Source of the DNA: Ignavibacteriota bacterium
GTDB taxonomy: Bacteria > Bacteroidota > Ignavibacteria > Tepidaquicellales > Tepidaquicellaceae
Direction of reading: 5' to 3'
DNA: 64,000 bases
Assembly: GCA_016218085.1 (NCBI GenBank)
Contig: JACREY010000008.1
Coordinates: 310,001 to 374,000 of the forward strand
Under the pieces are notes generated by a model that was not told where the DNA came from, made no database searches, and saw only the letters and a program-made list of their open reading frames with translations. The translations under genes and the position numbers were made by a program. This document shows positions 1 to 64,000 of the stretch, one piece after another (the first letter of the stretch is position 1; each line of letters starts with the position of its first letter).

Positions 1-1689
1 ACCACCGTAGCATTTAGCAATAACATTTTTCCTTAAAGCGCTTATGGTCTCTCTTGCAATTACCTTAGAACCGATTGCCGCCTGTATCGCAACTTCAAAC
101 ATCTGTCTCGGTATCAGCTTTCTCAGTTTCTCGCAAAGCTTCCTTCCCCAGTAATATGCATTATCCCTGTGAATAATTGTAGATAAAGCATCTACCGGGT
201 CTCCGTTAAGCATTATATCCAGCTTCACAAGCTCGGACTTCCTGTAATCTATTATTTCGTAATCAAATGATGCATATCCCTTAGTCAGCGATTTGAGCTT
301 GTCGTAAAAATCAAATATAATTTCCGCAAGAGGGAATTCGAAATGCAAATCCACTCTCTTTGTGTCTATGTAATTTGTTGTCTTGTAAATTCCGCGCCTG
401 TCCTGTGCGAGTTTCATAATATTTCCTATGAATTCAGTCGGTACAATTATCTGTGAAGTTATGTATGGCTCTTCTATGTACTCAATTTTCACCGCATCGG
501 GCATCATTGCAGGATTGTCCACAAGCACTACTTCTCCGTCTGTCTGGTAAACTTTGTATTCCACGTTCGGAACAGTTGTAATAATGGATAAATCATATTC
601 CCGCTCGAGTCTTTCCTGAATAATTTCAAGATGAAGCAAACCTAAAAATCCGCATCTGAACCCGAATCCAAGAGCAACGGATGTTTCCGGCTCGAATGTT
701 AATGCCGCATCATTTAATTTCAGCTTTGATAAAGAATCCCTCAGGTTCTCGAATTCATTTGCCTGAGTGGGATATATTCCGCTGAATACCATCGGCTTTA
801 CTTCCTTATAACCCGGTAGCGGCTCTGATGCAGGATTATCTGCATTCAAAATTGTATCACCTACCTTTGAATCATTTACATCCTTTACATTTGCTATCAT
901 GTATCCAACATCGCCCGATTTAAGAAATCCTGTCCTCTGACGTGTCATCTTCAGGTGTCCCAGCTCTTCCGCTTCAAATACTTTTCCGTTTGCATGGAAT
1001 TGTATTTTGTCTCCCTCTTTAATCTCTCCTTCGAATACTCTCAGATAAACGACTACACCACGGTAAATATCAAAAATTGAATCGAAGATTAAAGCTCTTA
1101 AAGGCTTTTCATATTTTACTTCTGGCGGAGGTATTCTTTTTACAATAGCGTCCAATACCTCGTCTATTCCTATTCCGGCTTTTGCACTGACGGCTAATAT
1201 ATCTTCCTTTTTGCCGCCTATAAGCTCCACAATCTGCTCTTTAACCTCATCCACCATAGCGCTCTGCAAATCAATCTTATTTAAAACAGGAATAATCTCT
1301 AATCCCTGGTCTATAGCAAGATATAAATTGCTGATTGTCTGTGCTTCTATTCCCTGTGTGGCATCCACAACCAGAAGCGCGCCTTCGCATGCTGCTAACG
1401 AACGAGAAACCTCGTATGTAAAATCAACATGCCCCGGTGTGTCTATCAGGTTAAGAATGTAATCCTTGCCCTCCTGTGCTCTGTGAATCATTTGTATTGC
1501 ATGAAGCTTTATGGTTATACCACGCTCCTGCTCAAGATCCATGTCATCGAGCACCTGCTTTATCATGTTCCTTTTCTCTATTGTACCCGTTTTTTCAAGC
1601 AGTCTGTCTGCAAGCGTCGATTTTCCGTGGTCTATGTGGGCTATTATACAAAAATTTCGTATGTTGTTCTCTTGCACTTCTTTCCTCAT
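1..1689 (-). CDS. lepA: Elongation factor 4 (LepA), 3' end cut by window edge
   Basis: Ribosome-associated GTPase that back-translocates or remodels stalled ribosomes. The frame is open from ATG at 1689 to the window edge (563 codons). Families run to about 600 residues, so roughly the last 35 are missing. The G1 loop AHIDHGKST lies at residues 17-25, the effector region with ERGITIK near 55-61, G3 DTPGH at 83-87, and G4 NKID near 137. The visible end carries the LepA-specific C-terminal signature [18 protein letters not shown], which separates it from EF-G and EF-Tu. It lies downstream of the small histone-like gene on the same strand, with a hairpin between them. Identification is secure; only the end is unseen. 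Confidence 0.97.
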
Positions 1690-1697
1690 TTATATAA

Positions 1698-1729
1698 AGA
1701 GGCTGCCATAAGTTAATAAGACAGCCTCT
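1698..1729 (-). terminator. Hairpin between histone-like gene and lepA
   Basis: An 8-bp perfect stem (1698-1705 pairing with 1722-1729, AGAGGCTG/CAGCCTCT) with a 16-nt loop lies just after the minus-strand histone-like gene and 9 bp before the lepA start codon. On the minus strand it is followed by only a weak T-rich stretch. It may be an attenuating terminator or an mRNA 3'-end stem rather than a strong terminator. Confidence 0.45.
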
Positions 1730-1760
1730 CTATAAACTTAAAATTTATCGATTCTTTTAA

Positions 1761-1949
1761 TTAGGCACCTGTTTTTCTCTGTGACCTTAAATCCTGGATG
1801 TCTTTTCTGATGTCAGCAGCTAATTTCCTTAAATTGTTTAACTCTTTTCTTAACCTGGTTCCGGCTGCATTCTGCCCCTTGTTGTAAAATTTTTCGAGAT
1901 CAACTTTCATCCCATCAAGTATTGCCTGTAATTGTGAAAATTTTTCCAT
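1761..1949 (-). CDS. Small histone H1/Hc1-like DNA-binding protein
   Basis: A 62-residue, lysine/arginine-rich, wholly helical protein. The pattern DKFYNKGNSAAGTR-like, seen here as EKFYNKGQNAAGTRLRKEL, followed by a basic helix and the tail SQRKTGA matches the short Hc1-type histone-like proteins common in Bacteroidota. These are thought to bind DNA nonspecifically in the nucleoid. It has its own AT-rich upstream region (1950-2243) and is transcribed toward lepA, separated from it by a hairpin. The assignment rests on pattern recognition of a short protein; length and basic character agree with the family. Confidence 0.75.
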   Translation of the reverse strand: MEKFSQLQAILDGMKVDLEKFYNKGQNAAGTRLRKELNNLRKLAADIRKDIQDLRSQRKTGA

Positions 1950-2243
1950 TTTTTTCTCCTTGTTGATGTTTTTGTTAAACGTGGTTTAATATAGCTATTA
2001 TTTTTGAATATTTTAATGAATTTCAGCTAATTTTTATGGATTTTATATTTTAATGTTTTTTTCAGAAAACTGTCCCGGATCCCGCAAACCCTGTTATTAA
2101 CTAAAAATTAAATAAATTAATTTATATAAACAATAAAAATAAAATTATTTAATGATTTCTTTGTATTTTTGACTTATGCCGCTAATTTGGCTTTTTTCAG
2201 TGATTTTTTACTGCTAAATTTGCATAAATCAAATCTCTGAATT

Positions 2244-3344
2244 ATGATAATTCCTGAATTTATTAAGAACCTTAAACCCTATGTTCCCGGTAGACCTATC
2301 GAGGAAATTCAGAAAGAATACGGACTTAAAACTATTCATAAAATTGCATCAAACGAAAACCCCCTCGGTCCTTCGCCAAAAGCTGTTGAAGCTATGCTTT
2401 CTGTTGCGTCAGGACTTAACAGGTATCCCGATATTGGGGCTTTGGAGTTAAGAGGAAAAATTGCCGAAAAATTTAATGTGAAAATCGAAAATATTGCAGT
2501 CGGAAACGGCAGCGAAGGCATTATGGCTAATATTCTGCGCAGCTTCCTCTGCGAAGGCGATGAAATGATTACCTCAAAAGCAACTTTCATTGGTTTTCAG
2601 GTCTTGGCTCGCGGAAGAGCAAATAAATTTATAGAAGTCCCGATGAACCACGAAGATTATAAATTCGACTTGAATGCTATTTTGAAACATATAAATCAAA
2701 AAACTAAAGTTATTTATCTCTGCAATCCAAATAATCCTACCGGTACTATCTTTACAAAATCCGAATTCGATGATTTCATAAAAAATGTTCCTGAAAACGT
2801 TCTCGTGATTATGGACGAAGCCTATTTCGAATACGCTGAAGATAAAACCGAATATCCGGACTCATTACAGTACCGGCTCGATAACGTTATCACACTTCGC
2901 ACTTTTTCTAAAATATATGGAATTGCAGGCGCCAGAATCGGCTATGGATTCGGACATAAAGAACTTATGGAAACAATTATGAAAGTCAAACTGCCTTTCG
3001 AACCCGGCAATATGGCTCAGGCAGGTGCTGTCGCTGCACTCGATGACGTTGAATTCATTGATAAATCAAAAAAACTGAATAAAGACGGTTATGAATATTT
3101 CTTAGCGGAACTCGGCAAAATATCCGGAGAAAAGAATTTTAAAGTCATCCCGTCCTATGCAAATTTCCTGATGCTCGATTTGGGAAATCCCGAAAGAGTG
3201 AACAAAATTAATGAATCTTTTTTAAAAGAAGGCGTTATTATCCGCCCCCTCATCGCATTCGGACTTCCGCATTGCATCAGAATCACTATGGGACTTAATG
3301 AAGAAAACGAAGCATTCATTAATTCATTTAAAAAATTTATTTGA
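2244..3344 (+). CDS. hisC: Histidinol-phosphate aminotransferase
   Basis: PLP-dependent class I/II aminotransferase converting imidazole acetol phosphate and glutamate to histidinol phosphate in histidine synthesis. It is full length at 366 residues. Visible motifs are SNENPLGPSP near 36-45, NPNNPTG at 161-167, the cofactor-ring aspartate D191 in MDEAY, the Schiff-base lysine K223 in RTFSKIYG, and ARIGYG just after it. The gene stands alone: no other his genes lie in the window, so histidine genes are probably scattered. Related aromatic aminotransferases share these motifs, so some breadth of substrate cannot be excluded. Confidence 0.93.
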   Translation: MIIPEFIKNLKPYVPGRPIEEIQKEYGLKTIHKIASNENPLGPSPKAVEAMLSVASGLNRYPDIGALELRGKIAEKFNVKIENIAVGNGSEGIMANILRSFLCEGDEMITSKATFIGFQVLARGRANKFIEVPMNHEDYKFDLNAILKHINQKTKVIYLCNPNNPTGTIFTKSEFDDFIKNVPENVLVIMDEAYFEYAEDKTEYPDSLQYRLDNVITLRTFSKIYGIAGARIGYGFGHKELMETIMKVKLPFEPGNMAQAGAVAALDDVEFIDKSKKLNKDGYEYFLAELGKISGEKNFKVIPSYANFLMLDLGNPERVNKINESFLKEGVIIRPLIAFGLPHCIRITMGLNEENEAFINSFKKFI

Positions 3345-3383
3345 TTAAAGAAAGCTCTTGCACTTAATAAAGATTGTGTTCTT

Positions 3384-3480
3384 AACTTTATAACCTTATA
3401 ACTTTATAACCTTATAACTTTATAAACTTATTACGCTCTTACTTTATAAACTTTACAAACTTTACAAACTTTATAAACTA
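3384..3480. repeat. AT-rich tandem minisatellite (16-bp then 9-bp units)
   Basis: Three copies of a 16-bp unit (AACTTTATAACCTTAT, third copy with one change) occupy 3384-3431. A degenerate 16-mer follows, then three 9-bp units AAACTTTA(C/T) at 3148+200 to 3174+200 (that is 3348-3374 shifted: the units lie at 3448-3474), ending against the start codon of the UPF0316 gene. The 9-mer looks like a core of the 16-mer, suggesting slippage. It occupies the 5' untranslated region of the downstream gene. Confidence 0.85.
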
Positions 3481-3481
3481 A

Positions 3482-4000
3482 ATGGACTTATCTTTCCTGT
3501 TAGGTGCTCTCCTCATTATGAGTCTCCGCATTATTGACGTTTCACTTGGTACTATACGTACTCTTGTCACCGTTCAGGGGAAAAAATATATTGCCGCCGC
3601 TATTGGATTCTTCGAAGTCACTATCTGGGTAATTGCTATAAGACATATTATGCAGAATCTCGATAACCTCTGGAATATTCTCGGTTATTCCACCGGCTTT
3701 GCTCTCGGCACTATCATCGGCATCTCACTCGAACAGATGCTCGGCTCGGGTTATCTTCAGCTCTATATTTTCTCTATGAACTATGCGGACAGTATCGCAG
3801 ATGAACTCAGAAAAAATAAAATCGGCGTAACACTCCTTCCGGGCGAAGGAGGAAGCGGGGGAGTCGCTATACTGATGGTTCTTATAACCCGGAAAAGAAA
3901 AAAAGAACTTCTTAAAATTATAGATAACATTGACCCGTCTGCGTTCATCTCCGTCCAGACAGCTACCCCGTATAGGGGCTATATACATTCTGGAAAGTAA
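3482..4000 (+). CDS. UPF0316 / DUF2179-type membrane protein
   Basis: 172-residue protein with about three N-terminal membrane helices (residues 3-22, 38-60, 66-90) and a soluble alpha/beta C-terminal half (about 100-172) of the DUF2179 type. The N-terminal pattern MSLRIIDVSLGTIRTL is characteristic of UPF0316 proteins. No biochemical function is established for the family. The ATG at 3482 directly abuts an AT-rich repeat tract, leaving no obvious Shine-Dalgarno sequence. The next gene, terC, is convergent. Confidence 0.85.
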   Translation: MDLSFLLGALLIMSLRIIDVSLGTIRTLVTVQGKKYIAAAIGFFEVTIWVIAIRHIMQNLDNLWNILGYSTGFALGTIIGISLEQMLGSGYLQLYIFSMNYADSIADELRKNKIGVTLLPGEGGSGGVAILMVLITRKRKKELLKIIDNIDPSAFISVQTATPYRGYIHSGK

Positions 4001-4087
4001 TAATTAATTTATTTTAAAAAAAAGAGAGATAAAACGCTCTCCGCTCTTAACATCAAAAAAACCTTTTCTTTCCGCTTTTTCCGCGTG

Positions 4088-5011
4088 CTATGATTTTGCT
4101 CTTTTCTTCTTCATAAACATCGAAGCGAGCATAGATGATGATAAAACAAGAAGCAGCACTGCAAGCGATATGCCGACTGAAATCGGAAAAAAATCCGCAA
4201 TCAGCATCTTTATTCCGATAAATACAAGAATGATAGATAATCCTAACCTCAGGTATTTGAATTTATCCATCACTCCCGCCAGTGCGAAATAAAGCGAGCG
4301 AAGCCCGAGAATTGCAAATGCATTTGAAGTGAATACTATGAATGTGTCCTGTGTTATTGCAAGTATAGCGGGAATGGAATCGAATGCAAAAACCAGGTCG
4401 GTCGTCTCTACTACCAGCAGTACTATGAAAAGTGGAGTTGCTAATAGTCCTGTTTTTTTCTTGATGAAAAACCTGTCCTTCTCGTAGTTCTGTGAAACCG
4501 GAAATATTTTCTTGAAAAATTTTACAACCGGATTTTTATCCGGCTCGATTTTCTCCTCTTTGTGAAATGCCATCTTTGCTCCTGTGAATACAAGGAATGC
4601 ACCGAATAATAGCAATATCCAGTGGAATTTTACTATCAGTGCCGCTCCTAAAGCAATGAGTGCGCCTCTCATCAGCAAAGCTCCCACTATCCCGTAATAT
4701 AAAACCTTGTGCTGGTATTTTCCGGGTACGTTGAAAAATGAGAAAAGCAAAACAAATACGAAAATGTTATCCACGCTTAGCGCCTTCTCGAGTAAATATC
4801 CGGTGAGGAATTCCATCCCTTTCTCGTATCCGGCAAAATGAAATACTCCGAGATTGAATATTACTGCGAGAGATATCCATATGCCGCTCCATAGAAGCGC
4901 TTCTTTATAATGAATTTCATGGGACTTTCTGTTAAAAACTCCTAAATCTATCCCGAGCATTATTATTAAAAATATTAAAAATCCTACCCAGCCCGTAAAT
5001 CCTATTTCCAC
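4088..5011 (-). CDS. TerC/Alx family membrane protein
   Basis: 307-residue polytopic protein with about nine membrane helices. Hallmarks are the segment LEKALSVDNIFVFVLLF (near residues 75-90) and the later VETTDLVFAFDSIPAILAIT; their acidic intramembrane residues are thought to bind metal. The family includes E. coli Alx and is associated with Mn homeostasis and with metalation of secreted proteins. Full length compared with Alx (about 320). It is transcribed alone and is divergent from the DUF3298 gene, with about 100 bp between their starts. Confidence 0.9.
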   Translation of the reverse strand: MEIGFTGWVGFLIFLIIMLGIDLGVFNRKSHEIHYKEALLWSGIWISLAVIFNLGVFHFAGYEKGMEFLTGYLLEKALSVDNIFVFVLLFSFFNVPGKYQHKVLYYGIVGALLMRGALIALGAALIVKFHWILLLFGAFLVFTGAKMAFHKEEKIEPDKNPVVKFFKKIFPVSQNYEKDRFFIKKKTGLLATPLFIVLLVVETTDLVFAFDSIPAILAITQDTFIVFTSNAFAILGLRSLYFALAGVMDKFKYLRLGLSIILVFIGIKMLIADFFPISVGISLAVLLLVLSSSMLASMFMKKKRAKS

Positions 5012-5115
5012 TTTATATTTTTTATTTGCTTGAATTTAATTAAAAAGTAAAGCATTTGATATGTATTTATATTGATAATTTAAAATCATATTTTTACACA
5101 GCAAAATTAATTTAT

Positions 5116-5853
5116 ATGAATAAAATGAAAATAACTTTAGCATTAATCCTGGTTTTTATTGCCTCTGCAGTTTTTGCACAGGAATATAAAATGATTACAA
5201 AGGAAATTAAAGACAGCTCTGAGGCAGGAAAATACTGGTATTCCGCAAAGTATCCGCAGGTCGATGGAATGCCGAATAAGCAGATTCAAAGCGCGATTAA
5301 CGAATCAATTTTTAAAACCGTCGATAAATGCCTCGGTGATTTCAGGAAGGATATGAGCGAGTGGGAAGTGCCTTATGAGCTTACTGAAGTTAACAGCTTT
5401 ATGGATATAAACTATGAAAGCTTCGTCCTGAACGAAGACCTGTTCAGCTTTTCATTCGAAGTATATACGTATTATGCAGGCGCCGCCCATCCTAACAGCT
5501 ATACAATTTCACATAACTGGAATATGAAAAATGGAAAATTCCTGACATTCAGCGGACTGTTTAAAAAAAATTCCGGGTATCTTGAAAAAATTTCCAAATT
5601 CTGCATAGAAAACCTGAAACTGCAGGCAAAAATGAGCGATTATGAAATGATTGATGATATGCTTCAGTCAGGCGCCGGCCCGAACGATTCAAACTTTATG
5701 AATTTCAATTTTTTTCAAAAAGGAATGCTCATTACTTTCGACAGGTATCAGGTAGCACCTTATGCCGCAGGTACTCAATACGTTCTAATTCCTTACATAG
5801 CCTTTTATGAAATGCTGACAGAAGACTGCTTCCTGAATAAATTCAACTATTAG
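5116..5853 (+). CDS. Exported DUF3298 (RsiV/PdaC C-terminal-like) protein
   Basis: The reading frame extends to 5056, but ATG 5116 gives a clean signal peptide (MNKMKITLALILVFIASAVFAQ), so that start is chosen; 5125 is also possible. The mature protein is about 225 residues. It carries YYAGAAHPN and later FDRYQVAPYAAGTQYV..PY, the two hallmark blocks of the DUF3298 domain found in RsiV (lysozyme-sensing anti-sigma factor) and PdaC-like proteins. It lacks a transmembrane anchor or anti-sigma domain, so it is probably a periplasmic binding protein of unknown ligand. Confidence 0.75.
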   Translation: MNKMKITLALILVFIASAVFAQEYKMITKEIKDSSEAGKYWYSAKYPQVDGMPNKQIQSAINESIFKTVDKCLGDFRKDMSEWEVPYELTEVNSFMDINYESFVLNEDLFSFSFEVYTYYAGAAHPNSYTISHNWNMKNGKFLTFSGLFKKNSGYLEKISKFCIENLKLQAKMSDYEMIDDMLQSGAGPNDSNFMNFNFFQKGMLITFDRYQVAPYAAGTQYVLIPYIAFYEMLTEDCFLNKFNY

Positions 5854-5878
5854 AAATTAATAAAACGAAAAAAACAAA

Positions 5879-5992
5879 TGCGGACGGATGGAATGGCACG
5901 TACTCGACTGGAACACAAACGCAATCAGATTCTACAAAAACCTCGGAGCAGAAGAACTAAAAGAATGGAAGTATTTTAGGGTGAGTTTATGA
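5879..5992 (+). pseudogene. C-terminal remnant of a GNAT acetyltransferase
   Basis: The plus-strand frame here has no start codon and a stop 18 bp upstream of the homologous part. It reads CGRMEWHVLDWN, then NAIRFYKNLGAEEL, then KEWKYFRV and a stop at 5990. This is the C-terminal acetyl-CoA-binding helix and last strands of a spermidine/amino-acid type GNAT N-acetyltransferase. About 130 N-terminal residues are missing; upstream is the end of an unrelated gene. It abuts, and by 3 bp overlaps, the end of the methyltransferase gene, so it marks the left edge of the restriction-modification island. I read the remnant by eye; no frameshift is visible inside it. Confidence 0.75.
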
Positions 5993-7300
5993 GATTTTAT
6001 TATTTTTTTTCTTTTTATTTGTTTTATATAGTTTTTTATTTTTTTCGCAAACAACTAAAGTTTCAATTCCAAAAGGTTTTTCGCATACAATTATATATTC
6101 TTTAGTCATAGTGCTTCGTTTTATTCCTGTTTGATTTGACGGTGAATTTAAGCTTGGCATAGATTTATTTGCAAGAAATCTTTCATAAGTTAGTAAATGT
6201 CTAAAACCATTTTCTTCGAATTTTTCAGCAATAAACTGATCAGTTGGTAAAATAACATCTTTTACCATTCTATTACCTACAATGTAAATAATTTTTCCAC
6301 CTTTTTTAACACTTTTTGAAACATCAATTATTGATTTTTCCAAATCATAATAAAAAGCTGAAACCTCTAAAGCCCTTTTTGGAGATTCCTTTTCAATTTG
6401 ATTAATGTAAAATGATAAAATTCCTTTTGAATATTTTTCTTTAGCAATTTTGCCACCCATTAGCATAGTATCTATTTTTCGTGCATATGCTATTCCTAAC
6501 CATTCATTTGTTAAAGTTGAAAATTGACCGTATGCTACTGTAGTTCTACTATCACCATATGGAGGGCTAGTTAGTACAACATCAAAATATTTTTCTTTTT
6601 TCGGAAATTCGGAATAACCAAAATTAAATTTTGCATTATCCAATAATGGATAATAATAATTTTCATAAATAAAAATTGCTTTATCTAATTTAGCAGAAAA
6701 TATATCAATGCAATTAGGATTAAACTTTTTCATTGCATCTTCTTTCATTCTGAATAATTTAAATTCACCATTTCGAGTATATGAACTCTCTCTAATGGTT
6801 TCAGAATATGGAACCATCATAAATCTACGTATATTCTCATTTGAAATTGTAAATATGAGTGATTTAATTATTGCCAATTCTATCTTACTTTGTTCAGGAA
6901 ACCAAAAATCTATATTATAAACATTAGGTATATCTAGTTTTACATCAATTTCATTATTAATTGTATATTTGTATAATTTATCTTTTATAATACTTACATT
7001 TTCTTTCAAATCTGATGGATTTATTTTAATAAATTTTGCACTTGTAATTAAAATTGCTAGAGGATTAATATCAAATCCTTCCATTTCTTTTAATCCTCTA
7101 TCTAAACCCACAATAAATGATGAGCCTGATCCGCAATAAGGATCTAATAATTTTCCACTTTTTATATTTAATTCCTTAAATATTTCTATTCCGATTTGTG
7201 GAATCATAGTAGCTGGATACCTATGTAAATTTGGGTAGCTTGTACCATATGATTGACCAGTAAAATCATATTTATTATTTCTTAATATTCTGTATTTCAT
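5987..7300 (-). CDS. Type II DNA methyltransferase, probable N4-cytosine
   Basis: 437-residue modification enzyme. An AdoMet-binding motif I, LLDPYCGSGSS (DPYCGSG at residues 53-59), comes first, preceded by a region X-like stretch (LHRYPATMIPQI). The catalytic motif IV TSPPYGDSRTT lies near residue 245. SPPY rather than D/NPPY favours N4-cytosine methylation, as in M.MvaI and M.BcnI; the motif order is permuted relative to classical beta-class enzymes. It overlaps the upstream endonuclease gene by ATGA, so the two are translationally coupled. Base composition is clearly more AT-rich than the flanking core genes, indicating acquisition. Target sequence is not readable from the protein. Confidence 0.85.
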   Translation of the reverse strand: MKYRILRNNKYDFTGQSYGTSYPNLHRYPATMIPQIGIEIFKELNIKSGKLLDPYCGSGSSFIVGLDRGLKEMEGFDINPLAILITSAKFIKINPSDLKENVSIIKDKLYKYTINNEIDVKLDIPNVYNIDFWFPEQSKIELAIIKSLIFTISNENIRRFMMVPYSETIRESSYTRNGEFKLFRMKEDAMKKFNPNCIDIFSAKLDKAIFIYENYYYPLLDNAKFNFGYSEFPKKEKYFDVVLTSPPYGDSRTTVAYGQFSTLTNEWLGIAYARKIDTMLMGGKIAKEKYSKGILSFYINQIEKESPKRALEVSAFYYDLEKSIIDVSKSVKKGGKIIYIVGNRMVKDVILPTDQFIAEKFEENGFRHLLTYERFLANKSMPSLNSPSNQTGIKRSTMTKEYIIVCEKPFGIETLVVCEKNKKLYKTNKKKKNNKIS

Positions 7301-7980
7301 GCAATAATCTTCGTTTCTTTAAATAAATAAATTAATTTATTTTCTTTAGCTCTGAATCCTGTACCATGATTTCTAGCCATTGTACCTTTTTCATGTAATC
7401 GTAAATCAACTTGAATATTTTGTTCTCTGAATTGATCATATAATAATTCAGGTGAAGTCCCTTTTAATAATCTTGCATTCGTAAATCTAAAATATTCAAT
7501 ACCATCTCTTTCTTCAGTTTCAGCATTGACTAATATTAAAGCAGGTATTTTACTTTCAAATCTTTTTGATAATGTTTTTAAATCCCAATTAACAATTAAC
7601 TTACCGGATTTATGTAAAATTGATATTTTATCTTTTTCAACATCAAGAAATAAACCAGCACTATTAGGTTTAAATGACATTGTATAATACAATCCAATTC
7701 TTCCGTTGCTATCTTTACTTCCATATTTTTTAATTGCTTCCAATGGTTTCATTATCCAACATTTTCTATTGAATGTAAAAAGAGTAATCATACTTGTTGC
7801 ACCACTTCTATGCGCTTTAAGTTCAGCACCTTTTATATCAGGCAGAGCAATATTATTTTCTTTCATCCCTAATTCTTGTTCCAAAGTATGACCTATGCCA
7901 GTTGGACCTTTTCTATGCGATTTTACATATCCTTTTTTCTTCAAGATTTTAAATTTCTCAACAAACTTATCAATATTCAT
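7297..7980 (-). CDS. MvaI/BcnI-family type II restriction endonuclease
   Basis: 227-residue protein. It starts with a basic region leading to GPTGIGHTLEQELG (about 25-38), a signature of the MvaI/BcnI family. The proposed active site follows as D48-x4-E53-x-K55 (in PDIKGAELKAHR), the arrangement seen in this monomeric endonuclease family, which cuts CCWGG or CCSGG. Its length fits (MvaI and BcnI are about 240-250). The gene is first in the minus-strand pair and its stop overlaps the methyltransferase start. The specificity is a guess from family membership only. Very AT-rich composition marks it as recently acquired. Confidence 0.85.
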   Translation of the reverse strand: MNIDKFVEKFKILKKKGYVKSHRKGPTGIGHTLEQELGMKENNIALPDIKGAELKAHRSGATSMITLFTFNRKCWIMKPLEAIKKYGSKDSNGRIGLYYTMSFKPNSAGLFLDVEKDKISILHKSGKLIVNWDLKTLSKRFESKIPALILVNAETEERDGIEYFRFTNARLLKGTSPELLYDQFREQNIQVDLRLHEKGTMARNHGTGFRAKENKLIYLFKETKIIA

Positions 7981-8380
7981 TAGATTATTTTTTTAATTAA
8001 TTTAAATTACATCATTATGTTGATTTGTTCAAGTAAGATAATTCCTTTTTTTTTATTGTTTTTATTTTACTATAATCACTATTACATCATCCTAACACCC
8101 ACTCTTTTCCATCCCGATTAATTCACTGGCTGAATTTATCGCTTGACTGTTTTCAATAATTTAAATAGTTTTATTACGGGGATTCGGTTAGCCGATTATT
8201 TCCGTTATGAATAAAGTTATGAGGAGAGCAAAAAATCATCATTCCATTCCTTTTTGCCTGAAATGATTCGGTTAGTCATTTTTCATTCATATTCTTTTGA
8301 ATCCCGTCCGTTTTCAGGTATTTTAATAAAATAGTCAGTTTTCTATATGCTTTAAGCGGTTGAATTTCAACCTTTTATCG
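7981..8380. other. Non-coding stretch upstream of the restriction gene and repeat array
   Basis: No supportable gene. It holds the presumed promoter of the minus-strand restriction operon in the very AT-rich part up to about 8090. The remainder contains two copies of GATTCGGTTAG(C/T)C at 8181-8193 and 8265-8277 (84 bp apart), a small stem GCAAAAA/TTTTTGC (8228-8234 with 8251-8257), a second crossing pairing AATCAT/ATGATT (8234-8239 with 8263-8268), and a 7-bp palindrome GGTTGAA-T-TTCAACC at 8358-8372. These could belong to a structured RNA or a degraded element; nothing proves either. Confidence 0.4.
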
Positions 8381-8661
8381 TTATTGCAAAATTTCGCTAA
8401 AATGAGGCTTTCCGCAGGCGGAAAGCATTAACTAAGTGGCGGAACGTCTTAACTAAGTGGCGGAACGTCTCAACTAAGCGGCGGAACGTCTTAACTAAGC
8501 GGCGGAACGTCTCAACTAAGCGGCGGAACGCTTTAACTAAGTGGCGGAACGTATCAACTAAGTGGCGGAACGTCTTAACTAAGCGGCGGAATGCCTCAAC
8601 TAAATGGCGGAATGTCTTAACTAAGCGGCGGAATGCATTAACTATGCGATTTTTGCAATAA
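8381..8661. repeat. Ten-copy 21-bp tandem array bounded by inverted repeats
   Basis: Ten contiguous 21-bp units fill 8430-8639 with no length variation; the consensus is AACTAAG(T/C)GGCGGAACGTCTY. A partial unit precedes them (8416-8429) and another follows (8640-8644). Variation is mostly transitions, and the last two bases alternate TT/TC along much of the array, hinting at growth by 42-bp dimers. The array is richer in GC than its surroundings. Outside it lie inverted repeats TTATTGCAAAATTTCGC (8381-8397) and its near-complement at 8646-8661, plus a 9-bp palindrome GCTTTCCGC-AG-GCGGAAAGC (8407-8426). There are no spacers, so it is not CRISPR. Frames are open through it on both strands but without ATG, GTG or TTG starts. 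Confidence 0.9.
8407..8426. repeat. 9-bp palindrome at left edge of 21-bp array
   Basis: GCTTTCCGC (8407-8415) and GCGGAAAGC (8418-8426) form a perfect inverted pair around AG. The right arm shares GGCGGAA with the repeat unit, so the array seems to start from, or merge into, this palindrome. It could be a hairpin in RNA or single-stranded DNA, or a protein-binding site. Confidence 0.75.
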
Positions 8662-8805
8662 AAATGCGATATTTGGGCTTTAAGGAAAGGAGGTTCGCTA
8701 AAAAAACACCGTTTTTGGCATTTTCAGAAAGCAAATTGAAGATTTTATGCCTGAAAGCAAATTTTAACAAATCAATTTAAAAACTTATTTAAGGAGCTTT
8801 AATTT

Positions 8806-9759
8806 ATGGCAAAAAAATCGGTTAGACTTTACACAGTAAGGGATGATGTAATGCTGGACGGTGCAGACAGGTTTAATGCCCAGTACACATCCGATAAAGC
8901 GGATTTCGAGGGATTCAATATCGTGATGTTCCCTTTGACATTCGGAGCAACATTCGAAGCGCAGATAGATGCGGCAAGAGCCTGCCTTAGAGATATGGTT
9001 GTGCTTGATGAACAGGCAGAGGAAACCGCAGAGCTTGGCACAAAGATGAAAGAATGCTGTGATTATTTTCAGGCAATGAAGCCCGTAATCGAATCAGTTT
9101 TTCCAAATAAGCCCGCTATATGGAATCAGTTCGGATTTAATGATTATGAAAAAGCGCGAAAGTCCCAGGGAAAAATGATTCAGTTTATGGAAATGCTTTT
9201 TGAAGTTTCGGATAAGTACAAAGTGGAATTGATAGCAGGCGGATTTACGCAGGTGAAAATAGATAAAATCGAAACTCTTGCCGGAGAACTGCGTCAGGAA
9301 CAGATTGACCAGGAGGTTGCAAAGAAGGAAAGACCTGTGAAAACTCAGGAGAGAATTAAACTGATGAATATTGTTTGGGCTACAATGCAGACAATTAATA
9401 AAGCATCGAAGGCGGTTTATCAGGGAAACTATGCAAAGCTTGCTGAGTATGAGCTTCCGAGCAATTCGCAGGGTGGAACTGTCCCATTCACCGGAACGGT
9501 TGATCCGAGTCAGGTTGTGAATATAATTGAAATGGAATTTACGGAGGATACGGAATTGAGAATAAAAAATACGGGTACTTATTCTCTTTTATTCGGTCTT
9601 GCGCCGGATATTGCCTCACACACTGATACTCTTAAAGTTGACCCGGGAATAACAATGACCGTAACGGCAAATGTTCTGGGTGATATAAATAATAAATTTC
9701 TGAATGTGTTTAATCCCGCAGAAGTGCAGGGAAGCTATGAAGTTCTGGTGATGATATAA
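8806..9759 (+). CDS. Hypothetical two-domain protein next to the 21-bp array
   Basis: 317 residues with no signal peptide and no membrane helix. I do not recognise a named family. Residues 1-210 look largely helical with a charged middle (DQEVAKKERPVKTQERIK). A Gly/Ser/Thr/Pro linker (about 215-230) follows, then a C-terminal beta-rich domain of about 85 residues (IEMEFTEDTELRIKNTGTYSLLFG...) that resembles small immunoglobulin-like or carbohydrate-binding folds in pattern. A strong Shine-Dalgarno AAGGAG (8791-8796) fixes the ATG at 8806. Base composition is like the core genome, unlike the AT-rich neighbours on both sides. The repeat array ends about 145 bp upstream and may lie in its 5' region. 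Confidence 0.7.
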   Translation: MAKKSVRLYTVRDDVMLDGADRFNAQYTSDKADFEGFNIVMFPLTFGATFEAQIDAARACLRDMVVLDEQAEETAELGTKMKECCDYFQAMKPVIESVFPNKPAIWNQFGFNDYEKARKSQGKMIQFMEMLFEVSDKYKVELIAGGFTQVKIDKIETLAGELRQEQIDQEVAKKERPVKTQERIKLMNIVWATMQTINKASKAVYQGNYAKLAEYELPSNSQGGTVPFTGTVDPSQVVNIIEMEFTEDTELRIKNTGTYSLLFGLAPDIASHTDTLKVDPGITMTVTANVLGDINNKFLNVFNPAEVQGSYEVLVMI

Positions 9760-9765
9760 AATATT

Positions 9766-9810
9766 TTTTTCTTTCCCGTTGGTGATTCTTTCATCAGCGG
9801 GAGAGAGAAT
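9766..9810. terminator. Long imperfect hairpin after the hypothetical gene
   Basis: CCCGTTGGTGA (9775-9785) pairs with TCATCAGCGGG (9791-9801) using two G-U pairs. The pairing extends outward through a pyrimidine run (9766-9774) matched to a purine run (9802-9810). A U-run does not follow the stem, so it may stabilise the mRNA end rather than terminate by itself. Confidence 0.5.
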
Positions 9811-9936
9811 AATAAGTGAAAAATACCTGCATTACTATTATTTTATTTATTATTTATATTTATTTAGTTAATAATTATAATTATTCTTAAATGGAAATCT
9901 GCAGTATTTTTATGTTAAATTAATTTTAATATATCT

Positions 9937-10398
9937 ATGAAAACTTTTGATAGAAAATTTTTGTTTGGTATATTAGTTGGGGTTTTAAGTTTATTAATAG
10001 TTATTTTTATATATGATAAAATTTTTATTGATAATAATACACCAATTTATTTGAAAAAAAGCAAAGATAGTACTCTTACTTTAAACAATGTTGACTTTAC
10101 CTCATTGAATAATATCTTTGAAGAGAAATTATATTCAATTAACAAAAGAATTGATGATATACTAATTTTTGGGGGTATAATAATCACTCTATTATTAGCG
10201 ATTAATATAAGCGTTTTCGTAAAAGCTGCTAATGAAGTTGATAGTCATTTTAATGAACATTTTGAAGAATATAGAAAAAAAGTCGAAGAATCTGCCTCGA
10301 AAGTTACAAGTTTACTAAATAAAGCAGAGGCTGATGCAAATCTTATCAGTCAACATAAAGAAAAATATTTTCAAGAAAAACAAAGTATACAAAGATGA
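9937..10398 (+). CDS. Small two-helix membrane protein with coiled-coil tail
   Basis: 153 residues, family not recognised. One membrane helix near residues 8-27, an extracytoplasmic loop of about 40 residues, a second helix near 69-92, then a charged helical tail (about 95-153) of coiled-coil character (EYRKKVEESASKVTSLLNKAEADA). It is the first of three very AT-rich ORFs, and its stop overlaps the next start by ATGA, so the two are coupled. Composition strongly differs from the core genes, suggesting horizontal acquisition. It might act as a membrane sensor or anchor for its partners; that is speculation. Confidence 0.65.
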   Translation: MKTFDRKFLFGILVGVLSLLIVIFIYDKIFIDNNTPIYLKKSKDSTLTLNNVDFTSLNNIFEEKLYSINKRIDDILIFGGIIITLLLAINISVFVKAANEVDSHFNEHFEEYRKKVEESASKVTSLLNKAEADANLISQHKEKYFQEKQSIQR

Positions 10399-10679
10399 TT
10401 ATAGAAAATCCAACATATTCAATAGAAGAACTTAATATATTAGAGAAAAAAGTTATTAATAATTTAGCAGAAATAAAAGATTACGAAAAAATTGATTCTA
10501 TTTTGAACTCTATGGGATTCAATAATATCATAAAGGATAAGATGAGAGAATTTAATATTAATAGTTATAGTGAATATTTACTTGAAAGAAGAATAAAAAA
10601 AATGGATATAGCCGCAATTACAGGGACTATACTTGGAGTAATTGCTGCTTTAAAAAAAATATTAACAAATAAAATTTAA
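10395..10679 (+). CDS. Small protein with C-terminal hydrophobic helix
   Basis: 94 residues, not recognised. The first 70 residues are charged and helical (ENPTYSIEELNILEKK...). The last 25 include MDIAAITGTILGVIAALKK, a hydrophobic helix that could insert in a membrane, with a lysine-rich end. It overlaps the preceding gene by 4 bp and ends 4 bp before the next start, so the three are one transcription unit. The size and C-terminal hydrophobic helix are compatible with a small membrane-active protein, but no catalytic motif is visible. Confidence 0.6.
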   Translation: MIIENPTYSIEELNILEKKVINNLAEIKDYEKIDSILNSMGFNNIIKDKMREFNINSYSEYLLERRIKKMDIAAITGTILGVIAALKKILTNKI

Positions 10680-10683
10680 TAAT

Positions 10684-10965
10684 ATGAATATCTTTGTTGT
10701 TTTCGAAATCTCAGGCGATAATATTGAAAATATAAAACCTATATTAAGAAATCTTGGATATTATGATTATTGGATTTCAAATGAATTAAGATATGATTTG
10801 CCAAATAATTGTATGTGGAAACAGAATAGTAGTTTAGAAAATGGTAAAACAGAAGTTGAAAATGCAATTGGTACACGATTTTTAGCAAATAATAATATCA
10901 GATTAGAAAAATTAATTGTATTGCAAGCAACACCATGGACTGGAAAAGCAACTGTAAGTTTATAA
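10684..10965 (+). CDS. Small hypothetical protein, third of AT-rich cassette
   Basis: 93 residues, not recognised. The opening MNIFVVFEISGDNIENIKPILRNLGYYDYWIS has the beta-alpha-beta rhythm of small ferredoxin-like proteins, a fold shared with Cas2/VapD-type proteins and many others; this is only a rhythm, not a motif match. The central CMWKQNSS region and the end (LEKLIVLQATPWTGKATVSL) suggest further beta strands. It starts 4 bp after the preceding gene, clearly in the same operon. No catalytic residues can be named. Confidence 0.6.
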   Translation: MNIFVVFEISGDNIENIKPILRNLGYYDYWISNELRYDLPNNCMWKQNSSLENGKTEVENAIGTRFLANNNIRLEKLIVLQATPWTGKATVSL

Positions 10966-11048
10966 ATTTTTAATAATAATAAAAACGGCGTATCGTCTAA
11001 GTTTTCGTTTCAAAGAATGCCACGTAAGGTTTCAATATCAGAATAAAA

Positions 11049-11088
11049 AATAAAGAGTAATAAAGAAAGCTCTTTATTACTCTTTATT
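11049..11088. terminator. Bidirectional terminator between cassette and fatty-acid operon
   Basis: A perfect 17-bp stem (11049-11065 with 11072-11088; core AAAGAGTAATAAAG) with a 6-nt loop. It has A-rich sequence on the left and T-rich on the right, as expected for a terminator serving both converging transcription units. Confidence 0.75.
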
Positions 11089-11107
11089 CTCTAATCATTA
11101 TTAATTG

Positions 11108-11818
11108 TTATATATCTCCTTTTACAGGTCTGATGTAAATATCTTCTATTAACACTTTCTTGGGCTGCTGGTAAACTTCAAGCGCTATATGCGCAACTTC
11201 AGCAGGGGATAGCATCCTGTTTTTGTATTTCTGCCTTGTCTTGCTGTCCCACATCGCTGTATCTGTGGCTCCCGGCAATATATTGCTTATCTTTATGTTG
11301 AATCTTCTTGTTTCTTCCCTCAGACTGTTTGTCATAGCAAGCAGGCCTGCTTTTGATGCTGAATAAACTGAGCTGCTTTCATATACGGTATTTGCTGCAA
11401 CCGATAGAATGTTTATGATGTGTCCTCTTTTATTCTTTATCATCTGCGGAATTACGGATTTCATGCAGAGGAATGCCCCTCTTAAATTTATGCTCATCAC
11501 GTAGTCGAAATCATATACTTTGGTATCTGTGAATGATTTAAATACTGTTACTCCTGCATTGTTTACAAGACAGTCTATCTTTCCGTACTTTTCCCTTATT
11601 CTTTTGGTTGTAATCTGAACACTCCTTTCTGATGCAACATTGCATACGAAGGCGGATGCTTCCCTCCCTGCAAATTTAATCTCGCTTGCAAGACTGACCA
11701 GTCTTGATTTTCTGCGCGCTGTAGCTACTATTATGTGCCCGGCTTTGGAAAATTCCATGCACATTTCTCTTCCAATGCCTGTCGAAGCTCCGGTAATCCA
11801 GATTACCTTTTCGCTCAT
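11108..11818 (-). CDS. Short-chain dehydrogenase/reductase (SDR)
   Basis: 236-residue classical SDR with NAD(P)-binding TGASTGIG at residues 10-17, NNAG near 87-90, and the catalytic Ser..Tyr-x3-Lys triad (ILSVAANTVYESSSVYSASKAG). R/K residues after the second strand (ARRKSR) favour NADP. It is the last gene of the minus-strand operon that holds fabD and two fabG genes, 39 bp after the nearer fabG. Unlike those, it lacks the C-terminal DGG motif of FabG, so it may act on another ketone or aldehyde. Substrate unknown. Confidence 0.85.
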   Translation of the reverse strand: MSEKVIWITGASTGIGREMCMEFSKAGHIIVATARRKSRLVSLASEIKFAGREASAFVCNVASERSVQITTKRIREKYGKIDCLVNNAGVTVFKSFTDTKVYDFDYVMSINLRGAFLCMKSVIPQMIKNKRGHIINILSVAANTVYESSSVYSASKAGLLAMTNSLREETRRFNIKISNILPGATDTAMWDSKTRQKYKNRMLSPAEVAHIALEVYQQPKKVLIEDIYIRPVKGDI

Positions 11819-11857
11819 AAGTTAAGAATTAATTAAGGAAACTCTTATTTGCTTTTT

Positions 11858-12607
11858 TTACATTACCATTCCGCCGTCTATGCAAAGCACCTGCCCGGTT
11901 ATATATCCGGCTTTATCCGAAGATAGGAATGCAACAACTCCCGCTACTTCTTCCGGCTTTGAAGGACGTTTCAAAGGTATTATACTTAAAAAAGCATTCT
12001 TTTGCTCTTCAGACAGCGTTGCAGTCATTTCTGTCTCTACAAATCCGGGCGCAACTGCATTTACGTTAATGTTCCTACCTGCAAATTCCTTCGCAACTGA
12101 TTTTGTAAGCCCTATTAATCCTGCCTTGGACGCAGAATAATTTGTCTGACCTGCATTTCCCATTACACCGACAACCGAACTTATATTCACTATTTTACCG
12201 CTTCTCTGCTTTGCCATTACTCTCGATACTGCCTTAATCGTATTGAATGCGCCTTTAAGGTTAACCGTCAGCACCGCATCCCAGTCTTCTTCGCTCATTC
12301 TTATCATCAGTTTGTCTCTTGTTATACCCGCGTTATTCACGAGGATATCTATTCTCCCGAATTCCTTTGCAACTTCATCACAGATATTCTGTACTTCATT
12401 TGTTTTTGTTATGTCGATAGTTTTTAATGCTACTTTTCTTCCCTTGGCTGTCTGTTCGCTTACATAGGAATCTATATCCTCTGGAAAAACTTTATCAAAA
12501 ATGATAACATCGGCTCCTTCGTTTATAAATTCGGTAACTATCGCTCTGCCTATACCTCTGCCTCCGCCTGTGACAATTGCAATTTTATCTTGTAATAAAC
12601 TTCCCAT
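11858..12607 (-). CDS. fabG: 3-oxoacyl-ACP reductase
   Basis: 249-residue SDR that reduces 3-oxoacyl-ACP with NADPH in fatty-acid elongation. It shows TGGGRGIGRA at 14-23, NNAG, the catalytic block NISSVVGVMGNAGQTNYSASKAG with Ser, Tyr and Lys in place, and the FabG-type end YITGQVLCIDGGMVM. Length and motifs match E. coli FabG (244). It follows a divergent fabG copy by 7 bp and sits four genes after fabD in the same operon. This copy is the better candidate for the housekeeping enzyme. Confidence 0.93.
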   Translation of the reverse strand: MGSLLQDKIAIVTGGGRGIGRAIVTEFINEGADVIIFDKVFPEDIDSYVSEQTAKGRKVALKTIDITKTNEVQNICDEVAKEFGRIDILVNNAGITRDKLMIRMSEEDWDAVLTVNLKGAFNTIKAVSRVMAKQRSGKIVNISSVVGVMGNAGQTNYSASKAGLIGLTKSVAKEFAGRNINVNAVAPGFVETEMTATLSEEQKNAFLSIIPLKRPSKPEEVAGVVAFLSSDKAGYITGQVLCIDGGMVM

Positions 12608-12614
12608 TTTTTAT

Positions 12615-13370
12615 TTATATTTTAGTTTTATAATATTTAATTTCCTCTTTTTTGAGCTGAGTCGCCTCTACTATAAAATTCTGCCCTGTGATTAAATCAG
12701 ATACATCCGATGACAGCATTGCAATGAAATCAGCTACTTTGTCAGGCTTTGCGGCCGACTTTTTAGTTGATTTGAATATTGCCTGCTTCTGCTCCTCCGA
12801 TAGCTTCGCAGTCATATCGGTTTCAACATAACCGGGTGAGACTGCATTAACCTGAATATTATAAGCAGATAATTCTTTTGCAAGTGCTTTTGTAAGACCT
12901 ATCATCCCTGCCTTCGACGCAACGTAATTAGACTGCCCGGCATTTCCTGAAGTCGCAACAACTGAACTGACATTGATGATTTTACCGCCGTGATGCTTTA
13001 TCATGCTCTTAAGCACCTCTTTCGTAAATAGAAAAGTGGCCTTCAGATTTGTGTTGATTACTGAATCCCAGCTTTCCTCCGACATTCGCATTATCAGACC
13101 GTCCTTTGTTATTCCTGCATTGTTGATAAGAACATCGATTTTGCCGAATTTCTTGATTGCCTTATCTACTACAATTTTAATCCTTCGTGAATTGGAAGAG
13201 TCGCACTTGAAATATAAAATCTTTTTTGGCTTGAAATAATTGGGGTCAACCCTTGACTTGTATGTAATTACTACATTAGCCCCTAAGCGGGAGAACTTCT
13301 CTGCTATGGCTCGGCCGATTCCTCTGGAACCACCGGTAATGAATACGGTTTTACCTCTAAATTCCTGCAT
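12615..13370 (-). CDS. Divergent FabG-like SDR
   Basis: 251-residue paralogue of the following fabG. The cofactor motif ITGGSRGIGRA and the catalytic Ser/Tyr/Lys (NVSSVVATSGNAGQSNYVASKAG) are intact. The C-terminus, however, departs from FabG: after LITGQN it runs FIVEATQLKKEEIKYYK instead of the usual V..DGG, so the cofactor- and tetramer-interface end is changed. It starts 11 bp after the DUF3109 gene and ends 7 bp before fabG. It may be a specialised reductase or a partner subunit of its neighbour. Both copies conserve the active site, so both are probably enzymes. Confidence 0.85.
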   Translation of the reverse strand: MQEFRGKTVFITGGSRGIGRAIAEKFSRLGANVVITYKSRVDPNYFKPKKILYFKCDSSNSRRIKIVVDKAIKKFGKIDVLINNAGITKDGLIMRMSEESWDSVINTNLKATFLFTKEVLKSMIKHHGGKIINVSSVVATSGNAGQSNYVASKAGMIGLTKALAKELSAYNIQVNAVSPGYVETDMTAKLSEEQKQAIFKSTKKSAAKPDKVADFIAMLSSDVSDLITGQNFIVEATQLKKEEIKYYKTKI

Positions 13371-13381
13371 TAAGGGTGATT

Positions 13382-14005
13382 TTATTTTGTTTCTTTATTC
13401 TTGTAATGATGTACGAAATAATCCTTAAGGTAATTGTAGCCTTCCTGCCCGAGTATATAAATTATTTCTTCTGTCATTGCTTCGAAAACCGTATGCACGA
13501 AATTCTCTTTTTTATGTATTCCGCAGTAATCAAGCCTTTCTGCGTGTGAATCATCATATGTTAATACATTATCAACGATGGTTAACGGATACATTATGCA
13601 GTACTTGGGTTTAATTTCCCATTTGTGATAACCTTTTTTCTCTGCCGCAATCTGAAGTGAACAGAAATTATTCAGACCTTTAAAGACACACTGCTCATTT
13701 CCGAATTTTGTTTTATATGTTTCTGTTCCTATTGCCTCTCCGGAGGGGAAGTCATGATCAATTTCAATATCCTTTTCAAACCACTTTGCTGAATCTTTTA
13801 CCTGCTGCGCATCCATTACGTCTATTACGTCTTTTTCGTGGTCAAGTATCACATGCTTGAATTCCTTATCCATGTAAACGCCCCAGTCACAGCACTGTCC
13901 GCTGCAAATCGGTATATCGCATTTAGGCACGAATCCCTGCGTAAAAATAACAGGGTCGATTTTTATTCCGTTTATTTCTATCGGGTATTTTTTTTCTTCT
14001 GACAT
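13382..14005 (-). CDS. DUF3109 cysteine-rich protein
   Basis: 207-residue cytoplasmic protein of the DUF3109 family, widespread in Bacteroidota. The cysteine cluster CDIPICSGQCCDWGVY (about 29-44), with further Cys near CVFKG, FCSLQ, KYCIMYPL and LDYCGIHKK, recalls the YkgJ-type metal- or Fe-S-binding arrangement. Function is not known. It lies between fabD (8 bp away) and the fabG pair, so it is co-transcribed with fatty-acid genes; whether it takes part in that pathway is open. Confidence 0.85.
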   Translation of the reverse strand: MSEEKKYPIEINGIKIDPVIFTQGFVPKCDIPICSGQCCDWGVYMDKEFKHVILDHEKDVIDVMDAQQVKDSAKWFEKDIEIDHDFPSGEAIGTETYKTKFGNEQCVFKGLNNFCSLQIAAEKKGYHKWEIKPKYCIMYPLTIVDNVLTYDDSHAERLDYCGIHKKENFVHTVFEAMTEEIIYILGQEGYNYLKDYFVHHYKNKETK

Positions 14006-14013
14006 CAGCTTGA

Positions 14014-14934
14014 TTATATTTTTTCCAAATCCTCTGCAGTAGAAATATTCAACGTCTCTGCATCAGCTTTAATTTTCTTTATTAGTCCTGTTAAAACCTT
14101 TCCCGAACCTATTTCATAGAATTTAGTAACTCCGGATTCAATCATATTTCTTATCGTAGTTTCCCACCTGACGGGGGAGACTAACTGCTTTGAAAGACAT
14201 TCTCTTATCTTTTCCTTGTCATTCTTCGGAAGACCGTCAACATTTGTGTAAACGCTGATTACGGGATTTTGAATTTCAAGCTCTTCAAGTGCTTTCCTTA
14301 AATCCGCATCAGATGTTCTCATAAGCTCTGAATGAAATGCTCCGCTTACTTCAAGCCTCTTTGCCATTCTGCATTTATAAGGTTCTACCTTTGCAACTTC
14401 AACAGCTTTATCGATTGCATCAACATCACCGGAAATCACTATCTGGCCGGGACAGTTGAAATTTGCAGGCTGTGCAATTCCGGATTCGGAAACACTATCG
14501 CAAATTGCCTTAACCTGCTCTTCATTTAATCCAATAAGCGCAGCCATCGTGCCTTTCTGGATTTCACCTGACCTCTTCATCAGCGAGCCTCTCGTCTTTA
14601 CAAGTCCGAGCCCTGTTTCAAAGCTGAATGATCTTGCATATACATTTGCTGTGTATTCACCTAGCGAGTGTCCTGCCGTGCAGTCTGCTTTTATTTTATC
14701 GCCGATTAAACTTGTAAGAACAAATGAATGAACGAATAATGCGGGTTGTGTGTGGTTTGTCTGCTTTAAATCATCAGCGGGACCTTCGAAAGAAAGAGTG
14801 CTTAACTTCATTCCCATTATCTCATCCGCTGTATCATATAATCTTTTTGCTTCCGGATATTTATCATATAAATCCTTTCCCATTCCTACAGATTGTGAGC
14901 CCTGTCCGGGAAATAAAAATGCAATTTTACTCAT
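14014..14934 (-). CDS. fabD: Malonyl-CoA:ACP transacylase
   Basis: 306 residues. Transfers malonyl from CoA to acyl carrier protein. It shows the N-terminal FPGQGSQ (8-14), the nucleophile Ser90 in AGHSLGEY, the active-site His near 201 in SGAFHSELM, and a conserved Gln in the oxyanion loop. Full length compared with E. coli FabD (309). It sits in a minus-strand operon with fabG copies; fabH, fabF and acpP are not in the window. It is preceded by pyrB with 24 bp between. Confidence 0.95.
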   Translation of the reverse strand: MSKIAFLFPGQGSQSVGMGKDLYDKYPEAKRLYDTADEIMGMKLSTLSFEGPADDLKQTNHTQPALFVHSFVLTSLIGDKIKADCTAGHSLGEYTANVYARSFSFETGLGLVKTRGSLMKRSGEIQKGTMAALIGLNEEQVKAICDSVSESGIAQPANFNCPGQIVISGDVDAIDKAVEVAKVEPYKCRMAKRLEVSGAFHSELMRTSDADLRKALEELEIQNPVISVYTNVDGLPKNDKEKIRECLSKQLVSPVRWETTIRNMIESGVTKFYEIGSGKVLTGLIKKIKADAETLNISTAEDLEKI

Positions 14935-14958
14935 AATAAAATTTTAAATTTAATAATT

Positions 14959-16035
14959 TTAATAACGCAATATTTCTTCTTCAATTCTGAACAAATAAGC
15001 AATCAATGCAGTTCTTATCCACATTCCGTTCCTTTCCTGCCTCCAGTACATTGCCCTTGCATCATCATCTACTGCAACATCAATTTCCTGTCTTCTCGGA
15101 AGAGGATGCATTATAATTGCGCTTTTTTTCATCAGTTTCAAATGCTCTTTTCTAAGATGGTACTTTGAGTAATCTATATTCTTCGATTCATTGTTGATGT
15201 CATATTCATCCTGAATTCTTGTCATGTAAACAGCATCTGCCTCCGGAAGGAATTTGTACAGCTCATTTGATTCTTTAAATGAAACTCTGTGCTTTTTTAA
15301 AAAAGCTTTTACATCATCACCGATTTTCAGGTAATCTGGAGCAGAATAAATTATTTTTACATTTTTGTAATTCTTCAGGAGGTAAGAAAGTGAACGCACA
15401 GTTCTGCCTCTTTTAAGGTCACCTACCATTATTATGGTTTTATTGTCAATCCCACCCTTATCCTGAAAGGAAAGGTACAAAGTATATAAATCCAGCAGCG
15501 CCTGTGTAGGGTGCTGGTCCTTGCCGGAACCCCCGTTGATTATGCTTATAGGTCTCCTGGTCTTGTTTAACATCCAGGCAGATTTTTCTGCCATGCCTTC
15601 TTCGAAATGCCTCATTATTATCATGTCTGCGTATGAACTGAATGTTCTTACTGTATCTTCAGGTGTCTCTCCCTTTAATTCTGATGAAGTTGATGTTGAT
15701 CGGATTTCGCTGACTTTCATCCCGAGTATATAGCATGCGCTCTGAAATGAAACAAATGTCCTTGTAGAAGGCTGCACGAAATAAAGCATTGCCCTTTTAT
15801 GTGAAAGGGTAGTCTGAAGCCAGTCAAGACCGCCTTTTTCCTTTGCAACTTTTCTTATTTTATTTGCAAGATTGAAAAGAATGTTCAGGTTCTGCGGATT
15901 CAACTGCTGTGCAAAAAGGCAGTCAAACATTCTTCCTTCTTTTTCAAAATAATTTATTTTCTTATCGAGCGGCTGGGCATAAAAATCTTCCCATGATAAT
16001 TTTGATAAATCCTTGCTTACTTTTTTAATTTTCAT
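14959..16035 (-). CDS. pyrB: Aspartate carbamoyltransferase, long variant
   Basis: 358 residues, about 45 longer at the N-terminus than E. coli PyrB. It joins carbamoyl phosphate to aspartate, the committed step of pyrimidine synthesis. Carbamoyl-phosphate motif PSTRTFVSF (near 93-101) has Phe where STRTR usually has the second Arg. HPTQALLDLY and HPLPRRQEI are conserved, and the latter favours ATCase over ornithine transcarbamylase (HCLPA). No regulatory pyrI is next to it. Immediate neighbours are argF and, further up, carbamate kinase, so three carbamoyl-phosphate enzymes share one operon. The orthology is good; exact kinetics cannot be inferred. Confidence 0.88.
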   Translation of the reverse strand: MKIKKVSKDLSKLSWEDFYAQPLDKKINYFEKEGRMFDCLFAQQLNPQNLNILFNLANKIRKVAKEKGGLDWLQTTLSHKRAMLYFVQPSTRTFVSFQSACYILGMKVSEIRSTSTSSELKGETPEDTVRTFSSYADMIIMRHFEEGMAEKSAWMLNKTRRPISIINGGSGKDQHPTQALLDLYTLYLSFQDKGGIDNKTIIMVGDLKRGRTVRSLSYLLKNYKNVKIIYSAPDYLKIGDDVKAFLKKHRVSFKESNELYKFLPEADAVYMTRIQDEYDINNESKNIDYSKYHLRKEHLKLMKKSAIIMHPLPRRQEIDVAVDDDARAMYWRQERNGMWIRTALIAYLFRIEEEILRY

Positions 16036-16061
16036 TTTGGATATTTTAATGTTTTTATTTT

Positions 16062-16982
16062 TTACATTAATAATTTCATGATTGCTTTTTGTACGTGCAT
16101 CCTGTTTTCAGCCTGGTCAAATACTATTGAATTAGGTCCGTCTATAACTTCGTCTGTTATTTCTTCGCCCCTGTGTGCCGGCAGGCAATGCATTACGAGA
16201 ACATCCTTCTTTGCTTTTTTCATAAGTTCTCCGTTCAGCTGGAAGTCTTTTAAATCTTTCTTCCTCTTTTCGTTTTCTTCTTCCTGTCCCATGCTTACCC
16301 AAACGTCTGTATAAATTACGTCTGCATCTGCAGTTGCATCATATGCGTTTTCCTTTGCGTTTATTTTTGAACCTGTAACTTTTGCAACTTCATGAGCTTC
16401 ATCAACTACCCATTGCAAAGGTTTGTATCCGATAGGGGATGCATAGTTAATGTGCATTCCGACTTTTACACAGGCTTGAATAAGCGAATGAAGTACGTTG
16501 TTCCCGTCTCCTATGTAAGCCATTGTCAGTCCTTTTAATTTACCTCTTTTTTCATAGACAGTGAATATATCGCATAATGCCTGGCACGGATGGTCAAAAT
16601 CCGTTAAACCGTTTATAACAGGAACGGTTGCATATTTAGCTAAATCCAAAACTGTCTGATGGCTGAATGTTCTTGCCATTATACCGTTTACAAATCTTGA
16701 TAATACTTTTGCAGTATCGTGTATTGTTTCTCCTCTGCCCATCTGCAGGTCTTTAGGGGAGAAAAACATTCCAAGTCCGCCAAGCTGGTAGATTCCTGTT
16801 TCAAATGATACTCTTGTTCTAGTGGAAGATTTTTCAAATATCATTGCAAGTGTTTTTCCTTCAAGATGTTTGGTGTTTCTCGGACCCTTTTTTAATGATT
16901 CGGTTTCTTTTAAAATCAGGTTCACTTCTTCGATAGATAGCTCGCTGATTGATATTAAGTCTTTACGGTTAAGTTTTTCCAT
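16062..16982 (-). CDS. argF: Ornithine carbamoyltransferase
   Basis: 306 residues, standard length. It makes citrulline from ornithine and carbamoyl phosphate (or the reverse in catabolism). Motifs are SSTRTRVSFE (near 53-62), DHPCQALCDIF, and HCLPAHRGEEI with the catalytic Cys. These distinguish it from the ATCase next to it, which has HPLPR. It lies between carbamate kinase (38 bp away) and pyrB (26 bp away). No arginine deiminase or argininosuccinate genes are present here, so whether it is anabolic or catabolic cannot be decided from context. Confidence 0.93.
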   Translation of the reverse strand: MEKLNRKDLISISELSIEEVNLILKETESLKKGPRNTKHLEGKTLAMIFEKSSTRTRVSFETGIYQLGGLGMFFSPKDLQMGRGETIHDTAKVLSRFVNGIMARTFSHQTVLDLAKYATVPVINGLTDFDHPCQALCDIFTVYEKRGKLKGLTMAYIGDGNNVLHSLIQACVKVGMHINYASPIGYKPLQWVVDEAHEVAKVTGSKINAKENAYDATADADVIYTDVWVSMGQEEENEKRKKDLKDFQLNGELMKKAKKDVLVMHCLPAHRGEEITDEVIDGPNSIVFDQAENRMHVQKAIMKLLM

Positions 16983-17020
16983 AATTTTCCTTTAAGATTT
17001 TATATTTTTAAATTTTTTGT

Positions 17021-17977
17021 TTACTGATGAATTATTGTTCCTGCACTTCCTTCAAGTGCCTCATTCAATTTTTCGATGCTTGTGATTATTGCAGTGTTAC
17101 CTGTATTCTGTACAAATTCAAGAGCCGCCTGAACTTTAGGACCCATGCTTCCCGCTGAAAAATGTCCCTGGTCAAAATATGTCTGTGCTTCATCGAGATT
17201 TAAATCTCTTAATTCTATCTGATTGGATTTCTTGAAATTTATATAACAACACTCAACATTAGTCAGTATTATAAGCTTGTCAGCCTTTAAGTCTGCTGCA
17301 AGCTGGGCTGAGGCAAGGTCTTTATCAATCACTGCTTCCATACCTCTTATTTCATTTTCCTCCGATATCCATACAGGTATTCCTCCACCACCGACTGCAA
17401 TCACTGAGTAATCACGCGCTACCAAATCGCTTATTATTCCTGCCTGCATTATTTTTACCGGTTTCGGAGATGCTACCACTCTTCTGTATCCCTTTCCCGC
17501 CGGGTCCTCCCTGAATTTCCAGTCTTTTGTTTTTAAAATTTCTAAAGTTTGCTCTTTTGTATAATAAGGACCTACGGGTTTTGATAAATCCGAGAATGCT
17601 GGATCGTTTTCGTCAACAAGTACCTGAGTTAACAAAGTCAATGTAACATTTTTCATTCCGTGTTTGTTGAATGTATTCTGCAATGCTTTCTGCAGAATGA
17701 AACCGATTTCACCCTGAGTTTCAGCCACACAAACATCGAGCGGCATCGGGGGTACTTTTGAAGATGCTTCTTCATTCTGAATTAACAGATTTCCAACTTG
17801 CGGTCCGTTTCCGTGGGTCAAAATTACACTGTATCTGGTATTCTGAAATAAAGGCATTAACTGCTCCGCTGTTATTGCAGCAGCAGCTTCTCTTTCTTCT
17901 ATTGTCCCTTTCGATTTCGAATCAAGCAGTGCATTTCCGCCTAAGGCAACAATTAATAATTCCTTCTTGTCTTCCAT
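17021..17977 (-). CDS. arcC: Carbamate kinase
   Basis: 318 residues from ATG 17977. The frame continues upstream to 18016, but those 13 residues are hydrophobic and unlike the family; the chosen start gives MEDKKELLIVALGGNALL. It reversibly forms ATP and carbamate from carbamoyl phosphate and ADP. Motifs are ALGGNALLD, LTHGNGPQVGNLL and AVGGGGIPV, and the protein belongs to the amino-acid kinase fold. It is the first gene of the operon that continues into argF and pyrB. Without arcA nearby, an anabolic role supplying carbamoyl phosphate is possible. Confidence 0.93.
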   Translation of the reverse strand: MEDKKELLIVALGGNALLDSKSKGTIEEREAAAAITAEQLMPLFQNTRYSVILTHGNGPQVGNLLIQNEEASSKVPPMPLDVCVAETQGEIGFILQKALQNTFNKHGMKNVTLTLLTQVLVDENDPAFSDLSKPVGPYYTKEQTLEILKTKDWKFREDPAGKGYRRVVASPKPVKIMQAGIISDLVARDYSVIAVGGGGIPVWISEENEIRGMEAVIDKDLASAQLAADLKADKLIILTNVECCYINFKKSNQIELRDLNLDEAQTYFDQGHFSAGSMGPKVQAALEFVQNTGNTAIITSIEKLNEALEGSAGTIIHQ

Positions 17978-18122
17978 GTAAAATAGATTGATATAGTATA
18001 TCATTAAATTTACCAAATATATGCCACTTCTTCAATTCAATTTGTTGATATTAAAGGAACTTTAGGTGTTATACGTTGTATAATAAGTATGATTTATTTA
18101 TTTTGTTTACAAAATAAATATT

Positions 18123-18974
18123 ATGAAAAATTTAATATTATATATAAAAAAGCGGTTTTTTATTGTTAATGCTCTTTTGTTGATTGCTGTTCTGTTCTCA
18201 TTTTCTTTCCTTTACAGCTGCGGAATGAATATATTCTCAGAAGAAGACGATGTAAAAATGGGAAAGGAAATAGATGATGAAATTAAAGCACATCCCAGGG
18301 AATATCCAATGCTCCAGGGGCATCAGGAAATAAAGGATTATGTCAGCAGTATGGGAAAGTATATCCTTAACGTTTCACCGAAAATCGAATATAAAAAAAC
18401 ATTTCCTTATAATTTCCAGGTTATTAATGATACTATCGTGAATGCATTTTGTACCCCTGGTGGCTATATTTATGTTTATACAGGATTGATGAAGTTCGTC
18501 GATAATGAAGCCACTCTGGCAGGTATTGTTGGCCACGAAATTGCCCACGCGGAAAGAAGGCATATGACTCAAAGACTTACAAGCTATTACGGTGTTAGCC
18601 TTGCTATGAGCATTGTACTTGGAAATAACCCTAATCAGGTCGCTGAAATCGTTGCGAACCTGTTTACCGGACTTGGCTTCCTTGCAAACAGCAGGTCTGA
18701 TGAAGAGGAAGCTGATGATTATTCCATTAAATATCTTGCGACATCGCGTTACTATCCGGGCGCAATTACGTTTTTCTTCGATAAAATATCCGAAGAACAA
18801 AGACGAAGAGGAGAAGCCCCCGGCGGTCTTGATAGACTCCTTTCTACACATCCTCTTCCTCAGGACAGAATTGACAACGTCAAGGACAAACTCAAAAAAC
18901 TTGGAAAAACATTTGACCCTACTAAAGGACTTTATACAGAAGAATATCAGCAAATTAAATCAAAATTACCTTGA
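18123..18974 (+). CDS. M48-family zinc metalloprotease lipoprotein
   Basis: 283 residues. The N-terminal hydrophobic stretch ends in a lipobox FLYSC with Cys33, so it is a lipoprotein. The M48 signature HEIAHAERRH (HExxH near 139-143) and the third ligand in SRSDEEEADDYSIKYL are present, as is the C-terminal STHPLPQDRI block. Similar periplasmic M48 lipoproteins (YcaL/LoiP/BepA-type) take part in outer-membrane protein quality control; this one has no TPR tail. It is divergent from arcC, and the next gene begins 18 bp after its stop. Confidence 0.92.
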   Translation: MKNLILYIKKRFFIVNALLLIAVLFSFSFLYSCGMNIFSEEDDVKMGKEIDDEIKAHPREYPMLQGHQEIKDYVSSMGKYILNVSPKIEYKKTFPYNFQVINDTIVNAFCTPGGYIYVYTGLMKFVDNEATLAGIVGHEIAHAERRHMTQRLTSYYGVSLAMSIVLGNNPNQVAEIVANLFTGLGFLANSRSDEEEADDYSIKYLATSRYYPGAITFFFDKISEEQRRRGEAPGGLDRLLSTHPLPQDRIDNVKDKLKKLGKTFDPTKGLYTEEYQQIKSKLP

Positions 18975-18991
18975 AAATAAAAACAATTACG

Positions 18992-19507
18992 ATGAGAAAT
19001 TTAATTATTTTAATGTTTATTCTTGTATTAGCTGTAAGCGCATATGCACAGAAAAAACTGGAAATAAAAGACGATAACTATAAGTTTTCTTTAATACTTC
19101 CTGACGGCTGGCAAAAGTCAAAAGTAGAGGAAACAAATAAAAAAGATGTAATATATTATACGTTTGACCATAAAAAGGATTCGACTTCTCAAATTCTTAT
19201 CCTTGCTTTCAAACTTGAAACAGTTAAAGACCTGGATAATTTTATTTATGTACTGGAAAAAGATGCCTCTCTTAATATTCCTCCCAAAAGCGGAGACTAT
19301 ACTTCATTTGACAAGGGAAATTATGACGGCAAATTTGCCCTCTATAAAGATTTGCAGTTTACTGAACTTGTTTATTATTACAGAACAAAGAACGCGGAAT
19401 CAACCGATAATCACGCATATATGCTAAGATTTATTTCAACGAATTATACCTCGAAAGTTGAAAAGCTGTTTAAGGATATTGAAGCGGAATTTAAAATCAG
19501 CAATTAG
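18992..19507 (+). CDS. Exported protein of unknown function
   Basis: 171 residues from ATG 18992; the frame also has a TTG at 18971, but ATG 18992 gives a compact signal peptide MRNLIILMFILVLAVSAYAQ. The mature part is a single domain of about 150 residues, with an opening (NYKFSLILPDGWQKSK) typical of PsbP/DUF1795-like folds in which a 'P.GW' turn follows the first strands. No catalytic motif. It is co-directional with the M48 protease and ends at a strong terminator, so the two may form an operon. Confidence 0.7.
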   Translation: MRNLIILMFILVLAVSAYAQKKLEIKDDNYKFSLILPDGWQKSKVEETNKKDVIYYTFDHKKDSTSQILILAFKLETVKDLDNFIYVLEKDASLNIPPKSGDYTSFDKGNYDGKFALYKDLQFTELVYYYRTKNAESTDNHAYMLRFISTNYTSKVEKLFKDIEAEFKISN

Positions 19508-19539
19508 TATTATTTGAATTTGACTTTTTTATAATCTTT

Positions 19540-19570
19540 CGTTCCCGTTTCTGACGGGAACGTTTTTTTT
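19540..19570 (+). terminator. Intrinsic terminator
   Basis: Stem CGTTCCCGT (19540-19548) and ACGGGAACG (19554-19562), 5-nt loop, followed by T8. It closes the M48/exported-protein unit. The GTTCCC stem recurs in terminators at 35026 and 51003. Confidence 0.92.
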
Positions 19571-20211
19571 TATCTCAAAAAAGGATTATACCTTTTTTCT
19601 TTACCAATTGTTGTCTCATCCATATGTCCGGGATAAAGTGTATAATCATCATCGCACTGGTAAAAGAGCTTATTGTGAATCGAATCAAGAAGAATATTTA
19701 TGTTACCACCTGATAAATCTGTCCTGCCTATTGATTCCCTGAAAATCGTGTCCCCTGAAAAAACAATTTTATTGAGATGGTCAACTATGCATACTCCACC
19801 GGGGGAATGCCCGGGAGTGTGTATAAACCTTAATTCGGATTCTCCTATCGGTAAAACAAGCTCTTCTGTTATATATTCATCCGGTGTCGGCACCTCATCT
19901 ATGTTTATGCCGAATACCATTCCGTGAATCTTTGCATTCTCAAGAAGGAACAAATCATCACCGTGAATCATCTGAGGAATATTAAAGCAGCTTGAAGCAA
20001 ATTTATTTCCGAGCACGTGGTCTATGTGTCCGTGAGTGTTAAGCGAATACTTCAGTTTAATGTTTTTACTATCAACGAAGCTGATAATTTCATCCTCTTC
20101 GTACTTGTCATATGCTCCCGGGTCGATAATTACCCCCTCGAGACTGTCTTCGTCATAGTAAATGTAACAGTTCATCTGAAAAGGATTAACAGTAAATTTT
20201 TTTATTTTCAT
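19570..20211 (-). CDS. MBL-fold metallohydrolase (glyoxalase II-like)
   Basis: 213 residues with the metallo-beta-lactamase zinc motif THGHIDH (H60, H62, D64, H65), a later His in IHTPGHSPGG and Asp in FSGDTIF, and a final His in LYPGHMDETT. This set binds two metals. Proteins of this size act on thioesters (glyoxalase II) or as general hydrolases; the classical glyoxalase II C-terminal domain is absent, so the true substrate is unknown. Divergent from smpB. Confidence 0.88.
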   Translation of the reverse strand: MKIKKFTVNPFQMNCYIYYDEDSLEGVIIDPGAYDKYEEDEIISFVDSKNIKLKYSLNTHGHIDHVLGNKFASSCFNIPQMIHGDDLFLLENAKIHGMVFGINIDEVPTPDEYITEELVLPIGESELRFIHTPGHSPGGVCIVDHLNKIVFSGDTIFRESIGRTDLSGGNINILLDSIHNKLFYQCDDDYTLYPGHMDETTIGKEKRYNPFLR

Positions 20212-20265
20212 TGATATATAAATTGATTTTACTTTTTATTATGGATAATTTTGTTTTTTATTATA

Positions 20266-20715
20266 TTGAGCGATACAGGTAAAATTAAAATAATCGGAAC
20301 TAATCGTAAAGCTAATTTTCAGTACGAAATATTGAACCGCTATGAAGCCGGATTGGTTCTCTTAGGTACGGAGGTAAAATCTCTCAGGGAATCAAAAGTA
20401 AATCTTCAGGATTCTTACGGTAAATTTATTAAGGATGAACTGTGGCTGTTGAATTGCCATATAAGCGAATTTAAATATGGCAACATCAATAACCATGACC
20501 CGATTAGAAAAAGAAAGCTTCTGCTGAATAAACGCGAATTGAAAAAAATCCGCGCCCAGCTCGAAGAAAAAGGTCTTACACTGGTTCCTACTAAGATATA
20601 TTTCAAAGATTCATTGGTTAAAGTAGAAATGGCAATTGCAAAAGGAAAGAAAATGTACGATAAAAGACAATCTATAAAACAAAGAGAAACAGAAAGGAAA
20701 CTAAAGAGAATATAA
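20266..20715 (+). CDS. smpB: SsrA-binding protein SmpB
   Basis: 149 residues from a TTG at 20266 (the frame also offers TTG 20251; no ATG fits, since ATG 20241 is in another frame). SmpB binds tmRNA and delivers it to stalled ribosomes. The start ..GKIKIIGTNRKANFQYEI, the block GTEVKSLRESKVNLQDSY and the basic C-terminal tail (KGKKMYDKRQSIKQRE) are diagnostic. It is followed after 1 bp by tyrS. Its RNA partner ssrA lies 19 kb away in this window. Confidence 0.95.
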   Translation: MSDTGKIKIIGTNRKANFQYEILNRYEAGLVLLGTEVKSLRESKVNLQDSYGKFIKDELWLLNCHISEFKYGNINNHDPIRKRKLLLNKRELKKIRAQLEEKGLTLVPTKIYFKDSLVKVEMAIAKGKKMYDKRQSIKQRETERKLKRI

Positions 20716-20716
20716 T

Positions 20717-21925
20717 ATGAATGCTACTCTGAACGAACAAATGGATGTAATCCGCAAAGGTACGGTCGAAATTATTCCCGAAGAAGAACTCGTACGTAAG
20801 CTCGAACATTCAATAAAATCAAAAAAACCACTCAATATAAAACTCGGTTGCGACCCCTCAAGGCCTGACCTTCATATCGGACATTCCGTTGTGCTTAATA
20901 AACTGCGCGAGTTTCAGGATTTCGGACATCAGGCAATTCTGATTGTAGGGGACTTCACCGGAATGGTCGGCGACCCTACAGGAAAGAAAAAAGCAAGACC
21001 GCAGCTGACTTTTGAAGAAACACGTGAAAACGGAAAATCATATTTCGAACAAGCAATACATATTCTCGATAAAGAAAAAACTAAAATTGTATATAACTCT
21101 GAATGGCTCGGAAAACTTGACATGCATAATCTTATCGAAATATTAAGCAAGTTCACAATTCAGAGAATACTTGAACGCGATGACTTTACTAACAGAATCC
21201 GCGAACAGCAGGAAGTATCCGCTCACGAAATCCTTTATCCAATTATGCAGGGATATGATTCATTCGCAATCAAGGCTGATGTTGAACTTGGAGGGACTGA
21301 CCAGAAATTCAATAACCTGATGGGACGCGATATGCAGAAACGCTTCGGTCAGGAACCTCAAGTTGTGGTTTTGATGCCTTTGCTTGAAGGAACCGACGGC
21401 AGTGAAAAAATGAGCAAGTCTCTTAATAATTATATCGGCATCACGGATGCCCCGAAAGACATTTTCGGTAAAACAATGAGCATTCCGGATGTTCTCATAT
21501 ATAAATATTTTGAACTTGCTACACGCTTGTCTCCTGCCGAATTGAGGGAAATAAAAAGAGAACTTGAGAACCCGGATAATAATCCCCGAAATGCAAAGCG
21601 AAAACTCGGATATGAACTGGTTAAGCTTTACTACAATGTAGATACTGCAAAATCCGCTGTCGAGGAATTTGACAGGATTTTCATTAAAAAAGAAATTCCG
21701 GATGAAATTGAAGAATATAAATTGGAAGACAGCAGCATTAAAATTATCGACCTTATGATGAATGCAAAACTTGCTGATACAAAAAGCAATGCAAGAAGAT
21801 TAATCGAACAGGGAGGGGTAAGTATTGACGGCGAAAAAGTCGAAGATATAAATTATATTATAAATTACGAAAATGAGTTTATTCTCAAAGTTGGCAAAAG
21901 AAAATTTTTAAAGATTATTAAATAA
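20717..21925 (+). CDS. tyrS: Tyrosyl-tRNA synthetase
   Basis: 402-residue class I synthetase. The ATP motif is HIGH (PDLHIGHS, near 51-58) and KMSKS lies near 230-234. A C-terminal S4-like RNA-binding domain ([18 protein letters not shown]...) spans about 340-400. The sequence order and length fit the TyrRS class common in Bacteroidota. It sits 1 bp after smpB and 20 bp before the arginine decarboxylase gene, indicating one transcript. Confidence 0.96.
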
Positions 21926-21945
21926 ATTCCGGAAAGGAGCGCATA

Positions 21946-22491
21946 ATGTTCAGACCAACAAAAATATTTTTTACTAAAGGTGTAGGAAGACATAAGGATT
22001 ATCTCCAATCTTTCGAAATGGCATTGAGAAATGCAGGGATAGAAAAACTGAACCTGGTTATGGTATCAAGCATTTATCCTCCGGGATGCAAAAGAGTAAC
22101 ACGTGAACAGGGAATTTCCATGATAGAACCGGGACAGATTACTTTCTGTGTTATGGCCCGCAATTATACGAATGAACCTAACAGGCTCATCGCTTCTTCT
22201 ATCGGAGTTGCACTTCCGTCGGACGACAGCCATTACGGTTATATATCTGAACATCATCCTTTCGGCGAAACAGAGAAAATTGCCGGAGACTATGCTGAAG
22301 ACCTTGCCGCAACTATGCTTGCAACAACTCTCGGCGTGGAATTTGATACTGAAACTGCATGGAATGAAAGGGAACAGGTTTATAAACAGAGCGGAAAAAT
22401 ATTCAAAACCTTTAACTTGACTCAATCTGCTGAAGGCGATAAAAATGGACTCTGGACAACAGCACTGGCTTGTGCTGTAATGCTTCCGTAA
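21946..22491 (+). CDS. pdaD: Pyruvoyl-dependent arginine decarboxylase
   Basis: 181 residues. The precursor is cut between Ser41 and Ser42 ([10 protein letters not shown]) to create the pyruvoyl group that decarboxylates arginine to agmatine, the first step of polyamine synthesis. Further hallmarks are the PGQI..CVMAR strand and the central ASIGVA block. A Shine-Dalgarno GGAAAGGAG precedes ATG 21946. It is the last gene of smpB-tyrS-pdaD and is followed by a terminator. Full length for the family. Confidence 0.92.
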
Positions 22492-22510
22492 ATGTATCAG
22501 GATATTTATT

Positions 22511-22552
22511 AAACAGACTGCAGAAACCGAATATGACATTTGCAGTCTGTTT
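22511..22552 (+). terminator. Intrinsic terminator after pdaD
   Basis: A 12-bp stem AAACAGACTGCA (22511-22522) with TGCAGTCTGTTT (22541-22552), 18-nt loop, then T-rich sequence. It may also serve the convergent small gene ending at 22556. Confidence 0.85.
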
Positions 22553-22555
22553 TTA

Positions 22556-22810
22556 TTATAGCATGTTGTGAATCTGAACAAGCTCCCACTGAAAATCATT
22601 TAAATTAAAAGAAAGCTCGCATACCACGCACTGCCTTATGCAGGTTACAGTGAAGTGATACTCATACCCGTTGCCCGACGGTATCCTCCAGTGTGAATTT
22701 ATCCTGGATACGTTGAAAATGTCATCCTTCCACTTGAATCTTAGTATCTCTAGGTTAAGATTGTGAAAGTATGCTATTACTTCTATTTTTTCTGAAATAA
22801 GGTTATTCAT
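22556..22810 (-). CDS. Small protein, DUF6504-like
   Basis: 84 residues from ATG 22810; the frame runs open to 22885, but the upstream 25 residues are hydrophobic and AT-rich, so the internal Met is preferred. The pattern KIEVIAYF..NLEILRFKWKDDIFNVSRINSHW..., ending in a strand with LNDFQWELVQIH, matches the beta-rich small proteins annotated DUF6504 in various bacteria. Function unknown. Lone gene convergent with pdaD. Confidence 0.5.
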   Translation of the reverse strand: MNNLISEKIEVIAYFHNLNLEILRFKWKDDIFNVSRINSHWRIPSGNGYEYHFTVTCIRQCVVCELSFNLNDFQWELVQIHNML

Positions 22811-23008
22811 AACAAATGATAATAAATACCATATTAAAATATGGTATTTATTACCAAAAGTCAAGGGAAGAGAATTTTCGAACAAAATTGATATGTACCA
22901 AAATACTTCTCCGGTATATTTATAGCATTTGGATTAGCTCTATCTCTCCGCTCCGGAGGAGCAAATATTCTTCGACAATATAAAATAATAAAGGCACAAT
23001 TTAAATTA

Positions 23009-24235
23009 TCAACTTACCTCTATATAATTTAAATCTTTTCCGTATGTTTCCTCGAGTCGCTTTACGGAGAAAAACGCTATTATTAAAGCTAAAACACCTA
23101 CAATTAATGCTGAATAAACGATTCCTGTGTAATTTCTCATGTAGTCGAATAAAAGTGTTACCGGAACAACAGCACCCCTTACAAAATTAGGCACCGTTGT
23201 TGTCACAGTTGCTCTTATGTTAATTCCAAATTGCTCTGATGCATTTGTCACAAATACGGCCCAGTATCCGCCTGATACACCTAGACTTATGCATACTATG
23301 TAAAAGAAAAATGCATCATACCTGTTGAAAAATAAATAAACAAATATCATTACTGCTTCGAAAATTATAAAGGCTTCTATAATCTTTTTGCGTGATTTGA
23401 ATATCTGGCTCAGCGCACCGCTCAGAAAATCTCCGATCGCAAGACCTATGTAACAGAACATCACCGCCTTTCCTGCAACTATCGGTTCAGATATATTAAA
23501 TGCTTTTGCAAATTCAGGTGAAAAAGTAATCAGTATTCCGACAATAAACCAAATCGGTACACCTACAGATATGCAGTAAATATATTTTCCCAGATACTTT
23601 CTGTCTTTAAACAGCATCAGGAAATTTCCCTTGCTTACATTCTTGACCTTTATCGAATCATACATCCCTGATTCATAAACTCCCACACGCAATATAAGAA
23701 GCACAAATCCAAGACCTGCACCTACAAAATAAGCAATTCTCCAGTCAAAGTAGTCTCCGACCATAGCGGCTACCACTGCACCGAATATTCCTATAGTCGC
23801 TACAATCATAGTTCCATATCCGCGCGATTCCGCCGACATCACTTCAGATACAAGCGTAATGCCTGCTCCAAGTTCACCTGCCAACCCTATGCCTGCAATG
23901 AACCGCAAAACGGCATACTGCGGAACGTTTTGTACAAAACCATTTGCCAGATTGGCAAGGGAATACAGAAGTATGGAACCGAATAAAACGGAAATCCTGC
24001 CTTTTTTATCCCCTATAACGCCCCAGATAATTCCGCCAATCAGCATTCCACCCATCTGCATATTCAGCAGAAGTACCCCGTCTGTCATCAACTCATCACC
24101 TGATATGCCGAGTGATTTCAACGAAACGACCCTTACTATGCTGAATAAAATCAAATCATATATATCGACAAAATATCCGAGAGCCGATATTATGATTATC
24201 ATTAAAACATTCCTGTTTGTTTTTTTCTTATCCAT
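23009..24235 (-). CDS. Major facilitator superfamily transporter
   Basis: 408 residues, about 12 membrane helices. The loop 2-3 motif GDKKGRISVLFG and the later LRFIAGIGLAGELGAGITLVSE are typical of the metabolite:H+ symporter (sialate/shikimate/proline-like) branch of MFS. The opening (GYFVDIYDLILFSIV) carries the acidic pair seen in that branch. Substrate cannot be read. It is separated from the T9SS cargo gene upstream by a strong terminator, so it has its own promoter in the short gap or is read through. Confidence 0.85.
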   Translation of the reverse strand: MDKKKTNRNVLMIIIISALGYFVDIYDLILFSIVRVVSLKSLGISGDELMTDGVLLLNMQMGGMLIGGIIWGVIGDKKGRISVLFGSILLYSLANLANGFVQNVPQYAVLRFIAGIGLAGELGAGITLVSEVMSAESRGYGTMIVATIGIFGAVVAAMVGDYFDWRIAYFVGAGLGFVLLILRVGVYESGMYDSIKVKNVSKGNFLMLFKDRKYLGKYIYCISVGVPIWFIVGILITFSPEFAKAFNISEPIVAGKAVMFCYIGLAIGDFLSGALSQIFKSRKKIIEAFIIFEAVMIFVYLFFNRYDAFFFYIVCISLGVSGGYWAVFVTNASEQFGINIRATVTTTVPNFVRGAVVPVTLLFDYMRNYTGIVYSALIVGVLALIIAFFSVKRLEETYGKDLNYIEVS

Positions 24236-24251
24236 AGTCCGGTTTTTAAAA

Positions 24252-24283
24252 AAAGACCTTTGAATTTAACTTCAAAGGTCTTT
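24252..24283 (-). terminator. Intrinsic terminator after T9SS cargo gene
   Basis: Perfect 13-bp stem AAAGACCTTTGAA (24252-24264) with TTCAAAGGTCTTT (24271-24283) and a 6-nt loop. On the minus strand it is followed by a T-run, so it ends the cargo gene transcript just before the MFS gene. Confidence 0.88.
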
Positions 24284-24293
24284 AAATTAAAGT

Positions 24294-25808
24294 CTATTTT
24301 ATCAAGACCAGCTTTCTTGAACCGGTCAGACCGCCTGCATCCAGCCGGCAGAAATAAATTCCGCTCGAAAATCCTGCTGCATACCACTCCACTTCATAAA
24401 TACCGGGTGCCTGCTTCCTGTTGACAAGTTCGTCAATCAACTTTCCTGAAATATCATAAATCTTTAAATGTACCAAACTGCTGCTCGTTAATTGATATTT
24501 TATTTTTGTTGCAGGATTAAAAGGATTCGGAAATGCTTCAAAAAGCCTGAATAATACCGGATTCTCCTTTGTCGAATTTTCTATGCCTGCTGCGAATCTG
24601 TACGGTAAATAATCAATTACTCCGAGATTTTGGATATCCGGCCTGTGCCATACATGCGCCTCTATGCTGTCCGCAATTGTTGTTCCCCAGAAATTATTTT
24701 CGGCTTTCAGTGTATCTGTTGTTGTTACATTATAATAAAAATCGAAAATACTGTCGTTGTGGCTGTTATTATAAATCTTGTTTAGCCCTACATCTGTGGT
24801 GTCAGAACTTGATAAATCACCGAAATTTGGTTTTGCTGAACTTTGCACTGTAACACCCCAGAGATTCCATCTTATCATATTTCTTGTGCATATAATATTT
24901 AGGGTTGAATTACCGTAAATATTAATTCCGCTGCCGCCCAGCATTGGCAACCCCTGCGCATTATTGCTGTCGATTATGTTATTGTTAATATATGCATTGA
25001 TATTTGCATTCTGAATGGCAATTCCGTACCTGTTTCTTTTAATTATATTGTTTTCAATAATCAAAGAGGGAATTGAACCGATGGGAAGAAATGAAATTCC
25101 GCCTGACATCGGATATAATCCTCTTATAGTATTATTCCTGATTATTACAGGACTTGTCGAAGCCGCACCGAGGTTAATCTGAGGATAGTTGCCGTTCTCC
25201 GTATCGTTTTCTAAAATAAGGTTGTCCGTTATAACGGGAGAGGAAGCAATGTTTGCGCCTGATACTATTGCTGCCCTCCTGTTCCTGAAAATTTTGCAGT
25301 GGGAAATTATCGGATTTGCTTTGAACAATGCTATTGCTCCGCTCTGCATGCCCGATGCATAATTGGTATTGAACCTGATAGTACAACTGTCGATTAATAT
25401 ATTGCAATTCAGCATATATATGCTGTTGCCGTATTCAAATATCAACTTCTTTAACACAGATGCACCGGATGTGGAATCAAGCCTTATTCCTATATGCTTG
25501 AAGTTTGTATCTGCCGCTGTGATTTTAGCGGAATCAACAGGGTTAATCAACAATGTTCCGAAAACATAAAGTATACTTAAATTTCCCATTTTAATTACTG
25601 AATTCTGATAAACCTTAATAGTATCAGACTGGGAAATAATTAACGTATCCTGTAAAAAGTAACTGCCCCCTGAATAAGTGAAATGTCCGGAAGAATTTGC
25701 CACTAAGCTGTCAAGATTCCAGTTTTTTCCTGTTCCGGGAGTAGAGTATGCCGCAAATGCCTGCTGTAAAGTCAATAAAAATGCAATTATGTAAACTAAT
25801 CTTTTCAT
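24294..25808 (-). CDS. Secreted beta-helix protein with T9SS sorting domain
   Basis: 504 residues from ATG 25808, which yields the signal peptide MKRLVYIIAFLLTLQQAFAA; the open frame extends to 25868 but adds only a basic AT-coded leader. The centre (about 70-400) has repeated short strands with N-rich turns (IIRNNTIRGL, IIENNIIKRNRYGIAI, YINNNIIDSN), a right-handed parallel beta-helix like pectate lyases or adhesins. The last about 80 residues (FPNPFNPATKIKYQL...VHLKIYDISGKLI...GIYFCRLDAGG..RKLVLIK) form the type IX secretion C-terminal domain. It should be exported and cell-attached. No enzymatic residues are recognised. Confidence 0.88.
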   Translation of the reverse strand: MKRLVYIIAFLLTLQQAFAAYSTPGTGKNWNLDSLVANSSGHFTYSGGSYFLQDTLIISQSDTIKVYQNSVIKMGNLSILYVFGTLLINPVDSAKITAADTNFKHIGIRLDSTSGASVLKKLIFEYGNSIYMLNCNILIDSCTIRFNTNYASGMQSGAIALFKANPIISHCKIFRNRRAAIVSGANIASSPVITDNLILENDTENGNYPQINLGAASTSPVIIRNNTIRGLYPMSGGISFLPIGSIPSLIIENNIIKRNRYGIAIQNANINAYINNNIIDSNNAQGLPMLGGSGINIYGNSTLNIICTRNMIRWNLWGVTVQSSAKPNFGDLSSSDTTDVGLNKIYNNSHNDSIFDFYYNVTTTDTLKAENNFWGTTIADSIEAHVWHRPDIQNLGVIDYLPYRFAAGIENSTKENPVLFRLFEAFPNPFNPATKIKYQLTSSSLVHLKIYDISGKLIDELVNRKQAPGIYEVEWYAAGFSSGIYFCRLDAGGLTGSRKLVLIK

Positions 25809-25907
25809 CACTAAATTAAGTAAATTTTTGAAGTTTTTTATAAATAATTTAATTGTTAATTTAATCAAAAATAGAATAATTAAAAATAAGAAATAAGACT
25901 AAACAAA

Positions 25908-27557
25908 ATGCAAATTCCATACAGTAAGCTTCCGGGTTTCAACGAATTTTTTAATGATTATATTTCGGATTTCAATTCTCTTAAAGATTTTTTTAATTAT
26001 AACTATTCCGACAAAGAGAATATCTTCAAATCCATTGTGGATAAAGAAGAAAATTATTCCGGCAGGAAATTGTTTTCACGCAGTGAACTTGCCGATATTC
26101 TGATGATTCAGAATAAATTCTTCAATGCTTCCGATGCTGCCATAAATAATATTGAACTTCTTAGAAATGATAATACCTTTGCCGTTGTCACAGGACAGCA
26201 GGCAGGCATACTGACGGGGAACTTATACACGATAGTGAAAGCTGTCAATTCATATCAGCTTGCACGTAAATTGTCAGCGGATTTTCCTGATTATAATTTC
26301 GTGCCCGTCTTCTGGCTTGAAGCCGATGACCACGATTTTCTCGAAATCAATAACATAAACGTATTTGACAGGGAAAATAAACTCGCAAAACTTGAGTATT
26401 TTCCTAACGGCATACCGCAGGAAAAGTACCTTGCTCCGGTTAATTCCGTTAACCTTGACGATTATATAGAAAAATTCAAAACCGATCTGAGCGATACATT
26501 ATTAAAAACTGATTTCAGCGAGTCTGTCTTCGATTTTATAAACCGCTCTTATAAGCCGGGCATTAGTTTTCCGATTGCATTTGCAAGGTTTTTGAATTAC
26601 CTGTTAGGAGAATTGGGTATTGTGTTTTGCAATCCTGCCGATAAGGAAATTAAAAAACTCCTGATTCCGGTATTCGAAAAAGAATTAAACACGTATCCTG
26701 AGACATGCGAAAGGGTTATCGAAACATCAGCAGTGATAGAGCAGAAATATGAACCTCAGGTAAAACCTCAGCCGATTAATGTATTCTATAACCATAACGG
26801 TCACAGGCATTTAATTGAACCCAGACCTGAGAATATTTTTGCACTTAAGAATTCAAGGCAGAAATTCGAAAAGCCGCAGTTGATAGAACAGCTTTATACT
26901 GCTCCTGAAAATTTCAGCGGAAATGTAATACTGCGCCCGATTTGTCAGGATTACTTGCTTCCTACCATTGCTTATGTTGCAGGTCCGTCTGAAATTGCAT
27001 ACTTCGGTCAGTTTAAAAGTGTATATAAATTCTATGAAGTTAATATGCCTGTTATCTACCCAAGGGTATCTGTAACTCTGCTGGAAAACAGGGTAAGCAA
27101 ATTCCTTGATTCTAACAGTCTTACAATTGAGGAGCTATTTGACGAGAAAAAAATTACTTCGAAGTTCATTAATAAAATAAATGAATTGAAGGTCGATGAT
27201 ATCTTTAATAACCTGAAAGATGAATTGAATGCGCTCTATTACAGTTTCGGTATCGATCTTGAGAAAATCGACAGGAACCTGTTAAATACATTCAGGAATA
27301 AAAATGAAAAGTATATTGAATCGCTTGACTTCCTAAGGGAAAAATTTCTGGAGTCCCAGATTCAGCAGAATGAAACTTCAATAAATAAACTGAAATCGGC
27401 AATTCAAAATGTCTTTCCGGATGAAGTTTTGCAGGAAAGATTCATAAATGTTGTTTACTATATAAATAAATATAGTACCCGTATTTTGCAGAAGATTGTT
27501 GAATCAATGGAAATAGATAATTTTAATCATCAGGTAATAGAAATATCATCACAATAA
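25908..27557 (+). CDS. bshC: Putative cysteine ligase BshC (bacillithiol synthesis)
   Basis: 549 residues, the family's usual length. BshC adds cysteine to glucosaminyl-malate, the last step to bacillithiol. Characteristic blocks are VVTGQQAGILTGNLYTIVKA (near 90-110), PVFWLEADDHDFLEIN with its acidic and His residues, and the late YVAGPSEIAYFGQ. A C-terminal coiled coil (about 440-540) is typical. BshA and BshB are not in the window. First gene of an apparent operon with a GT9 glycosyltransferase and an rRNA methyltransferase. Confidence 0.92.
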   Translation: MQIPYSKLPGFNEFFNDYISDFNSLKDFFNYNYSDKENIFKSIVDKEENYSGRKLFSRSELADILMIQNKFFNASDAAINNIELLRNDNTFAVVTGQQAGILTGNLYTIVKAVNSYQLARKLSADFPDYNFVPVFWLEADDHDFLEINNINVFDRENKLAKLEYFPNGIPQEKYLAPVNSVNLDDYIEKFKTDLSDTLLKTDFSESVFDFINRSYKPGISFPIAFARFLNYLLGELGIVFCNPADKEIKKLLIPVFEKELNTYPETCERVIETSAVIEQKYEPQVKPQPINVFYNHNGHRHLIEPRPENIFALKNSRQKFEKPQLIEQLYTAPENFSGNVILRPICQDYLLPTIAYVAGPSEIAYFGQFKSVYKFYEVNMPVIYPRVSVTLLENRVSKFLDSNSLTIEELFDEKKITSKFINKINELKVDDIFNNLKDELNALYYSFGIDLEKIDRNLLNTFRNKNEKYIESLDFLREKFLESQIQQNETSINKLKSAIQNVFPDEVLQERFINVVYYINKYSTRILQKIVESMEIDNFNHQVIEISSQ

Positions 27558-27558
27558 A

Positions 27559-28536
27559 TTGCCTGAAATTAAAAAAATACTTGTTATCCGCCTTTCTTCT
27601 TTTGGAGATATTGTACTGTCTTTTCCTTTTATATCTTCTCTGAAAAAATATTTTCCAGGAGCCGCTATTACTTATCTTACAAAAGATAAGTTCAAGCAAC
27701 TTTTGGAAATGAATAAAGATATTGGCAAAATACTCTCTTATAAGGATGAATCCATGCCCGGCTTGAGAAGACTTATAAAAGAGGAAAATTTCGACCTGAT
27801 TTTCGATATTCACAGGAATCTCCGTTCAGTATTTTCAACTGCATACCTGAAGCCGGAAATTATCAGATACAGGAAAGGAACACTTAAAAAGCTTTTACTG
27901 GTATTGTTTAAGTTAAATCTCATCAAGAATGTCGTTCCTGTTTACAGGAGATACCTGGTCGCTCTGCATAATGTCCATTTTATAAATGATTTTAATTTCG
28001 CACCGACCGGTTTAATTTTCGATAAAGAACCTTTGATTAAAGAACCCGCAGTATTGATTGCACCTTCATCTAAGCATTTTTCAAAGACACTCCCGAAAGA
28101 ATATTTTGCAGAAATAATAAAATGTATTAAAGGACATAAAATAATACTGACAGGGGATAATTCCGAAGCCGATAAATCAATTTGCGGTTTTCTCGAATCT
28201 TTATCTAAGAACACAATTAATTTATGCGGAAAAACTGATTTCAACTCTCTTGCAAACATTATTTATAACAGCAAACTGGTAATCTGTAATGACAGCGGGG
28301 TTCTTCATCTGGCAGAAGCGCTTAATAAAAAAATCATTGCCTTTTTCGGAAGCACTGTTAAGGAATTTGGTTTTTTCCCTCAATTGAGCAGTACTGTTGT
28401 TTTTGAAAACAATAATCTTAAATGCAGACCCTGCACTCATATCGGAAAAGATAAATGTCAGAAAAGACATTTTAAATGTATGAGGGATTTTAAAATGAAC
28501 GAAATTATAAATAAAATAAATGAAAATATTTCTTAA
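27559..28536 (+). CDS. Glycosyltransferase family 9 (heptosyltransferase-like)
   Basis: 325 residues from TTG 27559, one base after the bshC stop. The ADP-heptose transferase opening KKILVIRLSSFGDIVLSFPFI and the C-terminal nucleotide-sugar site ...VICNDSGVLHLAEALNKKIIAFFGST are conserved. The enzyme likely adds a heptose or similar sugar to lipid A-core. The end carries a Cys cluster (KCRPCTHIGKDKC..), also usual in GT9. Overlaps the next gene by 17 bp. A second GT9 is at 40389. Confidence 0.88.
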   Translation: MPEIKKILVIRLSSFGDIVLSFPFISSLKKYFPGAAITYLTKDKFKQLLEMNKDIGKILSYKDESMPGLRRLIKEENFDLIFDIHRNLRSVFSTAYLKPEIIRYRKGTLKKLLLVLFKLNLIKNVVPVYRRYLVALHNVHFINDFNFAPTGLIFDKEPLIKEPAVLIAPSSKHFSKTLPKEYFAEIIKCIKGHKIILTGDNSEADKSICGFLESLSKNTINLCGKTDFNSLANIIYNSKLVICNDSGVLHLAEALNKKIIAFFGSTVKEFGFFPQLSSTVVFENNNLKCRPCTHIGKDKCQKRHFKCMRDFKMNEIINKINENIS

Positions 28537-29698
28537 AAAAAATGAGGACAGAAGGCTTAATATCGGCCACCAGTGGATTTTCAGCAATGAAATCGAAAAA
28601 ACTGAAGGTGATTTGTCAAACGGGGATGTTGTTGAATTATTCGATTTCAGGGAGAAATTTCTCGGAATGGGCTTTTATAATAAAAATTCCCTTATAGCAT
28701 ACAGGCATCTGACGGATAAAAAGGAAATAATAAATAAGGAATTTGTCAGAAAAAGAATTTTAAATGCAAATAAACTGAGAACAAAAATAAATCCCCTGAG
28801 AAAATCTTTCAGGCTTGTAAACAGCGAAAGCGACTTCCTCCCCGGACTCATTATAGACAGGTTTGACGACAAATATTCAGTTCAGACATTCTCGTTCGGT
28901 ATCGACAGATTTTTAAGTGATATATCCGATATTCTTATTTCTGAATTCAATGCATCCCTTATTATAGAAAAAAACGACAATGATTTAAGAATCCTGGAAG
29001 GTCTGCCTAAACAGGAAAAAATTATTTACAATCAGAAGGGGACGGAAGATGTTTCTTTCGATACCGTAATTTATGATATTAAATATCATGTCGACCTTCT
29101 TAAAGGGCAGAAAACAGGATTCTATCTCGACCAGGTTGAAAATCATTTTGAACTGAGAAAATATATTGATGGCGACTCTAAAGTTCTTGACTTATTCTGC
29201 AATGAAGGTGGGTTCGCCCTTAATGCCGCATCTGCAGGAGCAAAAGAAATTACTGCTGTAGATTCATCACAGTATGCAATTGAACAGGCCTCACTTAATT
29301 CCGGAATGAATGAATTTGAAAATATATCCTTTGTTTGCTGTGATGTTTTCAAATATCTGAATTCACAGGATTCCGTAAAGCACATTTTCGACTTGGTTAT
29401 TCTCGATCCGCCTTCTTTTACTAAATCGAAAAAGAATGTAAATTCGGCAATCGAGGGATATATCGAACTGAATTCAAAGGCTATGAAACTAATCAAACCG
29501 GGCGGCATTCTCTTTACTTTTTCCTGCTCGCATCATATAGATGAAAAAACTTTCGAAAGCATAATTTCAAAAAGCGCTCTTACGGCAAAACGAAAAATCC
29601 AGGTAATCGGATTTAAGAACTGCTCTTATGACCATCCGGTTTTACCTCAGATGCCGGAAACAAAATACTTAAAATCCTATTTACTTAAAATTGTGTAG
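28520..29698 (+). CDS. Class I SAM-dependent rRNA methyltransferase (RlmI-like)
   Basis: 392 residues. An N-terminal PUA RNA-binding domain (about 1-75) is followed by a linker and a Rossmann methyltransferase domain. Motif I is LDLFCNEGGFALNAA (near 215-230), motif IV is LDPPSFTKSK, and TFSCSHH carries the catalytic Cys of m5C enzymes. E. coli RlmI makes m5C1962 in 23S rRNA with this architecture. It overlaps the upstream GT9 by 17 bp, so it is translationally coupled. The exact target base is inferred by family only. Confidence 0.88.
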   Translation: MKIFLKKNEDRRLNIGHQWIFSNEIEKTEGDLSNGDVVELFDFREKFLGMGFYNKNSLIAYRHLTDKKEIINKEFVRKRILNANKLRTKINPLRKSFRLVNSESDFLPGLIIDRFDDKYSVQTFSFGIDRFLSDISDILISEFNASLIIEKNDNDLRILEGLPKQEKIIYNQKGTEDVSFDTVIYDIKYHVDLLKGQKTGFYLDQVENHFELRKYIDGDSKVLDLFCNEGGFALNAASAGAKEITAVDSSQYAIEQASLNSGMNEFENISFVCCDVFKYLNSQDSVKHIFDLVILDPPSFTKSKKNVNSAIEGYIELNSKAMKLIKPGGILFTFSCSHHIDEKTFESIISKSALTAKRKIQVIGFKNCSYDHPVLPQMPETKYLKSYLLKIV

Positions 29699-29760
29699 AT
29701 GCTTGTTTTTTTTTACAATTTCTTAACACAAAATCATAATTATTTTTTCTATTTTGTTTG

Positions 29761-30723
29761 ATGTACTTATTCAGGAAAAAAGAAAATATTGAATTGAAAG
29801 AAATAAAAAGCAAAACTCATATAACCGATTTGCTTTTTGAAAAAACTACTTTATTATTTGCCTTATTAATCATATTTCTTGTTTTCTGGATAATCTATGA
29901 AATGTATAAAGACTCAGAAGCATCCAGGCAGATGTTCGGTTGGGGCTTTATTACTTCGCCGGAATGGGAACCGGTAAAGGAAAAATTCGGCGCTCTGACA
30001 TTTGTTTACGGTACTGTTGTCTCTTCTTTAATTGCTCTGGCAATAGCACTGCCCGTAAGTCTGGGAATTGCTGTATTTCTTTCAGAGCTTGCTCCTCAGA
30101 TAATAAAAACAACTTTGAGCTTCTTAATCGAAATTCTTGCCGCCATACCAAGCATAGTGTTCGGATTCTGGGGTATATTTGTACTAGCTCCGTTTATGAG
30201 AAATGTCGTTCAGCCTTTTCTTGAATCTGCTCTCGGCTTTATTCCCTTTTTCTCAGGCACTAAAATCGGCTTTGGACTTCTAACCTCAGGAATAGTTCTG
30301 GCTATTATGATTATTCCGATAATATCATCTATTTCACGTGATGTACTTAAAACAATTCCGCAGGCACAGCGCGAGGCCGCTTATGCTCTTGGTGCTACAA
30401 GATGGGAAGCAATAAAAATGGCTTTGCTTAACGCAAAGAGCGGTATACTCGGAGCTACAGTGCTTGGACTGGGAAGAGCAGTTGGGGAAACTATGGCTGT
30501 AACTATGGTAATCGGCAACAGGGCTCAGATAAAATTATCCTGGTTTGAACCTGCATATTCAATGGCTTCCGTTATAGCAAATGAATTTGCAGAAGCTTCG
30601 GGAAAACTTCATCTGAGCGCACTTATTGAAGTTGGATTGGTCTTATTCGCAGTAACGTTTGTCATTAACTCAATGGCCAGACTTTTAATTTACAGCACAA
30701 CTAAAAAAATGACCGTTAAATAA
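29761..30723 (+). CDS. pstC: Phosphate ABC transporter permease PstC
   Basis: 320 residues from ATG 29761 (a TTG just upstream is in frame but less likely). Six membrane helices; the ABC-permease EAA loop appears as EAAYALGATRWEAIKMAL (near 205-222). PstC and PstA form the channel for high-affinity phosphate import. It is followed after 4 bp by pstA and then pstB. A classical pstS and phoU do not flank the set; a PstS-like lipoprotein lies 2.6 kb beyond pstB. Confidence 0.93.
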   Translation: MYLFRKKENIELKEIKSKTHITDLLFEKTTLLFALLIIFLVFWIIYEMYKDSEASRQMFGWGFITSPEWEPVKEKFGALTFVYGTVVSSLIALAIALPVSLGIAVFLSELAPQIIKTTLSFLIEILAAIPSIVFGFWGIFVLAPFMRNVVQPFLESALGFIPFFSGTKIGFGLLTSGIVLAIMIIPIISSISRDVLKTIPQAQREAAYALGATRWEAIKMALLNAKSGILGATVLGLGRAVGETMAVTMVIGNRAQIKLSWFEPAYSMASVIANEFAEASGKLHLSALIEVGLVLFAVTFVINSMARLLIYSTTKKMTVK

Positions 30724-30727
30724 TAAT

Positions 30728-31600
30728 ATGGAAGCAGCAGAATTACTCGGAAATTCCGGAAATCTTAAGCGAAGAAAAGTGATTAATATAATAATGCTCA
30801 CCTTAAGCGTGATTTCCGCACTTGCCGCAATTATTCCATTAGTCTATATTTTCTTTTATACTGCTGCCGCTGGAATATCTTCCATAAATCTCGATTTCTT
30901 CACAGAACTGCCTAAACCTGTCGGCGAACCCGGCGGTGGTATTGCTAACGCAATAATCGGCTCAATTGAAATAGTCGGAATTGGAGCCGCTTTTGGTATT
31001 CCCGTTGGGCTGCTTGCCGGTATCTATGTCGCAGAATATTCGAAAACAATGGTCGCAAACCTTGTAAAATTTGTTACAGATGTATTGAGCGGAATTCCTT
31101 CTATTATTGTCGGTATTTTTGCTTACGGTGTCATTGTTTTGCAGTCTAAAAACTTTTCCGCTTTTGCCGGCGGATTTGCCCTCGGAATTCTTATGATTCC
31201 GACTGTAACCAGAATGACTGAGGAAATGCTTAAACTCGTTCCGCTGTCTCTGCGTGAAGCATCGCTTGCTCTCGGCATCCCAAGATGGAAAACAACTTTG
31301 CGGATAGTATTAAGAACCGCTTCCGGTGGAATCATTACAGGAATTTTACTTGCTATCGCTAGAGCAGCAGGGGAAACCGCCCCGCTTCTGTTTACCTCTT
31401 TCGGCAATAGCTTCTGGGCTGAATCGCTTGACAGTCCTACTGCTTCACTGCCGGTACAGATTTTTAATTATGCAATTTCACCGTATGAAGAATGGCACAA
31501 CAAGGCTTGGGCTGGTGCTTTTGTGCTTATTACACTTGTTTTTGTTATCAGCCTGATTGTCAGAATAATTACTAAAAATAAATTTCACCAGAGCGTCTAA
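30728..31600 (+). CDS. pstA: Phosphate ABC transporter permease PstA
   Basis: 290 residues with six predicted helices. PstA signatures include [19 protein letters not shown] (near 60-80) and the EAA-type loop [20 protein letters not shown]. Partner of PstC in the inner-membrane pore. It starts 4 bp after pstC and ends 2 bp before pstB, in the canonical C-A-B order. Confidence 0.94.
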
Positions 31601-31602
31601 TA

Positions 31603-32439
31603 ATGAACGAAGATATTACTGAAATAATAAAAGAACCCTTGAATATTGATACTGTTGCTGCACCGCATCATGTAAAACCGGAAAAATCTGTGATTGCTGT
31701 TGGGACTAAAAATCTCACTGTCTGGTTTAATGAAAGAAAAGGTATAGAAGATATTAATATAGATATTAAAAAAGATACTGTCACTGCAATCATAGGACCA
31801 TCGGGATGCGGCAAATCCACTTTTCTGCGGGCACTCAATTTTATGCACGACCTTACTCCGGGTGCAAGAGTTACGGGTGAACTTAATATACTTGGCAGAA
31901 ATATCAATGATTATAACGGGGTTGAAATCAGAAAAAAAGTAGGTATGGTCTTCCAGAAACCAAATCCTTTCCCCACTATGTCTATCTATGATAACGTTAT
32001 ATCAGGTTTGAAACTAAACGGAAGGTATAAGAAAGATTTTTATGATGAAACTGTTGAGTCAAGCCTGGTTCAGGCAGGACTCTGGAGCGAAGTAAAAGAC
32101 CGTCTTAAGGTTTCTGCTTATAACCTTTCAGGCGGACAACAACAGCGACTTTGCATCGCAAGAACTCTTGCTGTTAAACCCGAAATTATCTTAATGGATG
32201 AACCTACAAGTGCACTTGATCCGATTTCTACAGGCAGCATTGAAAATGCAATACACGATTTGAAAAAGAAATTCACAATAATTATCGTTACGCATAATAT
32301 GCAGCAGGCCGCCCGCGTAAGTGACCACACCGCTTATTTTTATTTGGGTAAACTCATCGAGCATTCCAAAACATCCACTGTTTTCACTAAACCTAAAGAA
32401 AAACTTACGGAAGAATACATCACAGGCAAATTCGGGTAA
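31603..32439 (+). CDS. pstB: Phosphate ABC transporter ATP-binding protein PstB
   Basis: 278 residues, with an N-terminal extension of about 30. Walker A is GPSGCGKST (near 66-74), the ABC signature LSGGQQQR and Walker [11 protein letters not shown] are intact, and the [15 protein letters not shown] block between them is diagnostic for PstB. It energises PstCA. Followed after 130 bp by an L,D-transpeptidase gene rather than phoU. Confidence 0.96.
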
Positions 32440-32569
32440 TTTTTATATTTTTTTCACTTTTTCATCATTTTTAAATATCTTTAACCTCAATGTTAATTGA
32501 TAATTTTCCCTTCTCTTTTCATAGTCTTTTTCATATATTTTTGATATTTTATAGGATATAAAGCAAAAT

Positions 32570-33703
32570 TTGGAAAACGAAACCGAAATATTAAAAGATG
32601 ATTTGAGCCATCCTTCCGATGATAATTATTCGGAAATGCTTAATAATATGCCTGAACAAAAAAAAAGGGAAAAATTTTTTATTATATTTCCGGTTTTGAT
32701 ATCATTGATGCTGTTGGTGGGAATTCCTCAGAACCTGGAAAGCACAACCACTTCTGATAAAGGTTTCAGGGAAATAGGAAGTAGTTCGGAACATTCAGGT
32801 TTTTCAGTGAATATACTTTCGGAAACAGATTTGTCTATGGGAATTAAAGATACTGTTTATACGGATAAAGATACCTGGCTCGAACTGCGGATTGACCAGC
32901 AGATGCTTTACCAGCACTGGCGGGACGGAAGGGTAGTGAAATATCCTGTCTCCAGCGGAAACAAATATCTTGACAGGAGTATTGAATCAAGACCGGGACT
33001 TTTTGCAATCTTTGTTAAAGAAGAGCGCCATGAATCTTCACAGTATAATAATGCTGAAATGTACCACTTTATGCCTTTTAACCAGGGTATTGGTTTTCAT
33101 TCGCTTAATGGTACCGGATATTATGGCAATCTTGGCGTAAGACCTTCTTCTCACGGCTGCATCAGAATGAGACACGATGATGTTAAAAAATTATTCAAAG
33201 AATCTCCTCTGGGTACTATAGTTCTGGCGCACAGGGGATATTCAGCTAGAACAATTGGCTTTGCTCCAAAAGATTTTGAAAATAAAGAAGAATACTCGAC
33301 TGATGACTATAAAAAGATGCTTGCTGAAAACCTTGCAAATATACTTAACGGCGATTTCTATATGAAGGAAAGAAAGTTTTTCGTCATTGACCCATCAATA
33401 ATTCCACGCTCTGGAGTGTATATGGGATATGACAGAAAAATTCCGGAAAAACAGAAAATGAATAAAAGTACTTTTCTTTTCCTTAATAATTCTGACCTGC
33501 TTAGCATGAGGGAAAGAGTCGTTCATGTTAAAAACGATGGCTCGGACAACGAACTTGATGAAATTTTGCAGACTCTTGTTATTGACGAAAAAGACATAAA
33601 AAAAGAAGTTCAAACTGACTATTTTTCGGACGCGGAACTTATTAAAAAGTATTTCCATAATCCTATCGGCATTTTGCCCTACTTTCCGCCGAAAAAGGAT
33701 TAA
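32570..33703 (+). CDS. L,D-transpeptidase (YkuD domain)
   Basis: 377 residues from TTG 32570. A single membrane helix near 37-55 anchors it, then a YkuD domain about 100-225 has the catalytic signature H..(16)..SHGCIRM, with the nucleophilic Cys in SHGC. Such enzymes make 3-3 cross-links in peptidoglycan or attach lipoproteins. The last about 150 residues are unassigned. It starts with a non-ATG codon and follows pstB by 130 bp; a shared transcript is possible but unproven. Confidence 0.85.
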   Translation: MENETEILKDDLSHPSDDNYSEMLNNMPEQKKREKFFIIFPVLISLMLLVGIPQNLESTTTSDKGFREIGSSSEHSGFSVNILSETDLSMGIKDTVYTDKDTWLELRIDQQMLYQHWRDGRVVKYPVSSGNKYLDRSIESRPGLFAIFVKEERHESSQYNNAEMYHFMPFNQGIGFHSLNGTGYYGNLGVRPSSHGCIRMRHDDVKKLFKESPLGTIVLAHRGYSARTIGFAPKDFENKEEYSTDDYKKMLAENLANILNGDFYMKERKFFVIDPSIIPRSGVYMGYDRKIPEKQKMNKSTFLFLNNSDLLSMRERVVHVKNDGSDNELDEILQTLVIDEKDIKKEVQTDYFSDAELIKKYFHNPIGILPYFPPKKD

Positions 33704-33836
33704 ATGCATAAAAAAATAAATATTATATGAATTTTAAAATGCATATATTTACTGGACTTTTTGCGGAACAAAAATGAACCGTGTAAGTTTAAAAATTAGA
33801 GAATAATTATAAAATTATAAATTAGTGGAGGTTGAA

Positions 33837-34724
33837 ATGTCAACTCAAAACAAATCGGATTTTAACAATTACGTAGAGCCCATTGAAACGAAAATGGAAT
33901 ACGGACTTCCCGAACTGAAGAAAGTATACAGAAAATTCCTTTCAAGGGGTTTGGTAATTGCTATCATCTTACACGCATTCTTTATCTCACTCTACTGCCT
34001 CTCGCTTTATCTTGAAGCTCAGGCAGAAAAAAACCTGCAGATAAAGAGAGATATAGAACTTAAAGACATACAGTCGCAGGAATCAAATGACAGCGAGGAA
34101 GATCAGGCTCCGCCTCCTGAAGTTGAGCCCCAGAAAATCGAAGCTCTGAAAGACCTGGCAGCTCTTACTCCTGAGCCCGTTGCTAAAGAAAAAGCGGATC
34201 TGGAAACTATTAAAAAAGTTGAAGAGACTGAAAAAATTAAAGCCTTCGTTTCTTCTGAAGGTAGCGAAAACTTCGACCCGACTAAGGAATCAGGAAAAAT
34301 AAAAGTTGAAGAAAAGAAAGTTGAAGAAAAGATAAAAAAAGAAGAAACAAAGGATACCAAAACCAAAACATATCAGCAGTTTGAAGTGGATAAAGCTCCT
34401 GTTGCTGTAAACTTAGCTCAGGTTCAGGGCTCTATGAGATATCCTGAAATTGCACGCTCAAGCGGAATCGAAGGAAAAGTTACTGTTAAAGTTCTTGTTG
34501 GTCCCGATGGTTCAGTTGTTCAGGTAGGCGGTTTCAGCGGACCTGATGTGTTCAGGGAAGAAGTTAGCTCAAAAGTAATGAACCTTCAGTTTACTCCCGC
34601 TCTTCAGCAGGGACAGCCCGTAAGATGCTGGGTAAGTGTACCGTTCAACTTCAAGTTAAGCGGTAAGTTCAAAAAAGAAGATACCGAGGAAAAGAAGGAA
34701 GAAAAGAAAGAAGAAGGAAAATAA
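33837..34724 (+). CDS. tonB: Energy transducer TonB
   Basis: 295 residues from ATG 33837, chosen because GGAGG (33827-33831) is well spaced before it; the frame opens at GTG 33825. A membrane helix lies near 36-57. The Glu/Lys/Pro-rich periplasmic spacer (about 65-180) includes EEDQAPPPEVEPQ. The C-terminal TonB domain (GSMRYPEIARSSGIEGKVTVKVLV...) spans about 195-285, and a KEEK tail follows. It couples the proton-motive force to outer-membrane receptors together with ExbB and ExbD, which are absent from this window. Confidence 0.93.
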   Translation: MSTQNKSDFNNYVEPIETKMEYGLPELKKVYRKFLSRGLVIAIILHAFFISLYCLSLYLEAQAEKNLQIKRDIELKDIQSQESNDSEEDQAPPPEVEPQKIEALKDLAALTPEPVAKEKADLETIKKVEETEKIKAFVSSEGSENFDPTKESGKIKVEEKKVEEKIKKEETKDTKTKTYQQFEVDKAPVAVNLAQVQGSMRYPEIARSSGIEGKVTVKVLVGPDGSVVQVGGFSGPDVFREEVSSKVMNLQFTPALQQGQPVRCWVSVPFNFKLSGKFKKEDTEEKKEEKKEEGK

Positions 34725-34736
34725 CTTATTTTCCTG

Positions 34737-34979
34737 ATGAGCCCGGTAATTATAATAAATATTTTTACTTCGGTTGTTGTGTTCATGGTTGGACTTGTGA
34801 TGATTTTAGGCTTGATACCCAATATACCGACTCAGACAAGAGTGATTTTTGGAATAATATTCATGAGCTACGGGGTATTCAGATTCCTGAATGTGCAGAC
34901 AAAACTGAGAATGAAAAAGCAGGAAGAGAAAAGAATGAAGATGGAAAAAGACCTGGAAGAACTGATACACAAAAAATAG
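34737..34979 (+). CDS. Small two-helix membrane protein
   Basis: 80 residues: helix one near 5-25 (IIINIFTSVVVFMVGLVMILGLI), helix two near 33-50, and a charged tail of K/E/R (MKKQEEKRMKMEKDLEE) to the end. Function unknown. It sits 12 bp after tonB and is followed by a terminator before the PstS-like gene. It may be a Bacteroidota-type companion of the TonB system, but nothing in the sequence proves this. Confidence 0.7.
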   Translation: MSPVIIINIFTSVVVFMVGLVMILGLIPNIPTQTRVIFGIIFMSYGVFRFLNVQTKLRMKKQEEKRMKMEKDLEELIHKK

Positions 34980-35025
34980 ATATCTTAATTGCAGACAGGA
35001 GTTCATCAGAATTTTACTTAAAATC

Positions 35026-35060
35026 GTTCCCAAGCTTATCAGGTTTGGGAACATTTTTTT
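35026..35060 (+). terminator. Intrinsic terminator after the small membrane protein
   Basis: Stem GTTCCCAA (35026-35033) with TTGGGAAC (35045-35052), 11-nt loop, then ATTTTTTT. It separates the tonB pair from the PstS-like/TPR pair, so the latter needs its own start or read-through. Stem resembles those at 19540 and 51003. Confidence 0.85.
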
Positions 35061-35072
35061 AATAAAAAGATA

Positions 35073-36044
35073 ATGGCAAAATTATTTAAAATATTCACAG
35101 CTGCTTTAATTTCACTGACATCAATCTGCTTTTATTCGTGTGATTTCGGAGAAATTAAATCCAAATCCACTACCGGTGAAATGACTATTGAAGTGGACGA
35201 AAACCTTCAGTCCGTTGTGGATATTCTGGCTAAGGATTTCACTCGACTGAATCCGGAAGCGAAAATAATCCCGGTTTTCAAGCCGACTAAAAACGTCATT
35301 ACGGATCTGATAAATAAAGAAACCAAGCTGATTATTATTGCAGGAGATATGAGCGAAGATGATGCTAAATTTATAAAAGACTATAAAATCGAATTCCAGC
35401 GGCACGAACTCGCTCTCGATGGTATTGCATTTATCATTAATCCTGAAAATCCTGCTGTCAGACTGACATCCGCAGAACTTAAAAAGATTTTTACAGGTGA
35501 GATTACCAAATGGTCGCAGATTAAAGCGCAGGATGAAGATCAGAATAAAAATGTTTCCCTGAAAATGAAAGGCAATGATGATAATATCAGACTCTATATT
35601 CAAAGACCGAATTCAAATTCGTACGCGTATGTCCGCGATTCTGTCCTTGACGGACTGCCTTTCTTCGATAAAGCGCAAATTTGCTCCACATCGGTGCAGG
35701 TACTTGAACTCGTCAGGGAAAAGAAAAATGCAATAGGTTTTGTGAATATGGGATGGCTTTCAAAAGGAAATCAGGATGTTATCGATACTACCGTTACTGC
35801 CGTCAGGGTATCTAAAATATGGAAAAACGGCAGACAGGATGACTTTGCACAGTTCCACCAGGGTTTAATATATGCAAAGAAATATCCGTATTACAGAAAA
35901 ATTATTCTCTATTCAACGGATATCGGTATTCAGCTTTCGACCGGATTTATTACTTTTCTTCTGCATAACGACGGTCAGAAGATATTTCTTGAAAATGGTT
36001 TTGTCCCGGTAAATCAACCTATCAGGACAATTCAAATTGAATAA
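35073..36044 (+). CDS. PstS-like substrate-binding lipoprotein
   Basis: 323 residues. Lipobox FYSC with Cys23. A type II periplasmic-binding fold with the PstS-family pattern FIINPENPAVRLTSAELKKIFTGEITKWSQI (about 128-160) and the later RP.SNS.AY..RDSVL block. Genes of this type follow tonB in many Bacteroidota and are annotated as phosphate-binding. Here a pstCAB set without pstS lies 2.6 kb upstream, so it may feed that transporter; alternatively it serves TonB-linked uptake. The next gene overlaps its end by reading frame only; the chosen start of that gene is 35 bp after its stop. Confidence 0.82.
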   Translation: MAKLFKIFTAALISLTSICFYSCDFGEIKSKSTTGEMTIEVDENLQSVVDILAKDFTRLNPEAKIIPVFKPTKNVITDLINKETKLIIIAGDMSEDDAKFIKDYKIEFQRHELALDGIAFIINPENPAVRLTSAELKKIFTGEITKWSQIKAQDEDQNKNVSLKMKGNDDNIRLYIQRPNSNSYAYVRDSVLDGLPFFDKAQICSTSVQVLELVREKKNAIGFVNMGWLSKGNQDVIDTTVTAVRVSKIWKNGRQDDFAQFHQGLIYAKKYPYYRKIILYSTDIGIQLSTGFITFLLHNDGQKIFLENGFVPVNQPIRTIQIE

Positions 36045-36078
36045 AAAAATTATTGTTAAATTTAATATTATATATATT

Positions 36079-37563
36079 ATGAACAAGCTAATGAAAAAAT
36101 ATTTAGCAATTTTAGTTGTCATTTTTGTTTTCGTGGCAAATACAGCTTTCTCCCAGGATAATGTTGACAAGGGAATGAATGCAGTGAAAAAAGGGGATTA
36201 TTTATCCGCGCTTAATCTGCTGAAAAACGAAGTTAATAAAAATACCGGTTACGATGCAAACTGCTATTACGGAATTGCTCTCTTTAAAACCGGCTCGCTT
36301 GCAGATGCTGAAAAATATCTGAAAATCGCATTAAAAGACGACGATGAAGGCATCGAAGCACTCAGAAATCTCGGCGAACTCAATACACAGAAGAAGAAAT
36401 ATTCCGAAGCAGACGATTTATTCAGAAAAGCAATGAAACTCGACCCTGAAAATATTCCAGTTTTGCTTTCACGTGCCGAAAATTTCTCTGCTGAGGGTAA
36501 AATAGATAAAGCAATCGAAACCCTTACACTTGCAACTACAATAAGCAAGGAAAACCCTAATGTTTATGTGGGATTGGGTGAAGCATATACCATCCGCGGC
36601 TCGTATAAACTTGCTAAGGATTATTATGATAAGGCAGTAAAAATAAATCCGAACCTTGCCTCAGCTTATTACGGTCTTGGAAAAGTTTATTTCAGAATGA
36701 AGAAGTATAATGAATCCCTTGCATCTTTTAATACTTCTATTCAGAAAGACCCTAACTTTGCAGAAGCATATCTTGAAAAAGGGAAAATTCTTTACTTCGG
36801 AGATAAATACGGCGAAGCAGCAGAATCATTTAAAAAATATTCACAGCTTAAACCCGGCTCTCAGGAAGGAAATTCCTATTATGCAAAGACTCTTTATGCT
36901 CAGGGAAAATACGATGAAGCTCTTGCTATGTTAAATGATGTATTGAAAGCTGACCCGAAATCCATTACAGGTAACCTTTATACAGCTTATATTTATACAG
37001 AAAGGGAACAAACAGATTCACTTGCACAGGTTGAGCAATATCAAAAAGCTATTGAGTTCTTTTCTAAAGTGCCTCTAAAGGAATTTGAAGTCGAAGACCT
37101 TATAAAATATGCAAAAGTTCAGGTCTCTCTGAGAAACTTCTCAGACGCTTATCCGCTCTTCGATAAGGCAATTTTAAAGGATAGCGCCGAAGCTAAAATT
37201 TATTACGAATACGGTAAAGCATATTTTAAAGGCGAAGAGTATGAAAAAGCAGATGCTATGCTGGGAAAATCTATAGAAATGGGTCTGCAGGAGAGATCTG
37301 CATTCGTTTTTAAAGGTTTTGCAAATTTCTACCTGAAAAAATATGAACAGTCCCTTGCAGATTTTCAGGCGGCTATTAAAATTGATGATAAATACATACT
37401 TTCCTATTCGTGGGCTGCAAAATGCTATATAGTCCTGGGAAAAAATGAGGAGGCAATAAAAATGTTTGAGGAAATCCTTAAAATTGACCCGGAAAATGCT
37501 GAAGCAAAAGACAGAATTCCGCGTTTAAAATTAAATCTTAATAATAATTCAAATAAGCAATAA
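36079..37563 (+). CDS. Exported tetratricopeptide-repeat protein
   Basis: 494 residues from ATG 36079, chosen because the upstream part of the frame is unlike a signal peptide, whereas MNKLMKKYLAILVVIFVFVANTAFSQ is one. The remainder is about twelve TPR units (e.g. YYDKAVKINPNLASAYYGLGK, ASFNTSIQKDPNFAEAYLEKGK). Acts as a periplasmic scaffold. It follows the PstS-like lipoprotein, an order (TonB, PstS-like, TPR) seen in Bacteroidota. Ends 6 bp before an M20 peptidase gene. Confidence 0.88.
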   Translation: MNKLMKKYLAILVVIFVFVANTAFSQDNVDKGMNAVKKGDYLSALNLLKNEVNKNTGYDANCYYGIALFKTGSLADAEKYLKIALKDDDEGIEALRNLGELNTQKKKYSEADDLFRKAMKLDPENIPVLLSRAENFSAEGKIDKAIETLTLATTISKENPNVYVGLGEAYTIRGSYKLAKDYYDKAVKINPNLASAYYGLGKVYFRMKKYNESLASFNTSIQKDPNFAEAYLEKGKILYFGDKYGEAAESFKKYSQLKPGSQEGNSYYAKTLYAQGKYDEALAMLNDVLKADPKSITGNLYTAYIYTEREQTDSLAQVEQYQKAIEFFSKVPLKEFEVEDLIKYAKVQVSLRNFSDAYPLFDKAILKDSAEAKIYYEYGKAYFKGEEYEKADAMLGKSIEMGLQERSAFVFKGFANFYLKKYEQSLADFQAAIKIDDKYILSYSWAAKCYIVLGKNEEAIKMFEEILKIDPENAEAKDRIPRLKLNLNNNSNKQ

Positions 37564-37569
37564 TATTTA

Positions 37570-38943
37570 ATGAAAAATCTCATAGATTTTATAAATAGCA
37601 ATAATGTCAGATTTATTGAAGAATTGAAGGAATTCCTTAGAATTCCTTCAATTAGTAATAACCCTGACCATAAACCGGATATGCAATCCTGTTCAAAATG
37701 GCTCGCAAAACATATCGAATCCATTGGATTCGAAAAAGTTGAAGTATATAATACACCCGGACATCCTATTGTATATGCAGAATATATGAAGGCAGGTAAG
37801 GATAAACCGACAGTCCTGCTTTATGGTCACTACGACGTTCAGCCTGTCGACCCGCTTGAACTCTGGACTGACCCTCCCTTTGAACCGACTATTAAAGACG
37901 GCAAAATTTTTGCCCGTGGAACTACTGATGATAAAGGTCAACTTTTTATTCATTTAAAAAGCTTGGAAGCGTATTTGAAAAACAATAATTCCTTGCCCGT
38001 AAATATAAAGATATTATACGAAGGAGAAGAAGAGATAGGGAGCCCTAACTTACCTAAATTCCTTGAAGATAACAAAGAACTCTTAAAGTGTAATCTGGTA
38101 GTAATTTCTGATACATCTATGTATACAAAAGGACTTCCTTCTATCTGCTATGGTCTTAGAGGTTTGGCATATATGCAGATTGACTTGGTTGGACCAAATA
38201 AAGACCTTCATTCTGGTTCATATGGCGGCGGTGTTGATAATCCGATTAATGCACTCGCAAACCTGATTACTAAGCTTAAAGATGAAAAAGGGAAAATACT
38301 TATTGACGGATTTTATGATGATGTAGTTCCTCTTTCACAAAAAGAGCGTGATGAGTTTAAAAGACTGCCTTTTAACGAAGAAAACTTTAAAAAAGAGCTT
38401 GAAATAGACGAAGTATTCGGCGAAGAAGGTTATACCACCACTGAACGCCTGTCTGCGCGTCCTACGCTAGATTGCAATGGTATCTGGGGTGGATTTCAAG
38501 GTGAAGGTGCAAAAACAGTGCTTCCTTCAAAAGCTGGGGCAAAAATCTCTATGAGACTGGTTCCGAATCAGATGCCGAAAAAAATTGCACAGCTTTTTGA
38601 GGCTTATATTAATAAAATTGCCCCAAAATCAGTTAAAGTTAAGGTAACTGACCTTCACGGCGGTAAACCTTCTGTTACTCCGATTGATACACCTGCAATA
38701 AATGCAGCCGTTGAATCCCTTAAAAAAGGATTCGGAGTAGAACCCGTTTTTATGAAAGAAGGAGGGTCAATTCCTATAGTAAATTCTTTCAAGGAGATTC
38801 TTGGCGCAGATACTGTATTGCTTGGATTCGGATTGCCCGATGAAAATGCTCATTCTCCTAACGAACATCTTGACCTTGATAACTTTCATAAGGGCATTTT
38901 AAGTATTACGCATTATTTCAATGAATTATCAAAAATTAAATAA
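37570..38943 (+). CDS. M20-family dipeptidase
   Basis: 457 residues. Metal site motifs are LYGHYDVQPVD (His and Asp, near 82-92), GTTDDKGQ (bridging Asp) and the catalytic Glu pair in YEGEEEIGSPN. The dimerisation domain lies about 200-330. Closest to the M20 dipeptidases (PepV/carnosinase-like group). Cytoplasmic: no signal peptide. Starts 6 bp after the TPR gene and precedes a DUF3098 gene by 6 bp. Confidence 0.9.
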   Translation: MKNLIDFINSNNVRFIEELKEFLRIPSISNNPDHKPDMQSCSKWLAKHIESIGFEKVEVYNTPGHPIVYAEYMKAGKDKPTVLLYGHYDVQPVDPLELWTDPPFEPTIKDGKIFARGTTDDKGQLFIHLKSLEAYLKNNNSLPVNIKILYEGEEEIGSPNLPKFLEDNKELLKCNLVVISDTSMYTKGLPSICYGLRGLAYMQIDLVGPNKDLHSGSYGGGVDNPINALANLITKLKDEKGKILIDGFYDDVVPLSQKERDEFKRLPFNEENFKKELEIDEVFGEEGYTTTERLSARPTLDCNGIWGGFQGEGAKTVLPSKAGAKISMRLVPNQMPKKIAQLFEAYINKIAPKSVKVKVTDLHGGKPSVTPIDTPAINAAVESLKKGFGVEPVFMKEGGSIPIVNSFKEILGADTVLLGFGLPDENAHSPNEHLDLDNFHKGILSITHYFNELSKIK

Positions 38944-38949
38944 TAAATA

Positions 38950-39270
38950 ATGGCAAAAGCAAAAACGAACATTAGATCAACTAAAAAAGCCCCCCCAAAG
39001 GCTCATATAAAAATTGCTTTTACGAAAAAGAATTATATGATTCTCGGTCTTGGTATTGCTGTAATTATTTTGGGCTATATACTGATGGCTGCAAATTCAG
39101 TTGATGGATTCCTTCCGACAACTGTAGCACCAATATTGCTGGTAGCAGGATATTGTGTCATTATTCCTTTTGGAATACTTTTTAAGGATAAAGAAATAAC
39201 CGCAGAAGATGCAGCGATTTCTGCGGATAAAAGCGGAAATGTAACCGCCTCGAACATAAAAACAAATTAA
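38950..39270 (+). CDS. DUF3098 small membrane protein
   Basis: 106 residues. A basic N-terminus (about 1-27) precedes FTKKNYMILGLGIAVIILGYILM, a helix at about 28-50, then a second helix near 61-80 (VAPILLVAGYCVIIPFGIL) and a hydrophilic tail. This matches DUF3098, a family found in Bacteroidota near cell-division and transport genes. Function unknown. Its stop codon lies in the loop of a terminator-like palindrome. Confidence 0.8.
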   Translation: MAKAKTNIRSTKKAPPKAHIKIAFTKKNYMILGLGIAVIILGYILMAANSVDGFLPTTVAPILLVAGYCVIIPFGILFKDKEITAEDAAISADKSGNVTASNIKTN

Positions 39271-39280
39271 TTTGTTTTTA
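39257..39280 (+). terminator. Palindromic terminator overlapping the DUF3098 stop
   Basis: A 10-bp perfect stem TAAAAACAAA (39257-39266) with TTTGTTTTTA (39271-39280) around a loop that contains the TAA stop (39268-39270). The T-rich right arm serves as U-run. Low GC makes it a weak terminator. Confidence 0.55.
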
Positions 39281-39292
39281 CTATTGATTGTC

Positions 39293-39337
39293 ATTCCGGC
39301 ATCCCGTTATGTTTTAAAATGGGATCAAGGCCGGAAT
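39293..39337. repeat. Interspersed palindromic element
   Basis: ATTCCGGC (39293-39300) pairs with GCCGGAAT (39330-39337), and the inner ATCCC pairs with GGGAT (39301-39305 with 39321-39325), giving a two-step hairpin in an AT-rich gap. The form TCATTCCGGC..ATCCCG is typical of short interspersed intergenic repeats; I see no second full copy in this window. Confidence 0.6.
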
Positions 39338-39387
39338 CCAGTTATAAAAATTAGAAGAATTGTTCTTTAAATCTTTTTTATAAAGAT

Positions 39388-39420
39388 TTGTACATTGAAC
39401 ATTGTAAATTGTACATTGAA
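39388..39420. repeat. Direct repeat just upstream of ssrA
   Basis: TTGTACATTGAA occurs at 39388-39399 and at 39409-39420, 21 bp apart, ending 4 bp before the tmRNA 5' end. It lies where the -35/-10 of ssrA would be, so it may be part of the promoter or simple intergenic repeat. Confidence 0.7.
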
Positions 39421-39424
39421 ACAT

Positions 39425-39783
39425 GGGAATGTAACGGCTTCGACGGGATGAAAGAAGGTTAAAACAGCATATAGTGTTCTCAGCAAGCACTTTAAAAAGG
39501 CTGAAAGGCTATAAATGCCGACTATAACTATGCAATGGCTGCTTAATTAAAAAAGCAACCCGTTTTACTGCACCGTCTCCGCTCACCGGACAGCAGTAAA
39601 ACGCCAAACAGGTGAGATAGCTTAAACTCCTGCCTGTGTGGTTTAAGTGAAGCTAAAGCGGGCTGGTACATAAAAGGTTTGTTTACTGTCCTGTTGTGTG
39701 CGAGGAGATAATACAATAAACTAAATATGTAGACGTTTTAATGGTCTTCGTTTCGGACCCGGGTTCGACTCCCGGCATTTCCA
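39425..39783 (+). ncRNA. ssrA: Transfer-messenger RNA (tmRNA, ssrA)
   Basis: The 5' end GGGAATGTAACGGCTTCGACGGGAT and 3' end GGGTTCGACTCCCGGCATTTCC form the tRNA-like domain. The acceptor pairs GGGAATG with CATTTCC, and the T arm has the GTTCGACTC loop. The tag reading frame begins near 39517 (GCC GAC TAT AAC TAT GCA ATG GCT GCT TAA), giving ADYNYAMAA and a stop at 39544-39546. The final CCA is not encoded. It rescues stalled ribosomes with SmpB (20266-20715). The exact resume codon is inferred from related tags. It is preceded by two 12-bp direct repeats (39388 and 39409). Confidence 0.96.
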
Positions 39784-40388
39784 CAAAACTAAATTTAAAT
39801 CAATATATAATAAATGCGGCTAAATGCCGCATTTATTATTCTGTTTCGCCCTCTATGCAGACGGGGTAAGAATGGATACAAAAAAGATGCTAATGATAAA
39901 ATAAAAACAATAACCCCAACACCTTTGTCATCCCTCATGCTTTAGGCAGGGATCCCGTTTCTCCCGTCGCGGAGGGTCTCCTAGCTCTTCAAAGAAATAC
40001 TCGAAAATAAAACTATTTCCCCATTGACATTTCCCATATAATACCTTATATTATTATGGGTATCGTTCTTTAATATAATTCTATTTTCACCCGAATAAAA
40101 TTGCACTATTTTTGCACTTTGAAAACTAAAAAAGTGCAATTATTATGTAAAGTAAATCCTGCGTTTCCCGTGTTTCCCGATACTGCAACACTTGTTGCTC
40201 AAATACGGCAAAATAAAATATGATTTATCATATATTAATCTGACAGAATAACAAAACTGCTACAAATTACAACGCGGAAACGTTGCTCTGGACCTCTTTA
40301 TTGAATTATCAATAATTTATTAGTAGTTTAATTTACTCATTGTTTCCGCCGAACTTTTGTTAATTGTTATTTCGGATTTGTTTGGAAT
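39784..40388. other. Intergenic region after ssrA
   Basis: About 600 bp without a supportable gene. It holds a hairpin-forming stretch near 39800-39840 just after tmRNA (GCGGCTAAATGCCGC-like, possibly its terminator), a run with CATCCC..GGGATC near 39936-39960, and an inverted pair TTGCACTTT/AAAGTGCAA (40112-40120 with 40131-40139). I see no tRNA and no conserved reading frame. Confidence 0.5.
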
Positions 40389-41372
40389 TTAGATATTCGT
40401 ATTTCGAATTTGTAATATTATTTCTTTTAGCGCAGACACAACATCAGACACTTTTACATCCGAAATTGAATCTTTTTCTTTTGAAATGATTACACGGCTT
40501 GTTTCCGAAAGGGGAGCGTAACGCTGCAAAACCCATTCGACATTGTGAAACATCGCTACAATGGGCTTGTTAAAACAAGAGGCAATATGAACAATTGAAG
40601 TGTCCGGAGTGACTATAACATCACTGCTCTTCACTATCTCTGCGACTTCAAAAATGCTTGCCGCATGTATGTATGTTAAATTTCCTGATTTGTAATTTTT
40701 TTCTATTTTTTCCGCAAGATGCCTGTCTTTAAAATCCGATATCATATAAATATCATTGCCCGTATCTATGCTGTGCATCAGTTCCAGCCACTTTTCTGTT
40801 TTCCAGTATCTGTTTTCGGCTCCTGCAGAAATATTTATCAAAATCTTTTTCCTGTCAGTACTGCCGAAAATATTCTTTATTTTATCGCGCACTGCTTCCG
40901 GTATATTTATCCTCGGTATGAACTGCTTTAAATCAATTTCATTATTAAAATATGCAACGGGTGAAAGGTTAATATCAACAGTGTGTGTTCCTTTTACAAA
41001 ATCTTTCAGAGATATACCAAAGAGATTTTCTTTTGTATTAAATCCAAGGGATTTTTCAAACTTGCCGAACTTCAAAAGTGTTTTTGAAGTGGATGAAAAT
41101 TCGTCTTTGGTGTCTATCCAGTAATCGAATTTTATTTTCTTAAGCTTTGAAATGAGTTTTAATACTGAAATAAAATTCTTCTTGTAAATTATCGTTCCTG
41201 TTACATCTGGATCTCTTTCGGCAATTTCATTGTTGACCTTGCTGGTGAGGACATATATTTCCGACTGAGGAAAAATTTTTTTAAGCCCGGAAAAAAGAGG
41301 AGTAGTGAGAATCATATCCCCGATTTTCCCGACCTGTACTACTAAAACCTTTTTTTTTTCTGATTTAATCAA
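40389..41372 (-). CDS. Glycosyltransferase family 9 (heptosyltransferase-like)
   Basis: 327 residues. It opens KKKVLVVQVGKIGDMILTTPLFSGL, and the C-terminal site is VIVTPDTSIVHIASCFNKPIVAMF, both standard for ADP-heptose:LPS heptosyltransferases. It overlaps the end of yidC by 4 bp, the last gene of the rpmH-rnpA-yidD-yidC set, so it is co-translated with it. A paralogue lies at 27559. Acceptor sugar is unknown. Confidence 0.87.
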   Translation of the reverse strand: MIKSEKKKVLVVQVGKIGDMILTTPLFSGLKKIFPQSEIYVLTSKVNNEIAERDPDVTGTIIYKKNFISVLKLISKLKKIKFDYWIDTKDEFSSTSKTLLKFGKFEKSLGFNTKENLFGISLKDFVKGTHTVDINLSPVAYFNNEIDLKQFIPRINIPEAVRDKIKNIFGSTDRKKILINISAGAENRYWKTEKWLELMHSIDTGNDIYMISDFKDRHLAEKIEKNYKSGNLTYIHAASIFEVAEIVKSSDVIVTPDTSIVHIASCFNKPIVAMFHNVEWVLQRYAPLSETSRVIISKEKDSISDVKVSDVVSALKEIILQIRNTNI

Positions 41373-43264
41373 CGCCTTCTTTTTGATTGCGATTTACGTA
41401 TTTCTTCGCTTCTTTTCATCAGCTTTTCAAAAAATCCTGGCTTAACTGGCTTCTTTTCCTCTTCAGGATCCGGCTTCCTGATTTTTGTTTCGTAATATTG
41501 CTGACCTATTGAAAGAAGGTTGAATATGAAATAATATAAATTAAGTCCCGAGGGAAAACTGAAGAATAACAGCGTCATCATCACGGGCATCATATAAACC
41601 ATGGCTTTCTGCTTCGGGTCTGTCACAGTCATTTTCTGCTGAAGGAACATTGTTATACCCATCAGCGTTGCTAGACCTGCAATTTCATTGATTCCGAAAA
41701 TCGGTATTTTAAAAGGAAGTTTTAAAACGACATCCGGTACTGATAGGTCTTTTATCCACCAAATAAAATTTGCCTGTCTTAGTTCGATTGTCGAACGGAA
41801 AACTCCGAACAGTGCGTACAATATCGGCAGCTGAAGAAGCAACGGAAGACATCCGCCTGCAGGATTGATTTTCTCCTCCTTGTATAAATTCATTATCATC
41901 TTGTTCATCTTGGTCGGGTCGTCCTTGTATTTTTCCTTGATTGCTGTCATTTTCGGATTTAACTGTCCCATCTTTTTCATGGACTGCATCTGCTTCTTTG
42001 TCAGCGGATTTAATAAAATCTTAAGTGCAATTGCAAAAATTATAATCACTAATCCGTAATTCGGAATGAACTTGTGAAGAAATGTGAAAAAGGGGATTAT
42101 AAAATACTGCGCTATCGGCCTTACGATAAAATCAAGAGAAAACCTCATCGTCTGCTCGAGGTTTTTATCGTATGCCTTCAGTAAATTGTAATCTATGGGC
42201 GATAGCAAAATCTCGAATGAATTTTTTTCGTATTTTTCATCCTTGATTTCCATCTTTATCCCGATTGAATAATTATTCTTAACACCTTCATCCGGAAGAT
42301 GCTCCTTGTATCCGGATAAATATGCTCCGTCGCCTTTCCTTGTCAGCGGAATAATAAATACTCCGAAATATTTATTCCTCGTGCTTACGTATTCGGTCGT
42401 ACCGGTGTATTTCTTGCTTTCGTTCTGCTCGTTGTATTCATTTATGAATTTGCTCGCCGAATATGTTTCGATATCCTTTCCCATAAATGCGTATGCTTCG
42501 GAGAATGTTGCTTCTTCAGTGCTTAAGTATTCCGACAGGTTCAGCGATGTACCCCATACTACCTGGTATTCATTGCGGGATATGAACTTACCTGAATTTA
42601 CTAATTCATAATCTACAGTAAATTCGTATGTTTCATATTTGAAAGTATATGTCTTTATGATTTTCTGCGAACTGTCACCGCCGACAAGCAGTTCGTATTT
42701 TAATTTGAAGTCGTTTGTTTTGCTCAGGTCAACCCTTTCCCATTCACTGTACTTTGCATCAAATACCAGGTCCTTTGTGTTGATAAGCTTGCCCTCGCTT
42801 GAAGTAAAGAGAAGGTTTAGCTCCTTGCCTTCCTTTCCTTTTTTCCATTCGATAAGCTGTAGCGTATCGCCGTTATACATCTTGAATTCCCGTGTCACAA
42901 ATTTTCTTATTGTTCCTCCGTAATTTGTGAATTCCATATATGCTTTTTGTCCCTCTATCATAATAATCTTTTCCTTTACGGGAGTATTTGAAAGATTATG
43001 CATAATAGAGTTCTTGTAGAAATTATTTCCGAATGAATTCCTGATTGTGTCCGTTTTAAGTGAATCGGAAGAAAGCGTTACTTCAACTTTCTGTTTCTCC
43101 TTCGCTTCCTTTACAGGAGTTTTTGTGGTATCAACCTGCGTTTTCACCGTATCGCTCTTTATCTTCTCGTTCAACCGGCTTTTCTGCTGGTTTGATGTCC
43201 ATACCAGCCATGCTATCAGAATTACACCTATAATTACAAATGCCGAAACTGTTCTTTTATCCAT
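41369..43264 (-). CDS. yidC: Membrane protein insertase YidC
   Basis: 631 residues. An N-terminal helix (about 7-24) is followed by a large periplasmic domain (about 100-360), then the conserved insertase core with five helices (PAGGCLPLLLQLPILYALFGVF near 465-486) and a basic C-terminal tail. YidC inserts proteins with or without SecYEG. It is the last but one gene of the rpmH-rnpA-yidD-yidC-GT9 unit, 9 bp after yidD. Confidence 0.96.
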   Translation of the reverse strand: MDKRTVSAFVIIGVILIAWLVWTSNQQKSRLNEKIKSDTVKTQVDTTKTPVKEAKEKQKVEVTLSSDSLKTDTIRNSFGNNFYKNSIMHNLSNTPVKEKIIMIEGQKAYMEFTNYGGTIRKFVTREFKMYNGDTLQLIEWKKGKEGKELNLLFTSSEGKLINTKDLVFDAKYSEWERVDLSKTNDFKLKYELLVGGDSSQKIIKTYTFKYETYEFTVDYELVNSGKFISRNEYQVVWGTSLNLSEYLSTEEATFSEAYAFMGKDIETYSASKFINEYNEQNESKKYTGTTEYVSTRNKYFGVFIIPLTRKGDGAYLSGYKEHLPDEGVKNNYSIGIKMEIKDEKYEKNSFEILLSPIDYNLLKAYDKNLEQTMRFSLDFIVRPIAQYFIIPFFTFLHKFIPNYGLVIIIFAIALKILLNPLTKKQMQSMKKMGQLNPKMTAIKEKYKDDPTKMNKMIMNLYKEEKINPAGGCLPLLLQLPILYALFGVFRSTIELRQANFIWWIKDLSVPDVVLKLPFKIPIFGINEIAGLATLMGITMFLQQKMTVTDPKQKAMVYMMPVMMTLLFFSFPSGLNLYYFIFNLLSIGQQYYETKIRKPDPEEEKKPVKPGFFEKLMKRSEEIRKSQSKRRR

Positions 43265-43273
43265 TTATATGAT

Positions 43274-43513
43274 TTAAATTGTATTTTCTTTAATTTTATT
43301 TTTTTCAGGTACCGGATCAAAACCGCCTTCGAAAAAAGGATTGCATCTTAATATTCTTTTTACACCCAGGTAAAACCCGACTAAAAACCCTCTCTTCTGC
43401 AAGGCTTCGATGAAATAACTCGAACAAGTGGGATAAAACCTGCAGGACTTCGGAAGACCGGGGGATATGAATTTCTGGTAAAATTTAATTATGTAAATAA
43501 ATATTATAGACAA
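43274..43513 (-). CDS. yidD: Membrane protein insertion efficiency factor YidD
   Basis: 79 residues starting at a TTG (43513). The family motif [19 protein letters not shown], then [20 protein letters not shown], is unmistakable. It lies between rnpA and yidC as in most bacteria, one base after the rnpA stop. It binds the inner membrane peripherally through an N-terminal amphipathic helix. Confidence 0.95.
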
Positions 43514-43514
43514 A

Positions 43515-43958
43515 TTAATTCTGCTTTTTTAAAATTTCCAGGACTTTCTGTATCAGCATCCTCATGTTTGCTTTTACTATTTCAATCTCAAGATTACCAA
43601 GACTTTCCCTGAATGATTCATTGTACCCAAACAGAATTTTCAAATCGCCTGTGCGGTAATTGTACAGCAGGTTCTTGTTCTGCCTGTATGCCTCACGCAT
43701 TAGTCTTTTTAGCCTGTTACGCTTTGAAGCCTTTCTAATAATCCTCTTTGAAACAACAAAACCCACTTTAACATTTGTAAGTGGGTCTTCTGAAATTTTT
43801 CTGCCTTCGTTTTCCTGTGAATCTTTCTTTACCTGAATATATGCTCTTAAAAAACTGTTAGTTACTAATTTTGAATCGGCTAAGATATCTCTGAAAGAAT
43901 TGTATCCCCTTATTACTTCGCTTTTCTTTAAACAGTAAATACCGTTTACCCTGGTCAA
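43515..43958 (-). CDS. rnpA: Ribonuclease P protein component
   Basis: 147 residues from a TTG at 43958; no ATG is available in frame near the start, and the family usually begins LKK.., seen here at residues 10-12. The RNP signature [13 protein letters not shown] (near 80-92), preceded by [16 protein letters not shown], binds RNase P RNA and pre-tRNA leader. Slightly long for the family owing to an insert near 45-60. It follows rpmH by 20 bp. Confidence 0.92.
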
Positions 43959-43978
43959 TGTAATTTATTAAAATTATA

Positions 43979-44134
43979 TTACACGCGTACGAATTCGTCG
44001 CTGACAGTAAGCTTCTTTCTGCCTTTGGCTCTTCTTCTCGATAATACTTTTCTGCCGTTCTTTGTTGACATTCTTTCACGAAATCCGTGTTTATTTTTCC
44101 TCTTCGTATTGCTCGGTTGATATGTTCTTTTCAT
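43979..44134 (-). CDS. rpmH: Large ribosomal subunit protein bL34
   Basis: 51 residues, very basic: [18 protein letters not shown] then [24 protein letters not shown]. It is the standard bL34 sequence. The gene is short but certain and heads the rpmH-rnpA-yidD-yidC unit; its stop is 20 bp before the rnpA start. dnaA, which often lies divergent from rpmH, is absent: lgt lies upstream on the same strand. Confidence 0.97.
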
Positions 44135-44206
44135 CTTTAAAGTTTAAATTAAATATAAACTATAAGATAACCTTATTTTTTGAAGTTTTCAAGGCTATTT
44201 GGTTTA

Positions 44207-45007
44207 TCATTTGGACATTTTTAAATCATTTTCACGGTTTCTGCTGATTATAAGCATTATTACACCTACTAAAATCATCAATATCGAAATAATCTGCGCC
44301 TGGCTCAATCCTAAGATTACACGGGGATTTAGTCTGATATATTCTATTAAAAACCTCGGAATCCCGGTTAATATTAAATAAATGTAAAAAAGTTGACCTG
44401 TGTAATGCATTTTTTTTCTTAAGTTCCATAGTATTAAAAATGCTCCTGCTGCAAATACCAGTTCATATAATGAAGTTGGATGTACCAGCTCTCCTATCTT
44501 TGTCGGAACAATACCTTTTGAATATGTTGCCCCGAGAAATTCCCAGAATGTTCCGTTTACCCCTACACCGTAACAACCATCACCGGAAAGATGGCAGCCA
44601 ATCCTCGCTAACCCGTACCCCAGAGTGGTTCCCGGTGCCATTGCATCCAAAATCTGCAATAGTTTTACTTTTTTCACGCGGCAGTATATAAAGATTACAA
44701 CAAACGATAAAATCAAACCGCCATAAAAAGTAAGCCCGGAAGGTGAGAATAAATTCTCAGGCGTAAGGTAATATCCAATCGGATTACCGCTTCCAAAATT
44801 CCATTCTTCTATAATATAAAATAATTTGCTTCCGGCAATTCCGCAGACTATAGCTATGAATGTAATTACAATTCCTACGTTTTCCTCAATTTTTAATCTT
44901 TTTAACTCTTTTGAAAATAATGAACTTGCTATCAGAAATGCTATTCCAAGCATTAAACCGTAACTGTACACTGGTATTGGACCAATCTCAAATAATTTCG
45001 GGTGCAT
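44207..45007 (-). CDS. lgt: Prolipoprotein diacylglyceryl transferase
   Basis: 266 residues with about seven membrane helices. It transfers diacylglycerol from phosphatidylglycerol to lipobox cysteines of pre-lipoproteins. The signature loop is present as GLARIGCHLSGDGCYG (near 135-150), a Bacteroidota variant of the GRIGNF..G block, and HPTSLYE follows with the conserved His. Its start codon overlaps the stop of the preceding gene as TAATG. The many lipoproteins predicted in this window would be substrates. Confidence 0.9.
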   Translation of the reverse strand: MHPKLFEIGPIPVYSYGLMLGIAFLIASSLFSKELKRLKIEENVGIVITFIAIVCGIAGSKLFYIIEEWNFGSGNPIGYYLTPENLFSPSGLTFYGGLILSFVVIFIYCRVKKVKLLQILDAMAPGTTLGYGLARIGCHLSGDGCYGVGVNGTFWEFLGATYSKGIVPTKIGELVHPTSLYELVFAAGAFLILWNLRKKMHYTGQLFYIYLILTGIPRFLIEYIRLNPRVILGLSQAQIISILMILVGVIMLIISRNRENDLKMSK

Positions 45008-45414
45008 TAATCTAAAATAATTTTTATAAATCTGTTAGAAGGTTGTTTTAAAATTTTTATATTGTTCTTTGTAATCTTTAACTTAAAATTGTTCTTTTCA
45101 ATTCCTGGCTTCGTCAGCTTTAAGTCATATTCGGTATTCCTGAAATCATATAGCCTGTATTGGAAATTTGCATAACCCGGATTAGAAAGTGATATCTTCG
45201 GTGCTGATAATCCCTCAACCCTGAAGTTTATTTCTTTCTTCTCGGAGTTTATTTTTTCGAATACGTTTATTCTGTATATAAAATACTCGAAAATCTTCGT
45301 TGTCCTGAAATCGAACAGAATAAAATCCTTTCCGGTAATTTTATCAGTTTCCTTCGAAATGTATAGTTCGTATTCAAATTCCTTTGGTTCGGGTCTTACC
45401 TGCTTTGTTCTCAT
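45007..45414 (-). CDS. Hypothetical protein between hisS and lgt
   Basis: 135 residues, not recognised. It has no signal peptide or membrane helix, is rich in Lys, Phe, Tyr and Asn, and looks mainly beta-stranded (FEYELYISKETDKITGKDFILFD, ENNFKLKITKNNIKIL). Its stop overlaps the lgt start by one base, and it begins 13 bp after hisS, so the three genes are one unit. Conservation and function are unknown. Confidence 0.65.
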   Translation of the reverse strand: MRTKQVRPEPKEFEYELYISKETDKITGKDFILFDFRTTKIFEYFIYRINVFEKINSEKKEINFRVEGLSAPKISLSNPGYANFQYRLYDFRNTEYDLKLTKPGIEKNNFKLKITKNNIKILKQPSNRFIKIILD

Positions 45415-45427
45415 AAAATTTTAAGAA

Positions 45428-46690
45428 TTACTTTCCGATTTTAATTAATTTTTCCGCCAAATCATCTGACCCTGTACATTCAACAGATGATTCACTGCTG
45501 TTCTTCATGTTCCTGATCCTGAATTTCATTTCCTTAAGCTCTTCCTCACCGATTACAATCACTTTCCTTGCTCCAATCTTATTTGCTTCCTTCATCTGGG
45601 ATTTTATGCTCCTGTTTAGAAAATCTGTCTCGCAGATAATCCCTTTTTCCCTGAGTGAATTCATGATTTTAATGGAAAATATCTTAGATTCTTCGCCCAT
45701 TGTTACAAAATAATATTCAACCGAATCCGTATCAGGATAAGGATAATTATTCTTTTCTAATATCAGCATTAACCTTTCGAGGCCACAGGCAAATCCAATA
45801 GCAGGTGTAGATTTGCCGCCAAGCTGCTCTACAAGGTTATCGTATCTTCCGCCTCCGAAAATAGCATTCTGTGCGCCTAAATCACTGGAAAGAACTTCGA
45901 ATGTAGTAGATGTATAATAATCAAATCCTCTAACAAGCCTGTAATCTATTTCATAATTAACTCCAAGACTGCTTACCGCATTAAGTACATTGTCAAAATG
46001 TGCCTTTGTTTCGGGATTAAGATAATCGTAAAGGACAGGGGAGTTTTTTAGTATTTCAATTTCTTCATCTAATTTTGTATCGAGAATTCTCAATGGATTA
46101 AGCTCAAGTCTTTTAATACTGTCACCCGAAAGCTTATCCCTGTACTGCATTAAATATTTCTTCAGATCATCGAGGAATCTTGCCCTCTCTTCTGTAGAAC
46201 CTATTGTATTTATCTTAAAAATTATATTCCCGATCCCGAAATCACTGAGCATTTTGGCTCCGAGAGAAATTAATTCCGCATCTACAAGATAATCGCTGCT
46301 GCCAATTGCTTCTACTCCGAACTGCGAGAATTCTCTGAATCTTCCCGCCTGAGGTCTTTCATGCCTGTACATATTTGCAAGATAATAAAGTTTCTGAAGC
46401 TGTGATTCATTCTGAAGATTGTTTTCGATATAAGACCTTATTACCGGTGCAGTCATTTCTGGCTTTAACGTAAATTCATCATCTCTGAAAGAATACATCT
46501 CCTTAGAAACTACGTCAGTCTCTTCACCAATACCTCTTTTAAACAATTCTGTTTTTTCAAAAGTTGGAGTTCTGATTTCTTTGTAATTATATATTTCAGC
46601 CAGCTTTCTAAGTTTATCCTCAATATGCCGCCTTTTTGAAGAATCCTTTGGCAGTATGTCGATTGTTCCTTTTGGTCTTTGTATATTCAT
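45428..46690 (-). CDS. hisS: Histidyl-tRNA synthetase
   Basis: 420-residue class II synthetase. Motif 1 region at the N-terminus, motif 2 as TLKPEMTAPVIRSYIENNL, then FREFSQFGVEAIG, the histidine-binding RGFDYYTSTTFE, and motif 3 ATPAIGFACGLERLM (near 285-300). A C-terminal anticodon-binding alpha/beta domain ends the protein. Full length. It heads the hisS-hypothetical-lgt unit. Confidence 0.95.
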   Translation of the reverse strand: MNIQRPKGTIDILPKDSSKRRHIEDKLRKLAEIYNYKEIRTPTFEKTELFKRGIGEETDVVSKEMYSFRDDEFTLKPEMTAPVIRSYIENNLQNESQLQKLYYLANMYRHERPQAGRFREFSQFGVEAIGSSDYLVDAELISLGAKMLSDFGIGNIIFKINTIGSTEERARFLDDLKKYLMQYRDKLSGDSIKRLELNPLRILDTKLDEEIEILKNSPVLYDYLNPETKAHFDNVLNAVSSLGVNYEIDYRLVRGFDYYTSTTFEVLSSDLGAQNAIFGGGRYDNLVEQLGGKSTPAIGFACGLERLMLILEKNNYPYPDTDSVEYYFVTMGEESKIFSIKIMNSLREKGIICETDFLNRSIKSQMKEANKIGARKVIVIGEEELKEMKFRIRNMKNSSESSVECTGSDDLAEKLIKIGK

Positions 46691-46846
46691 ATTTTTTATG
46701 TATTAACATATAAAATACGCAATTGAATCGCAAAAAAAAATGTCATTGTATAAACTGTATTGATTTCTTTTTTGTTTTAATTATATTGGTATTTTGCAAG
46801 AATTAGAATCAGTATTTTAAGCTATTATTAAAAGGAGGGATTTTTA

Positions 46847-47974
46847 ATGAAACTATTTATTACTGTTTTTCTTTTACTGTTAATTTTTTCCGCTGCTTTC
46901 TATTCCTGCGGAAGTAACACAAATCCTGTCGGAGGAGGACCCGCTGCAAATTATACAATTACAAATAATTACAGAAGAGAAATTAATAAAGGTATTCCGA
47001 CAGTCGATACTATGGCTATTCAGGACAACGGTTCATTGATGTCGCTTGATTTCCAGCTGGATACTGTACTTTCTATTGACGGGAATCAGAAACTTGATGT
47101 TGTTCTGCTTCATAATAACATTGCAGACACTCTGATAAAACAGTTTACAAATCCGGGTTTTCCGAATTATAGTTTCAGAGGCTGTATATTTTCTGATTCA
47201 GCATCGGGTTTACTGACACCCGGGCAGGCAGAATATAACCTGCGTTACAAACCATATAGTCCTCTATCGGTTTACAGCGGTCAGACTTTGAGCGGTCCCT
47301 GGTATTTGATATTCAGTTATCCGACTCTTAATAAAACCGGAGTTATAAAATCCTGGAGCATTACAATCACTTATAATTCTCCCGATCCGCCGCCTTCAAC
47401 TATTCATCCGCTTGCATTGGGAAATTACTGGACTTTTGCAGTAGATACGGGAAATATTCAGAATGTATATTCTGCAACACTTTATGTTAGCGATTTCCTG
47501 AAAGTTCACGGCAGGGAAGTCTTTAGATGGCATTGGTCCGGTACTCCGTATTATTGGTATTTGAAAGCCGAAGCCGACGGCTTATGGTGGTATGGACATT
47601 TTAACGGTACATATCTGGATACATTCACTTATCCTTCCCTTTGGATGAAATATCCGATTAATCTGAATGAATCCTTCATCTCAAAACAATGGATTGCAGC
47701 TGTTGATACACTCAGATGCTCGGGATTAGATATTAATTTCTATGCTATGGACGGTTGTGTAAAGTATTCTGAAACATCAACTACAGCAAGCAATGATTCC
47801 AGGGGAGCTGATTTGTTCCTGAATCCCTTCGGTAATAAAGGTGTAAATAAAACAACTACCGGAGATTTTTATTTTAAACCTGGTGTCGGTTACTCCGGTA
47901 ATGAGTTTACAGTGACTACTCCTACTTCGGTGAATTTTACCCGCTACAGACTCGTAAAATACTATGTCCAGTAA
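46847..47974 (+). CDS. Lipoprotein with proprotein-convertase P-domain-like module
   Basis: 375 residues. Signal peptide with lipobox FYSC, Cys21. After a short G/P spacer, residues about 40-180 form a beta-sandwich with the P-domain pattern (DNGSLMSLDFQLDT...LDVVLLHNNIADTLI...GQTLSGPWYLIFSYP.. KSWSITITY). The remaining 190 residues are unassigned, rich in Trp and Tyr, and may be a second beta-domain. A Shine-Dalgarno AAAAGGAGGG precedes ATG 46847. It stands alone, with a strong terminator after it. Confidence 0.7.
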   Translation: MKLFITVFLLLLIFSAAFYSCGSNTNPVGGGPAANYTITNNYRREINKGIPTVDTMAIQDNGSLMSLDFQLDTVLSIDGNQKLDVVLLHNNIADTLIKQFTNPGFPNYSFRGCIFSDSASGLLTPGQAEYNLRYKPYSPLSVYSGQTLSGPWYLIFSYPTLNKTGVIKSWSITITYNSPDPPPSTIHPLALGNYWTFAVDTGNIQNVYSATLYVSDFLKVHGREVFRWHWSGTPYYWYLKAEADGLWWYGHFNGTYLDTFTYPSLWMKYPINLNESFISKQWIAAVDTLRCSGLDINFYAMDGCVKYSETSTTASNDSRGADLFLNPFGNKGVNKTTTGDFYFKPGVGYSGNEFTVTTPTSVNFTRYRLVKYYVQ

Positions 47975-47992
47975 GTAATACTTGATTATTTT

Positions 47993-48023
47993 AAAAGCTT
48001 TCATGATTTTCATGAAAGCTTTT
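47993..48023 (+). terminator. Intrinsic terminator
   Basis: Perfect 13-bp stem AAAAGCTTTCATG (47993-48005) with CATGAAAGCTTTT (48011-48023), 5-nt loop, followed by more T. Ends the lipoprotein gene. Confidence 0.92.
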
Positions 48024-48107
48024 TTTATTGTATGACAAATTTCTCAATTTAATTTCCAATTTATTAATTCTATATTTATGGATACTTCAAACAAATAAAA
48101 TAATCCA

Positions 48108-50969
48108 ATGGATAATATTCTTTCATTTGAAAAGTTTTCATCCCGTCACAACGGACCCTCTGAAAAAGATGTTCAGGAAATGCTGAAAATAATAGGGGTA
48201 AATACTCTGGACGAATTGATTAATGAAACTGTTCCTGCTGATATTAGACTCGATAAGTCCCTGGAACTCGAAGAACCAATGAGTGAATTTCAGTTCTTGA
48301 AGAAATTAAATGCAATTGCTGAAAAGAACAGAATTTTTAAATCATATATCGGCATGGGATATTATGATACCATTCTTCCTTCTGTTATCAGAAAAAACGT
48401 ATTCGAAAATCCGGGCTGGTATACACAGTATACTCCTTACCAGGCGGAAATTTCACAGGGAAGACTTGAAGCCCTCCTCAATTATCAGACGATGATTATT
48501 GACCTAACAGGACTTCCGATTGCAAACGCATCTCTCCTGGACGAAGCTACCGCAGCAGCCGAAGCAATGCACCTGTGCTATGCTCAGAGAAAAGGAGATA
48601 AGGCAAAATCAAATACTATTTTCGTTTCTGATGAATGTTTTCCTCAAACTGTAGATGTTATAAAAACAAGAGCAGTTCCTCACGGCATAAATGTGCAGGT
48701 CGGAAACTATAAGACTCTCGAGCTTACTAATGATTTATTTGCAGTCGTTGTTCAGTATCCTGCACTTAACGGTGACGTATATGACTATACTGAGTTCTTT
48801 GAAAATGCAAGTAAATTGAAAATTAATACAATAATCTGCGCTGACCTCTTAAGCCTTGCACTTCTTAAAACACCTGCGGAAATGGGAGCTGATATTGCCG
48901 TTGGCTCAACTCAAAGATTCGGAATCCCTATGGGTTTCGGAGGACCCCATGCGGCTTATTTTGCCACTAAAGAAGATTTCAAGAGAAACCTTCCGGGAAG
49001 AATAATCGGAGTTTCAATAGATGCACAGAATAACAAAGCTTACAGAATGGCTCTGCAAACCCGTGAACAGCATATCCGCAGGGAAAAAGCGACCAGCAAT
49101 ATTTGTACTTCACAGGTGCTTCTTGCAATTATGGCAGGAATGTATGCTGTCTATCACGGACCTGATGGAATTCAGAAAATTGCCACAAGAATAAATGCAC
49201 TCACGCATATTTTATTTGAGTCATTTAAATCTCTTGGCTATAAGGTAATGAACAATAATTATTTCGATACTGTAACTGTTGAAATTGAGAATGAAAAAGT
49301 GGATGATGTAAGAAAACTTGCTGAAGGACTTGGAGTGAATTTCAGGTATATCGGTAACCGGCTTTCTGTTTCACTCGACGAAACTTCTTCTCTGGAAGAT
49401 CTTGCTCTTATTCTTGCTATATTTGACTTGAATAAGCAGCTTAAACTTAACGAAATAAATTTTGATTTATATATTCCTGAAAATCTTACCAGAAAGTCAG
49501 CTTATCTTACCCATCCTGTGTTTAATAAATACCATTGCGAACTGGATATGATGAGATATATAAAATCCCTTGAGAATAAAGACCTCTCACTTACAGGTTC
49601 AATGATTCCGCTTGGTTCCTGCACAATGAAACTTAATGCTGCAACTGAAATTTATGCCATCGGGTACCCTGGTTTTTCTGGTATTCATCCTTTTGCCCCT
49701 GCAGACCAAACCGAAGGTTATAAGGAAATGATAGATTCATTCAATAAGGATATATGTGAAATAACCGGATTCAAAGGCGTATCTATCCAGCCGAATTCAG
49801 GAGCTCAGGGAGAATATACAGGACTTATGGTGATAAGGCAGTATCATATCAGCAGTGGAGAAAACCAAAGAGATATAGCCCTGATACCCTGTTCTGCTCA
49901 CGGTACAAATCCCGCATCTGCTGTAATGGCAGGTATGAAGGTCGTCGTTGTAGATTGCGACCCATACGGAAATATTGATACAGAAGATTTAAAGAGAAAA
50001 GCAGAACAATATAAAGATACTCTTTCGGCTTTGATGGTCACCTATCCTTCAACTCATGGAGTTTTTGAAGAGAACATTATTGAAATTTGCAACTTTGTTC
50101 ACAAATGTGGAGGACTGGTATATATGGATGGTGCAAATATGAATGCTCAGGTTGGACTTACAAGTCCTGCAAAAATCGGCGCAGATGTCTGCCACCTTAA
50201 TCTGCATAAAACATTCGCAATTCCTCACGGAGGAGGCGGACCCGGTGTCGGACCTATAGCTGTAGCTGAACATCTTGTGAAATTCCTGCCTGGACACAGT
50301 GTCGTAAATATTGGAAATGAAGATTCTATTTCAGCAGTATCAGCAGCACCATTTGGAAGCGTTAGCGTGCTTCCCATTTCTTTTGCATATATCAAGATGA
50401 TGGGTGCTGAAGGATTAACAAACGCAACAAAAATTGCAATTCTGAATGCAAATTATGTTAAAGACAGACTTAAAGATTATTTTAAGGCATTATATACTGG
50501 CTCTAAAGGCAGGGTAGCGCATGAACTTATTTTTGATGTGCGGGAATTTAAAAATACGGCCCATATCGATGTTATTGATATTGCAAAACGCCTTATGGAC
50601 TATGGCTTCCATGCTCCTACCGTTTCATTCCCGGTTGCAGGTACCCTTATGTTTGAGCCGACTGAAAGCGAATCAAAATTTGAGCTTGACAGGTTCTGCG
50701 AAGCTATGATTTCAATCAGAAAGGAAATAGAAGCTATTGAAAAAGGTGAAATGAGCGAAACGGATAATCCTTTGAAAAATGCACCGCATACATCTAAAGT
50801 CGTGACTGCTTCAGAATGGAATCATCCTTATACTCGCGAACAGGCAGCATTCCCTGTTGAAGGACTGAAAAATAACAAATTCTGGCCCTCTGTAAGCAGA
50901 ATTAATGACGCATACGGCGATAGAAACCTGGTATGCAGTTGCGGCTCAGTTGAAGATTATAGGGTATAA
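48108..50969 (+). CDS. gcvP: Glycine dehydrogenase (decarboxylating), full-length P-protein
   Basis: 953 residues: the single-chain P-protein of the glycine cleavage system, with two homologous halves (about 1-440 and 470-953). It decarboxylates glycine through PLP and passes the aminomethyl group to the lipoyl H-protein. The PLP lysine is near 700 in [18 protein letters not shown]. The motif SCTMKLNA.. is also conserved. gcvT and gcvH are not nearby. No glycine riboswitch is visible in the 84 bp before the start. Confidence 0.96.
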
Positions 50970-51002
50970 CATAGTTCTAATATGTAATTTTTGAATATAT
51001 AT

Positions 51003-51032
51003 CGTTCCCAAACGCCGTTTGGGAACGTTTTT
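51003..51032 (+). terminator. Intrinsic terminator after gcvP
   Basis: Stem CGTTCCCAAAC (51003-51013) with GTTTGGGAACG (51017-51027), 3-nt loop, then T-run. Same GTTCCC stem family as 19540 and 35026. Confidence 0.92.
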
Positions 51033-51043
51033 TAATTTAAATA

Positions 51044-52579
51044 ATTAAATTTATCGTTCAGGCAGTAAAAAATAATAAATTATTCTATTCTGTTTTCTTA
51101 AGTTTTATTTTCCTGCATATATTCTGGATTGTTTATCTTAGAATTCTGCCCTTTATTGATTTACCGTTCCATCTCGCTGAATCAACTATTCTGAAGGATT
51201 TGTATAATCACGCTTACTGCTTTTCAGATTATTATTCGATACCAACACTGATAAAATCCAATATATTCCATATGGTTTTCTGCAGCCTGAATATATTTCC
51301 TTCTGTTGAATTCGCAAATAAAGTCTATTATATTTTTTACATAATTATTTTTCCTTTATCTTCTTTATTTCTTATAAGTTATATTAAAGGAAATAAATGG
51401 TTTTCTTTGCTTTCCTTTCTCTTCATTTACAATCACAGCGTGCACTGGGGATTTACAGGATTTACTTTGTCAGTACCATTCATAATCATTTTTATTCTTT
51501 TTATTATAAAATATTTTGAAAAACAGTCTACAGGAAATGTAATCACACTTATGATTCTTCTGCTTTCAATATTTTCAATGCATTTCCAGAATGCCATATT
51601 CTGTATTTTGTTATTTACGATTGCGACTTTATTAAACCTGAAAAAATCGTATATATATTATTTGAAATACTTAGTTACTATTTTACCTGTTCTTTGCTTT
51701 ATGTATTATGCTTATACATTCGATACAATATCTGAAAAACAAAATCTATTTCGGTTCCTGATGGCGTATTATAAAAATTGCTATTTAGATTCTCTGATTG
51801 ATAGATTAAAATCGGTAACCGTAATAGATAATTTTTATTTTATTGAGGGATCTTGGGGTGCACTATTCGCAGTAATTTTTGTGTTATCATTTATTATTCC
51901 TTTGATTTTTTATTTGTATAAGAGATCAAAAAAAGTTTATGGTATTATTCAAACTGATAATTATTCCTGGTACTTATATATTTTTATTTCAAGCTCATTC
52001 CTCTGCTATTTCTTTCTTCCTGATATTATACCCGGGCAAAATATAGTATTCGAACGGTTTTCAGTTTTTTTAATGCTGGCTCTTATAATTTACTGTGCTT
52101 ATTGTTATAAGGGTATATTACTCGGCAAAATATCCAGAACAGCAGTAATTTTAGTTGTTCTTCTTCACTTTATACTCGTGTCAATATATTTTAATGATTT
52201 CAAAAATGAAACGTCGGTATTTACAAAGGAACTTCTTCCTGATGATGCATCCTGCAAGAGAATATCCGGCATTATTTATACAAATACTTTTAAGAACCGG
52301 CCTGTTTATATTCATTTTCCAATGTATTTTATCGTTTGGAACAAAGGAATTTCCACCGGGCTTGTAGATTACAGATTCGGAGTTATTAAACGTAAAGCAG
52401 ATTTCGAAAAACTTCCGTATTATCGTGAGTGGATAGGGGATTCACGAAATTATTCGGATGAATATAAAAATATTGAATATGTCCTCCTGAAAGACAGTCT
52501 AAAGCTTGAAATAAAGGGATTTGATCTTTCAAAACAATCAGGTGACTGGTATCTTTACACTAATAAAAATCCGAAATAA
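51044..52579 (+). CDS. Polytopic membrane protein, possibly glycosyltransferase-like
   Basis: The frame is open from 51041 but has no ATG, GTG or TTG until TTG 51200. The segment before that (..FYSVFLSFIFLHIFWIVYLRILPFIDLPFHLAES) is plainly protein-coding, with a membrane helix and the DLPFHLA block that opens many membrane glycosyltransferases. I therefore place the start near ATT 51044 (512 residues); this is an inference. About ten further helices follow. The family was not recognised. It starts just downstream of the gcvP terminator, and its neighbours are the CoA-binding and DUF2723 genes. Confidence 0.6.
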   Translation: MKFIVQAVKNNKLFYSVFLSFIFLHIFWIVYLRILPFIDLPFHLAESTILKDLYNHAYCFSDYYSIPTLIKSNIFHMVFCSLNIFPSVEFANKVYYIFYIIIFPLSSLFLISYIKGNKWFSLLSFLFIYNHSVHWGFTGFTLSVPFIIIFILFIIKYFEKQSTGNVITLMILLLSIFSMHFQNAIFCILLFTIATLLNLKKSYIYYLKYLVTILPVLCFMYYAYTFDTISEKQNLFRFLMAYYKNCYLDSLIDRLKSVTVIDNFYFIEGSWGALFAVIFVLSFIIPLIFYLYKRSKKVYGIIQTDNYSWYLYIFISSSFLCYFFLPDIIPGQNIVFERFSVFLMLALIIYCAYCYKGILLGKISRTAVILVVLLHFILVSIYFNDFKNETSVFTKELLPDDASCKRISGIIYTNTFKNRPVYIHFPMYFIVWNKGISTGLVDYRFGVIKRKADFEKLPYYREWIGDSRNYSDEYKNIEYVLLKDSLKLEIKGFDLSKQSGDWYLYTNKNPK

Positions 52580-52663
52580 CAACCGAAAACTAATTTTTTT
52601 TCCTTATTCTTTATATTTCTAATTAATTTTAAATTTGATAACTTTTAGATTATTTTAAAAAAT

Positions 52664-53065
52664 ATGACCATAAAAGAAATTCTAGAAAAGTATAGGAAAG
52701 TTGCGGTAATAGGTTTTTCAGATAATCCTTCAAGGGATAGCCACAGCATTGCATTATATTTGAAAAAATATGGTTTTACTGTATATGGAGTTAATCCCAA
52801 ACTCGGCGGAAAGATCGTTGAAGGTATTAACTGCTACAAAACTTTGGCGGAAATTCCCGATGAAGTGGAAATTATTGACATTTTCAGACTTCCCATCGCA
52901 GTACTTCCAATTGTCCGGGAAGCAATGAAGCTTAATTACAAACCGCCTGTAATCTGGACACAGTTCGGAATTATAAACGATGATGCAAGAAAACTTGCAC
53001 TCGAAAACGGTTTCGAATACGTGGAAAACAGATGTATTCTTGTTGAACATTCAAAAATCAAATAA
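52664..53065 (+). CDS. CoA-binding domain protein (YccU-like)
   Basis: 133 residues, a Rossmann fold of the CoA-binding superfamily. It has VAVIGFSDNPSRDSHSIALYLK near 11-32, GVNPKLGGKIVEGINCYKTLAEIP in the middle, and VIWTQFGIINDDAR toward the end, matching the small single-domain YccU/YccL type. Ligand and role unknown. It starts in a clear gap and ends 1 bp before the DUF2723 gene, so they may share a transcript. Confidence 0.85.
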   Translation: MTIKEILEKYRKVAVIGFSDNPSRDSHSIALYLKKYGFTVYGVNPKLGGKIVEGINCYKTLAEIPDEVEIIDIFRLPIAVLPIVREAMKLNYKPPVIWTQFGIINDDARKLALENGFEYVENRCILVEHSKIK

Positions 53066-53066
53066 C

Positions 53067-55013
53067 TTGGAAAAAAATAATAATTTTATCAAATCGAAAT
53101 TTTTTTTTACAATACTTTCTTTCTCAATTCCTTTCGCAGTTTATTTAAAAACTCTTGCTCCAACGGTTTCTTTTATAGATACGGGCGAACTGGCTGCAGT
53201 TTGTGTAAAGCTAGGTATTGCACATCCTACCGGTTATCCATTGTTCACGTTAGTCGGTAGATTGTTTACTCTTCTTCCTTTTGGAGATGAAATATTCAGG
53301 CTGAATTTCATGTGCGCAGTTGCATCTTCAACAGCACTTGCCTTATTATTTAACCTGATTGTTTTTATTTTGCGAGATTTCGACGGTGAAATATTTTCCG
53401 GCAATACCAAATCTGAAAAGCTTGCAGGCAGTCTGAACGAATTTTCGGTTTATGTGATTTCGCTCTCAGCCGTTCTCATACTCGGTTTTTCCACTACCTT
53501 CTGGAATATTGCCAACTCTCTTGAAGTATATTCATTTCATCAGTTCTTTGTTATTGCCATCATATATTCAATGCTGAAAGCCGTAAACGAAACAGGGAAA
53601 AAAGATTCCCGCTCTGATATATACTGGCTTATGTTTGCATTTTTGCTCGGACTGAGCTTTGCTAACCATCTTTCGACAATATTTATGAGCTTGGGATGCC
53701 TTTACCTGTATTTTTCCGTTAATAAATTCAGTGACGTTTCTTTTAAACGCATTGCTTTAATGTCAATTCCTTTCCTGATTGCCTTCTCTGCCTATATTTA
53801 CTTTCCCGTAAGGGCAGATAATTCCGTGCTAAGCTGGGGTTATCCGGCAAACTGGAATAACTTTGTCAGGCACGTTACGGGAAAACAATTCAGCGTCTGG
53901 ATGTTCTCATCAACTGAGGTTACTTCTAAACAGTTCAAGTATTTTGTTGAAAGCTATCCTAAAGAATTCTTTTATGTACCGCTGATTTTTGCATTCTTCG
54001 GTGCAGCAAACCTTTTCACCAGACAGAGAAAACTTTTTTATTTTACATTCCTGCTTTTTGCATTTAATGTGTTTTATGCAATAAATTATGACATACACGA
54101 CATCGATTCTTACTTCGTGCTTGCTTTTGTGGTTTCTGCTGTCTGGATTGCTACTGGAGTATCCTTTTTTGCGCAGAAATTTTCAAAGTCTTCTTTGCAA
54201 ATTTCCGTTTCATCTCTCGTACTTGCAGTTTTTCCGCTTTATGCAAACTACAGCACAAATGATGAATCAATTAATTATTTCGTTAAAGATTATACACATA
54301 ATGTTTATAAATCAGCAAAACCTAATGCACTGATACTATCGACTCAGTGGGATTTTTTCGTTGCGGCATCATTTTACTTTCAGGATATTAAAGGAGAAAG
54401 ACCGGATATTACTATCATCGATAAAGAGCTTCTCAGGCGCAGCTGGTATATCAGACACATACAGATTAGAAATCCGCAGGTTTATGAACGCTCAAAATCA
54501 GAATTCGAGACCTATTTGGTCGAGCTTCTGAAATTCGAAAAGGAAACTTCAAGATATACCAACCCTAAATCTGATTTTGACAGGCAGGAAAGTGCTAAAA
54601 TTAATGCAGCTTTTATAGCTCTGCTGAACAGCCTCGTTGATAAGAACTTTATTGACAGACCTGTTTATACAACTTTTGAAATTGAAAATGTACAGGCTGA
54701 GAAATTTGCAAAAGATTATATCCGTATACCTGAAGGAGTTCTTTTGCGTGTTACTAAAAACTTCGAGAATTATAACGAATACGAGGAACCGGATTTTACT
54801 TTTAACCTGACGAAGGAAAAAGATTATTATCACAGTTTTATAATGAATGCCTATTACAATTCATATCTTTCAAGGGCAAATTTCCTGATGAATAAATCTA
54901 AATTCGAAACAGCGGAATCTCTTGTCAAAAAAGCAATGGAAATTAATCCGAATGATAAAACTTCTTTGCAGCTGCTTTCCAAAATTAATCAGCTTAAGGA
55001 TCTTCAAAAATAA
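53067..55013 (+). CDS. DUF2723 / GT117-family membrane protein
   Basis: 648 residues from TTG 53067; the frame runs further upstream, but only inside the preceding gene. It starts with a membrane helix followed by APTVSFIDTGELAAVCVKLGIAHPTGYPLFTL, the family signature near 30-60, whose acidic residue is thought to be catalytic. About 10-12 helices follow, then a soluble C-terminal part with a TPR-like end (ESLVKKAMEINPNDKTSLQLLSK). Related proteins are O-mannosyltransferase-like enzymes acting on exported proteins in Bacteroidota. Its donor and acceptor are unknown. Confidence 0.85.
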   Translation: MEKNNNFIKSKFFFTILSFSIPFAVYLKTLAPTVSFIDTGELAAVCVKLGIAHPTGYPLFTLVGRLFTLLPFGDEIFRLNFMCAVASSTALALLFNLIVFILRDFDGEIFSGNTKSEKLAGSLNEFSVYVISLSAVLILGFSTTFWNIANSLEVYSFHQFFVIAIIYSMLKAVNETGKKDSRSDIYWLMFAFLLGLSFANHLSTIFMSLGCLYLYFSVNKFSDVSFKRIALMSIPFLIAFSAYIYFPVRADNSVLSWGYPANWNNFVRHVTGKQFSVWMFSSTEVTSKQFKYFVESYPKEFFYVPLIFAFFGAANLFTRQRKLFYFTFLLFAFNVFYAINYDIHDIDSYFVLAFVVSAVWIATGVSFFAQKFSKSSLQISVSSLVLAVFPLYANYSTNDESINYFVKDYTHNVYKSAKPNALILSTQWDFFVAASFYFQDIKGERPDITIIDKELLRRSWYIRHIQIRNPQVYERSKSEFETYLVELLKFEKETSRYTNPKSDFDRQESAKINAAFIALLNSLVDKNFIDRPVYTTFEIENVQAEKFAKDYIRIPEGVLLRVTKNFENYNEYEEPDFTFNLTKEKDYYHSFIMNAYYNSYLSRANFLMNKSKFETAESLVKKAMEINPNDKTSLQLLSKINQLKDLQK

Positions 55014-55016
55014 TTT

Positions 55017-56411
55017 TTGAATTCGAAAATCTTAATATTAATTTCCGCTGCTCTGATTTGCCTTTCTGGTCTGAAGACTTATGGCAACAGCCCCAATTTT
55101 TATCCTGAACGGGATTCTGCAAAAATATTTATCGACAGGATTATCGTATTCGGAAATGAAGTTACTAAAACTGAAGTCATCCGCAGGGAAATGGAAACAA
55201 ATGAAGATTCATTTCTGGATATCGAAATACTAAAGGAGGATATTGACAGGCTTTACAACCTTGGGCTTTTTAATAAAATCGATGTTATGCCCCTTCCAAT
55301 CGGGGATAGTAAATACAATTTGATGATAACCGTGGAAGAAACATTCTATATTCTTCCGATACCTGTAGCAAATATCAAGGAAAGCGATTTAAGCAAGATT
55401 CAGTTCGGAGCAAATATTATATGGAGAAATTTTCGCGGATGGAACCAGACTCTTGGACTTAACTTCGCAGTTGGTTATGAACCGTATGTTAATCTTTATT
55501 ACTTCAATCCGTGGCTCGGCGAAAAAAGCCATTTCTTTACTGCTATGAGCTTAAGGTACAGCAAAATTATGAATAAAAGTATCTCAGAAGCAGATACTAT
55601 GAACTATATCCATGACAAGGACGAAATTTCGGAGTTCAGCAATAATTTTTTCTCTGCTGAGTTCTCACTCGGAAAATATTTTTCCAAATATTTTTCCGTT
55701 GCTGCTACGGCAGGTTTCAATTCTCTGATTGTATCAGATTACAGGTACGGAAGAACTGTTTCAAATGACGGAAAAGACAGATATCTTTCACTTAGTTTAA
55801 ACGCTAACTTCGACAGGAGAGATAACGTATTTTATACAACTTATGGCTCTTTTTATAATGCAAGATATATGCACTATAATTCCTTTAACGGTGATATCGG
55901 ATTTAATAAATTCTCACTCGATTTGAGAAAATTTGTTCCCGTTAAATTCACAAAGGATTATAGCATCACCCTTGCTTCTCGAAGCCTGTTTTCTGTTCCT
56001 TTCGGCGGTAATGTGCCTTCTTATATGCACGAAGTAATAGGGTACGACAACCTTATCCGCGGCTGGAACGGAAAAGTGCTCGATGGCAAATCACTTCTTT
56101 GCTTCTTTAATGAAATAAGAATTCCTGTAATTAAACCATTTTTCGTTGGCGGCAATGACCATATTGTTATAAAACAACTTCCTGTTTTTAAAAATATGTC
56201 TTATAGATATGGCCTTTATCTGTCTCCGTTTTTCGATATCGGAGCAGTTTGGGATGAAAATATTAAGCAAGCTAGATTTCATCCCGGGTATGGAGCAGGT
56301 CTGGATATCATTTTACCTTTTAATGTCATTGGAAGAGTGGACTTTGCCTTCAGAAATGAAAATAATAAGTACTATTCTCAAATATTGTTCTTCCTTAATT
56401 CATCTTTTTAA
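55017..56411 (+). CDS. Outer-membrane BamA/Omp85-like protein, single POTRA
   Basis: 464 residues from TTG 55017 with a signal peptide (to about residue 24). A POTRA-like domain (about 35-115: IDRIIVFGNEVTKTEVIRREM...) precedes a predicted beta-barrel (about 125-464) that ends in Phe (ILFFLNSSF), as outer-membrane proteins do. It is shorter than true BamA (five POTRA), so it may be a TamA-like or lipid/patatin-type Omp85 protein. It starts 3 bp after the DUF2723 stop and ends 3 bp before rsmE, a tight unit. Confidence 0.8.
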   Translation: MNSKILILISAALICLSGLKTYGNSPNFYPERDSAKIFIDRIIVFGNEVTKTEVIRREMETNEDSFLDIEILKEDIDRLYNLGLFNKIDVMPLPIGDSKYNLMITVEETFYILPIPVANIKESDLSKIQFGANIIWRNFRGWNQTLGLNFAVGYEPYVNLYYFNPWLGEKSHFFTAMSLRYSKIMNKSISEADTMNYIHDKDEISEFSNNFFSAEFSLGKYFSKYFSVAATAGFNSLIVSDYRYGRTVSNDGKDRYLSLSLNANFDRRDNVFYTTYGSFYNARYMHYNSFNGDIGFNKFSLDLRKFVPVKFTKDYSITLASRSLFSVPFGGNVPSYMHEVIGYDNLIRGWNGKVLDGKSLLCFFNEIRIPVIKPFFVGGNDHIVIKQLPVFKNMSYRYGLYLSPFFDIGAVWDENIKQARFHPGYGAGLDIILPFNVIGRVDFAFRNENNKYYSQILFFLNSSF

Positions 56412-56414
56412 GCT

Positions 56415-57131
56415 ATGGAATATTATTATACACCAAAATCGAATATAGATTTAAATAATAATACACTTTTTCTTGAGGATTTTGAGTATAAACACCTTGT
56501 GAAAGTACTTCGAAAAAAAGAAGGGGATTTGCTGAAAATTACTGACGGATTAAGGAACATTTTCGACTGCAGAATAGTAAATATATCAAAGGGTAAAGTA
56601 ATCTGCACTATAGAAAAAAACTATTTTAACCTTTTTGAGCCGGATGTAAACCTTAAACTTTATATTGCTCCGCTCAGAAACAACACCAGGCTTGAGTTTG
56701 CTCTTGAAAAGGCAGTCGAGCTTGGCGTAAGCTGTATTCAACCCGTTATTACTGAATTTACAGTAAATAAAAGTTCTTTCTCAAAAAATAAAATGGAGAG
56801 AATTTCGAAAATTATAGTTTCTGCTATGGGACAATCACAAAGATGCCTTCTTCCTGAATTCAGAAATACAATCTCTTTCGGGGATATGCTGAAATCAACT
56901 AAGAATGACATTAATAAAATTGTAATGTATGAATATGCCCTAAGTACGGAAAAATCAAAAATTAATAGAGAAATTAAGGAGATCAACCTTTTAATTGGTC
57001 CCGAGGGTGGTTTTTCAAAACAGGAAATCAATATGCTCGTAAGCAATAACTGGCAAATCCACTCTCTCGGAGAAAGAAAAATGCGCTCAGAAACAGCAGC
57101 AATTGTATCTGTTTTTGAACTTTTAAAATGA
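56415..57131 (+). CDS. rsmE: 16S rRNA (uracil-1498-N3) methyltransferase
   Basis: 238 residues, SPOUT-class. An N-terminal PUA-like part (about 1-70) is followed by the trefoil-knot domain with LLIGPEGGFSKQEI near 190-204 and LGERKMRSETAAIVSVF near 218-235, the RsmE signature for AdoMet binding. The family methylates U1498 in 16S rRNA. It follows the Omp85-like gene by 3 bp. Confidence 0.94.
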   Translation: MEYYYTPKSNIDLNNNTLFLEDFEYKHLVKVLRKKEGDLLKITDGLRNIFDCRIVNISKGKVICTIEKNYFNLFEPDVNLKLYIAPLRNNTRLEFALEKAVELGVSCIQPVITEFTVNKSSFSKNKMERISKIIVSAMGQSQRCLLPEFRNTISFGDMLKSTKNDINKIVMYEYALSTEKSKINREIKEINLLIGPEGGFSKQEINMLVSNNWQIHSLGERKMRSETAAIVSVFELLK

Positions 57132-57192
57132 TTTTAGAATTTATAAATTGAAGATAACTAATAGAATTTTTAAATAATTAATTAATAACATC

Positions 57193-58104
57193 ATGAAAAT
57201 CAAATTACTATTTTTAGCTCTTGTGTTAACAATGTTTTCATCTTTTTCTTATGCTCAGTTCGATAAACCTGTATTCCAGCTTGGTGTTGGTCTTGTTAAT
57301 CCGGATATGCAAATGAGAGGCAATGATTATCTTAGCTATACTAACCAGTTCAGGTATGTAAACCAGGTTCTCAATGTAGATACTACTTTCACACTTCCGT
57401 ACCAGATTGCTCTTGTTGATTCATCATTATTCGGAAAAAATATGGGTGCAAAGACAGGTTTCTATATTAACGGTACCGCGAAAATCAATGTAGATAAATA
57501 TGATGTATTCAGACTTGTAGGTTCATTAAGTTTTAGCTCTTTTAATTCTTTCCAGCCTACTAAATCCGGATATATTCCGGTATTTACAACAACATATATA
57601 CAGCAAAGACCTATTGATTACGATTATAGCTTAAACAACTTCGGTCTTGCACTTGGTGTTGAAGTAGCTCCTACAGCTTTTACGAAAGTTGTTTCACCTT
57701 TCGTCGGGGCAAACCTTACTTTTAATTTTCTGAATGCAAAATTATCCAGAACAACGGGACCTAATGACTCTACAAGTTTCAATGTTACTGATTTTCGTAT
57801 GGGCTTAAACCTCAATGCAGGTGTTGAATTCAGGGTTAATCCTCAATGGGGATTCGTACTAGGAGCAAAGTATGATTTCGGAAACTTATTATTTAAAAAT
57901 ATCGACAGAACAGGAATGTATGAATGGGGAAGAACTAATGCATCAATAAATGATGAAGAAGGATATTACACTGCAAATATTTATGACCCTCTTGGACTGC
58001 CTTACAGAAGCAATGTAAAAAATGAAGCAAAAACCCTTAACTGGGCTACATTCTATATAGGCGTTAACTTCTATCCTTCGATGAAGACAACACCTAAGAA
58101 GTAA
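57193..58104 (+). CDS. Probable outer-membrane beta-barrel protein
   Basis: 303 residues: signal peptide MKIKLLFLALVLTMFSSFSYAQ, then alternating amphipathic strands to the end (FYIGVNFYPSM...). The pattern resembles Bacteroidota outer-membrane barrel proteins of the OmpA/OmpW-like size class, with long loops near 60-95 and 240-275. No named family recognised. It is ended by a strong terminator and is convergent with nuoL. Confidence 0.72.
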   Translation: MKIKLLFLALVLTMFSSFSYAQFDKPVFQLGVGLVNPDMQMRGNDYLSYTNQFRYVNQVLNVDTTFTLPYQIALVDSSLFGKNMGAKTGFYINGTAKINVDKYDVFRLVGSLSFSSFNSFQPTKSGYIPVFTTTYIQQRPIDYDYSLNNFGLALGVEVAPTAFTKVVSPFVGANLTFNFLNAKLSRTTGPNDSTSFNVTDFRMGLNLNAGVEFRVNPQWGFVLGAKYDFGNLLFKNIDRTGMYEWGRTNASINDEEGYYTANIYDPLGLPYRSNVKNEAKTLNWATFYIGVNFYPSMKTTPKK

Positions 58105-58118
58105 TATTAAAAGATTGT

Positions 58119-58158
58119 AAAAAAAAGCCCTCCGATGTGCATCGGAGGGCTTTTTTTA
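58119..58158. terminator. Bidirectional intrinsic terminator
   Basis: A long perfect stem AAAAAAAAGCCCTCCGATG (58119-58137) with CATCGGAGGGCTTTTTTT (from 58140) and a 2-nt loop. The A-run to the left and T-run to the right let it stop transcription from both the OMP gene and nuoL. Confidence 0.93.
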
Positions 58159-58181
58159 TTTATGATTTTTTTTTTTGATTC

Positions 58182-60095
58182 CTAAAAGAAAATAAAGTAT
58201 GCAATTATCAGAACAATTCCTGCAATTGCAAAAGTGGCATAATCCTGTACAACTCCTGTCTGTATCTTTCTCCATTCATTACTTAGCTTGCTGAAGTATG
58301 TCGCTATCCCGTTTACCGCTCCGTCTATTATTTTTACGTCAAAAATTTTCCAGAAGAATTTCTCGGAAGTAACCTCTATCGGTTTTATGATTGCTGTATC
58401 ATAAATCTCGTCCAGATAATATTTGTTCTCCAGAATCTTGCCAAATCCTTTTTCTTTTTCGAATTTTTCCTGCACGGAAAATTTTCTGAAAGAAATTAAT
58501 ATTGATATTGTTGCAACAGCAATTGATATCAAAACAAATACAAGTTCAATAGCAATTGAATGTTCAGATGAATGCCTGTAACTTTGAGTAATTGTATCTG
58601 AATATTTGAAAACGGGATCGAGCCAGTGATCGAATAAATTCGGAAGCCCAAGATAATGGGGGAGTCCGATGAATCCGCCTGCAGCAGAGAGTACTGCAAG
58701 AATAATAAGCGGAATGGTCATCACCTTCGGCGATTCGTGCGGATGAATATGGTCTTCATCATATCTCGGCTTGCCGTAAAAAGTCAGCCCGATAAGCCTG
58801 AACATGTAAAACGCCGTTAGTGCCGCTGTAATTAATACAATGGCATATGAAATTAATCCCGCATTCTCAAATGTCTTCCATAAAATCTCATCCTTGCTGA
58901 AGAATCCCGACAGTGGCGGAATTCCCGAAATTGCAAGCGCGCCGATGAAGAATGTAATATATGTTACTTTCATTTTGTTCCTGAGTCCGCCCATCTTTGT
59001 TATGTCCTGCTCTTCGTGCATTCCGTGAATCACAGAGCCGCTTCCGAGGAACATAAGCGCCTTGAAAAATGCGTGTGTTACAAGATGAAATACTGCAACT
59101 GCATAAGAATTAGTTCCGAGTGCTATGAACATAAATCCAAGCTGTGAAACGGTTGAATATGCTAAAATCTTTTTAATGTCGTTTTGCTTTAATGCGATTG
59201 TTGCCGATATGAGCGCCGTGGCAATTCCTATCATTAAAATTACATTAGATGCCAAAGGGGTGAGCGAATAAAGTAATGAACACCTTGCCACCAGGTAAAT
59301 TCCGGCAGTTACCATAGTTGCGGCGTGAATAAGAGCAGATACTGGTGTAGGTCCTGCCATTGCATCGGGAAGCCATACAAAGAGCGGTATCTGTGCTGAT
59401 TTTCCGGTCGCTCCTACAAAAAATAAAAGGGCTATTGCTATCAGCAAAGCATCGTTAATAGGCCTTCCTGCAATGTTTCCCATGAATAAAGTTATATTAA
59501 GCGTACCGAAATTTATGTATACCAGAAACATCGCAAGCATGAAACCGAAATCTCCGATTCTGTTAACGATAAATGCCTTCTTGGCTGCATCTCCTGTGAA
59601 TTTCTTTTCATACCAGAATCCAATCAGCAGGTAAGAGCACAGTCCTACGCCTTCCCATCCTAAAAAAATCAGGAGAAAATTATCTGCAAGTACAAGATTC
59701 AGCATTGCAAAAATAAAAAGGTTCAGGAATGCAAAGAACTTCGCAAATCCCTTGTCACCGTGCATGTAACCGATTGAATATACGTGAATCAGAAAACCTA
59801 CACCTGTCACAACCAGAACCATCACCAGCGAAAGGGGATCAACAACAAATGAATATGTTATGTTAAGACTGCCTGTCGTTATCCAGGAAAAATATGTCAG
59901 CACAACTCTTCTTGATTCCACCGGAAGCCCTGATAACTCAATAAATACATAAACTGCAATTAGGAAGGGGATAAATACTGCCGTTGAACCTATTATACCC
60001 GAAAACTTCTCGGATTTTAGTTTACTGCCCAGCAATCCGTTTATTAAAAAGCCTATAAGAGGTAAAACCGGAATTAAAATGAAATAATTAGTCAT
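58182..60095 (-). CDS. nuoL: NADH-quinone oxidoreductase subunit L (NuoL)
   Basis: 637 residues with about 16 membrane helices, an antiporter-like proton-pumping subunit of complex I. Core blocks are WEGVGLCSYLLIGFWYEKK (near 150-168), FLPDAMAGPTPVSALIHAATMVTAGIYL (near 240-265) and the C-terminal lateral helix extension (about 520-600). Full length for the family. It lies 12 bp after nuoK and ends at a strong terminator; nuoM and nuoN do not follow. Confidence 0.95.
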   Translation of the reverse strand: MTNYFILIPVLPLIGFLINGLLGSKLKSEKFSGIIGSTAVFIPFLIAVYVFIELSGLPVESRRVVLTYFSWITTGSLNITYSFVVDPLSLVMVLVVTGVGFLIHVYSIGYMHGDKGFAKFFAFLNLFIFAMLNLVLADNFLLIFLGWEGVGLCSYLLIGFWYEKKFTGDAAKKAFIVNRIGDFGFMLAMFLVYINFGTLNITLFMGNIAGRPINDALLIAIALLFFVGATGKSAQIPLFVWLPDAMAGPTPVSALIHAATMVTAGIYLVARCSLLYSLTPLASNVILMIGIATALISATIALKQNDIKKILAYSTVSQLGFMFIALGTNSYAVAVFHLVTHAFFKALMFLGSGSVIHGMHEEQDITKMGGLRNKMKVTYITFFIGALAISGIPPLSGFFSKDEILWKTFENAGLISYAIVLITAALTAFYMFRLIGLTFYGKPRYDEDHIHPHESPKVMTIPLIILAVLSAAGGFIGLPHYLGLPNLFDHWLDPVFKYSDTITQSYRHSSEHSIAIELVFVLISIAVATISILISFRKFSVQEKFEKEKGFGKILENKYYLDEIYDTAIIKPIEVTSEKFFWKIFDVKIIDGAVNGIATYFSKLSNEWRKIQTGVVQDYATFAIAGIVLIIAYFIFF

Positions 60096-60107
60096 CCTCA
60101 GTGTTTT

Positions 60108-60410
60108 TTACCATTTTAAAATGTTGATTTCATCTATGTTCAGCGTTTCCTTGTTCCTGTATAATGATATTACTATCGCAAGACCTACAGCCGCCTCCGC
60201 TGCCGCTACTGCCATTACAAAGAAAACAAAAACCTGACCTGTGGCGTTTCCTAAAAACGAGGAAAATGAAACCAGAGAAAGATTAATGGAATTAAGCATC
60301 AGCTCTATTGACATGAAAATAATAATTGCATTCCGCCTTACGAGTACGCCAATTGTTCCGATTATAAACAGAACTGCGCTTAATATTAAAAAGTAATTTA
60401 ATTCATACAT
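60108..60410 (-). CDS. nuoK: NADH-quinone oxidoreductase subunit K (NuoK)
   Basis: 100 residues from ATG 60410 (a TTG at 60419 is in frame but not needed). Three membrane helices with the conserved intramembrane Glu in [15 protein letters not shown] (near 36-50) and a second Glu in [15 protein letters not shown]. It is the first gene of the nuoKL pair and the stretch upstream belongs to another gene, so the usual nuoJ is missing here. Confidence 0.94.
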
Positions 60411-60756
60411 AATTACCAAAATAAAAAATTATATATTCAAAAAAAATCTATAAATTGAATTTATGATATAGAAACTGCAAAAGATATGAAGTGTTGGTAT
60501 AAAAAACTTTGAAATAATTATAAATCATAAAAAAAGTATTATGCGCTCTTTTATCTTAAGCAATTTGTATAATAACTATTTTCATAAATTAAATACAGAT
60601 GAGAAAAGTATTTTTGTTGATGCTTTGATATATCATTCAAAAGGGAGTAAGTACATATACAAATGACTTTACATAATATATATTATATAACATTTATTAT
60701 ATAATTTTTGCTTTATTTTCAATTTTTATAATTATGCATTTTACTTATATTTGTAT
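60411..60756. other. AT-rich divergent intergenic region
   Basis: About 345 bp between nuoK and the LptF/LptG-type gene with no supportable gene. Runs of AT (for example 60670-60715) and several in-frame stops in all frames. It should hold two promoters. A -7-like TATATTTG at 60746-60753 lies too close to the start codon to be convincing. Confidence 0.55.
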
Positions 60757-61866
60757 GTGAAGCTCCTTGACCGATATATTCTCCGAAACTTTGTGCAGAA
60801 TTTCTTCTTCGGATTATTCTGCTTTATACTTATATTCATCCTTGTAGACCTTTTTGAAAACCTGGATAGATTTATCGATAAGAAATTAACTGTTTTCCAG
60901 ATTGCACAGTTTTATTCGTATTTTATACCGGATATTCTTAAGCTTATTACACCGGTCGGTATGCTTCTTGCCTCTTTGTTCACTATAAGCCGATTTATTA
61001 ATTTTTCGGAATTTACAGCAATGCGCTCTGCGGGAATCAGCATTTACAGATATCTTGTGCCTGTAATGACTTTCGGACTGATTATCACACTTTTTTCCAT
61101 ATATTTTAACGGCTGGCTGGTTCCTAAATCAAACAGGCTTAAATATTCGTTCGAACGGACAGTTTTAGGACGACATCCGGTTGTTAACATTATTCCGAAT
61201 ATCTATATTCAGGATAAATTTAACAGAATTATCGTGATTGGAGCTTATGATAAAATCGGACAAAAATGCTCCGATGTTTCTATACAGATTTTCAATAAAG
61301 ACACTCTGAACACGGTTTCTAGCCGCTTTGATATTAAAGAAATGACCTGGGATTCATCAAAAGCTGACTGGCGTATAAAAGAAGCCTATAAACGCTCTTT
61401 TTTGTCTCAAAACCGCGAATCTCTTGAGATTTTAAACAATATCTATATCGCAGATGTACCTGAAATTAAGAAAATAACCGTGGACCCTGAATTAATTCTG
61501 AAAAAAGACTTTAAACCTGAGGAACTTCCTCTGACTGAATTCAAGGAATTTATAGAAAATCTTGAAGCGAGTGGTCAGGATGCTTCAAAAGAAAAAGTTG
61601 ACTATTATTCTATCATTTCCTTTCCTTTTGCAAGCCTTGTAACCATTATTTTCGGAGTTTCAGTATCTTCTAACCGTAGAAAAGGCGGCGCAGCGCTTCA
61701 TTTTGGAATCAGTATAATGGTAAGCTTCCTATATCTCGGATTTGTCAAAATTTCTCAGGTTTTCGGCTATAATGGTGATATGAATCCCATTTTTACTGCC
61801 TGGCTGGCTAATATTATTTTTCTGTCAATATCTATAATCAATTTTCTTCGAACTCAAAAGACTTAA
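60757..61866 (+). CDS. LptF/LptG-family permease (LPS export)
   Basis: 369 residues, starting at GTG 60757 (or TTG 60751): the opening KLLDRYILRNFVQNFFFGLFCFILIFILVDLFENLDRF is the YjgP/YjgQ signature. Helices lie at about 10-35, 50-75, 90-115 and 285-365; a periplasmic beta-jellyroll spans about 130-270. It forms the transmembrane part of LptB2FG, which extracts lipopolysaccharide. Which of the two paralogues it is cannot be told from one copy. Confidence 0.9.
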   Translation: MKLLDRYILRNFVQNFFFGLFCFILIFILVDLFENLDRFIDKKLTVFQIAQFYSYFIPDILKLITPVGMLLASLFTISRFINFSEFTAMRSAGISIYRYLVPVMTFGLIITLFSIYFNGWLVPKSNRLKYSFERTVLGRHPVVNIIPNIYIQDKFNRIIVIGAYDKIGQKCSDVSIQIFNKDTLNTVSSRFDIKEMTWDSSKADWRIKEAYKRSFLSQNRESLEILNNIYIADVPEIKKITVDPELILKKDFKPEELPLTEFKEFIENLEASGQDASKEKVDYYSIISFPFASLVTIIFGVSVSSNRRKGGAALHFGISIMVSFLYLGFVKISQVFGYNGDMNPIFTAWLANIIFLSISIINFLRTQKT

Positions 61867-61870
61867 TACC

Positions 61871-62245
61871 CTATTTATTAGGCTTATTAGTCCTACTTAT
61901 ATTAAGTTCTACTTTATATGCTATTATCTTTGAAATTAATCTCTTAGGTATTGGCCTCTCAAATGAAAATTTAATAGTCCCCTTGCTGGTTTCGTATTCC
62001 TTTAGTTCACTTTTAAGTTCATTTATTACACTCGGTCCCGGGAATAATGAATAGTGATTCTTGAATGCTGCACAATATATGAGTATTCTCCCTGATAGCT
62101 TATAAGCAGGCATACCATAACTTATATATTCTTCTGCTTCCGGTGCACTTTTCTTTATTAAATCTGTTAAATCCTTAATGAATTTACGCGATTTGATCGG
62201 TAATTTTCTTATATATTCTTTTACTGATTTCGCTTTATTTTCCAT
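61871..62245 (-). CDS. DUF1801 (YdhG/YjbR-like) protein
   Basis: 124 residues. The pattern KSVKEYIRKLPIKSRKFIKDLTDLIKKSAPEAEEYISYGMPAYKL is characteristic of DUF1801 (YdhG/CyaY-like fold). The C-terminal half has the KGTIKFSFERPIPKRLISKII block. Function is unknown. Convergent with the permease gene with only 4 bp between their stops; 10 bp after a VOC protein gene, with which it probably shares a transcript. Confidence 0.85.
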   Translation of the reverse strand: MENKAKSVKEYIRKLPIKSRKFIKDLTDLIKKSAPEAEEYISYGMPAYKLSGRILIYCAAFKNHYSLFPGPSVINELKSELKEYETSKGTIKFSFERPIPKRLISKIIAYKVELNISRTNKPNK

Positions 62246-62255
62246 TTTCTTTGTA

Positions 62256-62726
62256 TTATTCTCCTTTAAACGCTTTTTCTAAAACAGCTATCTCGAGTTT
62301 CTTCATTTTAAATAACACATCCATAACCATTTTATAATTAGGCGTATCACAGAAGTATTTATCGATATTTTCCGGAACAACCTGCCAGGTCACTCCGAAT
62401 TTATCCTCGAGCCAGCCACATTGTACCTCTTTTCCTCCATTTTCTGTCAGTTTCTCCCAAAAATAGTCAATTTCTTCCTGATTCTTGCATTTTATTAAAA
62501 ATGAAATTGCAGGTGTAATCTTATAATACGGTCCCCCGTTTAAAACTGAAAAATCCTGTCCGTTAATTGTAAAGTTTACTGCCATCAAAGTACCCTTCGG
62601 CATCATTGCATTTTCTCCGTAATAACTTTTGGATGTAATTTTACCATCCTTAAATACTGAACAGTAAAACTCGGCTGCTTCCTCCGCTCCCTTTTCAAGC
62701 CATATAAATGGAACTATTTTCTGCAT
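62256..62726 (-). CDS. VOC/PhnB-like protein
   Basis: 156 residues, a vicinal-oxygen-chelate fold of the PhnB/3-demethylubiquinone methyltransferase-like type: QKIVPFIWLEKGAEEAAEFYCSVFKDGKI.. at the start, then INGQDFSVLNGGP.. and WLEDKFGVTWQVVPE, with KM..MKK at the end. The family includes many uncharacterised dimeric proteins. Upstream of and probably co-transcribed with the DUF1801 gene. Confidence 0.85.
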   Translation of the reverse strand: MQKIVPFIWLEKGAEEAAEFYCSVFKDGKITSKSYYGENAMMPKGTLMAVNFTINGQDFSVLNGGPYYKITPAISFLIKCKNQEEIDYFWEKLTENGGKEVQCGWLEDKFGVTWQVVPENIDKYFCDTPNYKMVMDVLFKMKKLEIAVLEKAFKGE

Positions 62727-62866
62727 TATTTTTTTACTTTATTTTAATTTACTATTCAAAAGTTATTTTACTTATTTTTATGTCATTTATATTATTATAT
62801 ACAAACAATATTCTATTATATACTAAATCTGTTCTTCTACCAACTACTATCTACTAACTACTGCTC

Positions 62867-63190
62867 TTAATTTATCTTCTCTTTCCCGGGTACCTGGAAT
62901 CCGAGAGCATTTTCATTCATAGCTCCCATAACCGGAATTTCCCCGAATTGGTTCTCATACTTTTCTATATTTTCTTTCAATGCTGCAAGAAACATTTTTG
63001 AGTGCTGAGGAGTCATAATTATTCTTGAATGCACCTTGGCTTTCGGAATACCCGGTAAAAGCCTGGTAAAATCTAATATAAACTCAGCCGGAGAGTGGGA
63101 AATTATTACAAGATTCGAGTAAGAACCTTCTGCTTCCTTTTCTCCTAATTCTACATTTATTTGCTGTTGTTGAGGATTGTTTTCTGCCAT
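62867..63190 (-). CDS. DUF3467 protein
   Basis: 107 residues. A Gln-rich N-terminus is followed by YSNLVIISHSPAEFILDFTRLLPG..AKVHSRIIMTPQHSKMFL, the DUF3467 signature; the tail is Gly/Pro-rich. Bacteroidota and Archaea carry this small family; its function is unknown. Stands alone, about 140 bp upstream of the VOC gene in transcription order. Confidence 0.85.
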   Translation of the reverse strand: MAENNPQQQQINVELGEKEAEGSYSNLVIISHSPAEFILDFTRLLPGIPKAKVHSRIIMTPQHSKMFLAALKENIEKYENQFGEIPVMGAMNENALGFQVPGKEKIN

Positions 63191-63446
63191 AATTTTATTG
63201 AATTATTTAAATTTATTTTTATTTTAAAATACTATTTAGAAATTAAATATTCAAAGCATATTTGATATTCATGGCAATTTCAGAGAAAATTAGTGATTTT
63301 AATCCTGTTTTCTATTTATTATATCTTTATTGCTATTTATACTATTTTTTTCTAATTTAAATTAATATTTGCGTTGGAATTTAATAATAATTAATATTAA
63401 AAGAATCGATAAATTCTACTTCGCTAAAAACTTAATTTGAAGCATA

Positions 63447-63917
63447 ATGAACGCAAAAATCATTTCATTAACATTTATCTTTATCGGTTTTTTATTCCTT
63501 AATACTTATGGACAGTTAAAAAAAGATGATATTTTATTAGGAGTCTCAGGTACCTATGAAACTGATAACAAAGTTGCAATAACATCATTTAATTTTGAAT
63601 ATGAAAAATTTGATTTTAATACTGCTATTTTAAGTTTAGGAGCTTCAGCAAATTATTGCAATTTTACAGGTGAAAGTAATAAGAATTTCTTCTTTACACT
63701 TCACGCTAATTTGAATTTCAATAATGTTCCCGGCAGTAAATTTATACCGTTTATTGGATTTTCAGGCGGAACAAATCTGGCTTTGAAAGATAATTTATAT
63801 GGAGCTCACATCGGGTGCAGATATTTTATAGAATATAATGTCCTGCTTTTTGCAAAGTATGGATTAACCAACAGAAGCCTTACTTCACCCGAAATTGGAA
63901 TCGATTTCAGATTTTGA
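63447..63917 (+). CDS. Small exported outer-membrane-like protein
   Basis: 156 residues: signal peptide MNAKIISLTFIFIGFLFLNTYGQ, then about eight alternating strands with Tyr/Phe at the ends (FIPFIGFSGGTNLALKDNLYG.. LLFAKYGLTNRSLTSPEIGIDFRF) ending in Phe. The end and length fit a small eight-stranded barrel. No named family recognised. Lone gene in the final kilobase of the window. Confidence 0.65.
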   Translation: MNAKIISLTFIFIGFLFLNTYGQLKKDDILLGVSGTYETDNKVAITSFNFEYEKFDFNTAILSLGASANYCNFTGESNKNFFFTLHANLNFNNVPGSKFIPFIGFSGGTNLALKDNLYGAHIGCRYFIEYNVLLFAKYGLTNRSLTSPEIGIDFRF

Positions 63918-64000
63918 TTTTTCATAGTAGTTTAAGCTTTTACCCAATAAACTCTATACACTCAACACACTATACGCACTATTTACTCTGCTCTTTTAAC

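Follow-up and report, generated by a model that had tools for sequence, protein, structure and literature searches.

A candidate stand-alone Cas2/VapD/GhoS-fold protein encoded with two putative membrane proteins in a probable accessory operon of an Ignavibacteriota bacterium

Cas2, VapD, and GhoS have a common fold, and excerpts of three sources present them as a presumed ancestral link between toxin-antitoxin systems and CRISPR (PMC7438911, PMC12737573, PMC9782134). In the GhoS/GhoT system, as outlined in two of these excerpts, an RNase antitoxin with a Cas2-like fold is paired with a membrane-damaging toxin (PMC7438911, PMC9782134). Among the matches listed in a literature search covering titles and the beginnings of abstracts, GhoS/GhoT was the only case in which membrane proteins share an operon with a protein of the VapD/Cas2 fold. 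Here we describe three small genes (ORF1-3) that may represent a comparable arrangement. Our best explanation, to which we assign a probability of about 0.35, is a co-transcribed accessory trio in which ORF3, a divergent stand-alone protein of the Cas2/VapD/GhoS fold, would act in a toxin-antitoxin-like manner with one or both membrane partners.

The genes are located as follows in the window (the whole 64,000-nucleotide stretch of DNA that was analysed):

9937..10398, forward strand: ORF1 (P0001), 153 aa, with two transmembrane (TM)-like helices and a charged tail
10395..10679, forward strand: ORF2 (P0002), 94 aa, with a charged N-terminal part and a C-terminal hydrophobic helix
10684..10965, forward strand: ORF3 (P0003), 93 aa, ferredoxin-like, with an acidic residue (E8) ending strand 1

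ORF1 and ORF2 share a 4-bp ATGA overlap, and 4 bp (TAAT) separate the ORF2 stop from the ORF3 start, a spacing that suggests translational coupling of the trio. The GC content is 23.9% over 9937-10965 versus ~37-40% in the next downstream genes. Within each ORF, GC is 14-15% at codon position 3 versus 28-34% at position 1, so the three are almost certainly real coding genes. Three same-strand ORFs of at least 93 aa occurred in none of 1000 dinucleotide-preserving shuffles, and even one such ORF in only 6. Hydropathy places TM-like segments at residues 8-26 and 75-93 of ORF1, with a 48-residue loop between them and a charged C-terminal tail of 60 residues. ORF2 has one weaker C-terminal segment at 72-90 with Lys on either side, and ORF3 has none. 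An earlier note, made from the sequence alone, had described three frames overlapping or spaced by 4 bp, a composition unlike the core, and two membrane-associated products (a two-helix ORF1 and a 94-residue ORF2 with a C-terminal hydrophobic helix); its coordinates and lengths proved exact, and the GC values and hydropathy agree with the rest. Between 9700 and 11200 we counted 17 promoter-like sites versus 11.8 expected (sd 4.3), which is uninformative, and two terminator-like sites, both on the minus strand.

The trio is part of an island that also contains a restriction system, a 21-bp tandem array, and a gene for a 317-aa protein:

5854..11107, no strand: accessory island between a DUF3298 gene (5056-5853) and an SDR gene (11108-11818), edges approximate
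5987..7300, reverse strand: Type II DNA methyltransferase, partner of the endonuclease below in one restriction system (PDLC03322, E 2.3e-99)
7297..7980, reverse strand: MvaI/BcnI-family restriction endonuclease (PF15515, E 2.7e-40)
8417..8648, no strand: tandem array, 11 x 21 bp, upstream of the 317-aa island gene; beside the trio but separate from it
8806..9759, forward strand: 317-aa island gene, with a weak NCBIfam PQLLE_fam match below cut-off; likewise beside the trio but separate from it

The endonuclease and methylase genes overlap by 4 bp and have a GC content of ~25-27%; this pair, at 5987-7980, is the restriction system that the earlier note had placed near the trio. A search of 28 genomes at E <= 1e-60 recovered the SDR gene in 25, the own genome among them, and the stretch beyond it was compared in 10 of the genomes that carry it. 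In G001, from the same genus, the SDR gene is followed directly by DUF3298, TerC, DUF2179, and hisC, the genes found upstream of 5853 in the window. TerC directly follows the SDR gene in G008 and G006, and none of these four neighbours was seen in the other seven of the 10 stretches. Because the flanking genes are adjacent in G001, 5854-11107 represents ~5.2 kb of extra DNA relative to the nearest relative. We conclude that the trio is accessory and was probably acquired horizontally. No exact repeat of at least 10 bp was found between 5840-6000 and 10950-11130, the two island edges. The left edge (~5890-5980) encodes a fragment, WHVLDWNTNAIRFYKNLGAEELKEWKYFR, that by eye resembles the C-terminus of a GNAT acetyltransferase. 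No Rfam families were identified at 1-20000, and the window has no tRNA, the sole gene of this kind being a tmRNA at 39425-39784 with the tag ADYNYAMAA.

ORF3 has few relatives. One, in G019 (94 aa, 28-29% identity, E 7.4e-7), was the only relative among 58 other genomes, and a second, in G028 (97 aa, E 1.0e-7), was identified in a class-wide sample of 391 genomes. The three members found (own genome, G019, G028) all belong to one taxonomic family, that of the window. A scan of 84,980 species genomes with peptide patterns taken from A1 returned the G019 locus alone, and in a phylum-wide sample of 395 genomes the own genome was the sole convincing carrier. The 391-genome search had matches in 71 genomes at E <= 0.5, of which three (own, G019, G028) were kept as near full-length matches to small stand-alone ORFs at E 1e-7 or better. 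The others were sorted out as a group by E-value, partial length, stops, or a long frame. The first search of the 395 genomes had matches in three genomes at E <= 0.01, and only the own genome was taken as real; rejected were G419, where the match falls in a helicase-like frame of 1094 aa, and G138, where it runs across three stops. Later searches, with matches in 7 of 395 and 9 of 391 genomes at E <= 0.02 (a profile being used for the 391), added no member by the same criteria, the best match dropped there (G672, E 1.3e-4) being in a 982-aa frame. No relatives were found in viral contigs (queries P0003, A1, A2), plasmids (P0003, the G019 relative), or phages (P0003), and neither the G019 nor the G028 relative reached a family above the curated cut-off in Pfam or NCBIfam.

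At the G028 locus, a gene for a secreted-looking 72-aa peptide is followed after 90 bp by the ORF3 relative and, 1 bp further, by a gene for a 180-aa protein with one TM-like segment. The peptide gene occupies L071 6657-6875. At the G019 locus, a 247-aa protein with three TM-like segments is encoded 320 bp before the ORF3 relative, and a 310-aa protein with a signal-peptide-like N-terminus 40 bp after it. A membrane-protein neighbour is thus present at all three ORF3-family loci and is tightly linked at two. This is suggestive at most, because membrane proteins are common and so are chance neighbours. Neither of the two other loci encodes a homologue of ORF1 or ORF2, and BLASTP of ORF1 and ORF2 against the 180-, 72-, and 247-aa neighbours detected no similarity (best E 1.8). 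The earlier note had proposed looking for the same trio in other genomes and had held that homologues found only as unlinked genes would count against a module. The set is not conserved: in these genomes the ORF3 homologues are unlinked from the other two genes, and the point does not apply to ORF1 and ORF2, which have no convincing homologues. The lack of conservation as a set lowers the chance of a dedicated three-part system.

Searches with ORF1 and ORF2 gave no clear relatives: none was found for ORF1, and none that is convincing for ORF2. ORF1 had no match at E <= 0.01 in the 58 other genomes (same genus, family, order, and class) and no relative in viral contigs or plasmids; ORF2 had none in viral contigs, plasmids, or phages. 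Two ORF2 matches in the 58-genome search (G033 and G007, E 0.004-0.005) were set aside as chance, being inside frames that by eye are dehydrogenase-like. No curated cut-off in Pfam or NCBIfam was reached by any of the three proteins, and no match to PHROGs was better than E 0.0094. That value belongs to ORF2 and a PHROG "holin". We disregarded it along with two matches of ORF1, one to YtvI (E 0.0016) and one to a V-type ATPase subunit (E 0.004), all of them either well short of cut-offs or uncurated. Consistent with the earlier note, which had found no known defence motif, the PADLOC 2.0 anti-phage defence models gave no families for ORF1-3 at E <= 1.

What ORF3 might be is suggested mainly by predicted structure. 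The AF2 model of ORF3 has a mean pLDDT of 76.1 and a pTM of 0.68, and that of the G019 relative a pLDDT of 77.2 and a pTM of 0.67; the two are not fully independent, because each had the other sequence as its sole alignment partner. In both models, strand 1 and helix 1 are followed in order by a weak strand 2, strand 3, helix 2, and strand 4. For ORF3 this is a ferredoxin-like order with a poorly modelled second strand, in line with the ferredoxin-like rhythm reported in the earlier note. The best PDB match in Foldseek for both models is Haemophilus influenzae VapD (6zi1; probability 1.00, E 8.6e-3 for ORF3 and 2.4e-3 for the relative), with E-values that improve on the second-ranked match by factors of ~9 and ~15, respectively. 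In VIA-align, the ORF3 model scored Z 7.3 with VapD (rmsd 3.4, 75 aligned), 7.0 with GhoS (3.7, 82), and 6.8 with the VapD HP0315 (3.1, 74), and the G019 relative scored 6.6 with GhoS (4.0, 81), 6.5 with Cas2 (3.2, 71), and 6.2 with VapD (3.3, 73). These fold scores are moderate, and the VapD scores of 6.2-7.3 are tied with those of unrelated ferredoxin-like folds: CcmK comes within 1 Z unit of the top for both models, and an amidase domain does so for the ORF3 model. A comparison with viral models yielded no notable match (best E 0.037).

Sequence comparisons point in the same direction at lower strength. The best match of the family profile among 177,635 PDB sequences was 3exc, a Sulfolobus RNase that we take to be Cas2-type, at a non-significant E of 0.18, with the E/D8 of the family aligned with an Asp of 3exc. 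Using hhalign, the family profile matched 26 Cas2 proteins (taken from 30 Cas2 loci of relatives and chosen by motif) with a probability of 42.5 and a score of 26.1 over 30 columns, which span strand 1 and helix 1 only; none of 100 column shuffles reached this match (maximum 21.6). Single members scored 20.0, 21.0, and 17.8 against the Cas2 profile, compared with a control maximum of 17.17 for the first 100 aa of each of 51 other window ORFs, and are modest scores because same-profile shuffles reach 21.6. The best-scoring control was the N-terminus of ORF1. Against the GhoS sequence the family had an hhalign probability of 0.15, and 48 of 100 shuffles scored as high. This failed test speaks to the sequence family only, because Cas2 likewise has no hhalign similarity to the GhoS sequence. 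By sequence, ORF3 matched none of the described families in the libraries searched. We consider it probable that ORF3 belongs, as a divergent representative, to the fold group of Cas2, VapD, and GhoS.

Position 8 is acidic in all three family members (E, D, E), with Asp in one. At the position of the VapD Asp, Cas2 proteins have either Asp or Glu, as stated in an excerpt of PMC12737573, so E8 is no argument for lost activity. The catalytic Ser of VapD has no invariant counterpart in the three-row alignment, whose stretch from strand 2 to strand 3 is itself uncertain. ORF3 does not seem to belong to a CRISPR system. When neighbouring ORFs were read by eye, no cas genes were recognised beside ORF3-family loci, the G028 contig being only 7 kb. 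None of the three members matches PF09827 (Cas2) above cut-off, and there is no PF09827 match at E <= 0.001 in the G019 or G028 genome, both of which carry an ORF3 relative. The own genome (G000) encodes a separate Cas2 (PF09827) on another contig. Systems that combine a minimal CRISPR polymerase (mCpol) with a TM effector were also considered and set aside, given the short length of ORF3 and the lack of GGDD when its sequence was read by eye.

Given this protein and its neighbours, we propose the following mechanism. From their spacing, ORF1-3 would be co-transcribed and co-expressed. ORF1 and ORF2, as predicted from hydropathy, would sit in the membrane. ORF3, judging by its fold and acidic residue, may be a nuclease that dimerises, the pair of E8 residues forming a metal-dependent nuclease centre. 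By analogy with GhoS/GhoT or VapD pairs, ORF3 and a membrane partner would then make up a toxin-antitoxin-like pair, a role that we consider plausible. In the simplest, GhoS/GhoT-like version, ORF3 would be an RNase that cleaves the mRNA of a small membrane-damaging protein and so keeps that protein in check. ORF2 (or ORF1) would be the protein that harms the membrane; both the harm and the direction of control are conjectural. We rank the GhoS/GhoT-like version first because a membrane neighbour occurs at all three loci and is tightly linked at two, and a VapD-like version second because ORF2 is directly upstream of ORF3, as antitoxin genes are. The earlier note had suggested a toxin, immunity, or phage-defence module. 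That view gains from the foreign-looking, tight operon, from the likeness of ORF3 to VapD, Cas2, and GhoS, whose fold is used in toxin-antitoxin and defence systems, and from the island shared with restriction-modification genes; against it, the trio was not found elsewhere.

It is possible, if somewhat unlikely, that ORF3 has the Cas2/VapD fold and another role, as a regulator, scaffold, or inactive nuclease, and that ORF1 and ORF2 are unrelated, fast-evolving island genes that share its transcript. Such an arrangement would fit the two other ORF3-family loci, where ORF1 and ORF2 are lacking, as well as the presence of Glu rather than Asp at position 8 in two of three members and the lack of an invariant Ser. 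However, the 4-bp overlap and 4-bp gap favour genes that are translated together, and E8 lies within the Asp-or-Glu variation among Cas2 proteins (excerpt of PMC12737573).

Less probable, and in our view distinctly unlikely, is a VapD-like type II pair in which ORF3 is a nuclease toxin, the upstream ORF2 its antitoxin, and ORF1 either a passenger or an anchor in the membrane. Both models have VapD as their best Foldseek match, and ORF2 is 4 bp upstream of ORF3. Known VapD-like toxins, as described in an excerpt of PMC11980593, join neighbouring antitoxins of differing families, recurrent arrangements being written with the antitoxin first (A-T), and about half of VapD homologues are there said to have no specific partner. 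However, the hydrophobic C-terminal helix of ORF2 is unlike the SH3-fold or VapD-like antitoxins of that excerpt, and no ORF2-like gene is found beside the other two ORF3-family genes. That ORF3 is some other small ferredoxin-fold protein (PII-like, Lrp/RAM-like, or CcmK-like), sharing with VapD and Cas2 only a common fold, is very doubtful: CcmK, PII-like, and Lrp/AsnC-type chains do score Z 5.5-6.5 with both models and all sequence matches of ORF3 are non-significant, but VapD leads Foldseek for both models by ~9-fold and ~15-fold, and the Cas2 comparison exceeds all sequence controls with the acidic residue in register.

A more specific form of the toxin-antitoxin-like reading makes the trio a so far undescribed module for abortive infection or of the toxin-antitoxin kind. 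In it, a Cas2/VapD-fold nuclease acting independently of CRISPR would govern exchangeable membrane effectors or be governed by them, and the module would be either convergent with type V GhoS/GhoT or a deep relative of it. We regard this form as speculative and unlikely; its present support comes from predicted structural resemblance and operon architecture. If true, a non-CRISPR lineage of the Cas2/VapD/GhoS fold coupled to membrane proteins would be an intermediate arrangement, and it could tell whether GhoS/GhoT logic arose more than once.

The 317-aa gene next to the trio, together with its array, is a stronger lead than the trio itself. Matches to this gene comprise 10 rows in 7 of 28 genomes, own included. 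We compared nine rows from six genomes (L011-L016 and L018-L020, four of the rows from G003); in L016, L019, and L020 the match is partial. The tenth row, L017 (E 4.5e-4), falls in a frame of 916 aa and was left out. All nine loci have a tandem array with a period of 21 or 41/42 bp upstream of the homologue, its near edge 44-234 bp from the start (extrapolated for six loci). The array is at least 90 bp long in eight of nine loci, and L018 has two of 47-48 bp only. No such array of at least 90 bp was present anywhere in 89 control loci, which total 320 kb, overlap in part, and come mostly from other genomes; in the whole window there is a single one. Unit sequences vary from locus to locus, although L011-L013 have the core GCGGAACG-N2-TTAACT in common. 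Arrays with 55-, 69-, and 105-bp periods are also found near the homologue in L015 (G010:C100, 145-322 and 1027-1386), with an apparent inverted repeat, noted by eye, around GTTCCCAATC. Pfam gave no family above cut-off for the window protein, the PHROGs matches of four members of its family are at E 0.0025 or worse, and no relatives were found in plasmids, phages, or viral contigs. A literature search on the protein or such arrays gave nothing usable among the matches listed. Array and protein may together be a repeat-array-plus-protein unit that has not been described before, and the two helical turns of each 21-bp unit would suit DNA binding by the protein.

Returning to the trio, the closest described systems each share some of its features. 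Cas2 (PF09827) resembles ORF3 in predicted fold, in a profile match that is weak and restricted to strand 1 and helix 1, and in the acidic residue at the catalytic Asp position, whereas ORF3 is below Pfam detection and has no cas genes recognised by eye beside it. The stand-alone, Cas2/VapD-like nuclease BPSL1038 likewise has a Cas2-like ferredoxin fold outside CRISPR and an acidic residue in the same place, according to an excerpt of PMC10491678; the D-X20-SST motif given there is absent from ORF3, as read off the three-row alignment. VapD-like toxins (VapXD, VapYD, VapWD, and stand-alone VapD) are similar to ORF3 in size, in the acidic residue ending strand 1, and probably in fold (best Foldseek match for two family members), and similar to the trio in having a small gene directly upstream of the VapD-fold gene. 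They differ in that ORF3 has no significant match in the sequence searches made, no invariant Ser, and Glu for Asp in two of three members, and library searches recognised no known antitoxin family beside ORF3, ORF2 being above no cut-off. The type V system GhoS/GhoT of Escherichia coli differs in sequence, ORF3 having no similarity to GhoS, and in gene order, ghoS being 27 bp before ghoT in E. coli K-12 and ORF3 being last in the trio. GhoT, with 57 aa, is also smaller than either ORF1 or ORF2, and the N-terminal part of ORF2 is charged. Like the trio, however, GhoS/GhoT combines a small soluble ferredoxin-fold protein with a small membrane protein in one operon, and in VIA-align the GhoS fold ranks second for the ORF3 model and first for that of its relative.
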